Shown in pieces: positions 1-64,000 of a stretch of 64,000 nucleotides of DNA. Position 1 is the first letter of the stretch; each line of letters opens with the position of its first letter. The notes beneath the pieces are model-generated. The model worked only from the letters and a program-made list of their open reading frames with translations. It was not told the origin of the DNA and did not search any database. The translations under genes and the position numbers were made by a program. The DNA is from Owenia fusiformis (lineage: Eukaryota; Annelida; Polychaeta; Sabellida; Oweniidae): the NCBI GenBank assembly GCA_903813345.2, contig CAIIXF020000002.1, positions 11,926,150-11,990,149 of the forward strand. Direction: 5' to 3'.

Positions 1-2519
1 ATCTAAAATAAAGACAACACCACAAAGCACTGTCTACTCCAATCAAACATCTAGTCAAGGGGCAGATATACTAGATAAGTATAAGGCAGCTATTGTGGAA
101 TATTTGAAGTTAACATTTCTCGAAATGCATATCATATCATTTTAGATCACATTTTCAAAATGGCTAACTGTTACATATCCGGTTTATATCTTAAATAAAA
201 TGTTAAGATTTTATCCCGTGAAAGAGAATCACTTCCTTCTAAAGTTATGAAGAAGACAAAAAACAAAGTACATGAAGCTACCATATTTTTGATATAAATG
301 AGTTTTGACTTCAATAAATGCCAAAATACATTGCAGTTAAAGAATTGGGTTAAGAAATACTCAAAAGCTTTAAATATCGCAAGTAAATAGGGACAAATAT
401 TATTTGAACGTAATGATTGATCGATGGAGGAACTTACAAACTTGGAGTGGTTTCTCTGTATATCTTTGTTTAATCAAGGGATTGTTTTTGACATTGGAAA
501 TATGACAAAACTTGGCTTTAAATTAATTTACAATCACTTCGGAACTATAGTCTAAAAGCCAAACATACATGTACTCAGCTATAAAACTTGTAAATGACAC
601 AGCCATCCTTCATTCAAAAGGCTTCATTTATTGCATAGTGGAAGGAAGTGAAATACACTAGGACAAAATGTTATCAGATAGGTAAAATGCTTACGTATAC
701 GAATCTTAGATTTATTATATAGTATGAAGTGGAGGCCATTGTAAATGTTATGAGATAATACTAACATCGTATGCCCTTTAGTCTGCTACTATTATAAAAT
801 AGTCACCTGAATCGAATGTCAGGTAGTGTTCACCCTATAAATATTTATATCAACTATTCACGTTTAGCTTGAATCAAGTTGAAAATTCAATTTCCATTTC
901 CAGTCAATTTCCTTGTCTTTCATTGCAAGCAATGATCGCTCTACTACTCAGATTTATAATCATGGGCTTTCAATAGAATTTTAAACTCTATACAGATTTA
1001 ATTCCCAACGAATCAAAAATATTTCAAACAGATAGTCTGAAGTTCTTTAATTTCAAACCATGGTGACATAATTCATTTTTAATTGCAAGATAATCAAATC
1101 GATAAAATATAATTATTCATTTATAAGTATTTATGAACTACATTTCGAACAGTATTGTGGCATTGATTTAACTAGAGATACAGTTGACATGTTAAAAACA
1201 TGGTTAACGTTCATATAGAATACTCTCCTTTTGTAAAGATATCCAAAATAATGTGGTCTGGTAGTGTTGCTTCCCACTCCTCCTTCCCGTAAAGTACATC
1301 ATTTAAATTAGCATTTAATATGGCTCCCTTGCATTTTATGAGACTAAAAATGTGGGAGAAAAATGTGACCTACTTTTAGATATGCCGATCACGTAGAACG
1401 TACGGACTAATTTATTCTTATATCCTTGTATTATGTTGTTATTTCCCAAACATCATTAACATTATTGATGTTTTGTATCCTAAATGAATAAACATGAAAA
1501 TCCATACACCTAATATACCTACATGTATACTTCATAGGCCCTGGGAACAAAAAAATCGAGTCCAGTTCTGTATGAGGAGGTTACTTTGTTGTGATCATAA
1601 GTTAACTACTCTCTACATCTCCAAGTACTAACACTACTTCTGGTTTGATAACTGGCAATCTATTTGTGCCAAGAATGGAGTGCAAAGCAGGATACACGAC
1701 ACGTTTGAGATTACGAGGACATGGTGCAATACTTAAGGTTAAAGGTGCACTGTATCATACAGAGATTCTATGATGTGCAAATGTATGATATCTATATTAA
1801 GTATTAATATTCAGATATCATAACATTATTTTGAAGTTTTACTAACAGCCCTGGTCAATATCTTAAATAATGATGTATTTACTTGGATCGAATTTCCAGA
1901 AATTGGTATATTATTAGTGATTCTAAAATCGGAACAGTCTAGAAGAAAATCTTCACTTTAGGTAACTGATTCTTACTTAAATTATTAAAAACTACATGTA
2001 GTTCAACTGAATTGTAAACAAAAAACCTTACAACTTACACTGGTTCAAATTAGTTTCCGTAACAAAATGTCGGAACCTCGAAGATTTTTGTTCATAAACG
2101 TGTAGATTTTCTTTAACATATGATATTGACACATAAAAATGTCGTGGAGATTCTGCCTACAACTCGTAAAATTAGAAAAAAAAATCCGGGAAAAAATAAA
2201 AATCGTTTAGAGGTTCCGACATTTTGATACCGAAACGGATAATAGAATAGAAAATAATTCTGAAATTAAAAGTAACTTGGTCAAAAGACGTGAATGGTAA
2301 AATAGGAAATTCGAAAAGACTATAATCTCCGCTGGTTGTCTTAAGTTGTTCATTTTAGTTGCAATATGTACGTGTGAATGTAGGATATGAAAGTTTGTTT
2401 GTGAAGTGTTTATTGTTCTGGAAGCTCACATAAATGCAACTTATCTCACATGACATTTCATTCGGAATGTGCATGACAATATATTATACCAAGGGCTTTC
2501 TATTGAATGCCCATGATTA
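1..2519. other. AT-rich sequence with no gene seen
   Basis: No ORF above background, RNA gene or clear repeat border was recognised here. Short phrases such as GGGCTTTCAATAG recur elsewhere in the window (961, 2495 and 8903) and suggest old dispersed repeats. Confidence 0.5.
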
Positions 2520-2521
2520 TA

Positions 2522-2707
2522 CAGGGTGTCAAATAAATATGTTCATGCTAGTTGAGCTACACATCTGAAACTTCTTGTAATAGAGCTGCTCAATGAAGTC
2601 TACTTTAATTGTGCTAAAGAGCAATACAGATATCATGCAGACAAAAAAGTTATGCAACATTATGCGGAAGACAAAGTTGAGGGGGGACATATTTATTTAA
2701 CACCCTG
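2522..2707. mobile_element. Small TA-flanked MITE (Tc1/mariner type)
   Basis: The terminal inverted repeat begins CAGGGTGTCAAATAAATATG and its complement is near-perfect at the right end (2688-2707). The element is 186 bp long with TA on each side, the usual mariner-type duplication. It has no coding capacity. Confidence 0.75.
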
Positions 2708-2709
2708 TA

Positions 2710-4270
2710 GAATTGTTCAATTCACCCTAACTTTTTTCTCTTTTTCATAATTATGTTTTATTATATCAGACAGGATATTTTTCTAGTTGTTACAATGTTC
2801 TGTATACAGATAATTTACAGGGCAACAGGTTCCGCTGTCTGGTAGAAAAACAAGAAAGCATAAGTTATGGTTATATATATTATGAGGCCAGATGAGGGAG
2901 TTCTTTGAACTTTCAAAGCAAAATAAATTAAGTATTTTTGATGTCGTGGCTGCGGCATGACCACAAACAACCAATATAAATCTAATATATTATTTTACAT
3001 TATATCGACTTACCAACGGAAGATGTATATGGCTGAATGTCTCTAGTGTATGTGCCGTTCTGCTTGATCGTACCATTTCGTTTGGCTTGACCATGTGGTG
3101 GTAAATCATTGTCTAACAGTTTTGTCGAATCGCTGAAATCATTTCTACCCATATTGTCCTTTTGAAAATATATACCCTTTTATACTTTCCACTTCATTCA
3201 GTCTGCATTAATAATTATTTTCTGTTTTTGATCATTTACATCATACGATTTCTTGCAATTGTATTTCTTAATTATTGTAATCCTAATTTTCCGATTTGGA
3301 GTTGTTCTATCAAGATGGATCCCAGATCTATTTTATTGTTAATGCTATTCATACTTTGTCGAATCCTTGTTTCGGCTATAGTAGTGTCACAATCATTACA
3401 AGATCTCACCTAGAGTATTTGTGCAGCTATGTACAATGTAGTAGAATGATGCCATGTTGATACTGTTTGCACTTGTCGACGTCCTTTGAAGTTATCCTTT
3501 ATACGATTGGGTATTTATGAACCGCAGACTTTCCTCTAGAACTGGAATAATAACATAAAACAACAACTAATGATTGTACTGCAAGTACAATTATAAACGT
3601 TAACGTAATGTGAATGCATCATCTAATCTGAGATATTACTTTACATGGTCAAGTAAATACCTATAATGCCCATACTTGTAATACTTGTATTCATGACAAA
3701 AGGCCACTGGGGAATCCAATAACGTTGAAACTATCAAACTATGGATCGATTGATTTTCGAGGTCAGGATAACAAGTCAGGATATACTGTACTTCTCCCCT
3801 ACATCTGTGCAATTTAACTAGCATTTTCAATTATTGAATTACATTTATAATGTATCGTACAACGTTTGGCGTTTCCCAGATTGTATGCAAGACGTGACCC
3901 CGGGGACGTGACAAAATGTCATGGCGTGGAAATATTGTTCCAAAAGCCCTATAAGTTTATCAATTAAAGTAATTCTGTATGTAGTGGTTTCTTAATTGGA
4001 GTTCGATGTTATTTTCAGGAACTCGTGAGTCATTCCATACATATTTCAGTGTTCATCCTAGATAGTAATATACCTAGATTACTTGTTTAGGATAAATCAT
4101 TTTCTACTATGTTTCAAAATTTAGAAAACGCAAAATATTGGTCACTGAATTATCTCCTTTTTACATGAAATTGACATTTATACTTATCCTCGACTATTTA
4201 TCTAGGTATCTTTATGCACTTTTTGATGCCAAAGAATTGTCAACACCAATTTAACGTTGACAAAATGATC
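2710..4270. other. Non-coding sequence with no gene seen
   Basis: AT-rich. Short ORFs are present but none has a recognisable domain, and no repeat borders were identified. Confidence 0.45.
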
Positions 4271-4275
4271 AAAGC

Positions 4276-4430
4276 TATGACGGGGGGTGTATAGAGATAT
4301 TGTATATCGTATAAGAGGCTGAAAATTTATTGTATATTGTATAAGAGGGGGCAAAATTTATCGTATAAGGTATAAGAGGTGTAAAAAATATGGTATATGG
4401 TATAATAATATAATATGGTATCTAGAATAA
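4276..4430. repeat. Minisatellite with GTATATTGTATAAGAGG-type units and a left inverted end
   Basis: Three to four units of about 30-35 bp built on GTATAAGAGG..AAAATAT.GTATAT follow the motif GACGGGGGGTGTATAGAG. A matching array in the same orientation, ending in the inverted form CTCTATACACCCCCC, lies at 8680-8845. Confidence 0.65.
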
Positions 4431-4639
4431 AAGAAGGCTAATTATGAAGAAATTGTACCCTAAAGTTCCCCCATTGTGCGAACTCTCTTACTGTAACCGT
4501 GTTGGAAAAATATGGAAAAGTAGTCTCTATAATTGGTTCCATATTCCAGGTCAATCAATACTGTACGTTTAGAGAAAATCCCTCTCAAACTAAGAGTTTT
4601 GTGCCATTTCATTTAAATTTTCACAGGAGGTGTTAAATA

Positions 4640-5630
4640 TAGTCTCAAATAAAAATTACGCCCGATGATCAGAAGAAATGAACGGAGGGGGAGTAGATCT
4701 AGCTGATTTTCGGTAGAAAATTCAACAAATCTTGAAGATTTATTTTTTCAAGAGAAAGTTTACAATTGAATGACTAAATGAATAGACGCAGTGGATGGGG
4801 AAATATGTTAAGTCTTGGATTTTTTTAACTGTCGAGTTCTAAAATAAAAGATCTATTAAAAAAGTGCAGCGTCGCCAACGTGCAAATGCCAATGTTTTTG
4901 CTATAAATCAAACAACAGGGGTCTACACGACCTGTAATAAATACTTGTAAGTGAAGTAATTATCACAAAACTATTGTCATCATTGGTTTTGTAAAACATG
5001 TTACCATACGTTATATAAAAAGTGATCGAAAATTATTAAAATTGAACGGAGGGGGAGGGGGAGTAATGTGTCTATAAGACATATGAAAACTTCCAATAAC
5101 TCCATATGTCCCCATTTTTCACTTTCAGAGTTGTAACATCAAGTTACTCAGTAAGTGAGTTCATTTTTCAAGTACACGAATTTGTGGAAATTTCTTCCAT
5201 CTTAAAGACATATTACTCCCCCCCCTCCGTTCACTCCCCCCTCCGTTCAATTGTAATTATTTTCGATTATTTTTTATCTATTTTGGAAAATTATTTTAAA
5301 AAACCAGCAATTAATTTTGTGATAAAAATGTCGCTTATATATTTATTTCATGTCGTGCAGACCATTGTTGCTTGATTTATAGCAAAAACATTGGCATTTG
5401 CATGTTGGCCACTCTGCGCCTTTTTTAATAGATTTTTTATCTTAGAACTCTATCAGTTCAAAAAAATCCAAGAAGACCTAACATATTTCCCTTTGCACTG
5501 CACCTATTCATTTAGCCATTCAATTGTAAACTTTTTCTTGAAAAAATAAATCTTCAACATTTGTTGAATTTACCGAAAATCAGCTACTCCCCCTCCATTC
5601 ATTTCATCAGATCACCGGGCGTGAGACTGC
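4640..5630. repeat. Foldback element, arms of about 420 bp
   Basis: Left arm 4640-5060 and right arm 5210-5630 are imperfect inverted copies. The tips read CGCCCGATGATC with AATGAACGGAGGGGGAGTAG on the left and the inverse (CTACTCCCCCTCCATTCATT, GATCACCGGGCG) on the right. Central G-rich and C-rich tracts face each other. The ORF at 5106-5375 is not supported. Confidence 0.75.
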
Positions 5631-5820
5631 CAAATGTCATTGACTCATCTTAACTTTGATGTAAAATATGGTCACTATGGCTACTCGTGTTTCGGGGTAT
5701 GTGGGATAAATCATTAAAATATTTGAGTATAAAGTGTTCATACAGCGCATGTTTTAATATAAGCATCATAATGCTAATATAGCATAATATAGCAAAAGGT
5801 GTTTATTTGGTCTTTAAACT

Positions 5821-6357
5821 GTCATATGTTGGATTCCGGCTATTTATTGGGGATCTGAACAGGTGCATATGTTAGGCCAATGCATTAACTCCAGATCAAG
5901 CACTCATAGAGGTAATAAAATAATTTGGACTTTGAGACAGGGAAGGTTTTTCTGAAATGCTGTCCTTATTTTCAGCCCTTTCCACATATGTTTTTTCAAT
6001 GTTTGATGCACCAATATGTTGCACTTTGAGACACAGTTAACCTCTAAAATATGATTTATTTGGGATAAAGTGGAAAACAGTACATGTATTTCCCATGTTA
6101 TTTTCCCATAGATGTTAACCATGTCTCAAAACGCAACAGAGTGATCGATGCAACAAACATTGAAAAACAGGTGTGGAAAGGGCTGGATATCAGGACAACA
6201 TTACAGAAAAACATGTTGATGGGGTGTTTGCACCTTCCCTGTCTTAAAGTCCAAATTATTTTATAATCCCTATGACTGCTTGTCCTGGAGTTAATGCATT
6301 GGCCTAACATATGCCCCTGTTCAAATCCTCAGAAAATAGCCAAAATCCAATATATGA
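5821..6357. repeat. Foldback element, arms of about 220 bp
   Basis: GTCATATGTTGGATT..GGCTATTTATTGGGGATCTGAACAGG at the left is mirrored by the inverse at 6300-6357. The inner parts (CAGCCCTTTCCACA against TGTGGAAAGGGCTG) also pair. Overlapping ORFs on both strands are by-products of the palindrome. Confidence 0.75.
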
Positions 6358-7249
6358 CTGAAATCTGTTGCGATACCGTCCGTGGTCCTTTAAAAGAAAG
6401 TTATTTCTAGTTACATAGAGTAGTTTTCATTCTCATCAATACATCTTTGCCTTGAAATCATTCGTGAAACATGTGGTTTGACCTTCATGGAAATTTGCTT
6501 AATTTTGACACACCTTTGTTTAACTTATACTGTCTTTGAGGCTGCCTTATCTGAAAACCCGAAGTGTCTCTTGTTTCAAATGTTCAATTAAGTCTCATCT
6601 TGCCTTTATTTCAAACTCTAGTTTCCAGACTCGAGTCCGATCAAAAATGAATTATCTACATGGCTGCATGGAAGTTTGTGAAGTCCTTTTATTTCTGAAA
6701 CTGTTTTCAATACTTAATATTTTCCAGGTAACTGCTTTACAAAATTATTGTGCATTGTGAATCTTCATTATCTATCTGATACATATTTTCTGCAGCAAAC
6801 TTTATTTTCATAGAACACATGAGGAATCTTTTATTCCACATTCTCAATTTTGCATCAATTATGTTTCAAGAATTTTTTCCCTGGCTCACTATGAAGGATT
6901 CCATTGACATTAAAATAAGTCATGGGAAAGTAGGTCATGAGAAAGAGGAGCACTGCTGAGTTCCATCCATTCCAATGATGCAAGTTTTGTGCTAATTTTG
7001 AATATCTTTTGGTACTTTTACAGGTAATGGGCTAATGGCTTTAGCAAATTGCAGAAATGTCAAAGTTAAGTTTTTTGGTCAAAGTAGGTTGTGAAATCAC
7101 TAAAGAGAAGTCATGAATCTTATATCATAAATGTGTTTTTAATCAACTTGTTTACCTGAAAATAAAATGTGGTCACAGCTTTTCTGAACATGCGGATGTA
7201 CCCGAATGGTGTCTTATTCATAATGTAACAAGGCATTAACATGACAAAA

Positions 7250-8536
7250 TGTCACCACCTAGTTGCTCACAATATTATGAGTTCAAACTTAAGTCAGATT
7301 TGAATTTCTGAGAACTTGTAAAGTCAAATTTGAACTTCTGAAAAGATGTAGATGATTTTGAAAAAAAAATTTGGTCGATTTGAAGCAAGTTGAAAACAGA
7401 CCTTTTTGACCTTTTTTGACCTTGAGAAGGTCATTAAAGGTCAAATGTCAAATCTAAAGTCAGATTTGAATTTCTGAGAACATGTAGATGATTTTGAAAA
7501 AAAAAATTAGTCAATTTGAAGCAAGTTGAAAAAAGACCTTTTTGACCTTTTTTGACCTTGACAAGGTCATTGAAGGTCAAATGTCAAATCTAAAGTCAAA
7601 TCTAAAGTCATATTTGAATTTCTGAGAACATGTAGATGATTTTGAAAAAAAATTTAGTCAATTTGAAGCAAGATGAAAAAATACCTTTTTGACCTTTTTT
7701 GACATTGAGAAGGTCATTGAAGGTCAAATGTCAAATCTAAAGTCAGATTTGAATTTCTGAGAACATGTAGATGATTTTGAAAAAAAAATTTAGTCGATTT
7801 GAAGTAAGTTGAAAAAAGACCTTTTTGACCTTTTTGACCTTTTTTTACTTCGAGAAGGTCATTGAAGGTCAAATGTCAAATCTAAAGTCAGATTTGAATT
7901 TCTGAGAACATGTAGATGATTTTGAAAAAAAAAATTAGTCAATTTGAAGCAAGTTGAAAACATACCTTTTTGACCTTTTTTGACCTTGAGAAGGTCATTG
8001 AAGGTCAAATGTCAAATCTTAAGTCAAATCTTAAGTCAGATTTGAATTTCTGAGAACACGTAGATGATTTTGAAAAAAAATTTAGTCAATTTGAAGCAAG
8101 TTGAAAACAGACCTTTTAGACCTTTTTTGACCTTGAGAAGGTCATTGAAGGTCAAATGTCAAATCTAAAGTCAGATTTGAAGGTCAAATGTCAAATCTTA
8201 AGTCAGATTTGAATTTCTGAGAACATGTAGATGATTTTGAAAAAAAATTTAGTCAATGTGAAGCAAGTTGAAAAAAGACCTTTTTGACCTTGAGAAGGTC
8301 ATTGAAGGTCAAATGTCAAATCTAAAGTCAGATTTGAACTTCTGAGAACATGTAGATGATTTAGAAAAAAATTGAAGTCAGTCTAAACAGTATTTGTTAA
8401 GTTATAGGAAGTTGTAAGAAATTGTTACAGACGCCGGACGCCAACCGCCGGACGCCAACCACCAACCGCCGGACGCCAACCGCAGTCGCAAAAAAACGGA
8501 GACCATAACAATATGTCACCACTTTTGGTGGTGACA
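7250..8536. repeat. Dispersed repeat with ~145-bp tandem core
   Basis: About seven units of roughly 125-165 bp, each with GATTTGAATTTCTGAGAACA, a poly-A stretch and GACCTTGAGAAGGTCATTGA. Flanked by ACAAAATGTCACCACC on the left and, on the right, GACGCCAACC subrepeats plus the small hairpin TATGTCACCAC/GTGGTGACATA at 8512-8536. Shorter relatives of the ends occur at 23745-23865 and 27000-27110. An inverted core fragment occurs at 43210-43450. Confidence 0.75.
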
Positions 8537-8679
8537 TAATAAATGAAATCATTGTGGTATGTATGTGGAGTCTAGTTGCCTTATAATAATACATTTACTT
8601 TAGCACATGGATTCTGTCCTAATATAATATTATTTCCTTATAAATATCCAAACTTTAATCAAAAGCAGTTTCAAAATTA

Positions 8680-8845
8680 TCGTATATTGTATTTCACTTA
8701 AAATATCGTATATGGTATAAGAGCTGTGAAAAATATTGTATATGGTATAAAAGGGGTGAAAAAATATTGTATATGGTATAAGAGAGCTGAAAAATATTGT
8801 ATATGCATTTCCAAGACCCTCTATACACCCCCCCCCCTATGACAA
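8680..8845. repeat. Minisatellite, right partner of the 4.3-kb array
   Basis: Units AAAATATTGTATATGGTATA with AGAG/AGGGG spacers, in the same orientation as 4276-4430. The array ends in CTCTATACACCCCCCCCCC, the inverse of the left array's flank. Confidence 0.65.
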
Positions 8846-8899
8846 TATGTCAATATAACATGAAAATGAGTAATGTACTTGTAGATGCTCTACATATAC

Positions 8900-8931
8900 C
8901 ATGGGCTTTCAATTCTTGTTGAAAGCCCATG
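8900..8931. repeat. Perfect 13-bp hairpin
   Basis: CATGGGCTTTCAA and its exact inverse TTGAAAGCCCATG are separated by six bases. Its function is unknown. Confidence 0.7.
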
Positions 8932-8935
8932 TATA

Positions 8936-9740
8936 TACCCACCTTGTTTTCAATAACTTACTTATAACTTACTTACTTATAATGAGTGCTCGATATCAAC
9001 TCCGTTCCTCCGATTGTACTTTTGGTTAGCGAGTCATAACAGAACGGTCGGCTTTCTCTTAAAAACAATACAGTAATACAATACTCAGTTCGAATGCGAC
9101 TCTTAAATAAGTCAAGAATTATTTACAATTGAACACAACCGATGTGGCTTATATGTTAAAATGTGAATTGTTTATTTCTGTCCTCATTCGTTTTTTAATC
9201 ATAATCACGAGATGAAGTCGATACCTTGGTCCCTTGCATATAAAAGATATGTTTTAGTGATGACACTACCTTGCCAGATCAAAGCCTTGCTGGTTCTAAC
9301 TTTTGTAAATATGTTAGGGTCTTGGATATTTTTAATTAAAGGAAATATCAAATAAATAATATGTCACCTCGTGAAAAACACATGTCAGATAATGGGAATG
9401 CAAGGGTGTAAGTATTTCAACTTGAACACAAGTACACTTTGTACCTAGTTTTAAAAGATTAAATGAAGTGATCAAAAATGTTTTGAAGGTTGAATGTGCT
9501 ATAAACATTCAGTGTGGACAAGCCAAGTATAAGTTATCTGCTTTGTTAAGGGAGTTCGGCACTTTTGGAAAAAATAAAAAAATATCAAGTTTAAAAATAT
9601 AATAAATAACTTTAACATAATATTTTGATTTTGGACTTTGTGTTTAACCATATTCTACCATACCTGAAGATATCAATTTCATTTATTATTTGTAGGCATA
9701 AACATTTCATAGAAATTCATACGATGCGAAACTACCTTAA
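8936..9740. other. Non-coding sequence with no gene seen
   Basis: AT-rich with no supported ORF and no clear repeat borders. Confidence 0.4.
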
Positions 9741-9879
9741 GGTTTGCCTACATCAGAATGGGTGATCTGGCTAATTTACCCCGGTTTTTACAGGTGGTAT
9801 TGCATAATCAGGACACCGTGCTGTAAAAGGTCCAAAATCCAACTGGAATATTGTATTCAACATACGATTATGCCTCAGT

Positions 9880-12720
9880 TACATTTGCTGTACGACGGCC
9901 GTACCTAAAGTGGTCGTAGAATTGCAGCGCTGAATTATTCTTACTTCGGTCGCCGTATAAATTAGACAACCACGTCGTACGTAATGTGGCTTTAGACTGG
10001 CTGGCCATCTGGACCAATGTATCGTTATACTTTTAACGCCGTAAAACCTACTTTTGACGCCGTAAAAACGATTTCATACGCCGTAAAGAATTACTTTTAA
10101 CGCCGTTAAAAACGATTTTGTACGCCGTCAAAACTGATTTTTTACGCCGTTAAAACTGATTATTTACGCCGTCAAAACTGATTTTTTACGCCGTCAAAAA
10201 ATATTTTTACGCTGTTAATAATTATGTACGGCGTTAAAAATCATTTTGAACGACTTTGTACGCCGTCAAAACTGATTTTTACGCCGTTAAAACTGATTTT
10301 TTTACGCCGTCAAAACTGATTTTTTTTACGCCGTTAAAATTTTTTTTTACGCCGTTAAAAATTATTTTTACGCCGTTAATAATTATGTACGGCGTTAAAA
10401 ATCATTTTGAACGGCGTCAAAACTGATTACGGTGTCAAAATTGTTTTTTTACGCCGTTAAAAAATATTTTGAACGGCGTAATAAATGATTTTGGACGGCG
10501 TAAAAGAATGATTTTGCACAACCAATCAAAACAATCTTTTCTAACAGCCAGCTGGATGACAATCAAGTACGTTGTTAACTGTGCCCCATTTTCAGTAATT
10601 TCACGATCAGCAATTTTTCATTTTACCCCTTCGATATTGCGAAGGTACATTGTTAATCATTTGCGAAAAACGAACAATGAAAACTCGATGTATATCAAAT
10701 TCCCGGGACAGTTGTAGTCTTCCATACAACCAAATGCGTCTGGCAAATAGAAATGCCAATATAAATGATAAATGTGACATACATTAACAGAAAAATAGGG
10801 GTTTGGATTTATATCAATCAGTCGGTATTAAAAAAATAACTTTTGAACGCCGTCCAAAATTTATTTTGAACGGCGTCAAAAACGATTTTATACGTCCTTA
10901 CTTTTAACCAAGCGTAAAAAAAGCATTTTGAACGGCGTCAAAAATGATTTTGAACGCGTCAAGAATTGTAATGTGACACGTAAATTACGTCTTAGCTGGC
11001 AGCTAATTAAAACCAGCGTTACAATCTGTGTATTCATTGAACAAACGAACGTGTATGTTCGACTTATCGAACTTATTAACTTATATTAATCAAAAACCTA
11101 TTTTTCTGTTAATGTATGTCACATTTATATTGGCATTTTTATTTGCCAGACGCATTTGGTTGTATGGAAGACTACAACTGTCCCGGGAATTTGATATACA
11201 TGAGTTTTCATTGTTCGTTTTTTCGCAAATGATTAACAATGTACGTTCGCAATTTCGAAGGGGTAAAATGAAAAATGGCTGATAGTGAAATTACTGACAA
11301 TGGGGCAACGGTAAACAACGTACTTGATGTCATCCAGCTGGCTGTTTGAAAAGATAGTTTTGATTGGTTATGCAAAATAATTTTTACGCCGTCCAAAATC
11401 ATTTTTTACGCCGTTCAAAATAATTGTTAACGGCGTAAAAATTAATTTTTTTTAACGGCGTAAAAAAATCAGTTTTGACGCCGTTCAAAATGATTTTTAA
11501 CGGCGTAAAATATCAGTTTTGACGCCGTTCAAAATGATTTTTAACGCCGTACATAATTATCAACGGCGTAAAAAACAATTTATAACGGCGTAAAAAATCA
11601 GTTTTGACGCCGTTCAAAATGATTTTTAACGCCGTACATAATTATTAACGGCGTAAAAATAATTTTTAACGGCGTAAAAAAATAATTTTTAACGGCGTTT
11701 TGACGGAGTTAAAAGTAATTCTTTACGCACGGCGTATGAAATCGTTTTTACGGCGTTAAAAGTAGATTTTACGGCGTTAAAAGTATGACGATACATTGGT
11801 CCAGATGGCCAGCCATACGATACATTGGTCCAGACGGCCAGCCATATTAGACTGGCCTAACGGTCACCTGTCAACGTCTGGTCCACCTGCGGCCGCACTA
11901 CGTCTACCTTGGTATTTGTCCTACAGCCAACGCAGGGACGCCCTAATGCAACCGTATATCATCAGACAGTACGGCAGTCGCAGGTTTTCTGTCTGCATAA
12001 ATTCAATATACGCCTAATGGGCGCAAGCAAATGTGACTATTATATTAGGCTATGCGACCATGGAAGTCCTATTGCCGTAAGATTTCAAGGCCCCATGGGG
12101 TCACCGTAGAGTTTATAGCAGTTTTTTCACTTTTTCTTTTTTCACTTCTACGGTCGCCGTAGATAGACAAACCGTAGCGTCAGACTGTCATTAGGGTCCA
12201 TGGTCAACGTACGGTCCCCTGTAGTTTCCTTGGTATTTGTCAAACACCTACGCCCGCTTCAGAGACGCCTGCGCGTCATTACTTCAAACGCACGTCGTCC
12301 TTACGGCTGCCGTAGCACATGTGACTGCTCAAGTCTCAGTCACATTTTCTCTACGACGACCGTACATCGACCGTAGATCGGTGAAATTTGCAAATTCTTT
12401 TTTAACCACGTCGTACGTAATGTGGGTTTGGACTGGCCTAACGGTCACCTAACTGTCAACGTCTGGTCCACCTGCGCCGCACTACTTCTACCTTGGTATT
12501 TGTCCTACAGCCAACGCAGGGACGCCCTAATGCAACCGTAAATCATCAGACAATACGGCAGTAGAATTAACATAGAAATTATAACTCGGGGTTATAAGTT
12601 ACTGTTTTCATTTCCACAGTCACCATATAATCAAGTCGTAGCCAAACCATAGAAAGGTATCATGGTGCCCGTACGACGGGAGTATGTTCGACTTGCGGCT
12701 GCCCTAATGTTATATGGGTT
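9880..12720. repeat. GC-rich host repeat interrupted by a foldback insertion
   Basis: Sequence rich in CGTACG/ACGACGG motifs lies on both sides of the insertion at 10001-11846. AACCACGTCGTACGTAATGT occurs at about 9967 and again at 12403. A block of about 130 bp at 11850-11977 is repeated at 12431-12561, 581 bp downstream, so the host repeat has an internal direct duplication. Outer borders are not defined. The short ORFs here are not credible genes. Confidence 0.6.
10001..11846. mobile_element. Foldback, Mutator-like non-autonomous element with 9-bp target duplication
   Basis: The left arm (10001 to about 10800) and the right arm (about 11090-11846) are inverted copies of each other. They combine many degenerate TTTTTAACGCCGTAAAA-type subrepeats with a unique inner segment (10515-10800 against 11091-11380). 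The tips read CTGGCCATCTGGACCAATGT on the left and its inverse on the right, where the tip is present twice in tandem. TTAGACTGG flanks both ends (9992-10000 and 11847-11855). A near-identical uninterrupted host sequence lies at 12403-12450. A 9-bp duplication with long inverted arms is typical of Mutator-like elements. There is no transposase. Confidence 0.8.
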
Positions 12721-13280
12721 ACAACCGAGTTTTGTGAACTGCGATTATAACCGAGTCGGCCGTTGGCTCGTCGTGCCTCTTTCGAATGGGAATTTTTATT
12801 CTCTTATCGACACTTTCTCCTAGTATATAAACTTTTTGTCCTGGTGAGTCATAAACATTCACATTTCCATTGGATAAATATCGAAACACGGCCTCATTTT
12901 CAATTAATGCATGTGCTACTCGGTGCAATCAGTTGGAGAATTACTTCGGCCAATTGGACTCTATTTTACATTGGAAACTGTAATAATACATCGATTGGTT
13001 GGAAATTATGAATTTTTTATGAGGAACTACAGTGTTTGATAAACAGACATTTATTTAATCTATTGTTTTAAAGAATAAACTTGTAATAACTTGAATTGAA
13101 TATTCATATTCTGGATAAATCTAAACCAACTCAGAAGCAAAACTTGGGAGTTCAACTACGAAATCGTAGATACCTTCACATGTGCTCTAGCACGAAGAAC
13201 ATACTGACACATATTAATGAATGGAAGATAACACAATATGGAGCTTTTGAATGAAACCAAAACACAATCTCTACATTCAT
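12720..13280. other. Non-coding sequence with no gene seen
   Basis: Two overlapping short ORFs on opposite strands have no recognisable content. No repeat border was identified. Confidence 0.35.
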
Positions 13281-13283
13281 TAC

Positions 13284-14128
13284 TTTATTCAAAATATTAC
13301 AAGATTACATATGTCCATTGTTGCAAGTCAATTCAGATTGTTCATTTTATTTCAAAATCATACACAAATACGTCTGAATTGCATACTAGTATACAGCAAT
13401 CAGTAAAGTAAAATCTTATCTGCGATTTATTTTTGCAATTATTGCAACGTTGCAAAGTTTCATATCCTAGATTAAATAGTGTTGCATCAACCTGTTGTGT
13501 TGCCCTCTCGATCCTTTGTGAATAAGTCTAAAATAAATGGTTGGACCTCCTTAAGGAGAGCTACATGATATCTTCCTTCCCCCTCCTTAATTACTCAGAT
13601 GCGAGTAGGTAGTTACCAGTTTCCCCATCAGGTGGCTGATTCGGGGGAAATAACATGGCAGGGTATTACAAAATATTCATCAGTTTTAGTGGTTCACTTT
13701 TCATATTACCCTTATGTATGTGATAGTTATACAAATTAAAATATGTCCAGTTATAAAAGAAAATATTATCTGCCCAACACAAGAACAGATATTTCACTAT
13801 TTGTGGTTTTACAACATGGGGTCTATGGGGAATCTCCCCGACCTAGAAGTCACATTTTCAAAGAAAATTATATTTTCAAAGTTGATAAACTCTTTTCAAA
13901 ACCACATTTCTAGATGTAATTCTACATGCAGATTCCAAATATGATACCAGTTTGACTGAATTGTGAATTTTTAATGACGTAAATCAAGATTATTTCTACT
14001 CGCGTCTAAGATATTTTATCATGATCTTATCAATAGAGAATGGATATGGGACAGGTTATCATGTATATCTTTATCTCAAAATGTTTTCCCTCTCAAGATT
14101 TTCAAATAGTCTTGAGTTTACAGGCAAA
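13284..14128 (-). other. IK: Probable IK 3' UTR
   Basis: Sequence downstream of the IK stop on the minus strand. The first AATAAA hexamers on that strand lie at 13431-13426 and 13289-13284, which would give a 3' UTR of roughly 700-850 nt. No other gene is visible here. The end point is inferred only from the hexamers. Confidence 0.4.
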
Positions 14129-14300
14129 TCAATATTTGGGTATTTTCTTCGATCCCCCTCCTTCTCCCATATCCTTGCGTTTCTTTATCAAATTCTGGAT
14201 CTGCTGCCATTCTCGATCCAGTGCTTGTTTTTGGTCTTTTGGACCAGCGCGACGAGTCTTTCGCCCATCAGCCATCTTGACCCCATATTGGAAAGCAGCC
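14129..14300 (-). CDS. IK: IK exon 16 (last coding exon, stop)
   Basis: Encodes KAAFQYGVKMADGRKTRRAG, a basic helix (ALDREWQQIQNLIKKRKDMG) and the C terminus GGSKKIPKY, then TGA. It matches AAFQYGIKMSEGRKTRR...VKRPKY. Acceptor TTTTCAG. Confidence 0.97.
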
Positions 14301-17300
14301 CTGAAAATACAAACATATTGTAATGGTTTTGATATAAGCACATAATAATCTACGTAAAATGAGGAGACGGGGGTTAAGGATCTATCTCTAAATACCTCTA
14401 AATAGTCCTATTTCTGTCATCTCAGATATCCATTCTTAGAGCATCACTCTGGACTCAAGTGAACATTCACATGTCACGAGTCTCCCGTCAGATTAACCTT
14501 TTTATCCTCATTGATGACATTAAATCAACATGTGAGGATATGTTTCAAACTATTTGTATAGTATTTGCATATTGCTTTGATGCCAATATTCTTCATTTAT
14601 CTGATACGTACTAATAGATATTTTTGGGCTCTCAGAAGAGTTAAGGTTTAATAATAAGTTTGATGGAGTTGGTTTTTCAGACATTACAATTTTCGATATT
14701 TTCTAACCCTACTATCACACCAAACTAGTTCTCACTACGTTCTCGAAAACGGGCTTCAACTGTGTGCGAACGGACTGGACGTACTTAGAACCGTTTGGGG
14801 TCTATTTACAAACTTCGTCGAACGTACTTGAACGGGTAGGTCCTCTAGAACTTAGAACATGCTCAAAATGCTCTCTAGGTCGTCACGTTTTACAATTAGA
14901 ACGAGTGACAACGTACTAACAACGAACTGGACGTACTACGAACGGAACCGTCGTACTTCAATCCTACTAGGGACGTTTTTACAACGAGTTGAACTATCTG
15001 AGGACGGATTGAGAACGAGGTAGAACTAATTCCAAACTGATTTAAAATGATTAAGAACGTATCAAAGACTGCTTATGAACGAGTTAGCAAAAATATAGCT
15101 ATCACACCAAACAAGTTGCCACTGCGTTCTTCAAAACCGGTTTTAGACTGTGTACGAACGGAATGAACGTAGCTGCAACTTTTTAAGGACTATTTACGAG
15201 CTTCATGAACGTTCTCAGACGGGAAGGTGATTTTAGAATTTTGAAATGATTCAAAATTCGATGACGAGCATACCGTTCTGTAATCAGGTCATGATGACCT
15301 TCTAGACTAAGGGACGCGTTATACGACGTTGCACACCGACGTGGTGCGACCTGAACGAACTGCGAATGAGATGGACGTATTGAAGACTGTTTATGAACGA
15401 AGTAGCTAATTATTTTAGACATATTTTCCGACCACAGCTAGATTGAGCCCATTTTACGACGTTTTCGTAGGACTGGCAAGAACAGGTAAAACTAGTTTGG
15501 TGTGATTGTGATAGGGCGGTTACTCTTATCATGATTGGCAGAGGGTTTCTTATGGCTTCACTATTGGTACGTAACCATTTCTGAAGTTCCGTCTGGGTAA
15601 CCCTACTATCACACCAAACTAGTTCTCACTACGTTCTCGAAAACGGGCTTAAACTGTGCACGAACGGATTTGACGTACTAAGAACCCACTAAGAACCGAT
15701 TGGGATCTGTTCACAAACTTCATGAAACTACTAGAACGAGTAGGTCCTCCAGCACTTAGAGCATGCTCAAAATTTTCTGGTGATTGTCAAAACGTTGCCG
15801 AATCGGTTTTAAACTGTGTGCGAACTGAATGAACGTAGCTACAACGTTCTACAATCTGTTTACGAACTTCATGGACTTTCCCGGGCGGAGTATGTGATTT
15901 AGAATTTTGAATCCATTCAAAATTCGATGGCGACCATACCGTTCTGTAATCAGGTCATGATGACCTTCTAGACTAAGGGACGCGTTATACGACGTTGCAC
16001 ACCGACGTGGTACAACCTGACAGAACTGCGAATGAGATGGACGTATTGAAGACTGTTTATGAACGAAGTAGCTAATTATTAAGACATATATCCCGACCGC
16101 AGCCAGATTGAGCCCGTTTTAGGACATTTTCGTAGGACAACCATAACTCTATCAATATAAGACTATGATTATTAATACTTTGCCAGAGGATCCCACATTG
16201 AATGAAGTCCTTGTGTGCCAAATCTCAGAGCAATTTACTTCCATTTAAGAAAAATATCGAAGAAATGGAGGGTTGCATTTTTTTTGGGTCACCCTGTAGT
16301 AATCGAGTGAAGTAGCAGTGTTAATGCAGGGATGAATGGGGAATATAAGGGTTAAGATAATAAAGATGACATACTTAGGCAGGGCTTCTTTGTTGGACAT
16401 ATAGTCACTGTAGTCCTCCTGAGTCTCAAAGTCCCAACGACCAATTGGGCCTTTCTTGTTTCCCATGTCCATCTTGGTATAATCAGCCTCATCATCGGAG
16501 TCATCAAGGGCATCAGCCATCTCAGACATACTAGAATAGACATACAAGTTGTATTAATGGTATTCATTATTATCGTATGATCTGTAAAATAAAGCCCTCT
16601 GATTGGTCAGTTCTTGTGCTGTACCCACCTGTATTGCTACTGAGATTGTCCCCGTTGATCATCTGGGAGGGGAAATCTCAGTAGCAATACAGAGGATCAC
16701 ACGATAACAACGTTATTGATCGATTTGAAGTGCAATACAGGATATATTCTGTCTCGATATTCTGTACTGGCACTCGACTTCGTCTCGTTCCAATACGGAA
16801 TTCTCGAGCAGAATATATCCTGTATTGCACTTCAAATCATTCAATAACTTATATTACACATTAGAGTGGGAATAGAAAGTGTCCAGATATTCTTCCTTAT
16901 CTGTACTAGGCTGCTATACATGGAGTCTTCCTCTTATTAACATTTTGTGAATCCAGTGTTTTAACCATTTAAAACAATATCATATAGTAAGACTTGGGAC
17001 TTTATGAGAAATGTTTTATGAAAAGAATGCCTTAGTTCCTTTATTGTTTGCCCAATTCTACTAATATCTTAAATTGTAGACATGTATTTTACTTACCCTG
17101 GGTAACATTCAGCATAGCTGTCAACTTCTACTTTCTTCTTTAACTTCTTGTTTCTTTCATCCTCCTTCTTTCTTTCTTTTGCCTCATCTTGGCCCCAGCC
17201 CTTAAATATACAATAGATTAGAGTTATAGCACAACACATTTAAGAAAGGCTCTGCCACCAGCCCTGAAATATACAATAGATTAGAGTTATAGCACAACAC

Positions 17301-20300
17301 ATTTAAGAAAGGCTCTGCCACTAGCCCTGAAATATACAATAGATTAGAGTTATAGCACAACACATTTAAGAAAGGCTCTGCCACCAGCCCTGAAATATAC
17401 AATAGATTAGAGTTATAGCACAACACATTTAAGAAAGGCTCTGCCACCAGCCCTGAAATGTACAATAGATTAGAGTTATAGCACAACACATTTAAGAAAG
17501 GCTCTGCCACTAGCCCTGAAATATACAATAGATTAGAGTTATAGCACAACACATTTAAGAAAGGCTCTGCCACCAGCCCTGAAATATACAATAGATTAGA
17601 GTTATAGCACAACACATTTAAGAAAGGCTCTGCCACCAGAACTGAAATATACAATAGATTAGAGTTATAGCACAACACATTTAAGAAAGGCTCTGCCACC
17701 AGCCCTGAAATACACAATAGATTAGAGTTATAGCACAACACATTTAAGAAAGGCTCTGCCACCAGCCCTGAAATATACAATAGATTAGAGTTATAGCACA
17801 ACACATTTAAGAAAGGCTCTGCCACCAGCCCTGAAATATACAATAGATTAGAGTTATAGCACAACACATTTAAGAAAGGCTCTGCCACCAGCCCTGAAAT
17901 ACACAATAGATAAGAGTTATAGCACAACACATTTAAGAAAGGCTCTGCCACTAACCCTGAAATACACAATAGATTAGAGTTGTAGCACAACACATTTAAG
18001 AAAGGCTCTGCCACCAGCCCTGAAATATACAGTACATACAAAAAACTCTCTATCACCAGTATAAGAAACCTTCTGAAACAAGCCCGGAAAATATGCAATA
18101 CATTTCATAAACTCTCTGTCCCAGGCCTAAAATATACAGTAGATTAAAGAGTGTCTCTCTCTCTCTAGCAATGAAATATACAATATACATACAAGAAGCG
18201 CTCAGTCCCCAAGCCGAAAATATTCAATAGATTAAAGAGTGTCTTTCAGTCTCCAGGCTTGAAATATACAATAGATTAAAGCGTCTTTCTCTGTCCCATT
18301 GTATCCTTTCAAAGTATTTATTTTAAATATAAACTTGGCTGATATGACATTCAAAGATTTATAACAAAAACATTTCACAAGGATTTTCAAAAGTAAGCTG
18401 AGCAGAGCAAATTCATTGAATAAAGCATTAAATATTATATTTACAATATTTATCTTGGTATAGATGATAACAAAACATACATTAAATAGAACCTACCTTA
18501 TATTTTTCATTGATGTTTTGCACAAAGTCCTTGGCAGAGGCTTGTGGCTGCCTATCTCTCTCCTCATCCTAACAGGGACAAAATAGCATTATAATCAAGA
18601 TATTCACAATGTCTGCATTATAACTAAGACTATATGAATAAGGGACCAAAAGTCTAGAATCAAATGTTCTTTTAGTGACATACACAAAAATAGCATTACA
18701 ATCAAGATATTCACAATGTCTGCATTATAACTAAGACTATATGAATAAGGGACCAAAAGTTTAGAATCAAATGCTCTTTTAGTGATATAAACAAAAATAG
18801 CATTATAATCAAGATATTCACAATGTCTGCATTATAACTAAGACTATATGAATAAGGGACCAAAAGTTTAGAATCAAATGCTCTTTTAGTGATATAAACA
18901 AAAATAGCATTACAATCAAGATATTCACAATGTCTGCATTATAACTAAGACTATATGAATAAGGGACCAAAAGTTTAGAATCAAATGCTCTTTTAGTGAT
19001 ATAAACAAAAATAGCATTATAATCAAGATATTCACAATGTCTGCATTATAACTAAGACTATATGAATAAGGGACCAAAAGTTTAGAATCAAATGTTCTTT
19101 TAGTGACATACACAAAAATAGCATTACAATCAAGATATTCACAATGTCTGCATTATAACTAAGACTATATGAATAAGGGACCAAAAGTTTAGAATCAAAT
19201 GCTCTTTTAGTGATATAAACAAAAATAGCATTATAATCAAGATATTCACAATGTCTGCATTATAACTAAGACTATATGAATAAGGGACGAAAAGTTTAGA
19301 ATCAAATGCTCTTTTAGTGATATAAACAAAAATAGCATTATAATCAAGATATTCACCATGTCTGCATTATAACTAAGACTATATGAATAAGGGACCAAAA
19401 GTTTAGAATCAAATGCTCTTTTAGTGATATAAACAAAAATAGCATTATAATCAAGATATTCACCATGTCTGCATTATAACTAAGACTATATGAATAAGGG
19501 ACCAAAAGTTTAGAATCAAATGTTCTTTTAGTGACATACACAAAAATAGCATTACAATCAAGATATTCACAATGTCTGCATTATAACTAAGACTATATGA
19601 ATAAGGGACCAAAAGTTTAGAATCAAATGCTCTTTTAGTGATATAAACAAAAATAGCATTATAATCAAGATATTCACAATGTCTGCATTATAACTAAGTC
19701 TATATGAATAAGGGACCAAAAGTTTAGAATCAAATGCTCTTTTAGTGACATACACAAAAATAGCATTATAATCAAGATATTCACCATGTCTGCATTATAA
19801 CTAAGGGACCAAAAGTTTAAGGCCCGGTCACACCGCCCGGATGTTGCTGGAGCGTTCCTTGAATGTTGAAAAAATTCATCAACGCTCGTCAACGCGCACA
19901 AAATGGGGAAAAAAACAAAAACACGGGCGTTGGCTTAGCGGTGCACTGCTGAAGCCGGCGTTGCTTTAGCGTTGGTTAAGCGGTTGCGAGCTGTAGCTAG
20001 CATTTGTTTAGCGGTAATGCGAGCGTTGGTATAGCGGCGTTCTGCGCATGAGAGCGTTGCCTCGGCGGGGGTATAAATAGCAGCAGCGTTGGTTTAGCAG
20101 CATATCGCGTTTGACTACTGGGAAATTATTTCAAGTGGGAAGTGTTTAAGAGTAAAGACCTTTATTGGAATTTGTAACTTTAACAAAAGTCCTTCAAGGA
20201 TTAAAGAAGAAATGTTTTAAATCTAAAGTGCTTCGTATTAATGTAATATGACATTAAGAATGAATAACATTACAATTTTCTTTAATAATCTCTCATATCA

Positions 20301-23300
20301 TTTCAAACAAACATATCACAATTTAATCGTTGCATTTCCATTACTTGGAACCGATTTACGTTCAAATTGCTTTAGCAATGTCAAATAACATTTACAGCAA
20401 AGTAATAATCATGACGCATGACAAATTTTTGCATTGCTGTGCGAGCATCAACTTTTTGTATAATACCATGACAAGTGCAACATTTTACAAGCTGCGCAGA
20501 AAATTCACAGATAATTTATTGAATTGCTTGACGTGAAAACACTAGGTATATACTATATTTGAATAAAGGTCTCAGTAAAAGTCTATTTGTATTAACATTT
20601 AATGAAAAACAAAAATCGCATAATTCACCTTTTTAAAATCCAAAATCACAAACTTTGAGCGCTCAATTAAGGAATTTACAATGCAAAAAATTGAAATGCC
20701 AGACATGAATATATATCAAATGTAAAATGCACAAGTGTCTCCACAGTGTTCTACACAGTGGTGCATTTCTCCACGTATTTATAGCCAAATTCTGGTCCCG
20801 CTCCGACACCTCTATACCAACGCCAAAGCAAAGTTCATCGCCTCCATGGAGCGCTGCGACAACGTCCGACACCGTTCCAACAACCCCATGTACGCTGATA
20901 AAACGCTAACAACCGCTCCACCGACGTTTGTGCAACGTTTAATCGCCGCCCGGGCAACGCTGGCGAAGCGGCGGTGGTCCAGCGTTTAAGATTTCTGCGT
21001 TGGTCTAGTGGATTAAAGCGTCCACGAACTTGCGTCTAGCGGTGCCAAACTTTGACTGGGCGTTGGTGGAGCGGTGATAAACTTTGCCAGGGCGTAAAAT
21101 TGTCCCTTTTCAACGCTCGCAATATTTTGAGCAGCTCAAAACTTTTGGAGCGTTAGGATGGCCACTCGAGAAACATCCGCGTTGGCCGAGCGTTTACAGC
21201 GTTGCTTTAACGGATGCCAACTTTTGTTAAACGATGGTGAACGTTTACGAGCGTTGATGATTTTTTTCAACGTTCAAGGAACGCTCCAGCAACGTTTAGG
21301 CGGTGTGACCGGGCCTTTAGAATCAAATGTTCTTTTAGTGACATAAACAAAAATAGCATTATAATCAAGATATTCACAATGTCTGCATTATAACTAAGTC
21401 TATATGAATAAGGGACCAAAAGTTTAGAATCAAATGCTCTTTTAGTGATATAAACAAAAATAGCATTATAATCAAGATATTCACAATGTCTGCATTATAA
21501 CTAAGACTATATGAATAAGAGACCAAAAGTTTAGAATCAAATGTTCTTTTAGTGACATACACAAAAATAGCATTACAATCAAGATATTCACAATGTCTGC
21601 ATTATAACTAAGACTATATGAATAAGGGACCAAAAGTTTAGAATCAAATGCTCTTTTAGTGATATAAACAAAAATAGCATTATAATCAAGATATTCACAA
21701 TGTCTGCATTATAACTAAGACTATATGAATAAGGGACCAAAAGTTTAGAATCAAATGCTCTTTTAGTGATATAAACAAAAATAGCATTACAATCAAGATA
21801 TTCACAATGTCTGCATTATAACTAAGACTATATGAATAAGGGACCAAAAGTTTAGAATCAAATGTTCTTTTAGTGATATAAACAAAAATAGCATTATAAT
21901 CAAGATATTCACAATGTCTGCATTATAACTAAGACTATATGAATAAGGGACCAAAAGTTTAGAATCAAATGTTCTTTTAGTGACATTAACAAAAATAGCA
22001 TTATAATCAAGATATTCACAATGTCTGCATTATAACTAAGACTATATGAATAAGGGATCAAAAGTTTAGAATCAAATGCTCTTTTAGTGATATAAACAAA
22101 AATAGCATTATAATCAAGATATTCACCATGTCTGCATTATAACTAAGGGACCAAAAGTTTAGAATCAAATGTTCTTTTAGTGACATAAACAAAAATAGCA
22201 TTATAATCAAGATATTCACAATGTCTGCATTATAACTAAGACTATATGAATAAGGGACCAAAAGTTTAGAATCAAATGCTCTTTTAGTGATATAAACAAA
22301 AATAGCATTATAATCAAGATATTCACAATGTCTGCATTATAACTAAGACTATATGAATAAGGGACCAAAAGTCTAGAATCAAATGTTCTTTTAGTGACAT
22401 ACACAAAAATAGCATTACAATCAAGATATTCACAATGTCTGCATTATAACTAAGACTATATGAATAAGGGACCAAAAGTTTAGAATCAAATGCTCTTTTA
22501 GTGATATAAACAAAAATAGCATTATAATCAAGATATTCACAATGTCTGCATTATAACTAAGACTATATGAATAAGGGACCAAAAGTTTAGAATCAAATTC
22601 TCTTTTAGTGATATAAACAAAAATAGCATTATAATCAAGATATTCACCATGTCTGCACTATAACTAAGACTATATGAATAAGGGACCAAAAGTTTAGAAT
22701 CAAATGTTCTTTTAGTGACATAAACAAAAATAGCATTACAATCAAGATATTCACCATGTCTGCATTATAACTAAGACTATATGAATAAGGGACCAAAAGT
22801 TTAGAATCAAATGCTCTTTTAGTGATATAAACAAAAATAGCATTACAATCAAGATATTCACAATGTCTGCATTATAACTAAGACTATATGAATAAGGGAC
22901 CAAAAGTTTAGAATCCAATACTCTCTACATTAGATTTTTGATGATGAAATCCTTATTATATTCACCATGTCAAGTCATCAATCAATATGTAATATATTGA
23001 TAGATAACTAGGAAATATTTGATTTCATACCTCATCAACTGGTCGTTCAAAGTAAGTGCGTTTCTTCTCTTTGTCTCCATGACGATCTCTATCACGGTCT
23101 CTTCTGTCTCTGTGACGTTCACGGTCTCTGAAAAGTTAAAGAAATAGATAATATTATAATCTGGACTAACACACATAGTCAGTCATGTTATTCCATGTAT
23201 CTGAGTATAAACTCAGTTAATATCGGATCATTCGATTTCAATTTCATCAGATCACATGAACTAAGTTGATCGTTATTGGAAAGTGAGTGTGTTTTATCAA

Positions 23301-26300
23301 AAATAAGGACCACATTGAGATATCAATTTTGATTTCTCTTCTCCGATTAGCATTAAGCAAAATCAATGAAATTACCAGTGAGAATTAGTTTGGAAGAATA
23401 ACAGTTTCATTTGTCTGAAAAGTATAATGGACAGATGGATGAACAGACCTAAGTGGGCAATTTCTTAAAATTAGCATGTCAGCCAAAAGGCATTGCAGAA
23501 ACATCTCAAAATATTCAGTTACAATGTGGTTCATAAAATCCTCTTACTTTTCCCTGTGCCTATCTCTATCACGATCTCTGTGGCGATCCGAGTCTCTATC
23601 ACGGTACTTCCTGTCATCGCGACCTCTGTCATAACGGTCATCCCCTTTTCTTCTATCTTTCTCTTTATAACTTGGTACATAGTCATCTACATCTCCATAA
23701 ATGCTACAATGCAAAAATAAATATACAATAAAAAGGCATCAAGATGCAAAATATCACCACTTGTTCCATTTGTTACAGATGTTGATCGCCGAATGCCAAA
23801 CACCAACCACCATTCACAAAAAATAAGAGACTATAACAATATGTCAACACTTTTGATGGTGAAACAAGAATATATTCATTGCAACAAAATGTGATTTTAA
23901 ATTATAATGGAAGATTCTTCAAAATTGATAAACAGGGATTAACAGAAATTTCATGAATCTACATGTCAATGTATTGTTGTAACAATGGATATAATGGTCT
24001 CACAGCAAGAGAACTATGAACTTCTGGATTCTCAACTTTACAAAGGTTTCTCTAAGTTTTCTCTTTATTTTGGATCATTTCTGTTTCTCCTTTGACAATA
24101 TGGATAAATATACGAGTTTAAAATGACAGATATTCATTCTAAGAACATCACTGTCAGGACACAAGTGGACGTTAACAAATCATGAGTCTCCCAAGAGATT
24201 CATCTTTTTATCCTCATTAAAATCAGGATTTTATAAACAAAATCAAATTCAATCAATTATTCTAGGAGTGGATGTTATGATAACTTTTGACAACAATTAC
24301 AAAATACATCATTCTTGAATACTGTAAAACCTGTAAAGTGAACACCTCTTTAAGTGAAAAGGCCTGTTTCTAAGCAACCAAAGGCAACTCACATACACAG
24401 GATTAACTGCATTAGAAATTTATTTTACATTGTTGACTACGTGCCAGTTTATTCCTTGTTTATTTCTTCCTATTCCACTATGTTGTGCATTTCAAGACAT
24501 GACATAATCTAATTCTATTCTTACTTGTCATCAGCACCTGGGAGTTTCTCCTTCTGTTTACTTTCTTCCTTTAACCTTGCAGCAGCAGCAGCTAAAAAAA
24601 TAAGTAAAAGACCATTTCAAGGAAAACAAGAACACAAATGTGTACAATATGTCCCCACCAATGGGTGATCCCATCAAATGGTTATCCTAAAATTGAGTAG
24701 ACAAGACTTTACCGTTACAATTTTGGGACGGAAAATGCAAAATGGCCACCTTAAAATTTACCCAGAATGCCAAAAATTAGTCAGCTCTAGATTTTCATAC
24801 TAAGAACCAACCCTGAAAATTTGAAATTGATCCGTCAAACAGTAAACCAGAAAACGCATAAACAAGACTTCACAGACAAAATTTGCCCAGAATGCCAGAA
24901 AACTATTCAGTTCTAGATTTTCACACTAAGAATCATCCCTGAAAATTTGAAATTGATCTACCAAACGGTTTACCTGAAAATTTGTAGACAAGACTTTACA
25001 GACAAGATTTTAGGACAGAAAATCCAAAATGGCTGCCTTGACATATTATCCAGAATGCCAAAAAACTAATCAGTTCTAGATTTTAATACAAGGAGTCATC
25101 CCTGAAAATTTGAAATTGATCTACCAAACGAATCACCTGAAAACCCATAGAAAAGACTTTACAGGCAAGATTTTAGAACGGAAAATCCAAAATGGCTGCC
25201 TTGACATTTACCCAAAATGCCAAAAAACTAAATCAGATCTAGATTTTCATACTAAGAATCATCCCTGAAAATTTGAAATTGATCTACCAAAGGTTCACCT
25301 AAAAACGCGTAGACAAGACTTCACAGACAAGATTACATTGCCAAAACATTGGCACACAAAGTTGTAAGAATTTGTCACAGACACAGAACCTTGAACTAAC
25401 AAATCAAAGACCACCCAAAGGAAAAACAAATGAAAAGGCCTCCTAATAGGAACTAGAGGAATACATTTTCAAACTCTCCTCAACAAAGAGTTTCTTACTT
25501 ATTTTCTATTTTATGTGTTCATTAATTGTCTCACATATTCTTTAACATAATTTGTTGTGTACCTTTTTCTTTTTTCTTGTGCTTCCTATCCCTCCTTCCT
25601 TGCCTAAGATAGGAGAGAATCTGTGTGAGCTTGTTGATCACAATGTCATTAGTACTGAGTGTAGTGGTGTTCTGGAAATACATAGAATAAAGGACAATGA
25701 AGCACAGAACAATAATGAAGCTGACATGGTCAAATTACTCTCATATTAAATCTAGCCTGTCACAATGACACAATCAAGATATTTAGGTACTTATGATTTA
25801 TTAGTCATTTTCCCTGTTGAATACTTTAGTGAAGTAATGTATAAGGTAAGGACTATCTCTACTGTATACACCGTAAATTGCATTTCAATCATTTCAATGC
25901 ATGCATCCTCTGTCTCAATGCTTGCGTCATTTCGAGCATTTCAATTATTTCAATTGATTCACCTTAGAAATGAAATTTTCACTGTTTGTGCATGTTTCGC
26001 CATTTCCATCATACAACCAATTCAGGAAGAAACGAGCAAAACGATTGAAAAGAAAAAGAAACATGAAAATTTCTTGTTTCAAGCATTTCACCCAGGCTAT
26101 TCAACCGATTCAATCATTTCAATCGCTACGTCTTGGAAAAATGGAATTACAGTTTCACTGCTTGCGCTTGTATTGCCGTTTCAAGCTTTTCAATTAATGC
26201 ACCTGAGCTATTAACACTTTCACTTTCATTTCAAGCAATTCAGCCTTTATAAAGAGGTAGCATGTGAGGGGTATAGTAACTGTGTTATTTTCTGTGGGAC

Positions 26301-29300
26301 ACTGGTGATATCAGCATTCAACAATGAAAATTAGGAGCAGCACAATGGAAACAATGCCTTCAGAGAGTACAGATGATAATCTTGAACAAATCAGTTTCAT
26401 ATTCAATTTGATCTCAGTCATTTAATCTTAAAAAATATGAATATACAATACTCCCGTAAATATAAGACACAACGTGATAAACTTTCTCTGATCCTCAATG
26501 GTGATAAAACATTAAGTAGAGCTGAGAATCTGATTGTTTTAAAGTGCAGTGCCATTTTCTTCGAGAGATGTGTAAATGTCTGAAATCCTCCACAAAACAA
26601 TTTTTATCTTATTGTATCTCATTTATTTTAATCAATAGTATTGATTGAATACATTGTATATTGTAATTGTAGAACGTGGCTAATAATGCTAAAAGCACAG
26701 CCACTAACACTGTATTTTTGTATTGTATTCTTTGTACAAATGAATAACTTAATAAAAAAAAAAAAAAAATTTAATCTTACCTCCAAAGTAGGACAATCTG
26801 CTTTGCTGCGGATCATAGTGGTTGGAATATCAGAATCTATATATTCATCATCAAGGTCTACTACATAGGCCATTCTGTGGGGCAGGAACAGTTCATTCCT
26901 CTCAGGTAAGTTCTTCTTGAACACAACTCTGTAGATACTGCGTCCTAGTGGTAAAGAAAGCAATGGTTTGTTACTCTTTTTGTCAACAATAGGCAAGGCA
27001 TGAACATGCAAAATGTCACCATCTATCATCTGTTACAAATGCTGAATGCCAAACACCAACTGGTGCTACAAAAAAAGTTGGAGATCATAAAAATTTGTCA
27101 CTGATAACATACTGGCAAAGTTTATTGAAATCTTTCAATTCAGCTTGGCTCTTTATGTCAGAACATAAAACTGGTCATATTTCAAAATAAAAAGACATCA
27201 AACTTATAAACAAACTAAGAAATATTTCCATATATTTAGTCTTTACCAAGTTTAGATTTGAAGTCAATCCTGTCCTCTTCATCTTCTTCCTCTTTCTCTT
27301 TGTGTTCACCTCTGAAATATTAAATACATTTAACAACATTAAGGCAAAAAGGGGAAAGAACAAAAAAGCATAAGAACTTCAACTTAGCCAGTCATAAGGA
27401 AAAAATCCCCAATTCAGTATTATAACTTAATCCTATTGCCTCTAAGACCTGAAAGTTTCAATGCAGTACCTTTAGTATTAACAACATAACGTTAAAAATA
27501 AAAAGTATGGTCCAAAAATGAAATACCGGGCTATAAAGTTATGATGTCTTACCTGGGAACTTTCATCTGACACTTGTCAACCAGGTGTTGAGTTGTAAAT
27601 GTGTCTTCTTGGAATAGAAAAAAACAGTTATATGTTGTCTAGCTACATTGTAGACATTGTCCAGTCAAAATATACATTCCTGAAAGTCCATTGGTGTACA
27701 AGTCTTGCAATACTGTACTGCAGATCAGGTCAAAAAGTGCAATGTTGCTACATTGTAGTCTTTGCTAAAAGTTATTCATATCACATTCACTTTACTCTTC
27801 CAAAGATTACTGTCAAGTTGCCATCATGGTGTTCAGCAAGACTGATAAGTCAATAATTGAGGCATGTTTCATTGAAAAGGGATGGAAGGGAGCAAGGATT
27901 GCTCTGGAATTCCCAGGGAAGAAGTGGAATAGAAGATCAATCAATAGAATCATCAAAAGGCTAGAGACAAAGGGATGCACTGATAGAAAGCCAGGGAGTG
28001 GTAGACCAAGAAGTGCCTGTACACAGGAGAACATTGACTATGTTGAAGAAATGATATCATCCCAAGAGGAACGACCAGGAATACACAAATCACAGCGGCA
28101 GATTGCTAAAGATTTGGGAGTTTGTCGTAGATCTGTTCAGAACATATGACCAAAAAACTTAACCTCAAGGCTTTTAAACGGATTAAGGTGTCTAGGCGTG
28201 ATGAAACTGTTAAACAGAAGAGAAAAACACGTTGCAAACGTCTGTATGACCGTCATTCAAAGGAGGATGTAAAACGCATCATGTTTACTGATGAAAAAGA
28301 CTTTACGTTGGAGATTGCAAGGAATAGACAAAAAGATGTTGTCTATGGTGTGAATAAGAAGGATATTCCAGTTTCCCGATTGTATCATGAGTGTTCAAGG
28401 TTTTCAAAAAAACTAATGGTTTCAGCAGGTGTCTCCTGGAATGGAAAGACTGGAATTTATTTTATAGACACTGAGAAAACCAAGGTGAATACTCATAGTT
28501 ACATAAAACTACTAGATGAAGGCCTTCTTCCAGACTGCCGCCAACTGTATCCTGACAACAACTACATTTTCCAGCAAGATGGGGCAACATCTCACACTAG
28601 TAAAATTGTGCAGGGGTCACACCTGCATTCATCAGAAAAGATGACTGGCCACCACAATCTCCAGATTGCAATGCAATGGATTACAGTATCTGGGACTCTC
28701 TTTCCGAGAAGGTTTATCAAGGCCGAAGGCAGAGGTTTAAAGAACAGGAATTGAAGGACCGTATTACCCAATGTTGGGAAGATATCTCCATGGAACAGAA
28801 AAGGAAGCTCATAAGTTCCTGGAAGAAAAGGCTTCGAGCAGTGTGTAGTGAGGATGGGGGCCCTATTGATCATTTATTTTAACTTTCAAGGTAAGATGTC
28901 ATAACTTTATAGCCCGGTGTTTCATTTTTGGACCATACTTTTTATTTTTAACGTTATGTTGTTAATACTAAAGGTATTGCATTGAAACTTTCAGGTCTTA
29001 GAGGCAATAGGATGAAGTTATAATACTGAAAGTTTCACTTATATACTACTAGTTTCTGAGATATTAACTCTCAAATTCGGGACGTTTTTTTTTATCCACC
29101 CGATATAAACATATCAAATCTGGAATAGACTCCTAATTTAAATTACACATTAACCATGTTAACAACTCAGAAATTCTTCAAACTTACGGTTTAGCTGTCA
29201 ACACCTCATCGAGAAACGTGTCTTCATCCTCTTTGATGTTGATCTCTGCCCGAACCTGCAAATGGAGAATGAACATTTACAAGGCTTGGGAGGATGACAG

Positions 29301-32300
29301 ATTCCGCTGTTAAAACTGGCCGAGTGATTAAATGCTTTTGACAGACAGTGTAATCGATAGGGATGGGACGGTTCGTTTCGGTTCGGTTCGGTTCGGTTTT
29401 TCGGATCATCAGCCGTCGGTTCGAGTTTTTCGGTTCGGTTCATTCATTTTAAGGATTTGTATTGATTGACATGATTAGTTGCTTTGTCTCTGACTTCACT
29501 GCTGACTGTCACTTTCTTTTAATAAGACGCCATATTTAAATGTATTGTGGGTGCGCACAAAATAATACCCTATATCGAACCTGCGCAAATATAAATTTGC
29601 GTTAATCTTTGTATCAATTATGCCACGTTATAACAATATTTTATAGATGGAATTTTATGTTATAGTATTTGATGAACAATACATATTATTTAGAATACAC
29701 GACTAAAGAATATAGTACCAGGGACCACATGATTGATTACCGAGGGATACGAATACGCGGATACGAATACGCGGATATGAATACGCGGATACGAAACGAG
29801 TGAGCTAGCAACAGACAAGACAGACAAGGTAGGGACTAGGAATATCAAAAATGTTGCTGTAAAACAGTGTTTTTAACTGTTTTATTGATACTTGACCAAT
29901 GAAATATTAATCCGAAAACGATCCAAAAAGCTGATCCAAAAGTAGGGCCGTGATCCGAAAACCGATCCGAAGGCTATGAACCGCGGTTTTCGGTATTTCG
30001 GTTATCCGTCCCACCCCTAGTAATCGATAGATAGAGCAGTTTTAATCAAATCAATATACGAGGGGTGATCCAAAAGTCTTGGACGCCCTGCTCTATTTTT
30101 GTTGGTTTTCGTTAAAATTACTTTAAACTTTCCAATAATAAAGACCAACAACCTAACTACTTTGTGTATTAATTTCATGGAGAAATGATATATTTTGTAT
30201 AGTTTTCTAGATAGTTTTCAATACAGAGACCCTGCCACCCGGAACGGTATTCGCACATGGCAACTTTCAGCCTTAAATGTTACCGCCATTTCACTTGTTT
30301 CGCAAGTCTTGACCACTATATTTTTTGAATTTTGAATGTTAAACCATGTTAGTTTAGTAGGCAACCAATTAATTGTGTTTTAATTATAATGTCACATATG
30401 ACAATGGCCGCACATGTCAAATTCTAAGAAAATGCCATCAGACAAGCAACCCTCATTCTGGTATCATTTTTGCTGCAAGATGGTTCCTGAAATGCAGAAC
30501 ACGAAAGAAATCAAAGTGGAACAAAGAATACTACAAGATATTTTGACTATTATTGACCTTGAGCAGCTACCATATGCACGATACAGTCTATCTATGGCTG
30601 CATGTAATTTTCTTCCTTTTCTCCAAGTTGAAAGGATGGTTGAAAGAAAATGTTTTTTACTCATTGAATGAGGTTTATAGTAGCACTCCAGCAGCATTTG
30701 TATCACATAAGCAATGACGGTTTCATAAATGTCTTCCATTCATTGGTAAAGTGGTTTGAAAAATGTGTTCAAATTCGTGGAAAATATGTTGAAAAGTATG
30801 TCTTAATATGTGAAGATGATGATGGCAGATGACACTCAGATTGAAAATCGAAAAGTCTCTCATATCATGGCTGGTGTTAGGTTGTGCACATGCACCTAAA
30901 GTATTTGCCATATTATAACAGTTGTGACGTGATTTGCTATATTTATATACCGTTCCGGGTGGCAGGGACCCGGTATTAAAAGATATGTAGAAAAGTAGCT
31001 AAAATATATTATTTTCTGTTGAAACTTATACATAAAGTTGTTAAGATGTTGATCTTTATTATCTGAAAGTTTCATGTGGTTATACTAAAAAATAGCAAAG
31101 TTAGAGCAGGGCGTCCAAGACTTTTGGATCACCCCTCGTACACTGCACAGTAGGGCTGGCATGGAACGGAACGGAATCGGAACGGAACGGAATTCGGAAC
31201 TTGGCTTCAGAATTCGGAACTTTCGGAATTTTTTAAAATAGTTCCTACTTCTCCCCTTAACTTCTCATTTTTGTTACCATTGGAACAGCAGTGTACAACT
31301 ATATATATATAAGTTATATTATGTTTATTAAATACAAACACAAACACTATCTAACTGCCAGAACAAGTGGTATAAATGTTCAAAACTAATGGCAAAATGT
31401 TAATGTCATTGCCTTCTTGGCACCTTGGCATACAACTGTTACTGTATATTGTCTTTCTTACAATAATTGTCTTTTCTTATGGGTACTGAATAGATATAAA
31501 ACAATCATACTTTATTTATTTCTATCATTCATTACATATAAAACAACTTTACCAAGTGAAAATGTTTAATAATTATATATATTTATTGATTTTGTTACAT
31601 AGTACTAGTTCACTATAGCGAGTTAGCGTGTCGCTATAACGATAAGTGAATGTTCTTAACGGAAAAAAAAAATTCTGAAAATTATCGGAATATGAGAAGG
31701 TAGGTCCGAAAGTCCGTTTCCGAAGGCAAAATCGGACGGTTCGGACAATAATTCCGTTCCGTGCCAGCCCTACTGCACGGATATAAACCCCATTAGGATT
31801 GTTGGTTCGTGGAAAACTATGTAAGGAATCTGTACGTGAAGTTGCTGTATACAGCCGAAAATACATTTCAGTCCAGCCCAGCTACTTGGTAGCACATGAA
31901 CTATATTGTGAATGATATTTTAAAAAGACCAGAAAATCAAACTGGGCCACATGGGACATAATCCCGGGATTACATAATAAGGATGCCATCTTGTCTTTTA
32001 TGCTTTTACCCCTTGCGTAATAGGTATCATTAGCCTCTTGATCTCAAATAAAATTGTTAATTGTGATTTATCAACAGAGTTGATTTTTTGATGAATCAAA
32101 GATAGAAGAAAACTTCTGTGATTTTAATTTTTGAAACAAAACAATAAATTGCTCAAAAGACCATGATAATATCATAATACCCATGTCTTCGTGCCTATAT
32201 CTACGCTTGTTTTCATAGGATGTTTCATTATAACAAAATGACGTGATTTTCCTTGAACTGCGATGACAAAAAGCGAGACAACGATCACAGACCAAATCAT

Positions 32301-35300
32301 TATCGTATGCCACCATTTTGTCCACTTTAACAAAAGTCATACACAATCCATTCCTGGTCATCTTGTATACTGAGATCATGTGCAAATATCCAGGACTATG
32401 TAAAGATCTTCGAAATGAATACCTACCTTTTCTAAGAGAGCATAATCGAGTCCCTTCACTAAATGTGTATGCTCCATATCACCTCCTAGATACTTGGATT
32501 CCTGGATCAGCTGTTTTCTTCTCTCTGCATAGTTCTCTCCCCTTGAAGTAAACCAATTAATTAAATGCACATACACCGTGATCAACTTATTATCAACCTA
32601 TTTCTATATCTGTTTGAGTATTTTTCATGGAATCTTTATTTTTATAAAGTTCTTATTTGGTTTTATTATTTTGATAAACCCTGTTTGTTTTACTATCTGT
32701 CCTGACAACGGTGGAATATGATGTAAACCCATTCCTAAATCTAGCTCTAATCAATTGAAAAATTATGAATGAAGGACTCATTATTTTATTTTTCTAGTGG
32801 AGAGAAATGGATATAAAACATTTTGGGTTTAGTTGTTAACTTACGCTTTAGCATCAGGTGCAACTGCTCTGTAATCAGCTGTGGTTGACACGACTTCATC
32901 TTCTTTCCCTGGCCCATCATCGCGTCTCTCCTTCGCCTGGATTAAATGAATAGCTAATTCATATAATATAAATGCTTCTCTGTGCCGTTGCCAGATTGCT
33001 TCGTTAGTTCATGTTTGAGCAATTAAATGGACACTGATTTTAACTCTATTTCCAACTATAATCAAGCATTATGAATAACACATTTTAGTGATGTAATGAT
33101 GACGTAGATCATCAACTTCAGTTAGAGTCATTCTCAGTGAGGCCGTTTTCTTTAAAATTCTCTAATATTGCGGGTGTTTGGGCATTCATTTGTGGTGGAA
33201 TACAATCGTTTTATTAATTTGCATGGTGAAACTTTTGGAATCAAAATTCAACTTAGTTTAGCCGAAATCTGAGGTTTATCAAAAACGAAAGAATCTTGAA
33301 TGAAGCTAGTTGCTGTAGCGTCATCCAGCTGTAGAAACAGTTATAATTCAGTAAATCAATATTTTTGAAGTTTCCCGATGGTTTATTTCATGCCTCGGGG
33401 ACATCAGTTGAAATGGAACTTAAATCAATTACCCCATTTGATTTATGCATACTGATCCACTGTAAATTAAACCACTGAAGATAATAGTACGAAGGTAGTG
33501 AACAGATTGACATGTTTGTTTGCTTTGCTGTGTCGGTAAGGAAACATGCCTATGACGTCATCAACTGTTCAAATTAAAACCAATCAATGAGGTCTTGAAT
33601 ATTTGTTTCAAGTTGTTCCTGAGGCGATACAATGTCACGCATGATAGCATTATCTTCAAAGAATCAAGAAGCAAAAAACATACTTCCAAAAAATGATGTA
33701 ATTTAACATCTGGGCTTTGTTCACTTGAGGGAAAAGTGAAACATAGAAGCAAGAAAAGAAATCTACTTTTTCTGTTTTTTCTTGCTAAAAAGCTGTGATT
33801 CTAATGAAAATTGATTATGATTTTAACAAAAGATTTTGTTGTTAGGAATGTTATAAGTTTATCCAGTGAAAAATAATTGAGAATTGAAAAAGAGATCAGG
33901 AAAAAAGAGGTGTATAGCTTGTTCAGTCTCAGCAACTAGTCTTTGCATTTTTTTGGACTTCGCTTCTTAAAAGAGAGCTTCGTCTTCACTCTTTCAGTTT
34001 ACAATAAATCTCAGTGTAGTAAATTTGAAATGGCTGTCACAGCTATGCATGTAGGGTATTATTGATTTTGTCTTCTTCCCACTTTACAGAAGACTGTTTT
34101 CATACTTTGGAGTGGATAGCTTTTAACACTCACCCTGTCCCTATATTTCTTTTCCAATTCTTTTTGACGTTCTTCTTCAACTTTCTTCAACCTGGCATAC
34201 ATCTTTTTCTTCTCTCGTCTCCTCTGTCCTGGGTCATTCTCTTCTGATGTAAATTCCTTTGGCATCCTACAAAGAATCTACACATAAATCCGTGCTCTTA
34301 CAAATCATTTTTGTTATGTGAGTAAATTCAAGAGTAATTAAGAAATATTCACCCATGAAAACCAATTGATTTAAGATAACCAGGGGTCCAGGTCAAACTT
34401 GAACTAGAAAAACAGCAACTCCAAGGAGTAGCAAATCCCACCGAACAAAACACATTTTGATAAAAAGCAAAGCTCCTTTGTCCCTAGACATCGGCATATA
34501 AAATCTGAACAAAGTCCATCCACTGGTAGTTGAGTTATCAAATATTACGTTTTTTTTTACCAAAAATGGTGGCCATTTTGAAATCAGGGGCCACCTTGGA
34601 AATGTCTTCTTAGCATAGCTCCTTTGTGTCTAGGCATCAGCATATAAAATTTGAACCCAATCCGTCCATTGGTATTTGAGTTATCAAAGATTATGTTCTT
34701 TTAAAAAAAATGGCAACCATTTTGAAATTCATATGCCATTTTGAAAATTCTTCCTCAAACAGAGCTACTGTGTCCCTAGGCATTATCATATAAAATTTAA
34801 AACAAATACGTTCGCTGGTATTAGAGTTATCAAAATTTTATGTTTTTTTTAACGAAAAATGGCCACCATTTTGAAATTCAGTGGCCATCTTGAAAATTCA
34901 TTTTTGAACAAAGCAGCTGTGTCCCTAGCCATCATCATATAAAATTTGAACCATATCCGTTCAATGGTATTTGAGTTATCAAAGATTATGTTTTTTTAAG
35001 GAAAAATTGCCGTCATTTTGAAATAAAGCGGCCATCTTAAAAATTCTTTGTCGAACATAGCAACTGTGTCCCTAGGCATTATCATATAAAATTTCAACCA
35101 AATCTGTTCACTGGTATTTGAGTTATCAAAGATTACAGTTTATACGAAAAATTGCCGCCATTTTGAAATTAAGTGGCCATCTTGAAATTTTTTTTTCCAA
35201 CATAGCTACTGTTTCCCTAAGCATCATCATATAAAATTTGAACCAAATCCATTGACTGTTATTTGATTTATCAAAGATTACATATTTTTACGAAAAATGG

Positions 35301-38300
35301 CCGATATTTTAATATTAAGTGGCCATCTTGAAAATCTCTTTTTGTGGGAAACTCCTTTGTCCCTAGGCATCAGCATATAAAATTTGAACCAAATCTGTCA
35401 ACTTGTATTTGAGTTATCAACAATTACATTATTTACGAAAAATGGCAGCCATTTTGAATTGAGCGGCCATATTGAAAATTCCTTCTCGAGCAGAGGTCCT
35501 ACACTCATAAGGCATAAGCCTATGAAATTTGATCTAAATCCGTCAACCGGTATTGGAGTTATCGCCCGGATGGACGGTCGAACAACGGCTTCTCTATATC
35601 CTCCTCGAACTTCATTCGGTGGGATAATGAGTAGATTGTTTATGAAACATTGTTGTTTTCTAAAACAGTGCTGTACAGCGCTGTAAAAACAGTACTGAAC
35701 TACACTGTTCAAAACAGGTGACGTTTAAATAGCACTATACATCGCTGTACAGTGCAGTGCTCACTGCAATGTTCAGAACACAGCGCTGCAAGATGATGTT
35801 GCGGATTGGGGGTGTAAGGCTCCATATTTGGTAAATGTGCTCTGTTCTAAACAGGAGTTTTACAAATACCAACTAGAAAATGGCAACTCCACGGAGAAGC
35901 AAATCCCAACGAACACTATATAAATCATCAATCTGTACAGTCACAATGTAATATTTACCATCTACTCTTACCTTCAATAAATATTTTAATCATTGTAGTA
36001 TCATGTAACAATACTTTCGAGTTAACTCTAAGTAATGGCAAATTTCTGCTCTAGTCAGCCATTTTGAATTTTCAGAGGCACAAATCAGAAAAACAATGCC
36101 ATTATTGTGATCTACTCTGAAATACCTTCAATTTGAGTATAATATAGCCATACTTTTAAGAGATCAGAAAATAATTGCAAAATCCCGCATTAGGGGGCCA
36201 TTTTGAATTTTTTGAGGCCCGAATCAGAAAAATGCTATAATATTTGCAATCTGCTCTAAATTGCCTTCTGCTCTAAATTGCCTTCCATTTGAGTAAAATA
36301 AAGCTATACTTAAAAACATCTCAAATCCGCCATTTACGGCCCCTGGGGATCAGGGTGAAAAACCCGGGATATATGTGAAATAGATAGATGTTGTTAATAT
36401 ACTACCAAAATTTCAAAATATAATATTTAAAAATCTCTCATTGTTAATTGGAAACTGGTCACCAGTGGCGTAGGAACAATGTACGCCAAACCGCCAGTGC
36501 GTAGTGTTGAAAAGTGAGAATAAAAAAGACTTTTTAACTTTCCTATGTTCTTTAGTCATATTTTCTCATTGTTTAAATTGTAAAAGTAATCTCGAGCAAA
36601 CTAGCCTAAAGAAATGTTTTGTGGATACCATATCATTATTGGTCTGTCTGGCAAATATCATTTAACAGATTGAATTCCCTTACCAACATGCTTTATTTCA
36701 TGAAAATCGAGCCACTATTGACTGTCTTATAAATACAATTTCGCCAAATATTCGTGAATCGCGTTCTCTTCACGAATTTGAGAGGAAAGTGTTTTTTTCA
36801 AAAACTACTTGATGAATACCTTTGACATTTTTTCTGCATTTTCCGTAATGCTTATGCTAACTATGGTATCATATAATTATAATGATGAACCTCTTTAAAT
36901 TTAGATGTATATTTTTTTTATTCTCCCCTACCCCAATTTTTCAATTTCACTATCGATTTATATTCCGTTGCTATGCAAAATCATAGACACGAAATTATAG
37001 TTAAGTCAACAATTATCTATTTCTTACTAAATCACTAATTGTTATTGGTAGTACTTTTTGAAATATGGATGTTAAAGACAAAAACAACTTGAAAATGCTG
37101 ATTATTCAATTACACGTTCCATTGATTTCAGTTCTAGAAAAGCGATAACCTAGTTTTTTTTCATTTGACAAATAATAGATTCTTGTTTTATAACATTTTT
37201 TGGCATCCCCTGAGTCACGTTGACCTCGATTTGACCTTTGTGGTGGGTGTATTTATTTGTTTCATTGATCACGAATGCGTTTCTTTATATCAATTGATCA
37301 AACTAGTTTCTTTAATCTGTACGTATTGTATTGCACGGTACACGATGGAATCCGACAATACTACATATCTTCAGATCTTAATTCAATTATTCGAAAATGA
37401 TTAAAAAATCTCTAATTGTTTTTGGAAATTGGTCGTCTCAATCGTTCGAGATATTAGCAAAGTGAGAATGATTTGTGTCGAGATTTAAAAGATAGGCTTT
37501 CCAAGGTGATTTTAAAAGATGAAAATCATTCGAACATTTTAAAGCACATTAAAAAGGTATCGGGGATTTAAAGCTTGCATATGAAATCGAAACGCCAACC
37601 TATACGTATGACCAATCGCCCATACAAATGCATCGCTTAAGTATTTCCGTTCACATTTAGGTTGTGAATATTGCAAGCTTGAAATCTCTGTTACCATAAA
37701 ATGACGTTTTACGAGCATAATATAGGCGTTTTGATATAGAATATTGACACAATTGTTTCATATTTTTTTGGCGGGATTTTTGGCGTAGTGTTGAATTTAC
37801 ACCTTCCTACGCCCCTGGTCACCTATATCATTCGAGAAAAGTAACATTTACATTTACATGAGAATTACGTGAGTTATGTCGAGATTTAAATGATCGGCTT
37901 TCCATGGTGATTTTATATGATGAAAAACATTTGACCATTTAAAGCACATTAGAAAGGTATTGCCATATAATGACATTTTACGAGCATAAAATGGGTGTTT
38001 TGATACAGAAGATTTGACACAATTGTTTCATTTTTTTTATCTATTTGGCGTAGTGTTGAATTTACACCTTCCTACACCCTAGATAAAGACCCTCTTAATA
38101 GCATACTTTCTCATGCATCTATACAAAGAAAAACAATTTCTTGAAATCTATGAGTTGAGAAATGGCTATGACAGGTCACACACATACTATGAATGATATT
38201 TATAGGATCATGATATAACAGAGGTTAAATACTGTAGATTGGGTTAATTTGGCGCTACTTAATTTGGCGATTTTGCCATTTTTGGCTTAATGGCAGCTAT

Positions 38301-39203
38301 TTAATTTGGCGGATATGCGAAAAAAATTGTTTGCGAATTACCACGTAAATGGGCATATTTGGCTATGTTCATTTTTCTTTTTTTCTTTTGAGGACCACTG
38401 GCGATATTCACCACGTTTGTACATTTTTTGAGATCATCCTTTACATTTTGCACCTCGATCGATGCTGCTACAATACCATACTTTTCCTTTCCAGTTCTTC
38501 CCTGAGTATTAATGAGTGACTGACCAGTTCTGAGCCAATTTATGAGAGACATTTTTTTCATATTTTTGGAAAAAACTAAACAGGAAGTGACCTAAATACA
38601 CTGGACGAAATACCCTAGATAATTCCCAGGGATTCATTCTAAATTTTGGCGAAGATTTATATTGGCGAATTTTTCAATTTCGCCAAATTCGCCAAATTAA
38701 AGCGGGCGCCAAATTAACCCAATCTACAGTAAATGAAGTGATAGACCACCAGCAGGTTGCACACCTATCTGATCCCAAAGACTGGCAGTGTGGGCCAGAA
38801 ATCAATTAAGAGCAAACACAATAAGATCAATTACCACTGACTACATGTATCTCTGTAATTTAATCATATAATTGCTTAGTAATGAACAAATATATTCTTC
38901 CATCAAGTTCCTTTGCAAGTTCCTGGAAATAATATTATCATCAAGAGGTAGGCAGTAGGGGGGGGGGGGGGGGGGGGGGGGGGCACTAGGCAGACATTTC
39001 ATTTCAAGACATGTAAAAACTGTATACTAACGGTTTATTGAGCCTTGACATCTGAGGTGCATTTGACGAGCCTGAAGAACTTGGAACTCTGGGTGTCATC
39101 ATCAACTTGCGGAAGTCATCATTGGTAAGTGGCTGCGCATCATCATCATCATCTCCCTGAGCCATCCCCTGGGGAGGCGCGGGATTAGAGTACACATCAT
39201 CCC
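14129..39203 (-). CDS. IK: IK / protein RED, spliceosomal B-complex factor (15 coding exons, exon 1 missing)
   Basis: Spliced gene whose exons join as 39203-39032, 34266-34134, 32936-32845, 32541-32427, 29255-29188, 27311-27247, 26944-26781, 25671-25563, 24591-24525, 23703-23548, 23127-23031, 18568-18497, 17200-17097, 16530-16375 and 14300-14129. They total 1742 nt: 2 nt of a split codon, then 579 codons and a stop. Phases agree at all fourteen junctions, and each intron is GT..AG. RED family landmarks appear in order: an N-terminal domain with LTNDDFRKLMMTPR, GGDMEHTHLVKGL and AYVVDLDDEY; an Arg/Asp/Glu repeat tract; then GNKKGP-GRWDF and a basic C terminus. The vertebrate protein is about 557 residues, so this copy is nearly full length. 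RED is known as a nuclear protein that works with MFAP1 in the activating spliceosome and has also been linked to MAD1 and the spindle checkpoint. The function here is inferred from homology. About five N-terminal residues are unassigned. Confidence 0.97.
14707..15516. mobile_element. Non-autonomous TIR element, ATCACACCAAACTAGTT family, copy 1
   Basis: Ends read CCCTACTATCACACCAAACT and the inverse AGTTTGGTGTGATTGTGATA, then GGG. An internal copy of the tip (ATCACACCAAACAAGTT) at about 15095 shows a composite body. It lies in the last IK intron. No transposase is present. The target duplication is unclear. Confidence 0.75.
15601..16140. mobile_element. ATCACACCAAACTAGTT family, copy 2 (truncated)
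   Basis: Starts with the same left tip as the copy at 14707 and shares GTTATACGACGTTGCACACC, but lacks the right inverted end. It lies head-to-tail about 85 bp from copy 1 in the same IK intron. Confidence 0.7.
16270..16296. repeat. Mariner-type end remnant
   Basis: TTTTTTTTGGGTCACCCTGTA resembles one end of a mariner-type MITE. The partner end was not found. Confidence 0.35.
16375..16530 (-). CDS. IK: IK exon 15
   Basis: Encodes MSEMADALDDSDDEADYTKM then DMGNKKGPIGRWDFETQEDY and SDYMSNKEALP. This is the strongly conserved RED C-terminal block. Acceptor TTCTAG, donor GTATGT. The Met here is internal. Confidence 0.97.
16630..16691. repeat. Perfect 18-bp hairpin in IK intron
   Basis: TGTATTGCTACTGAGATT at 16630-16647 pairs exactly with 16674-16691; the loop is 26 bp. 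Confidence 0.8.
16722..16838. repeat. Perfect 30-bp hairpin in IK intron
   Basis: The segment at 16722-16751 (beginning GATTTGAAGTGCAATACAGG) is exactly inverted at 16809-16838, with a 57-bp GC-richer loop. Pairing extends imperfectly beyond both sides. It lies 30 bp from the hairpin at 16630. Confidence 0.8.
17097..17200 (-). CDS. IK: IK exon 14
   Basis: Encodes GWGQDEAKERKKEDERNKKL then KKKVEVDSYAECYP and two bases of Gly. SYAECYP is a RED signature. The acceptor is TATATTTAAG, an AAG rather than CAG. It is directly preceded by a tandem array whose units carry TATATTTCAG followed by a near copy of this exon's first bases. Donor GTAAGT. Confidence 0.95.
17202..18295. repeat. 63-bp tandem array carrying copies of the IK exon 14 splice acceptor
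   Basis: Thirteen well-conserved 63-bp units fill about 17202-18030, followed by four or five diverged units to about 18295. On the minus strand each unit has a branch-point-like CTCTAATC, then TATATTTCAG, then GGCTGGTGGCAGAGCC. The true acceptor reads TATATTTAAG before GGCTGGGGCCA, so the array ends exactly at the exon. The 63-bp period leaves one minus-strand frame open for 298 codons, which is a period artefact and not a gene. Confidence 0.9.
18497..18568 (-). CDS. IK: IK exon 13
   Basis: Encodes DEERDRQPQASAKDFVQNIN and EKYK, 24 complete codons. It matches STKELIKSINEKFAG in the RED C-terminal domain. Acceptor CTGTTAG, donor GTAGGT. Tandem arrays lie in both flanking introns. Confidence 0.94.
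18580..22920. repeat. 107-bp tandem array in IK intron 12
   Basis: Roughly 26 units of 107 bp containing GCATTATAATCAAGATATTC, TGTCTGCATTATAACTAAGA and GGGACCAAAAGTTTAGAATC. They are interrupted once by the element at 19820-21316. The array abuts the acceptor of exon 13 and stops about 110 bp from the donor of exon 12. A few units lack the GACTATATGAATAA segment (about 19800 and 22145). The recurring ~62-codon ORFs come from the period. Confidence 0.9.
19820..21316. mobile_element. Harbinger-like non-autonomous element inside the 107-bp array
   Basis: Terminal repeats start AGGCCCGGTCACACCGCC and are inverted at the right end. The next ~25 bp (through CGTTCCTTGAA) also pair. TTA flanks both ends (19817-19819 and 21317-21319) and the array unit GTTTAGAATC resumes exactly, so the empty site is known. 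A 3-bp TTA duplication fits PIF/Harbinger. The body has many AGCGTTGG..TAGCGG subrepeats. No transposase was found. Confidence 0.8.
23031..23127 (-). CDS. IK: IK exon 12
   Basis: Encodes the second half of the RD/RE repeats (DRERHRDRRDRDRDRHGDKE) and KKRTYFERPVDE, which matches KKRHSYFEKPKVDDE. Acceptor TTTTCAG, donor GTATGA, phase 0. The 107-bp tandem array begins about 110 bp into the next intron. Confidence 0.95.
23548..23703 (-). CDS. IK: IK exon 11
   Basis: Encodes NIYGDVDDYVPSYKEKDRRK and then the first half of the Arg/Asp repeat tract (RYDRGRDDRKYRDRDSDRHR...). It corresponds to NIFEDIGDYVPS plus the RED repeat that gives the protein its name. Acceptor TTGTAG, donor GTAAGA. An ORF on the opposite strand is a shadow of this repeat. 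Confidence 0.95.
23745..23865. repeat. Short copy of the GTCACCAC-ended repeat
   Basis: TGCAAAATATCACCAC, GCCAAACACCAACCACC and CAATATGTCAACACTTTTGA match the ends of the repeat at 7250-8536 without its tandem core. It lies in an IK intron. Confidence 0.5.
24525..24591 (-). CDS. IK: IK exon 10
   Basis: Encodes a short Ala run, then RLKEESKQKEKLPGADD. It is a linker poorly conserved in sequence but of the right length and phase between the YLRQG block and the GDVDDYVPS block. Acceptor TTTTTAG, donor GTAAGA. Confidence 0.9.
24640..25400. repeat. Tandem array of ~140-bp units (AAATGGCCGCCTTGACATTTAC family)
   Basis: About four units with CCAGAATGCCAAAAAACTAA, CATCCCTGAAAATTTGAAAT and GACAAGACTTTACAGACAAG. 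Related units lie at 49320-49495 and 57000-57310. The ends resemble the GTCACCAC-ended repeats. It lies in the IK intron between exons 9 and 10. Confidence 0.7.
25563..25671 (-). CDS. IK: IK exon 9
   Basis: Encodes NTTTLSTNDIVINKLTQILS then YLRQGRRDRKHKKKEK. It matches QTTLTTNDIVISKLTQILSYLRQG and the following lysine-rich tract. Acceptor TTTCCAG. The donor GTACAC is the weakest in the gene, but the phase (1 nt of a Gly/Ala codon) fits the next exon. Confidence 0.95.
26781..26944 (-). CDS. IK: IK exon 8
   Basis: Encodes GRSIYRVVFKKNLPERNELF, LPHRMAYVVDLDDEYIDSDI and PTTMIRSKADCPTLE. This is the central RED core and is nearly identical to the vertebrate block. Acceptor CACTAG, donor GTAAGA. 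An A-rich run lies just beyond the donor. Confidence 0.97.
27000..27110. repeat. Short copy of the GTCACCAC-ended repeat
   Basis: CATGCAAAATGTCACCATC, GCCAAACACCAACTGG and AAATTTGTCACTGAT parallel the copies at 7250-8536 and 23745-23865. It lies in the IK intron between exons 7 and 8. Confidence 0.5.
27247..27311 (-). CDS. IK: IK exon 7
   Basis: Encodes GEHKEKEEEDEEDRIDFKSK and L, ending with one base of a Gly codon. It matches the acidic linker and IEFKTRL of RED. Acceptor TATTTCAG, donor GTAAAG. Confidence 0.95.
27413..29030 (+). mobile_element. Decayed Tc1/mariner element in IK intron
   Basis: Inverted repeats of about 140 bp (27413-27553 and 28889-29030) enclose a broken transposase. 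The tips read TTCAGTATTATAACTT on the left and the inverse on the right. A TA duplication would sit a few bases inside these limits. The element lies between IK exons 6 and 7 in the opposite orientation to the host gene. It appears inactive. Confidence 0.85.
27826..28882 (+). pseudogene. Tc1/mariner-type transposase, two frameshifts
   Basis: Three reading frames together cover one transposase. 27826-28149 gives a helix-turn-helix N terminus (FSKTDKSIIEACFIEKGWKG and RRSINRIIKRLETKG, then a basic PGSGRPR linker). 28146-28600 carries FTDEKDF with the first catalytic Asp at 28290 and QQDGATSHTS with the second at 28578. The C-terminal frame, to 28882, carries WPPQSPDCNAMD with the likely third Asp at 28679. 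The frame shifts at about 28149 and between 28590 and 28660, so no intact enzyme is encoded. The D..D spacing near the end is roughly 33-34 residues, allowing for the shift. The enzyme would cut and rejoin element ends at TA sites. Confidence 0.85.
29188..29255 (-). CDS. IK: IK exon 6
   Basis: Encodes VRAEINIKEDEDTFLDEV followed by LTAK. VRAEI continues directly from ALLEK, as in vertebrate RED. Acceptor TTTGCAG, donor GTAAGT; two bases of a Pro codon are left over. The intron that follows contains a decayed Tc1/mariner element. Confidence 0.95.
29358..30019. mobile_element. hAT-like non-autonomous element, 8-bp TSD
   Basis: Ends TAGGGATGGGACGG and CCGTCCCACCCCTA are inverted. GTAATCGA is duplicated on both sides (29350-29357 and 30020-30027). 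The body carries GGTTCGGTTC tandem repeats near the left end and GATACGAATACGCG repeats. It is 662 bp long with no transposase. It lies in the IK intron between exons 5 and 6. Confidence 0.85.
30061..31138. mobile_element. Mariner-like TIR element, TA-flanked
   Basis: A perfect 37-bp terminal inverted repeat begins CGAGGGGTGATCCAAAAGTC, and weaker pairing continues to about 150 bp. TA lies on both sides. The body encodes no recognisable transposase; the ORF at 30414-30671 has no known domain. It contains a second inverted repeat at 30230/30967. Confidence 0.85.
30230..30967. repeat. Inner inverted-repeat element nested in the mariner-like element
   Basis: CCCTGCCACCCGGAACGGTA at 30230 pairs exactly with the right end at 30947-30967 (21 bp). 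No clear target duplication was found. It may be an older insertion or the original core of the outer element. Confidence 0.6.
31151..31773. mobile_element. hAT-like non-autonomous element, 8-bp TSD
   Basis: Ends TAGGGCTGGCATGGAACGG and the near-perfect inverse CCGTTCCGTGCCAGCCCTA. Flanks are CTGCACAG (31143-31150) and CTGCACGG (31774-31781), a 7-of-8 match. The body has CGGAACGGAA repeats. It lies 12 bp from the mariner-like element. Confidence 0.85.
32427..32541 (-). CDS. IK: IK exon 5
   Basis: Encodes GENYAERRKQLIQESKYLGG then DMEHTHLVKGLDYALLEK, one of the most conserved RED blocks. Acceptor CTTCAAG, donor GTAGGT. It ends in phase 0 after Lys. Confidence 0.97.
32845..32936 (-). CDS. IK: IK exon 4
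   Basis: Encodes AKERRDDGPGKEDEVVSTTADYRAVAPDAK and two bases of an Ala codon. It matches AKERRDGVNKDYEETELISTTANYRAV of RED. Acceptor ATCCAG, donor GTAAGT. Confidence 0.96.
32950..34050. other. IK intron 3 sequence with no feature seen
   Basis: AT-rich intron between exons 3 and 4. No repeat borders or supported ORF were found. Confidence 0.4.
34134..34266 (-). CDS. IK: IK exon 3
   Basis: Encodes MPKEFTSEENDPGQRRREKKK, then a charged helix ending EKKYRDR. It matches the RED segment MPREY..DEDPAARRRKKKSYYAKL..EKYRDR. Acceptor TTTGTAG, donor GTGAGT. The first G completes the Pro codon begun in the previous exon. The ATG here is internal, not a start. Confidence 0.96.
34420..35640. repeat. 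~147-bp tandem array between ATCCCACCGAA inverted ends
   Basis: About eight units each contain GTCCCTAGGCATCATCATAT, TATTTGAGTTATCAAAGATT and AAAATGGCCGCCATTTTGAA. The left end reads AGCAAATCCCACCGAAC and the right end TTCGGTGGGATAATG after a GGATGGACGG motif. The same end structure occurs at 46523-47386, and the left end alone at about 35873. It lies in IK intron 2. Confidence 0.75.
35650..35810. repeat. Low-complexity CAGTGCTGTACAGCGCTGTA-rich tract
   Basis: Overlapping short palindromes based on CTGTACAG and CAGCGCTG, of unknown origin. They lie next to the array ending at 35640. Confidence 0.5.
35870..38225. other. IK intron 2 sequence, no gene seen
   Basis: Begins with a left-end fragment of the ATCCCACCGAA family (about 35870-36340). 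Further on, 37470-37800 and 37880-38080 share ATTTAAA.GAT.GGCTTTCCA, AAAATG.CGTTTTGATA and GGCGTAGTGTTGAATTTACA, so they are diverged copies of one repeat. The ORF at 37165-37404 has no recognisable content. Confidence 0.45.
38232..38729. mobile_element. TA-flanked MITE, CTGTAGATTGGGTTAATTTG family
   Basis: Terminal repeats CTGTAGATTGGGTTAATTTG and the exact inverse, with TA on both sides; 498 bp long. The body repeats TTGGCGAA/TTCGCCAA motifs. Similar in size and style to the element at 56420-56911. Confidence 0.8.
38958..38983 (+). repeat. 26-base G run
   Basis: An uninterrupted G homopolymer that reads as poly-C in the IK transcript, about 50 bp past the exon 2 donor. The exact length may be affected by sequencing. 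Confidence 0.85.
39032..39203 (-). CDS. IK: IK exon 2 (first recognised coding exon)
   Basis: Opens after a CAG acceptor with 2 nt of a split codon, then encodes DDVYSNPAPPQG, an acidic Asp run and LTNDDFRKLMMTPR, the conserved RED N-terminal block. It ends with CC of a Pro codon before a GTTAGT donor. SNPAPPQG corresponds to SNPLAPDG near residue 10 of vertebrate RED, so only a few residues lie in the missing exon 1. An internal Met in QGMAQG is in frame but would drop conserved residues. A 26-base G run lies about 50 bp beyond the donor. Confidence 0.95.
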
Positions 39204-39573
39204 CTGAATGAAAAAATATTCCTCCATGATACAAACACATCAAAATATGAACCCTTTGAGAAGTCCTATTCATGGCAGACATTTTGAAATAGTGTTCGCT
39301 TTTAATAGTTAAGTGTATACCTCTGCAATTTGAGTCAGTCACAACTTTTATGGCTTTGGGATATTGTTTCGTGTAATGGTTCATTAATTGAGGAAGATGG
39401 TCTTGGCACACGATAATTGTGAAGTTTTTTTTTATAAAATCAACCTGAAACTTTATTTGGTCAAGGAGACGAGGACCTATTTGGAATAAGCCTACTTAAG
39501 TTATGAGTGGCTTAACTTAAAACAATTATTAGGCTATCACAGCTGGAGAGCTGGACTCTCACATCCATTGTTA

Positions 39574-40388
39574 CCCTACTATCACACCAAACTAGTTCTC
39601 ACTCATTCTCGAAAACGGACTTCAACTGTGTACGAACGGACTGGATGTACTTAGAACCGTTTGGGGTCTATTTACAAACTTCATCGAACGTACTCGAACG
39701 GATAGGTCCTCTTGAACTTAGAACATGCTCAAAATGTTCTCGTGGTCGTCACATTCTACAATAAGAACGAGTGACAACGTATTAACGACGAGCTGGACGG
39801 ACTACGAACGGAACCGTCGTACTTCAATCCTAATAGAGACGTTTTTATAACGAGTTTAACTGTCTGAGGATGTATTGAGAACGAGGTAGAACTAATTGCA
39901 AACGGGTTTAAACTGACTAAGAACGTATTAAAGACTGCTTATGAATGAGTTAGCAAAAATATAGCTATCACACCAAACAAGTTGTCACTGCATTCGTCAA
40001 AACTGGTTTTAAACTGTGTGCGAACGGAATGAACGTAGCTGTAACTTTCTAAGGTCTATTTACAAACTTCATGAACGTTCTCAGACGGAAAGGTGATTTT
40101 AGAATTTTGAATCGATTCAAAATTCGATGGCGACCATACCGTTCTGTAATCAGGTAATGATGACCTTCTAGACTAAGGGACGCGTTACACGACGTTGCAC
40201 TGTTGCACACCGACCTGGTGCGACCTGAACGAACTGCGAATGAGATGGACGTATTGAAGACTGTTTATGAACGAAGTAGCTAATTACTTTCGACATATTT
40301 CCCGACCACAGCCAGATTGAGCCCGTTTTACCACGTTTTCGTAGGACTGGCAAGAACAGGTAAGAACTAGTTTGGTGTGATAGGGGGG
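39574..40388. mobile_element. ATCACACCAAACTAGTT family, copy 3
   Basis: Left end CCCTACTATCACACCAAACT and right end AACTAGTTTGGTGTGATAGG. Colinear with the copy at 14707-15516, including the internal tip copy at about 39970. It lies about 370 bp upstream of IK exon 2. Confidence 0.8.
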
Positions 40389-41370
40389 TTAGCATTAAAT
40401 GACATCATGATATACTAGTACTAGTATATAGTCTACTAGTATCAATGCACCTATGTTTAACAAAAATTCCCTTGGTCAGAAATTTCTTGAGAAATGGAGA
40501 TAATTTATGCATAATTTATATCAATAGTATATTAGAGGGGTCAATCTAAAAATCATATTTTTCATTCAAGGCCAACTTATAGGAATTTTAGTAATGACAA
40601 TTGAAAGCCCATAAAGCATATTGGTTCAAAAAAAATCCTGGAAAACCTAGAATTGTCATGCACCTACTCATTTACCAATTCCATAATTTTCACTAGAAAC
40701 AAATCGTGATTTTTTCGTAATTTTTTCTGATATTATAAAGTGCTTCATACTAATATTATACAATAACAAAATAGAGGGCAGCTAAGTGTCATAAATAATT
40801 TGTTTGTCATTGTTTCAAACACTCGGATAGTGACTTACTCATTATGTATTGCCTTAATCCTGTATTTTACTTTGTATTGTTTGTGTATTAAACAGTTGTG
40901 TCATTCACGTAGAGCTATTTATATACTGAATGGTTCTTTGTAAAATTACATGTACCAGGTTTTGACTATTCAACCTAGATTTGTGTTTGGGCAGGCTGAA
41001 ATGAATAAGTGTGAAAATAAAATGAACTACAGGGTGAGACAAAAATGTCATCCAAAGAAATGTTATTAACTCTCATTCAGTATGAGTTGAAATCATATTT
41101 GGTTTATTTTACCATGTAAATTCCTTTTGCATTTTACCATGTTTCATGGGTCCATTTCTCATGGTCACAATTCTATGGCCATTCTACAAATTTCAGCCTC
41201 GTCCCTTCAGGCAGACCTGTACTGGTCGGTTGAGGTTGTAAGTTCACAGTCACAGAAATTTTTTTCTAACTTGTTGTAGGGGTTGACATTATCTCAGAGA
41301 TAGCCCGTGGTCATGAGATGAGGCTGGCATGTTGGACCATGTTTCGTATTATAGGGCCAATTAAACTTAC

Positions 41371-41936
41371 AGTGCTGGTATATATTAATTGATCAGTCGT
41401 TCAATTGGCATATTTTCTTGAATTTTAACATTTAATGTCCTAAACTCCCACAAACTGCAGAAAAGTATACCCCATAAATCATATTTAGCAAATTGAGTGT
41501 CTCCAAGGCTTCACACCAGCGTATGCATAATGCATTTGTCACAGTTTGAGCTGAAATTTCGCCAAAATGAAGAAGGCTAAGGGTAGTCTCTGCCAGGTTT
41601 GTTTATTTTAAGTAATCTGATTGGTCTAAACTTTGCTGCACATGCGCACAATGTGTGCCATGTTTTTTCTAGTGATTTCGTTTCGTTTCTTGGAGTTTGC
41701 ATTTCAGTGTAACTTCCGCAAAAATGGCGGACAATGGACAGAATTAACAGGTAAAATCACTTCGAAATTTCAAGAGAACTTTTTACCTATAATAGCAAAA
41801 CTTTTGTTTTATTTGTGCATTCTATCTATCAGATAAGAGTTTCAGGGGTATGTAGGCAAATTCATTTTGGTAGGAGCACTCTGTTTAGTTTGAAAACGCA
41901 CCCTGTATTATTATATATCAGCACTGTAGTAAAATG
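41371..41936. repeat. Dispersed repeat block, copy 1
   Basis: Two parts: GTGCTGGTATATATTAATTG..GAAGGCTAAGGGTAGTCTCT (41371-41610) and TTTGCATTTCAGTGTAACTT..CAGCACTGTAGT (41690-41936). Both recur at 61000-61940. AAAAATGGCGGACAATGG begins with an ATG, but the frame is stopped and the block is clearly repetitive. Confidence 0.7.
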
Positions 41937-42377
41937 AAAGAACATTAAACAAGGTTTTATTATGCGAAATAACACTTTAACAGATGCGCAATTTGTTTGG
42001 GCTACATTTTTGGCTCACTCGGTATTAGACTGCACTTTGATAGTATTCATGATGTCTTATGTTTGGTAAAAGGCAATGTTTTAACCTACTTTTGATGGCA
42101 AATTCATTTTAATATGATTGAAATAGTGGCAGGTACTATTTATATTTAATGAGCCAAAAAATAGTAGGTTGATCTGACAGCTGTTTGTTGAATTCGCAAT
42201 TACTGCTTATAATGGACTTTCAAAGCCCGGGGTCACCTATGTAGTTTCTTCATCCTAGGTCAAATCCACTCAAGAATGCCCTTAATTACAATGGTGTAAT
42301 ATTAGATGCAACATTTATTTATCTCTGGAATCACACCATCCATAAGCTTAATCATAATTACGTCAATTGACCTACAG

Positions 42378-42478
42378 CATAGGCCTCAGGAAAAGTAGTA
42401 GGAAGGCAGCTTATGAATGCCCCAGATGCTCATAAGCTTTCTACTACTTTTACATAGGCCTATGGACTATAGATAAGT
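42378..42478. repeat. Imperfect hairpin
   Basis: GCATAGGCCTCAGGAAAAGTAGTAGGAAG (42378-42406) pairs with CTTTCTACTACTTTT.CATAGGCCTATG at the right end, with CTTATGAATG/CTCATAAG in the inner stem. Confidence 0.55.
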
Positions 42479-43209
42479 TTGGGAACCCTCGTTTTAACCA
42501 AAACCTCTATTCCTAATTACAGCCCCTATAACAACAACCCCGAACCAAGTAGCAGTCAGGGGACCTAAAAGCTTTTGTTTATGTGCCAACCTATAATGAG
42601 ACTCCCTTTAGTGAATAATAACCAGGAAGTCGTCTAAGGTATAGCAACATGTTCAGTTAGTAATTTTAGAGAAGGTCAATGAATCTTCTAATCGTTCATT
42701 CAGTTCAGGTATGGATAAACTATGAGTCCTGGGTTTTATGAGAAATAATAGCAGAGATGTTTGGCCTGGGGCGTTCATATTAGACCCAGTTTGAATAGTT
42801 TATCCCACTTAAACCCCATACTGACTCTTATGAAGGGTATATGACCCATTATCCAAGTTTAGAAAAATTAATCTGTTTTAACTATGAGGTAAGTGTGTAG
42901 AGAAGTAAGTTGGTTTAATTGGTTCAGCTTCAATGCACCGCATGTATCAGGCAAGGTACAGTTAAGAATTTTATTTATTATGTGTTTACAATTCAACTAT
43001 TGAGTGATTGAAAAAGGTTTAATTAGTACAGCTTCATTGCACTGCATGTGACAATCAAGGTGTTAATATTGAGCCAAACACTGTCATTCATATTTTGTGC
43101 CACACTGGTTTTAGATAGCCATTGTTCAAAAACAATAGAACAAGAATGCACTCTTCTTTGTTACTACTGTACATTTCAAAAAGGTCTTCACATTGAACAT
43201 TTTTTCAAA

Positions 43210-43450
43210 ATGATCTTCAAGGTCTCAGAAATTCAAATCTGACTTCAGATTTGACAGTTGACCTTCAATGACCTTCTCAAAGTAAAGAGGGTCTAAAAGG
43301 TATTTTTCAACTTGCTTCAAATTGACGGATTTTTTTCAAAATCACCTACAAGTTCTCAGAAGTCAAATCTGACTTTTGATTTGACATTTGACCTCTCAAG
43401 TTCAAAAAGATCAAAAAGGTATTTTTCAACTTGCTTCAAATTACCATTTT
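43210..43450. repeat. Inverted fragment of the ~145-bp GACCTT repeat
   Basis: TGACCTTCAATGACCTTCTC, TTTTTCAACTTGCTTCAAAT and TCAGAAGTCAAATCTGACTT are the reverse strand of the array at 7290-8360. It ends in GTGGTGACATTTTGTAATGT, the same border motif. Confidence 0.65.
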
Positions 43451-43841
43451 TTCAAGATTTGACTTGAACTACAATGTGGTGACATTTTGTAATGTTAATG
43501 CCCTGTTCTACATGTTGTTATTTTATGATTTCTTTACGAAGTATTGGCTTCGTACCTCGAACCCATGTGCGTGGGTGTTGATACAGTTTTTGAACGGTTC
43601 AATCTTCAAAGTTTTAAAAGATTATTCAATCTTAATGCTATGTGAGGTATTAATACATTCATAGTATCTATAGATGTGAAGTTCCTCTAGTCAAAGATCG
43701 ATAGACACAGAATCATAAAATAAAGCTATGATGGCATAATAATGTTTCTGTTTGTTTATGATACTTTTAATTGTCTTGAAAATTTTGATCGATGTTGAAA
43801 AAGTCATTTCAGTGTTTTCAGTAGGCTTGTCCAAGATTGCG

Positions 43842-44649
43842 TCCCTGAGGGGTCATTCATCAAGCTATCGCAAGCACGTCGCAAGCCTGCGATGTCGCAA
43901 GGGCCTTTTTTAGCGATTACGTCCTATTCATCAATCTCGTGCGACTGCGATCGGTAGAATTTCCTGCGACGTAGCAATGAAATACCCCTAAAATTGCCCA
44001 AATTTAAGCGACCGGTGGTACCCAGTCGCAGTGATTTTAGTTCACGAAAAATGTCCTAAATTAGTTGAATTTCTTTATGAAATTATATAGAAATTCTAGG
44101 ACGTATAGTTCGATATTCGATCCATGTTATATTAAAATTGCAGAGCATATGCATTATGTTTAACATGTTTGTGATGCTACCAAAAACAGCTAGTTTTCGG
44201 CTTGTATTTTCAAGTACTTCACCGTGCGACCGGTCGCAGTGATTGTGCGTTACACGTGGTTTTGGGTTTTGACCCACGTGGCTGTGCCCCCTCAGTATTC
44301 AACTGATGGTTGATTTCAACCGTAATGCTCTGCGTAGAGAATGCGTACTTAGAGATCATACAGATCCTCTTCAAATAAACGATAATGTGGACCTTATTTT
44401 GCGATGTCACATGCCTAGGGTTAACTATTATAAAAGTTTACGAAATGATGCAAGAGGTTCTCGAAAGGATAACTAACACGTGTACAAGCACGTCCATGTG
44501 ATAATCACTGCGACTGGTCGCATGGACATCGCAGACTGCGATTTGTTAATAAATAGGTCACAGTCGCAGTCACTGCGACCTCGAACGGTGGTCGCAGTGT
44601 CTGCGACGTCGCAGTGAATGCGATAGCTTGATGAATGACCCCTCAGGGA
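43842..44649. mobile_element. TIR element rich in TGCGAC motifs
   Basis: A 31-bp perfect terminal inverted repeat begins TCCCTGAGGGGTCATTCATC and runs to CTATCGCA. Further loose pairing uses GTCGCA/TGCGAC repeats. It is 808 bp long. No target duplication is obvious and there is no transposase. Confidence 0.75.
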
Positions 44650-45319
44650 TGTAATGATTTTCAAAAAATGCGTCTTCCCTCAAAAAACCGAGTTCCTTGA
44701 AAAAATATTACCGGGAAAGTTACGTGTTTACATTTGGACAAAATAAAATTGATGAAATTTTGAATCCCTTTTGCTATTTATCGGTCTTAATCAGCGTTCT
44801 AGCGAATGTAGTATATCATTGAATGATACAGTGAGATACCATCACATTGTGAGGTATAACTTATTTTCAACCATTAAAAACACATTTTCTTTGCATATTT
44901 GGAAGCAATAATTTGCTATTGATTTTGGAGCAATCTGGGCGAGGTTCAAATTTTTGGTTCAGTTTCTTGCGCATGTGCATTCTTAAATAATGATCACGTG
45001 ATCGCGCTTAATTGACCAATTGAAAATGGTTTGAATCAGGTCTTCAACTACCAGCCAATCGTAGGATTCGTACTGATTACTGCTCGGAAATCAAGTATTG
45101 GATAAGTTGAAAAATAAATGCGGAGTTTATAGGGTGAATTAAAATAAATATATGATTGCCCCTCTTCAACCTTGAAGGGAGAATGATCTGATGTCTATGT
45201 CGTTTGTTATTTGGCAATTTTAATTCATTCAGGGATCAGTCAATGTAAATAAGTTTACTATTGAATTTACCAAGCCTATACGCAAATTCCCCAAAGCAGA
45301 AAATGATCGGTTAGCATAC

Positions 45320-48130
45320 CATGTTGAAATGGACCATGGCTATACCATGGTATGACCATTGTATACCATGGTATATGGCCATGAAATGCAATGAAATACC
45401 ATGGTAATACCATGGCTGATCATGATCGTTAAATGGCACCATTGTATTTCATGGTTAACAGCACGTTTTTAACATGGAGTTTTCCATTGAAAAAATACTG
45501 TTGTTTCGCAGTATTTCATGGTCAGAAACCATCAAATGAATGATATCATGGTCAAGTTCTCGAACCCTGACATCATTGCATTTGATGGTTTCTTGACCAT
45601 GATATCATTGCATTTGATGGTTTCTGACCATGAAATACTGCGAAACGACAGTATTTTTTCAATGGGAAACTCCATGTTAAAAAAGCGCTCCTGACCATGA
45701 AATGCAATGGTGCCATTTAACGATCATGATATACCATGGTATACCATGGTCAATTAACATGTAATTTTGTATCTAAAAAATACCATCGTTTCACAGTATT
45801 TCATGGTCAAATACCATCAAATGCAGTAATATCATGGTCTAGACATTCAACCATGATATGCAATGGAGCCATCCAATTATCATGATCTACCATGGTGTAC
45901 CATGGTCACTTAACTCAAAATTTTGCATTTAAAAATACTGCTATTTTGCAGTATTTCATGGTTTCAAACCATCAAATGCAATGAAGTACAGTCAAGATGT
46001 TTAGTCCAAGACTAGAGGTTGGACTTACAAAATTTAGAGTTGATCTCCTATTTTACCGACAACAGTCAAAAAAAAGTAAAGCAAATTTGTTTTACAAAAA
46101 AAATTTTGTTTCTAGGGTTATTAACTTAATTATTCATAATAGAAATTAATTTATTAAATAAAGGAACAAAAGTATATAAAGTTGTGATTTTGTGAATATC
46201 AGAATCACTAATTTTTATAATTTGGTTATCTAATTAACATTTATTAATAAAGACATTTCATGTAAAAAAACATGGTCTTTCATTGTATTTCACTGCATTG
46301 CAAGAAAGACCATTGCATTTCATTGCATATCATGATCAATCATTGTATTTCATTGCATTTCATGGTGAAACGTGGTATTCCATTGTATTTCATGATCCAT
46401 TTCAACTCTGACCAATTTTAGACTTCGACACTCTTCTAGAGTTCTTTTGGCAATGAAATACCATGGTATAACCATGGTATTTGATGGTCAGGTTTGACAA
46501 TGAAATGCTATGAAATACAACCAGAACAACGGCAATGCCAAAGCGTAGCGAATCCCATCGAACAGCCATGGATGGCATTTTTACAAACAAAGTATATAGC
46601 AAAAATGGCAGCCATTTTTCAAAATGGCCGCCTTCTACCAAAAGTGCCATTAGACCATGTGCCATGCTTATAGTATTCACATACCAAATATGAACAAAAT
46701 CGCTCTACTACTTTTCAAGATATAGTAAAATACGTTAAAATGGCGGCCATTTTTCAAAATGGCCGCCTTCTACCAAAAGTGTCATAGGACAGTATGTCAT
46801 GCTTATAGTATTCACATACCAAATATGAACAAAATCGCTCCACTACTTTTCGAGTTATAGTAAAATATGTTAAAATGGTGGCCATTTTTCAAAATGGCCG
46901 CCTTCTACCAAAAGTGTCTTTAAGCAGCGTGCAATGTTTATAGTATTCACATACCAAATATGAACAAAATCGCTCCACTACTTTTCAAGTTACAGCAAAA
47001 ATCGTAAAATAACGAGTAAAGGCCGCCATTTTTCAAGATGGCTGCAATGTGCTTCTTTAATATCTACATTTCTAGCTTTATTTATGTCCTATATAATTTT
47101 TTTACATCTCAAACATGTTGCTATTACAGTTTTACATATTGCACCTAAATTACTGTAAATTCGGCACTAAAATGGCCACCATTTTTAAATGAGCGGCCAT
47201 TTTGAAAATCGGCTTTCGAGCAGAACTTCTACCCCCATAGGGTATATGTGTACAAAATATGAACAAAATCGGGCCAACGGTATTTGAGTTATTGCCTGGA
47301 CGGACGGACGGACGGACGGACGGACGTACGGACGGACGGACGGAGGCGTTCCCTATATCCCTCCGAACTTCGTTCGATGGGATAATCAACCACGAAATAC
47401 AATGATATGCCATGATAAATGATAGTTATGATTATGGCAATGAAATACCATGGTATGACCATAGTATTTGATGGTCAGGTTTGACGATAAAATGCCATGA
47501 AATACCACCAACCATGAAATGCAATGATAAAACCATGATAAATGAGAGTTATGATTTTGGCAATGAAATGACATGGTATGACCATGGTAATTGATTGTCA
47601 CACAGTACAATGAAATGCCATGAAATCAGTCATCAACCATGATATACCATGGTAATACCATGGTAAATGATGGTCAGGTACATAACAATATAAAATATCA
47701 TGGTATGACCATGGCATTTGATTGTCACATCGTACAATGAAATACCATCAACCATGATATACAATGGTAATACCATGGTAAATGATGGTCAGGAACATGG
47801 CAATGAAATACCATGGTAGTTGATTGTCACATCTTACAATGAAATGCCATGAAATGCAATCAACCATGATATACCATGGTAATACCATGGTAAATGATGT
47901 TCAGGAACATGGCAATGAAATACCATGATAATACCATGGTATTTGATGGTCAACTTTAAACATGAAATACCATGAAACATGGTATAACATGATATAACAT
48001 GGTATACCATGGTAAAAAATTGACCAAAAAACATCATTGCCACCATGGTCAGAGTTGATGGTAATTTCATTGCCGATCATGATAGACCATGGTAAACCAT
48101 GGTATACCATGGTATCATGGTTTACGTTTA
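45320..48130. repeat. CATGG-rich palindromic satellite
   Basis: Long clusters of CCATGGTATACCATGG, AATACCATGGTAA and GAAATGCAATGAAATACCAT occur at 45320-46010, 46260-46522 and 47387-48130. They are interrupted at 46523-47386. A larger inverted pair (45470-45545 against 45605-45680) carries CAGTATTTCATGGTCAGAAA and its inverse. ORFs here are repeat shadows. Confidence 0.8.
46523..47386. mobile_element. Insertion with tandem core and ATCCCATCGAA ends, inside the CATGG satellite
   Basis: The left end reads AGCGAATCCCATCGAAC and the right end GTTCGATGGGATAAT. The core has about four units of ~130 bp with AAAATGGCGGCCATTTTTCA, AATATGAACAAAATCGCTCC and similar motifs. A GGAC microsatellite (47285-47345) precedes the right end. 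CAACC is present on both sides (46518-46522 and 47387-47391), a possible 5-bp duplication. Same architecture as 34420-35640. Confidence 0.7.
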
Positions 48131-48307
48131 AACATGGTATCAATATGTCAATGTAAATATTCTGTAATTTTAAATTCTTCAACCCCCAATAAATGTAAAT
48201 GTAATTATTGTAATTGTAAAATTTATTATAGTGTGTTGAGTACAATTCTACATAAAATATCAATTAAAACGAACCCCGGGCCGACATCCGCCTATAAGAC
48301 ACCAATC

Positions 48308-48796
48308 CAGGCCTGTCAACTTGGGAACACCTAACATGAGTGACTTGGAAATGTTGAACACCTCCCCTCAAAATGTGAACACCTTGGTCCAAATCTGAAC
48401 ACCTTGATCCAAATTTTGAACACCTCGGTTTAAATTTTATTACATCTTGCCAAATTTTGAACACCTAAAATTTTTCGCGATCGCTACACTCGCGTTTCAT
48501 ACATCCATCAACGTGGGGGGAGGTACCAAAAATTTCGAACGGAATGCGTGACATATACGTAATTCGCGTGAAAAGTCCGAACGAAATGCGTACGTTTTTT
48601 TTTCGGCGTTCGTATTTTTGCTGTGTAGACGAACTTTTTTAGAAATTTTTCTACAGAAATATTTCTGCTTGACAATTACCAGGTAAAATGCGTATTTGTG
48701 TGACATTTTCTGTCACGCAAAAATAACTGGCGTGACTTCAAATTCTTCAGCAAATGCGTGACAAATACGCAAATTGCGGGACAGTTGACAGGCCTG
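48308..48796. mobile_element. TIR element with 6-bp TSD, CAG-N-CTGTCAA family, copy 1
   Basis: Ends CAGGCCTGTCAAC and GTTGACAGGCCTG are inverted. CCAATC is duplicated exactly on both sides (48302-48307 and 48797-48802). The body has GAACACCT repeats at the left and TGCGTGACA repeats at the right. It is 489 bp long and has no transposase. Confidence 0.8.
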
Positions 48797-49319
48797 CCAA
48801 TCTTATCTATATAGAACCCGCTCCCTGGTCCTGAGCATTTGGCCACAGGCCCTGGCATCGTATAGGTAAATTCCAAAATGTAGCCATGAAGATCACTTGG
48901 CAGTACTTCAGGCAAACACATTTAGGTAATGAATTAGAAACATCTGAAGCGATATGGTCTCAGATCTCACTAAAATAAGCTAGTTTTCCAATTACGTCCA
49001 CAAAACGCAATCACTTTTTATTTCCGGGTGTATGTTATATAAGCATTATGGAAAACATAGCATTTGTTAGGATAACATTTCATTATTTGCTTGAACTATA
49101 AAATGCTACAAATTCACTATTTTAGCAACTAAAGTAAGAAAAATATACATATTTCAAATATAAATACACACTTTAGCATAAACGGTGTTATTACTACAAA
49201 TGCGATAATTATATGAACACAAAATATTCTAAAATTGAAACAATTTTTTGTTGGCCTGCTCGATAGATCTGATTCTCTCTATAATATGACAAAGGAAATA
49301 ATAGTATATTTAAACAAGC

Positions 49320-49495
49320 CACAGGGTGAACAGAATCGCACCCTTGAACAGAATACATTTTTCGGGATGGAAAATTCAAAATGGCTACCTTAACATTTAC
49401 CCAGACTGCCTAAAAACTAATCAGTTCCAAACTTTCATTAGAAACATCTCTAAAATTTTAGGATGAATCCATGAAACCTGTAAACAACCCTCAAG
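49320..49495. repeat. Single unit of the AAATGGCCGCCTTGACATTTAC family
   Basis: AAAATGGCTACCTTAACATT, CCAGACTGCCTAAAAACTAA and CATCTCTAAAATTTTAGGATG are colinear with units at 24640-25400 and 57000-57310. Confidence 0.55.
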
Positions 49496-49528
49496 AGACA
49501 CATTTTAAGTAGTGCTCAGACCGGTATT

Positions 49529-50617
49529 CAGTACTGTCAACCCCCAAAGATTTTCTCGCGGGACAGATTTTTTAGACCCAGTTCCAAAAATTCGCGGGAT
49601 TTTGCGGGACATCCACCTAAATTCGCGGGATTTCGCGGGACATTTAAGGGATTTGCGTGATTGCGCTAAAAGGTCGAATTTTGATCAAATTCGCGGGATT
49701 TCGCGGGACCATTCGAGGGACAAACACGCTACTTGCGGGACAATTAACAGGGCAACCACCAAAGACTTCAGAGAGGGATAATTTTTCCAGACAAAGTGCC
49801 CTAAATTCGCGGGATTTTGTGGGACATCCACCTTTTTAACTTAAGTAAACGTCAACACAATTCCACACAATACGCATAGAACTATTATTAAACTATCAAA
49901 AACCACACTTTAGGTGTGAGTACCATAATCCGACACGAAATTCAAAAATTCTTGTGAATACTTTGCACTTATGGCGTTCGTGACCAACTATGAAACATTT
50001 ACCCCCATAGTGTTATATATCAAAATGTACCTATTCGTATAGGGGTTCGATTATTCTACATCAAATTATGGGGAGTCAGGTTTCTTTTCGAGATATCAGT
50101 GTCCATTTATTGGAACTCGCGTTTGCTAACATTTGTTCAGTTCTGAGTTGAAGGCCGTGACACGTGTAGTAAAAAGGCCAACGTTGGAACTAATCGTGAC
50201 ATACATCCCTTTTTCCGTAATTAAAATGAAATTTGAACTCTTCCTCTTTATTTTGATACCAAACGGCATGCTAGAAGCCAACTATGGTGTTATTTGGATC
50301 AAAATCATAGTTTTATAAGTGTACTATATGCTCCTTCCAAAAACAGTCTTCGATGATATGATGCACTTGGAGTTCGGCAGCACTTTTCAAATTAGGTAAA
50401 CTTGACTCCTCAAAAGTGCAAAAAGCTAATTAGCTTCTTATATCACAATATAATCACAATTATTTAGCCTCGGGGATTGTTACAATTTTGAAAATTCGCG
50501 GAGGTCAAAGCCGTCATTTGCGGGAATTCGCGGGACATTGCGGGACACGCGAATAAGCCAAATTTTGGTCAAATTCGCGGGATAATCCCGCCATTCGCGG
50601 GACACTTGACAGCTCTG
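49529..50617. mobile_element. CAG-N-CTGTCAA family, copy 2, nested
   Basis: Ends CAGTACTGTCAA and TTGACAGCTCTG are inverted. GGTATT is duplicated on both sides (49523-49528 and 50618-50623) and splits the hAT-like arm. The body is built on TTCGCGGGATTTCGCGGGAC repeats near both ends. It is 1089 bp long. The ORFs inside read through the repeats only. Confidence 0.8.
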
Positions 50618-52299
50618 GGTATTGAAAAGTGGTGCCGGTATTACCGTATGTCATTACCGATATTTACCGACTATTTAATAGCAAGTATTTTGAAAAAAGC
50701 TAAAAAAAAGTTTTCCCTGGGTATATTTCGCCAAAAATCTCATAGTACGCCATACATACCACTTAATTTATCTGTAGAAACAGTAGAACCCACTCAGAAT
50801 CATTTTAAACCACTAAACAATCCTGATTCTAACGGTTCATGTGATATAAACTCATAAAATAAATATGTTTTCGTTCGTTGTATTATCAGCCTTGTTCTGA
50901 ACTTCAAATCGGGCGATAATAGGTAAAGTGAAACGTCAACGTTAGGAAAATGGTTTAATTCTGTTTATTTTACTTAGTAATGTACACAAATCGGTTTCTA
51001 TACATATAGACTGCGGACTATTCTGTAGAAGTGCTCTAGAAATGGATCTCGCTTTTCATGGAAGGTCACACATTCCAACATATTTCAAACAATTTGTATG
51101 ATTATAATAGACACTTTCTGGGTAGTTGGACTTTATGTAGGGGTGGCAGAAGGCCCTCAGGCCAATTTATACCCCTACCCCAACAAAACCTTGGGGGTAC
51201 TTTAATACCACCCAATAAAAATAATACTAATGCATATCAGATATTCATCGTTTTATAGTGGGTAGGGCATGCCATGGTTAGTCAGTGCCAGAAATTTCCA
51301 ATCTCTGACTTATATGGTTACCATGGAAACAGTATTTATATCTCACAATCTTCTCAATTTGACCCCGTCCCAAATGTGTCCTTAAGTTCTCAAAGTGAAA
51401 TATTTGCAAATCTGTTTGGATTTTGTGGCTGCAACTTTGTCAAAAGTTGAATTAATATGTATGTATTCACACTAAAGCACTAAAAACTTGATATAATGAT
51501 CTCATAAATTAATAATATTTATCAAATGTAGTCACACACAACTGCTTTTAGGGAAAAGTGGGCGTGGCACTTTTTGGTACCTGTGTAATTGTTGCAGCAT
51601 TAAATGAAAAATACTTATTACACTAACAACAATTGACATTTAATTAGCATCTACTAACATTGTGTAACATTGTAGTATGTTCATTATCATTATTAGATAC
51701 TTTAAATATTTTATATAAGTGTTATCATGACCCTTCCCTATCATAGGTCATTAATGGTCAAATTAACTTTTAAGTCCTAGAGGTCCTTAGTCTTTTTAGC
51801 TTGTCAAAGTCGTATTCATTGCATTGCTAGAATATAAATAGTTTCATTGATCAAGAGCTATGAGTTAAAATTGATTAATACATTTGTCAGGGTTAGAGCC
51901 ATTTTATGCAATTGAAAAGTAATGGACCAACACTGATCAGTACCAAGTGAAGGTAACGGCCGTAACCTTCGCATCTAAGATGGCGGACAGTAATTGTCGA
52001 TTTTGATATTTTTAATTTTCATTGAATTAAACTACTTTAGAGTTGATGTTATGCTTTGACATTTGCACCAAATCAGGCTTAAATGACATTGGAACCATAG
52101 ATGTAGTAAACATGAATAAACGATATGTGAAATGTTATGTCCTGCCTTAATACATAACTAAGATTTTCTCGGATAAATGGTGTCTTACAATTGACTAACT
52201 GATTCTATTATCAACATCAGGTAATGCATGATCTATCCAATGGATTAACGAAAATACTTGATTCCAATATGGCAAAATAAATTATTCCATGTATGAATT

Positions 52300-53075
52300 G
52301 CATAGTGCATCATTTTGCAGATATTACATAATGCATTCATTTACTATTCACTTGTTTATTCACACATTTCGTATTGCAACATCATATGGGGTAATGCCAA
52401 CAAATCATTACTTACACCATTACTTAATCTTCAGAAAAAAGTTGTAAGACTGATTTGTAATGCAGATTATCAACAACCTAGTGTACCATTATTTAGGGAA
52501 ATGAAAATCTTAACAATTTTTGACATTCACAGGTTAGAGAAATCAAAATGTATGTATAATTGTGTCAAGGAACCATCAAATTTTCCTGCTTATCTTTTCA
52601 AAAACTACTTTACATACATGCACAATCATAATGTTGGTAATCGTACTACAAGACAGTTTCATAATATACGCCCCAGCAAAATAAAAACTGAATTGACAAA
52701 ACGATCAGTGACATATTCTGGTGCTATTTTATGGAATTCTTTGCCAATTGTATTTCGAACATGTAAAACTTTGAATTCTTTTAAACACAACATTAAAAAG
52801 GACCTTTTGGAAAAGATGAATGGAAATACTATATAAGATCACATTCCATTTAAATTAATTATTTATATCCAGACTTCAAAGTTTCTGTATTGCATCTAAA
52901 CAATTTAGATAATGTATGTTATACTGTTATATATTATATGTTTTGTGATTGCTCTGCAATAATTTTTGATATATGCACTGATACGCCCAATTACTAAGGG
53001 TGTCGAGTGCACATGCTTTGTACATTCCATTGTTATATTATCATGAAATAAATAAATAAATAAATAAAAAAAATA
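52300..53075 (+). mobile_element. 5'-truncated non-LTR retrotransposon (LINE) 3' end
   Basis: The open frame 52315-52836 encodes the C-terminal part of a reverse transcriptase ORF: FIYYSLVYSHISYCNIIWGN, LLNLQKKVVRLICNA, YSGAILWNSLP and a basic FKHNIKKDLLEKM end. This is the thumb and post-RT region of Jockey/CR1-like LINEs. A short 3' UTR ends in an AATA repeat and A run at 53045-53070, the usual LINE tail. The catalytic palm and endonuclease are missing, so it cannot move by itself. It sits in the centre of the hAT-like element. Confidence 0.8.
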
Positions 53076-54173
53076 TATTAAACTTAAAATAATATCTAAA
53101 CAAATCTGTTTAGTGTATAAAAACAATAAAAGTTAATATGTTTAATATCAAATATTATTAGACATATGAATATAACCTAAAATAAGAAATCTTGTTCTCG
53201 TATTCCATTTTAAAATTGGTTGAATGATTTTGGCACAGTAGAAATGATGGTCATGATTAAATATTATATGTAATATGCCCTGATGCTGTAACATCAATGG
53301 TCCTTTATAATCAGGTATGACTGAAATACTGGACAAGATCTTATAAGGTTACAGTTTCCATTTAATGTATGTTCCATATTACTACCCCAAATCTCCATAG
53401 TTTAAGTTTATGAGTCATTATCCCTCATAGTTTATTATGGCAAATGCCTATCCTTGTCTAGAATATGTCATTTTATCAATTTTATAAACAAGTATACAAT
53501 TACACGCCCCCCCCCCCCTCCCACACCAAAACTCCATTTTCTTTATCAAATCTTTCTACCTCTATCTGTTATGATTCTCGGTCAGGCTTCCCCAATTTTC
53601 CATACTGTCAAGTAAACATCTAAATAGCTATTGCTGTTGTTTTGAAATGTTGACTTTTCTTGGGGAAATATTGTTTCAATTCTGACAGAAGTTTTTAGCC
53701 AATATCATTCAATTTATCAATATCCAAACGCAGGGTTTCAGAAAGTATGCATTTTGTTTGTGCCTGTATTTTCATCATGTGTACTTATTAAGACAGCTAT
53801 ATTTAAACGTAAATACATTAAAACATGATACATATAATCTTTTGACAATTTCTTCAGTAAAGTGACCATTTTGAGAAATGATATATAGCTTGTACCTTTG
53901 TTTGATGCTCAACAAGATGTTCGACTGGATTTGCCTTTGTCTAATTCATATATATATACCAAATACGAGAATCAGAATCTTATTCTACAAAACGGGTGTT
54001 CATGGAAGTAGCACTAATTATTGCATCATTGCTATAATTCGTGTGATTTGATTGGCTAATTCAGAACCATGTGACTAAAAATACCAGCGTATTTCACAGC
54101 TCACTGAATTATTTCCATATTTAAAAGACGTTTTGTCCAGCGTATTGCCCGCCTGGGGATTCTGATAACTGCA

Positions 54174-54252
54174 CTTTCAATGATTTTTGCAACATGTATT
54201 ACCATCGCCCTACGGGCTGCGGGCAATACATATTGCAAAAATCATTGAAAGA
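54174..54252. repeat. Hairpin of about 27 bp per arm
   Basis: CTTTCAATGATTTTTGCAAC..TGTATT pairs with AATACATATTGCAAAAATCATTGAAAG around a GC-rich loop with CGCCC..GGGCG. Confidence 0.7.
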
Positions 54253-56419
54253 TGAACAGGTATTGCCCTCCATAGAATGAAATATTTGCTTAACATTTCT
54301 TACTGTTTCGGGCTTAATATCAATTTTGTAATAAACTGAACAAAGCGGCACCTTTAACATGCAGCTAATTCTCCCATCTAACCAAGAGAGCCTCTTTTAA
54401 TATATCGAAATTTAAAAATTGCCTCTGATTCAATTTGTTCAATCAAATCTAAAATGGTAATACCTTTTTACTGCTTCGAACCTCCTTATATTTTATACCA
54501 TTGGGGTAGGATGTTTGTCTCTTTCAATTAATGCTTTCACCAGAAACATGGATATCACTAATTTTGATTCATATTTAAAATGGTGTGCATGAATAGACCT
54601 GTGTATTTTATACCAAATAGAGACACTTCCCTGGAGCGTTCTAAATCTCTATATGTTAACAGCCTAGTTCCCACATCCCTTGTTGACTTTGCTTCCATAG
54701 TTCCTGTGAAGCCGTGGAACAGTTCTCTTGTTCTTCACAATTTTCCATTTTAATGTAACTCAATGAATAAGGCCAATTCATATCACTGGCTTCCCTAGGT
54801 CATTTGAATTCCTTCCAATTTTTAAATCAGCAATAAAGAATAATGGGTTAAATTATCAAATAATGAAAAAGTTGCAAATTATGAGATTTGTTATATAGCT
54901 TCGAAATCTTGCTGAAGTGGAGTTTAACTATAGGTTAACAGGCTAAATTCTCATTGAGATAATTTTAAAGAATCTTAAACATTGACTTATTGTTTCAGTG
55001 GTCCTATTAAAGTTCATGTGTACACAATCTGAACAACATCCAGTTTCAAACACTTCTGACTATCATCAAGTTTCAAACACAATCTGAACATCATCAAATT
55101 CAATGCAAATGCAGTTTTACTTTAATCCAACAGAACAAATATGGTAAATCAATAGACTAAGTGACACATGTCAAGTCAATGGTAAATACTTGTATCTAGC
55201 CCAACTAGCACAAGTGCTGCCATCTACCGACTAGTATCAATCCATCTATCCATATACATAGCACCTAATGAGGTCACGACTTCAAGTAAAGCTTTTTCCC
55301 TTGTCTATGGTAAAAAATAAGTTAAACAGAAAAGTTAGTTTGACACCATTGGTGATGCCCACCTTGTATGGTATAGGGATAAAAGGAAAGTTCATGATAA
55401 CACTTACATAAAATAATTTAAGTATCTAATAATGATAATGAACATATTACAATGTTACACAATGTTAGTAAATGATAATTAAATGTCAATTATTGTTAGT
55501 GTAATATGTATTTTTTGCTTAATGCTGCAACAATTACACAAGTTCCAAAAAGTGCCACGCCCACTTTTCCCTAAAAGTAGTTGTGTGTGACTATATTTGA
55601 TAGATATTATTGCTTTATTGGAGCATTATATCAACTTTTTAGTGCTTTAGTGTGAATATATACATATTTATACAACTTTTGACAAAGTTGCAGCCACAAA
55701 ATCCAAACAAATTTGCAAATATTTCACTTTGAGGGCTAAGGGACATATTTTGGAGGAGGTCAAATTGAGAAGATTTTGAGATATAAATACTGTTTCCATG
55801 GTAACCATATAAGTTAGAGATTGGACATTTCTGTCACTGACTAACCATGGTATGCTCTGCCTACTATAAAACTATGAATATATGACATGCATTAGTATTC
55901 TTTTTATCAGGTGGTATTAAAGTACCCCCAAGGTTTTCTTAGGGTGGGGGTATGAATTGGCCTGAGGGCCGTCTGCCACCCCTACATGAAGTCCAACTAC
56001 CCAGAAAGTGCCTAGCATAATCATACAGACTGTTTGAAATATGTTGGAATGTGTGACCTTCCATGAAAAATGGAAGTTGCAATTATCAGAGTAGTCCACA
56101 GTCTAATAACAGTTTAGTTAATATGTGAGAAAAGAAACTATAGAGATCATACTGATGAAGGAATTTGGCTGATTCCGCCCGGGAATCTAATTCAGCTGAA
56201 TGCCGTCCATTGCCGGTAAGAAGATTTTGATGCCGGCATTAGGTCAAATTAGTGCCGTTGCCGGTAATGCGGTATTACCTCCGACCACTAATTTTAAGGT
56301 ACTTCACAGTGAATCAACTTTTTTTCTACAATTAAGATTTTCCTGAAAAAAATCCTGGTAAAAAATATACTGATGTATTACAAAATTTGTGAAAATTGGA
56401 AAGATTGACCTTTTAGTTA

Positions 56420-56911
56420 CTGTAAAACGGGTAATTTTGACATCGGGAAATTTTAGCGATTTTTCAATTTTAGGGGGTTTTAGCGCGGGAAATTCTAGCG
56501 AAATAAAGATTAATCTTTAAAAAATCAAATTAGCGAAATGCATTAGAAATTTTATCATTTATGGCAGAAGAATGAATAACGGACATGACAGAGGAATTAT
56601 CAAAATGTAAGACTTCTAACGCACATGGTATTGGTCCAAACTGGATGGATGGCTATTTATCCTTCAGATATTGAAGAAACATACGATTTAAAAATATTTA
56701 CCTTTTTCAAAGTACAAACCGGAAGTCGAGCACTGAATGAAAAGCTCCTTAAATACTAGTATTCATGTATAGTTTCCCGGGAATTTGCAAATTTTAGCGC
56801 CCGGTTTATTTTAACCCCGGTTTATTTTAGCGAATTGAATTTTTAGCGAAACTATAGTGATCGCTAACAATCGCTAACAATTACCCCTTGCTAACAATAT
56901 CCGTTTTACAG
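56420..56911. mobile_element. TA-flanked MITE, CTGTAAAACGG family
   Basis: Ends CTGTAAAACGG and CCGTTTTACAG with TA on both sides; 492 bp long. The body has TTTTAGCG(AAT) repeats near both ends. Confidence 0.75.
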
Positions 56912-56999
56912 TACAGTATTTCTAAAAAAATGTTTTAATTTAACATTGCTCTCAATGGGAAATTATTTTTTATTTTTTAAAACAAGCCTCCGCAGACAA

Positions 57000-57310
57000 A
57001 ATTTTAGGACGAAAAATCCAAAATGGCCGCCTTATCATTTACCAAGAATGCCGAAAAACTAATCGGTTCTAAACCTTTATAGGTAGAAACATCCCTGAAA
57101 ATTTCAAATGAATCCCTCAAACGGTTTGGCTGGAAACCTGTAGACGCCTTGACAGACAAGATTTTAGGACAGAAAATCCAAAATGGCCGTCTTAACATTT
57201 ATCCAGAATGTCGAAAAACTAATCAGTTCTTAACTTTCATAGGTAGAAACATCCCTGAGAATTTCAAATGAATCCCTCAAACGGTTTAGCTGGAAACCTG
57301 TAGACAAGAT
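57000..57310. repeat. Two units of the AAATGGCCGCCTTGACATTTAC family
   Basis: AATCCAAAATGGCCGCCTTA, AGAATGCCGAAAAACTAATC and CATCCCTGAAAATTTCAAAT occur twice about 170-180 bp apart. Confidence 0.65.
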
Positions 57311-57387
57311 TATTCGGGATGCCCACCCACCCAACTGCCCGACAAACTGATTACAATATAGCACGTACGTGTATGTACGTGGTTTAA

Positions 57388-58081
57388 CCTTTACCATGCT
57401 GCCTTATTTCAGCAAATATATCCCACGCAACTGGCTTATTTTTCAAAGAGTGCAAAAAATGATATACCTGGACTAAATAATTAATATCTCAATAACTACT
57501 GAATGAATCTGGATAAAATTTTCACAAAGGGAAGATACAGTGGCCTGGCTCATGAAAAAAATGTTCTCATGAATTTTTTCGTACATTAACATGACTGGGC
57601 ATAAATATACCATGAATACTCCTCCGGAATCCGCCGCTCTGCCTCGTCGTCTGGTCAGAATCCAAATCTGAATTTGCAGCGATCGAATGTTCAATTTTTC
57701 AATTCAGAAAATATTCTAGTTTCTATTTTCGATGACCGTTATCGGCTTCCAAGAGCCTAAAGAGCTCGAAATCGTGATCCATTTCCTCCACATTTTCGTT
57801 GTGATCGTATTTGTCCACCATTTTGTACGATTCGTTCACTAAAAACGACTAAAACACTGTTTAAATTGTTGAATTGAGAATTATTTTTCGAAATATCGCC
57901 ATTTCTAGGTCAACAGGAAGTCATGTTAGGCACTGAATAAATCGGGCAATCTAATTGGACAATACGAATGGCGCGAAAAAGTAAAGTTTTTAAAAGTTTG
58001 AAATCGGGCGTACGGGTCCGCCGGCAGTTGTGAGAGACATTTTAGTCTCGGCGGACGAGTCCGCCGGCAGCACGCTAAAGG
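57388..58081. mobile_element. piggyBac-like non-autonomous element, TTAA-flanked
   Basis: Ends CCTTTACCATGCTGCC and GGCAGCACGCTAAAGG are inverted (with mismatches) and TTAA lies on each side (57384-57387 and 58082-58085), the piggyBac signature. The right end has a subterminal CGGCGGAC/GTCCGCCG hairpin. It is 694 bp long and has no transposase. Confidence 0.7.
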
Positions 58082-58219
58082 TTAAAATGGAATTATAAAT
58101 CCAGGTGCCCAAGGGGACACCTAGGTGGTATTTAGTAACATCCGACATTACATGGTCACATCATCATAATACAAACTTAGTCCTTTTATAATAAAATCGG
58201 TAAAATAACGTACTACGCT

Positions 58220-58515
58220 TGAGGGGGGGGGGTAGGTGTGAATATTTTCGAAACAAATGTGTGATATATACACATATTTTGTACCAAATGCGTGACATAA
58301 ACGCCAATCGCGTGCAAAGACCGCACGGAATGCGTTCGCTTTTTTTCGCCGTTCAGTATTTTACTGTGTCGCGGTTTCACAAAAAACAATTTTTAAAAAT
58401 TTCAACAAAATGCGTGATATTTGATCATACACGCTAAATTGATGCGTGATTCCTATTTTTCCAGCAAATGCGTGACAATCACGCCAAATGCGTGAGGGTT
58501 GACAGGGCAGCTGGA
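58220..58515. repeat. Fragment related to the CAG-N-CTGTCAA family
   Basis: ATGCGTGACATAAACGCCAA, TCGCGTG.AAAG.CCG..CGGAATGCG and the right end GGGTTGACAGGGCAGCTG parallel 48490-48796. A left inverted end was not found. Confidence 0.6.
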
Positions 58516-59021
58516 GGCTACCTGTGGATTACCTTCTTCTAAGGCCACTGTATCGTGGGCTTCGTCCAAAGATAAATTCCTGCATGAATAACAGGTCATG
58601 TCGTAATCATAAAATTTGAAATCAAATGTCTGCCATTTTTCTACACCACAATTTGAATTGCGAGTTTTGGTCTTATTACCTAACCAAAAATTTCAAAACA
58701 CACATGAAGTTATCAATGTATTAGTTCACATCTTCTGGATCGCTAACTTAGAATTTACAGCCAGTAACTAATGTCAGACATTAACGACATTTCGTCCAGT
58801 TTTCGAATATCGCCATTTTTCTTGGAGCCATTTTGTTTTAATTTTAGATGAAATCCTGACAAAATCATGAAATATCTCATCAAGGAGCTGAGCTGGTCCC
58901 ATTTTAATAAATGATTCATTTATCTGGCGATTTTTAGAATATTCAATAAATTTATGACACATCGGCCAGCTTTTTTTAACTGGAGTTCACAGTATTCCAG
59001 ATGAAATTACCTCTAGCCAAT

Positions 59022-59044
59022 AAATTGGCTAGAGACTCGAGTAA
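59022..59044. repeat. Small hairpin CTCTAGCCAA
   Basis: CTCTAGCCAA and its exact inverse TTGGCTAGAG are separated by TAAA or a similar short loop. Confidence 0.6.
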
Positions 59045-59244
59045 CCTGGAAAACACCAACCAGTCGGTGTAGTCGGTCTTTTTCTTAAACCCTTTATGGT
59101 ACGTTTTTACACTGCGTGCAGAATCTAGTTAAACTACACTCTGCCTCGTAGAGACCATATTACAGTTTAGTAGCCCCGCCCCAACAACGGGTACCGGTGA
59201 CAGTTTGGGTAGTAAATCACTTCTGAACTACGCACAGACCTTTC

Positions 59245-59410
59245 TTCCGCCAATCAGCGAGCTTGAAGAAACACGCCAAATGCGTTTTAATTAAATACAT
59301 GCATGTCATTGGTCAATTTCCGGGCACAATAATGACGTCAGAAGGAATGACCATATATAGAACGTCGGTCAAATTTGGCCAACGAACACTGATTGGCGCG
59401 GTGAGTTCAC
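59245..59410 (+). promoter_or_regulatory. Possible promoter: CCAAT, CRE, TATA and a downstream splice donor
   Basis: CGCCAATCAGCG (about 59250), ATTGGTCAAT, a perfect TGACGTCA (59333-59340) and CATATATAG (about 59352-59360) lie in the order expected of a promoter. A GCG/GTGAGT donor-like site follows at 59400/59401. No downstream coding exon was recognised, so the gene it might serve is unknown and the cluster may be chance. Confidence 0.25.
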
Positions 59411-59749
59411 AGGTTTATTTTAGTTTGAAAGAGTGAAGACAATACATAATTTATTTGTTGTAACCTTATTTTGATCCTCCAACAGTCTGTTGTTGTGGTA
59501 AAATCAATGTTCTATTAAACAACAAAACTTTTGAATTTAGTTTGCAGCCATTTTAGGTCTTGTGAGATCTCTTGACTTTCGAAAGTAAAGATTTGCTACA
59601 AAATAACTTGCGCTAGCTAAATATGAATAGTCACGTGATCTTTTTAGCGACAATGCCCATGCGCATGTAACATTGTAAAGTACAATGCGCATGTGCACGC
59701 ATGCGCAAAAGTTAAAAAATGGTGCGCACCAGTTTGGGAATTTCTCCAC

Positions 59750-60365
59750 TTTAAAGGGGTATTCCTTGCCAGACCATCTCTCTCTTAATATGGTATCTAT
59801 AACCATATACATACTTTGCAAGTTTAGCAAAACACGGAAAAAAGTTTTGAAATGGTCAATATTGATCACTTAAAAATGTAGTGCTCAATTCCAGTAGGCT
59901 CAAGTGCCATCTTTTAAAATTTCACTCAGGAAGTGATGTCATCGACTCTCAACTTTGCATATAACATAAGGTAAGGAGCTATTAGAATTTCTAAACCAGC
60001 TGTATATTTTTTTCAATTTTGTCTATGATTTAAATCCCTTTGATGATCTCTTCTTGAGTTCTAAGTTGACAACTCCTGAAAATATTTTTACACAGAAGAT
60101 AAGGGCTTCTTGTCTTGAAGTGATTTTGTACTTCTTTCCTATACTGTGATAGGCAAGGTTATAATAGGTGAGAGTCGATGACATCACTTCCTGAAAGAAA
60201 TCTTAAAAGATGGCAGCTTACTGGGAATGAGTACTACATTTTTAAATGATCAATATTGACTATATGAAAACATTTTCCTGTGTTTTGCTAAATATGTAAA
60301 GTATATATATGATTGTAGCTACCATATCAGGAGAGAAATAGTCTGGCAAGGAATGTTCCTTTTAT
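59750..60365. repeat. Foldback element, arms of about 200 bp
   Basis: The left arm starts GGGGTATTCCTTGCCAGACC and the right arm ends GTCTGGCAAGGAATG. Inner ends GATGTCATCGACTCTC and GAGAGTCGATGACATC are exact inverses. Both arms contain the sequence TTTAGCAAAACAC or its inverse. Confidence 0.8.
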
Positions 60366-60679
60366 TGCAAATTACACAACAAGTAGGACTTATTGTCACT
60401 TATCGTCATGAAAAGGGCAAGTTACATTCAATTATCTTCTTAAATACCGTTAACTTATTCCAGCGCGCCTGCTGGAAGTTGGAGAAAACCACTTCACAAA
60501 ACAAACTAAAATATACAAAAGTTAGGATGAATATAAATGTTTCTATTTTTACATAAACTGCTTCAATTTGGTCATTTTATTGCTTATTTTTTAAATTCAA
60601 AGTACTCTCAAACATTTATGATTTGACTATAGATATCTATAAATCTAGTGCGGGTGTCGACTAGTATGTATCCAACAGA

Positions 60680-60705
60680 CTGACTAGAAGTCAGTCTGTT
60701 ATGAT
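60680..60705. repeat. Small hairpin ACAGACTGACT
   Basis: ACAGACTGACT and AGTCAGTCTGT flank a 3-4 base loop. Confidence 0.6.
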
Positions 60706-60998
60706 GTACTACTTTCCTGTGGAAATTGCAGTGAATTTTTTTGCACAAAATTATCAATTAGAGGAACCATATCTTCAATAAAATAAACATTACAAAATTT
60801 CAACTAAATAGTAAGGTACAATTAAATGCAATAAAAAGTAACACAGCGTATTATCAAGTGGAAATAAAGCTAGATGAAGTAACAAATTTGCAAATTAATT
60901 TTACCCAATCGGCCATTTTGAATAGCACTTCCTATGTAAACAAATATTCAGATTTACCAAACTTTAACATAGGTGCCTTATAGTCTGAATATAATTCG

Positions 60999-61945
60999 TT
61001 TCATGGAGTTTGTGTTTCAGTGTAACTTCCGCAAAAATGGCGGACCATGGACAGAATTAAAAGGCAAAATCACTTCGAAATTTCAAGAGAACTTTTTACC
61101 TATAATGGCAAAACTTTTGTTTTATTTGTGCATTCTATCTATCAGATAAGAGTCTCAGGAGTATGTAGGCAAATTCATTTTGGTAGGAGCACTCTGTTTA
61201 GTTTGAAAACCCACCCTTTATTATTATATATCAGCACTATATACATACGCTGGTGTGAAGCCTTGAGACTACCCTTAGCCTACTTCATTTTGGCGAAATT
61301 TCAGCTCAAACTCGTGACAAATGCATTGTACAGTGCTGGTGGATATTAATTGATCAGTCGTATAATTGGCATATTTTATTGAATTTTCACATTTAATGTC
61401 CCAAACTCCCACAAACTGCAGAAAAGTATACACCATAAATCATATTTACCAAAATTAGTGTCTCCACGGCTTCACACCAGCGCATGCATAATGCATTTGT
61501 CACGAGTTTGAGCTGAAATTTCGCCAAAATGAAGTAGGCTAAGGGTAGTCTCTGTCAGGTTTGTTTATTGTGGTAAGCTTGAAGCAAATAATTCATGTGC
61601 GCGAAATAATCAAATAATCTGATTGGTTTAAACTTCGCTGCACATGCGCACAATGTTTTTTCTAGTGATTTCGTTTCGTTTCATGGAGTTTGCGTTTCAG
61701 TGTAACTTCCGCAAAAATGGCGGACCATGGACAGAATTAAAAGGTAAAATCACTTCGAAATTTCAAGAGAACTTTTTACCTATAACAGCAAAACTTTTGT
61801 TTCATTTACGTGCAATCTATCTATCAGATAAGAGTCTCAGGAGTATGTAGGCAAATTCATTTTGGTAGGGGCACTCTGTTTAGTTTGAAACATACCCTTT
61901 ATTATTATATATCAGCACTATACATACGCTGGTGTGAAGCCTTGG
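60999..61945. repeat. Dispersed repeat block, copies 2 and 3
   Basis: TTTCATGGAGTTTG.GTTTCAGTGTAACTTCCGC begins copies at 60999 and 61673. The companion block at 61330-61565 (GATCAGTCGT, AATTGGCATATTTT, CCAGCGCATGCATAATGCAT) matches 41371-41610. An inverted copy of its end lies at 61238-61325. Short ORFs recur because the unit recurs. Confidence 0.7.
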
Positions 61946-62219
61946 AGACATTCATTTTGGTAAATATTTGCATTTTAATCACTTCTTTACATATTCTTCA
62001 GATTTCTCAGCAATTAGTGGATGGATTGCTACCATTTTAGGTAGTCCAAATCCAAACAGGGGGGTAAACACGAACGGGTTCCAAATAATGGCAAGCAGAT
62101 CATTGAATTGAATAATAGTACCTCTACTACCTCTACATAATATTTATAGCCTGAAAGATACAATATAATGATGTGTACCAACAATCTTACAATAAAATAA
62201 TCAATTATGATGATTTAGG

Positions 62220-62500
62220 TGTTCGGAATTACCCCCATGCTAGTGTTTTGAATTACCCAACAAACTCTGTGCGTTTAAATAAATAGATGTCAGTAATAAA
62301 TGATTTAAATTTGGGTTTCTTGATATGCAGGGGTGACAGGATCCAGTATCATAAGTTAAGGGTATCATATAATGATATACCATAAATCTAATAATTAAAA
62401 CAATTAAGTTTAAGTTAAGTGTTTGGAATTACCCCCATGCAAGTGTTCGGATTTACCCCCCAAAAAAACTCCTGTTCGGAATTACCCCCCTAAAATACCT
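62220..62500. repeat. Short repeats of GTGTTCGGAATTACCCCC
   Basis: Four variant copies of GTTCGGAATTACCCCC occur at about 62220, 62421, 62444 and 62472, two of them followed by CATGC. No border was identified. Confidence 0.55.
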
Positions 62501-62904
62501 TGTAGTAAAAATGGAATAACCCAGATATTTTTTACAATTTTTCGTAATTTTTTCTGCAAATGCATTCTACAGTGGATAATACACATAATATATATATGGA
62601 ATCATAGCATAGATGTGCAGTACAGCCAAGCTAACTACATTTTTTGATGGGGGTGTTTGGAAATAGACGTACTGACTCTAACTTTGCTCTGTAGTGTTGC
62701 TTGAATCAGCATGTCGATTATTGAAAGGATTCCTTATGTTTTTACTGGATATATCTAACAATCATTTTCTACAAATTTCAGGAAGCATCAAAACCGAGCT
62801 CCCTTTTTACTCTTTATAAGCAGTACACTCATCGGAGGGCTTGCCCAACGCCTCAAGACAAGCCCCTGTGCATGATCATAATACAAAAAACTAGTTCAAC
62901 GTCG

Positions 62905-62966
62905 TTAAACTCAATAACGGTGTTCTTTACTATTAGGAATTTTTTTGGGGCCGTTATTGAGTTTAA
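62905..62966. repeat. Perfect 16-bp hairpin
   Basis: TTAAACTCAATAACGG (62905-62920) and CCGTTATTGAGTTTAA (62951-62966) with a 30-bp loop. Confidence 0.75.
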
Positions 62967-63138
62967 CCTCTTTACTATTCTTTCCTTTGATGCAAGTTCT
63001 GGATCCATCGAAATCATTTCACCGCGATAACATGCAATTGATACTTGACAATAATATAAAAACACATAACATCAAGCGATTTAACACAATATTATTGTGT
63101 TAAATGTTCATTTATACTCGCAAAATGAGGCCACACTT

Positions 63139-63180
63139 ACCGATCTCTAAAATGACATTTCCGCATGTCCGTCATTTTGT
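63139..63180 (-). other. Possible untranslated exon with GTAAGT donor
   Basis: On the minus strand GACGGACATGCGGAAATG leads into AGAGATCG/GTAAGTGTG, a strong donor. Joined to IK exon 2 it would not keep the frame (a stop follows), so it is not the coding exon 1. It could be a 5' untranslated exon of IK or of another transcript, or chance. Confidence 0.2.
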
Positions 63181-63667
63181 CTGTTCGTCCGAGGGTCCCG
63201 GATCGTAAAATTAAACTACTAGCGAAACGAAATTGTTGTCAAATAGATTGATAATTATTATCGCGATTACTCGCATTAAAAGATAAATTTTGAGGATAAC
63301 AGGTATCTTTGATTGATTTATATAGCACGTGTATACACGCAAAATAGTTATTAATTGCAAACCTACTGTTTGTAAATGCAGTGCCGCGATGACGGTTAAT
63401 TTCAGATACGATTTGCAATTTCGATGTTACCGAAACTGACCGACATTTTCATTATATTCCAAATCTGTCTCCAATATTTTCGTAATTATGCATTAATAGG
63501 GTCTAAGGCGGATACGGGATGGTGTGTATGTATTCATAAGGTATGTATGCATGCTTGAATCACATTCTTTGTGTAATATTACCATGGTTTCATGGTTTAA
63601 TTAGTTCCGCTTGTCGAAACCCGCGGAACGATAAATTAACGCATCAAGGGCAAAATGATCATGGAGG

Positions 63668-63731
63668 TTAGACCTAGCCGGGGCCATAAGACATGTCAGA
63701 TAAGAAACGAGGCCCAGGCTAGGTCTAATGT
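63668..63731. repeat. Imperfect hairpin
   Basis: TTAGACCTAGCCGGGGCC at the left and GGCCCAGGCTAGGTCTAA at the right are inverted with few mismatches. Confidence 0.6.
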
Positions 63732-64000
63732 TGTTGGACTAAATACAAACCTGAGACTAACAACATACTACTTTTTTCAAGGCCTGACTTCGTCGCTAAC
63801 ATGCTAAATATAAGAGTTAGCTGACGTTTGGGAGTCTGACTTACCTTCTAAGGGTTAGAACCCGAATCTTAATGAAACCATATCACCTTTGTTGCGTCGA
63901 TGATGATGCATAAACATAGCATTTGATAGAAATTAGTGTAAATGCTTTTCCGACTTTTTCATTTTTCATCAATGTTGACTTCCGGGAAGGCGTTGTAGTT

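Follow-up and report, generated by a model that had tools for sequence, protein, structure and literature searches.

The window, a 64,000-nucleotide stretch of Owenia fusiformis DNA, carries on its minus strand the gene for the protein RED/IK. Six joined C-terminal exons, used as one query, match human RED/IK over 251 residues (E 2.4e-60) and the Pfam domain RED_C (E 1.1e-54); RED_N is matched by an upstream exon region with approximate edges at 26775..27032. There follow, in the direction of transcription, an exon at 23031..23127, exon 13 (18497..18568; 72 nt, phase 0, donor AAG/GTAGGT), coding exon 14 (17097..17200; 104 nt), an exon within the RED_C region (16375..16530) and the final coding exon with the stop codon (14129..14300); the numbers 13 and 14 are those of the original prediction. 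Exon 14 is entered through the acceptor TTTAAG at the junction 17201/17200 (ATATTTAAG/GGCTGGGGCCAAG) and left through the donor CAGG/GTAAGT after 17097. The 1296-nt intron between exons 13 and 14 (17201..18496) contains the array considered here.

Tandem Repeats Finder (TRF) places that array at 17195-18031, with a period of 63, 13.3 copies and 97% matches, much as had been predicted (about 13 units of 63 bp before exon 14). Divided into successive in-register pieces starting at the exon boundary, 17201..18019 on the minus strand falls into 13 segments, with 0 to 4 departures each, among 63 positions, from the consensus that they share. The segment next to the exon closes with the genuine AAG and joins exon 14 directly, as had been claimed; the rest end in CAG; and a partial unit at 18020..18031 holds the most distal CAG. 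The segment next beyond 18019 differs from the 63-bp consensus at 34 positions. Thirteen decoy acceptors thus lie upstream of the genuine site. All of them read ATTTCAG, 11 of the 13 have the branch-point-like CTCTAATC on its 5' side, and nine continue after the AG with an exact GGCTGG.

Beyond about 18031 the repeat changes character. Between 18032 and 18295, also on the minus strand, older and degenerate copies of the junction persist, with a TATTGTATATTT core, TRF periods of 44 and 88 and irregular spacing. Three of them align with the junction at 62% identity or more; the AG, kept in 13/13 upstream 63-bp copies, survives in one of the three and is gone from two. The proposal that distant copies are diverged is borne out: divergence is greater than in most near units both in the old copies and in the two 63-bp units farthest from the exon, which have 4 and 2 differences. 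The copies beyond about 18031 are not 63-bp units.

Whether exon sequence was copied along with the acceptor is harder to judge. The start of exon 14 agrees with the 63-bp unit at 9 of 14 bases, against an average of 3.1 for random intron 14-mers, and with the 14 bases past the AG position of the three old copies at 8, 7 and 10. The exon-like part is short, and alignments of exon sequence alone are weak or no better than chance: the score of the exon start against the unit is equalled or beaten in 58 of 1000 shuffles; for exon sequence alone against the old copies, 528 of 1000 do so with the exon start and 772 of 1000 with the whole exon. With the junction and 40 intron bases as query, no shuffle in 1000 reaches the score against the old copies. 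The amplified segment comprised the end of the intron with its acceptor and, probably, some of the start of exon 14.

Several other identities for the array were considered and set aside. It is no dispersed repeat, as its only match in the genome is itself, in a search that skips very common words; nor is it a series of recursive splicing sites, since the 13 copies read CAG/GG or CAG/TT, with no GT right after the AG. A minus-strand open frame of 300 amino acids across the array arises simply because the 63-base unit is free of stops in one frame. No Rfam family matches at the gathering threshold across 12000-34000. The next intron upstream holds an array of its own, with a 107-bp unit (TRF, minus strand), at 18580..19805 and 21316..22924, split by an insertion with 81-nt terminal inverted repeats (19819..21317, strand unassigned). 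Its near edge lies 11 nt from the acceptor of that intron, but it is not demonstrably a junction copy: when exon 13 alone is set against the doubled unit, its score is equalled or beaten by 484 of 1000 shuffles, and by 104 of 1000 once adjoining intron bases are included.

Chaperonin and kinesin genes of the same genome were sampled; aldehyde dehydrogenase and proteasome matches were left aside. Nine chaperonin clusters were taken, one HSP60-like and the others CCT-like as judged by eye (C11:129001-133999 and some further matches were left out); the kinesin regions were chosen as compact genes, together with part of the remaining kinesin loci. Exons were modelled singly, and 30 of 153 were dropped for want of an acceptable splice model. 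Tandem arrays enclose 13 of the 246 modelled junctions in this sample, eight acceptors and five donors. When the arrays were rotated along the loci, a mean of 22.1 junctions fell inside (11.1 acceptors and 11.0 donors), and 41 of 1000 rotations gave 13 or fewer; splice sites are therefore not preferentially amplified. Counting instead the arrays that hold a junction gives 12, against 9.9 on rotation, with 221 of 1000 rotations reaching 12 (first 29 loci); arrays may thus have a slight preference for junctions.

In the chaperonin and kinesin arrays, exon sequence across the boundary is clearly carried by the copies. One CCT gene (L006) has nine acceptors including the genuine one, with 41 nt of exon in the copies; a kinesin gene (L036) has 18, likewise including the genuine one, with more than 100 nt of exon; fetched for its array, L036 does not enter the count of 13 among 246. 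Donors are amplified too: a CCT donor (L011) has 26 matching places including the genuine one, with GT at 25, and is also left out of that count because it falls below the model score cut; a second kinesin gene (L026) has 12 donors including the genuine one. Not every copy keeps its signal, for at L004 GT stands at the aligned base in none of three aligned donor copies, one of which has it a base earlier. Use of a decoy would bring a frameshift or a stop in eight of the ten acceptor arrays, counting that of IK, and in five of the six donor arrays. The decoy assumed at acceptors was the nearest aligned copy; the L004 donor was represented by an aligned copy lacking GT at the base in question, and the first L011 donor by a copy chosen for strength over nearness.

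Site strength sets IK apart from this company. With splice-site weights that are consensus values rather than values trained on this genome, the genuine acceptor comes out at -1.4, below every one of the 13 decoys (-0.1 to 3.1), in agreement with the prediction that the AAG is weaker than the CAG sites; among the 16 arrays scored with these weights, IK is the only case in which decoys lead the true site by more than 0.1. A at -3 is absent from all 123 modelled acceptors of the chaperonin and kinesin sample, although the weights themselves penalise it. Site strength alone would therefore not predict splicing to the last copy, and leaky use of the decoys is possible: the stronger CAG copies would be taken in some transcripts, giving messages with a stop that go to nonsense-mediated decay, with no regulatory role, at a mild cost or during slow ongoing expansion. 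The strengths just described are what this account has in its favour, together with the branch-point-like motif kept in 11 of the 13 decoys and the alternative splicing that can arise from repeats at human exon-intron boundaries (PMC2812944). Exon definition would on the other hand favour the copy next to exon 14. Moreover, amphioxus arrays with AG and GT signals are described as harmless to splicing in two reports (PMC3087553, PMC3902484). On balance we regard such leakage as rather unlikely, though a good deal less so than the two alternatives that follow.

The original prediction went further and proposed a poison switch, in which the level of IK protein sets the choice between a unit acceptor and the genuine one and so closes a feedback loop. 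Its premise is sound as far as the reading frame goes, for a decoy joined in the exon 13 frame gives GWWQSLS and then TAA, as predicted; autoregulation by alternative splicing and premature stops is described for many RNA-binding proteins (PMC6547761), and poison exons of the RBM39 type likewise bring a premature stop into a splicing-factor gene (PMC10477243). The rest of the proposal is not supported. The same structure, at acceptors and donors alike, is found in genes for chaperonins and kinesins, none of them a splicing factor, and there too a stop or frameshift is the usual result; that a switch should be confined to splicing factors is our own expectation, not a published criterion. Dependence on IK together with SMU1 is reported for introns that measure less than 200 nt (PMC7198525), whereas the array intron has 1296 nt; here again the expectation is ours. 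Unlike poison exons such as that of RBM39 (PMC10477243), the kind of array seen at IK sits in non-splicing genes too, and its regulated use or conservation would be conjecture. The 63-bp units are nearly identical, which suggests that they turned over recently and were not conserved over a long time, and a dedicated switch seems very improbable. An error of assembly, in the length of the array or in the AAG base, is less credible still: tandem arrays are a frequent site of such errors, but this one is shorter than 1 kb and several of its units can be told apart, and arrays with differing units are present at many of the sampled loci.

The account we favour, and think probable, is that the IK array is a minisatellite born of a duplication across a boundary, nearly neutral, spliced through its exon-proximal copy and one of many in this genome. 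It would have begun when a stretch spanning the border between intron and exon was duplicated in tandem; unequal exchange or replication slippage would then have expanded and homogenised it; splicing would most likely take the copy adjoining the real exon 14; and the remainder would be borne as near-neutral intron DNA, because new copies enter upstream of the functional junction and leave it in place. As similar copying is found at the splice sites of unrelated genes, the array points to a general habit of the DNA of this genome, not to a switch specific to IK.

The closest parallels are the ‘mirages’ of amphioxus, described in the globin genes BflGb6 and BflGb9, with repeat turnover and regular splicing by RT-PCR (PMC3087553), and in PGBD5, where splicing is again reported as regular (PMC3902484); the same papers cite mirages in Adh and troponin C. 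Shared with them are minisatellite-like tandem copies at 5' or 3' junctions of ordinary genes, with AG or GT in many copies and homogenisation within the array; the copies extend over the intron/exon boundary clearly in the chaperonin and kinesin arrays and probably at IK. The differences are that those are cephalochordate genomes and this is a lophotrochozoan one, that the exon part at IK is short, and that the genuine IK acceptor scores below its copies. Amphioxus was rejected as a source of this DNA because Hox homeodomains of the genome are flanked by the peptides KLTGP and KKEHKL, marks of Lox5 and of Lox2/Lox4; a COX1 search for reading the mitochondrial code gave no match. The IK array looks like one case of a widespread process of this kind. 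Human internal tandem repeats in genes of segmental duplications also place minisatellite units of variable copy number at exon-intron boundaries, where they can give alternative splicing; they are described with transcript evidence from recent primate paralogs and include novel introns from exon repeats, whereas the genes sampled in Owenia are conserved ones (PMC2812944). For a potato RdRp gene, tandem genomic duplication has been put forward as an origin of intron structure (PMC4974935), but the IK copies sit within an existing intron and give no sign of a new intron or exon. An earthworm metallothionein clone has two exon 4 duplications, one of them inverted; unlike at IK, no multi-copy array across a splice junction is described in the accessible part of that report (PMC12783039).

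A stronger reading can be offered tentatively, as one we hold to be somewhat less than an even bet. About one junction in twenty would lie inside an array of its own copies, 18-25 deep at most and in many cases with the same splice-site sequence, which would leave only position to mark the true site; the spliceosome would then follow a strict exon-proximal rule, with IK as its extreme case. We give this reading no more weight in view of the splicing changes reported for human boundary repeats (PMC2812944).

Boundary-spanning minisatellites are already known from amphioxus (PMC3087553, PMC3902484) and, as repeats at exon-intron boundaries, from recent human paralogs (PMC2812944); none of the literature matches listed describes them as common in a lophotrochozoan genome. 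Duplication of a splice site is a classic experimental design, and 13 of 246 junctions in conserved genes would supply such experiments ready-made by nature. RNA from Owenia could tell whether proximity to the exon or to the intron chooses between identical sites, and also whether arrays of this kind feed the gain of exons or introns.

The gene for IK (protein RED) lies on the minus strand of the window. Six of its C-terminal exons, joined, encode 251 residues that align over their whole length with the C-terminal portion of human RED (E 2.4e-60) and match Pfam RED_C, and an upstream exon matches RED_N. Exon 14, in the numbering of the original prediction (17097-17200, minus strand), has the acceptor ATATTTAAG/GGCTGGGGCC and the donor CAGG/GTAAGT; directly upstream of it in the transcript, at 17201-18019 on the same strand, lies a 63-bp tandem array, within an intron of 1296 nt. 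Cut in register, the array gives 13 segments, each departing from the consensus at 0 to 4 positions (TRF: 13.3 copies, 97% matches). Its sole match in a whole-genome search (498 Mb, 525 contigs) was its own locus.

All 13 upstream copies, here called decoys, end in ATTTCAG, with CTCTAATC just before it in 11, and in 9 of the 13 the exact continuation GGCTGG follows. On general consensus splice-site weights, not trained on this genome, the score is -1.4 for the genuine site (TTTAAG) and between -0.1 and 3.1 for the decoys; decoy use in the frame of exon 13 (18497-18568, minus strand) leads to GWWQSLS and then TAA. The original prediction had described about 13 units, with a CAG acceptor in every upstream one, a weaker AAG at the genuine site and a stop if a unit acceptor is used, and the description stands. 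Copy-by-copy scoring of 10 acceptor and 6 donor arrays (16 in all) put decoys more than 0.1 above the genuine site in IK alone; the weak genuine AAG may let splicing reach some of the stronger copies. The stop is an ordinary outcome, because decoy use would bring a frameshift or stop in 8 of the 10 acceptor arrays and 5 of the 6 donor arrays (the decoy taken being the nearest aligned copy for acceptors, an aligned copy without GT at that base for the donor of surveyed locus L004, and a strong copy, not the nearest, for the first donor of chaperonin locus L011).

Nor is a junction array special to IK: the same structure is found in chaperonin (CCT) and kinesin genes. The survey covered nine chaperonin gene clusters (Pfam PF00118, 12 regions) and 33 kinesin regions, fetched in two rounds; the sampled loci measured for GC have a content of 32 to 37%. 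Exons were located by Pfam matches and their edges set by splice-site scoring; 153 exons in 41 loci yielded an acceptable model for 123, and thus 246 junctions. Eight acceptors and 5 donors, 13 junctions in all, sit inside tandem arrays, defined as at least 8 bases within the array. The count leaves out kinesin locus L036, which was picked because of its array, and a donor array of 26 places in L011 that fell under the model cut.

The surveyed sequences hold 69 arrays, covering 11.1%. When arrays were rotated along each locus, a mean of 22.1 junctions fell in them, against the 13 observed, and 13 or fewer did so in 41 of 1000 rotations; such a deficit is what one would predict if arrays can arise at any position but are resisted by coding exons. 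The opposite count, over the first 29 loci, gave 12 arrays holding a junction against 9.9 on rotation (12 reached in 221 of 1000). Splice junctions are not clearly targets of arrays.

Individual cases vary in form; copy numbers here, L004 apart, count the genuine site. In L011 (G000:C11:134000-143500, reverse orientation) the 26-place donor array occupies 3359-4430 and 5367-5670, nearly identical copies at 53-bp spacing, 25 of them with GT, in two blocks separated by an unrelated 16-bp array; the locus also has a second donor array, with intact and degenerate copies mixed, and an acceptor array of 4 copies. Another CCT acceptor (L006) has 9 copies that include 41 nt of exon. Among kinesins, the L026 donor has 12 copies with one shared 9-base site, L033 carries arrays at an acceptor (7) and at a donor (17), and the motor acceptor of L036 (G000:C2:23266000-23270700, reverse orientation) has eighteen 159-bp copies at 1513-4356, each with more than 100 nt of coding exon; 17 run into AAACCAGTAG and a stop, and one, the last, extends as a longer open exon. 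Three copies align with the L004 donor; GT is missing from the aligned base in all of them, and one shows it one base earlier.

The IK copies past 18031 (18032-18295) form an older, irregular set, in which three can be aligned with the junction at 62% identity or better and AG survives in one of the three. Over the 14 bases past the AG position these three agree with the start of the exon at 8, 7 and 10 positions, and the 63-bp unit at 9, where random 14-mers of the intron, array included, average 3.1 and 5% reach 7. Exon-only alignments of the old copies are at chance (score reached by 528 of 1000 shuffles for the exon start, 772 of 1000 for the whole exon), and that of the exon start with the 63-bp unit was reached by 58 of 1000; once 40 intron bases were included, no shuffle of 1000 reached the score of the junction against the old copies. 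The first duplication is likely, though for IK not certain, to have spanned the boundary between intron and exon.

The window holds other repeats. A 107-bp array of about 27 copies in two blocks (18580-19805 and 21316-22924) takes up the greater part of the preceding IK intron and comes to 11 nt from the acceptor of that intron; junction copying by this array was not demonstrable on alignment against shuffles. It is split by an insertion (19819-21317) whose 81-nt terminal inverted repeats are 89% complementary and which has GGCCCGGTCACACCGCC near its end; the flanks, GTTTA and TTAGAATC, suggest a TTA duplication, a habit of Harbinger-type elements. Tandem repeats of 135 to 160 bp with AAAATGGC-type motifs in their units lie at 34471-35563, 46602-47000 and 56993-57305. 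Elsewhere in the genome, a homeodomain query placed a Hox cluster on contig C1 at about 18.0-18.5 Mb. One homeodomain is followed by KLTGP and two others by KKEHKL, flanks that we take to be lophotrochozoan Lox5 and Lox2/Lox4 marks. The Owenia fusiformis genome is reported as 505.8 Mb in 12 chromosome-scale scaffolds, with the Hox cluster on chromosome 1 (PMC9977687).

The suggestion that the decoys form a poison switch by which IK, itself a spliceosome factor, regulates its own splicing has little behind it, because non-splicing genes share the structure and the intron is 1296 nt, against the introns under 200 nt for which IK/SMU1 is reported to be important (PMC7198525). Counterparts are described in several papers. 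Amphioxus boundary repeats occur at 5' or 3' boundaries and keep AG or GT in many copies, and RT-PCR suggested that regular splicing was undisturbed (PMC3087553); repeats of a similar kind are present in PGBD5, and the same paper cites Adh and troponin C as genes that yield no aberrant mRNAs (PMC3902484). For earthworm metallothionein, minisatellites are described in introns, together with two duplicates of exon 4 that the transcript does not contain (PMC12783039). In human genes that lie in segmental duplications, minisatellite-type repeats at exon-intron boundaries are reported to have modified introns in 27 cases, accompanied by alternative splicing and new introns (PMC2812944), which argues against assuming that junction arrays are always silent. 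Among the papers listed by literature searches, we saw none that describes boundary arrays as widespread in a lophotrochozoan genome.

The most likely mechanism is one in which a duplication across the intron/exon border would start the IK array, which would then grow and homogenise like any minisatellite; splicing would use the exon-proximal acceptor copy, which selection would hold because the coding exon needs it, while the other copies would be left free.
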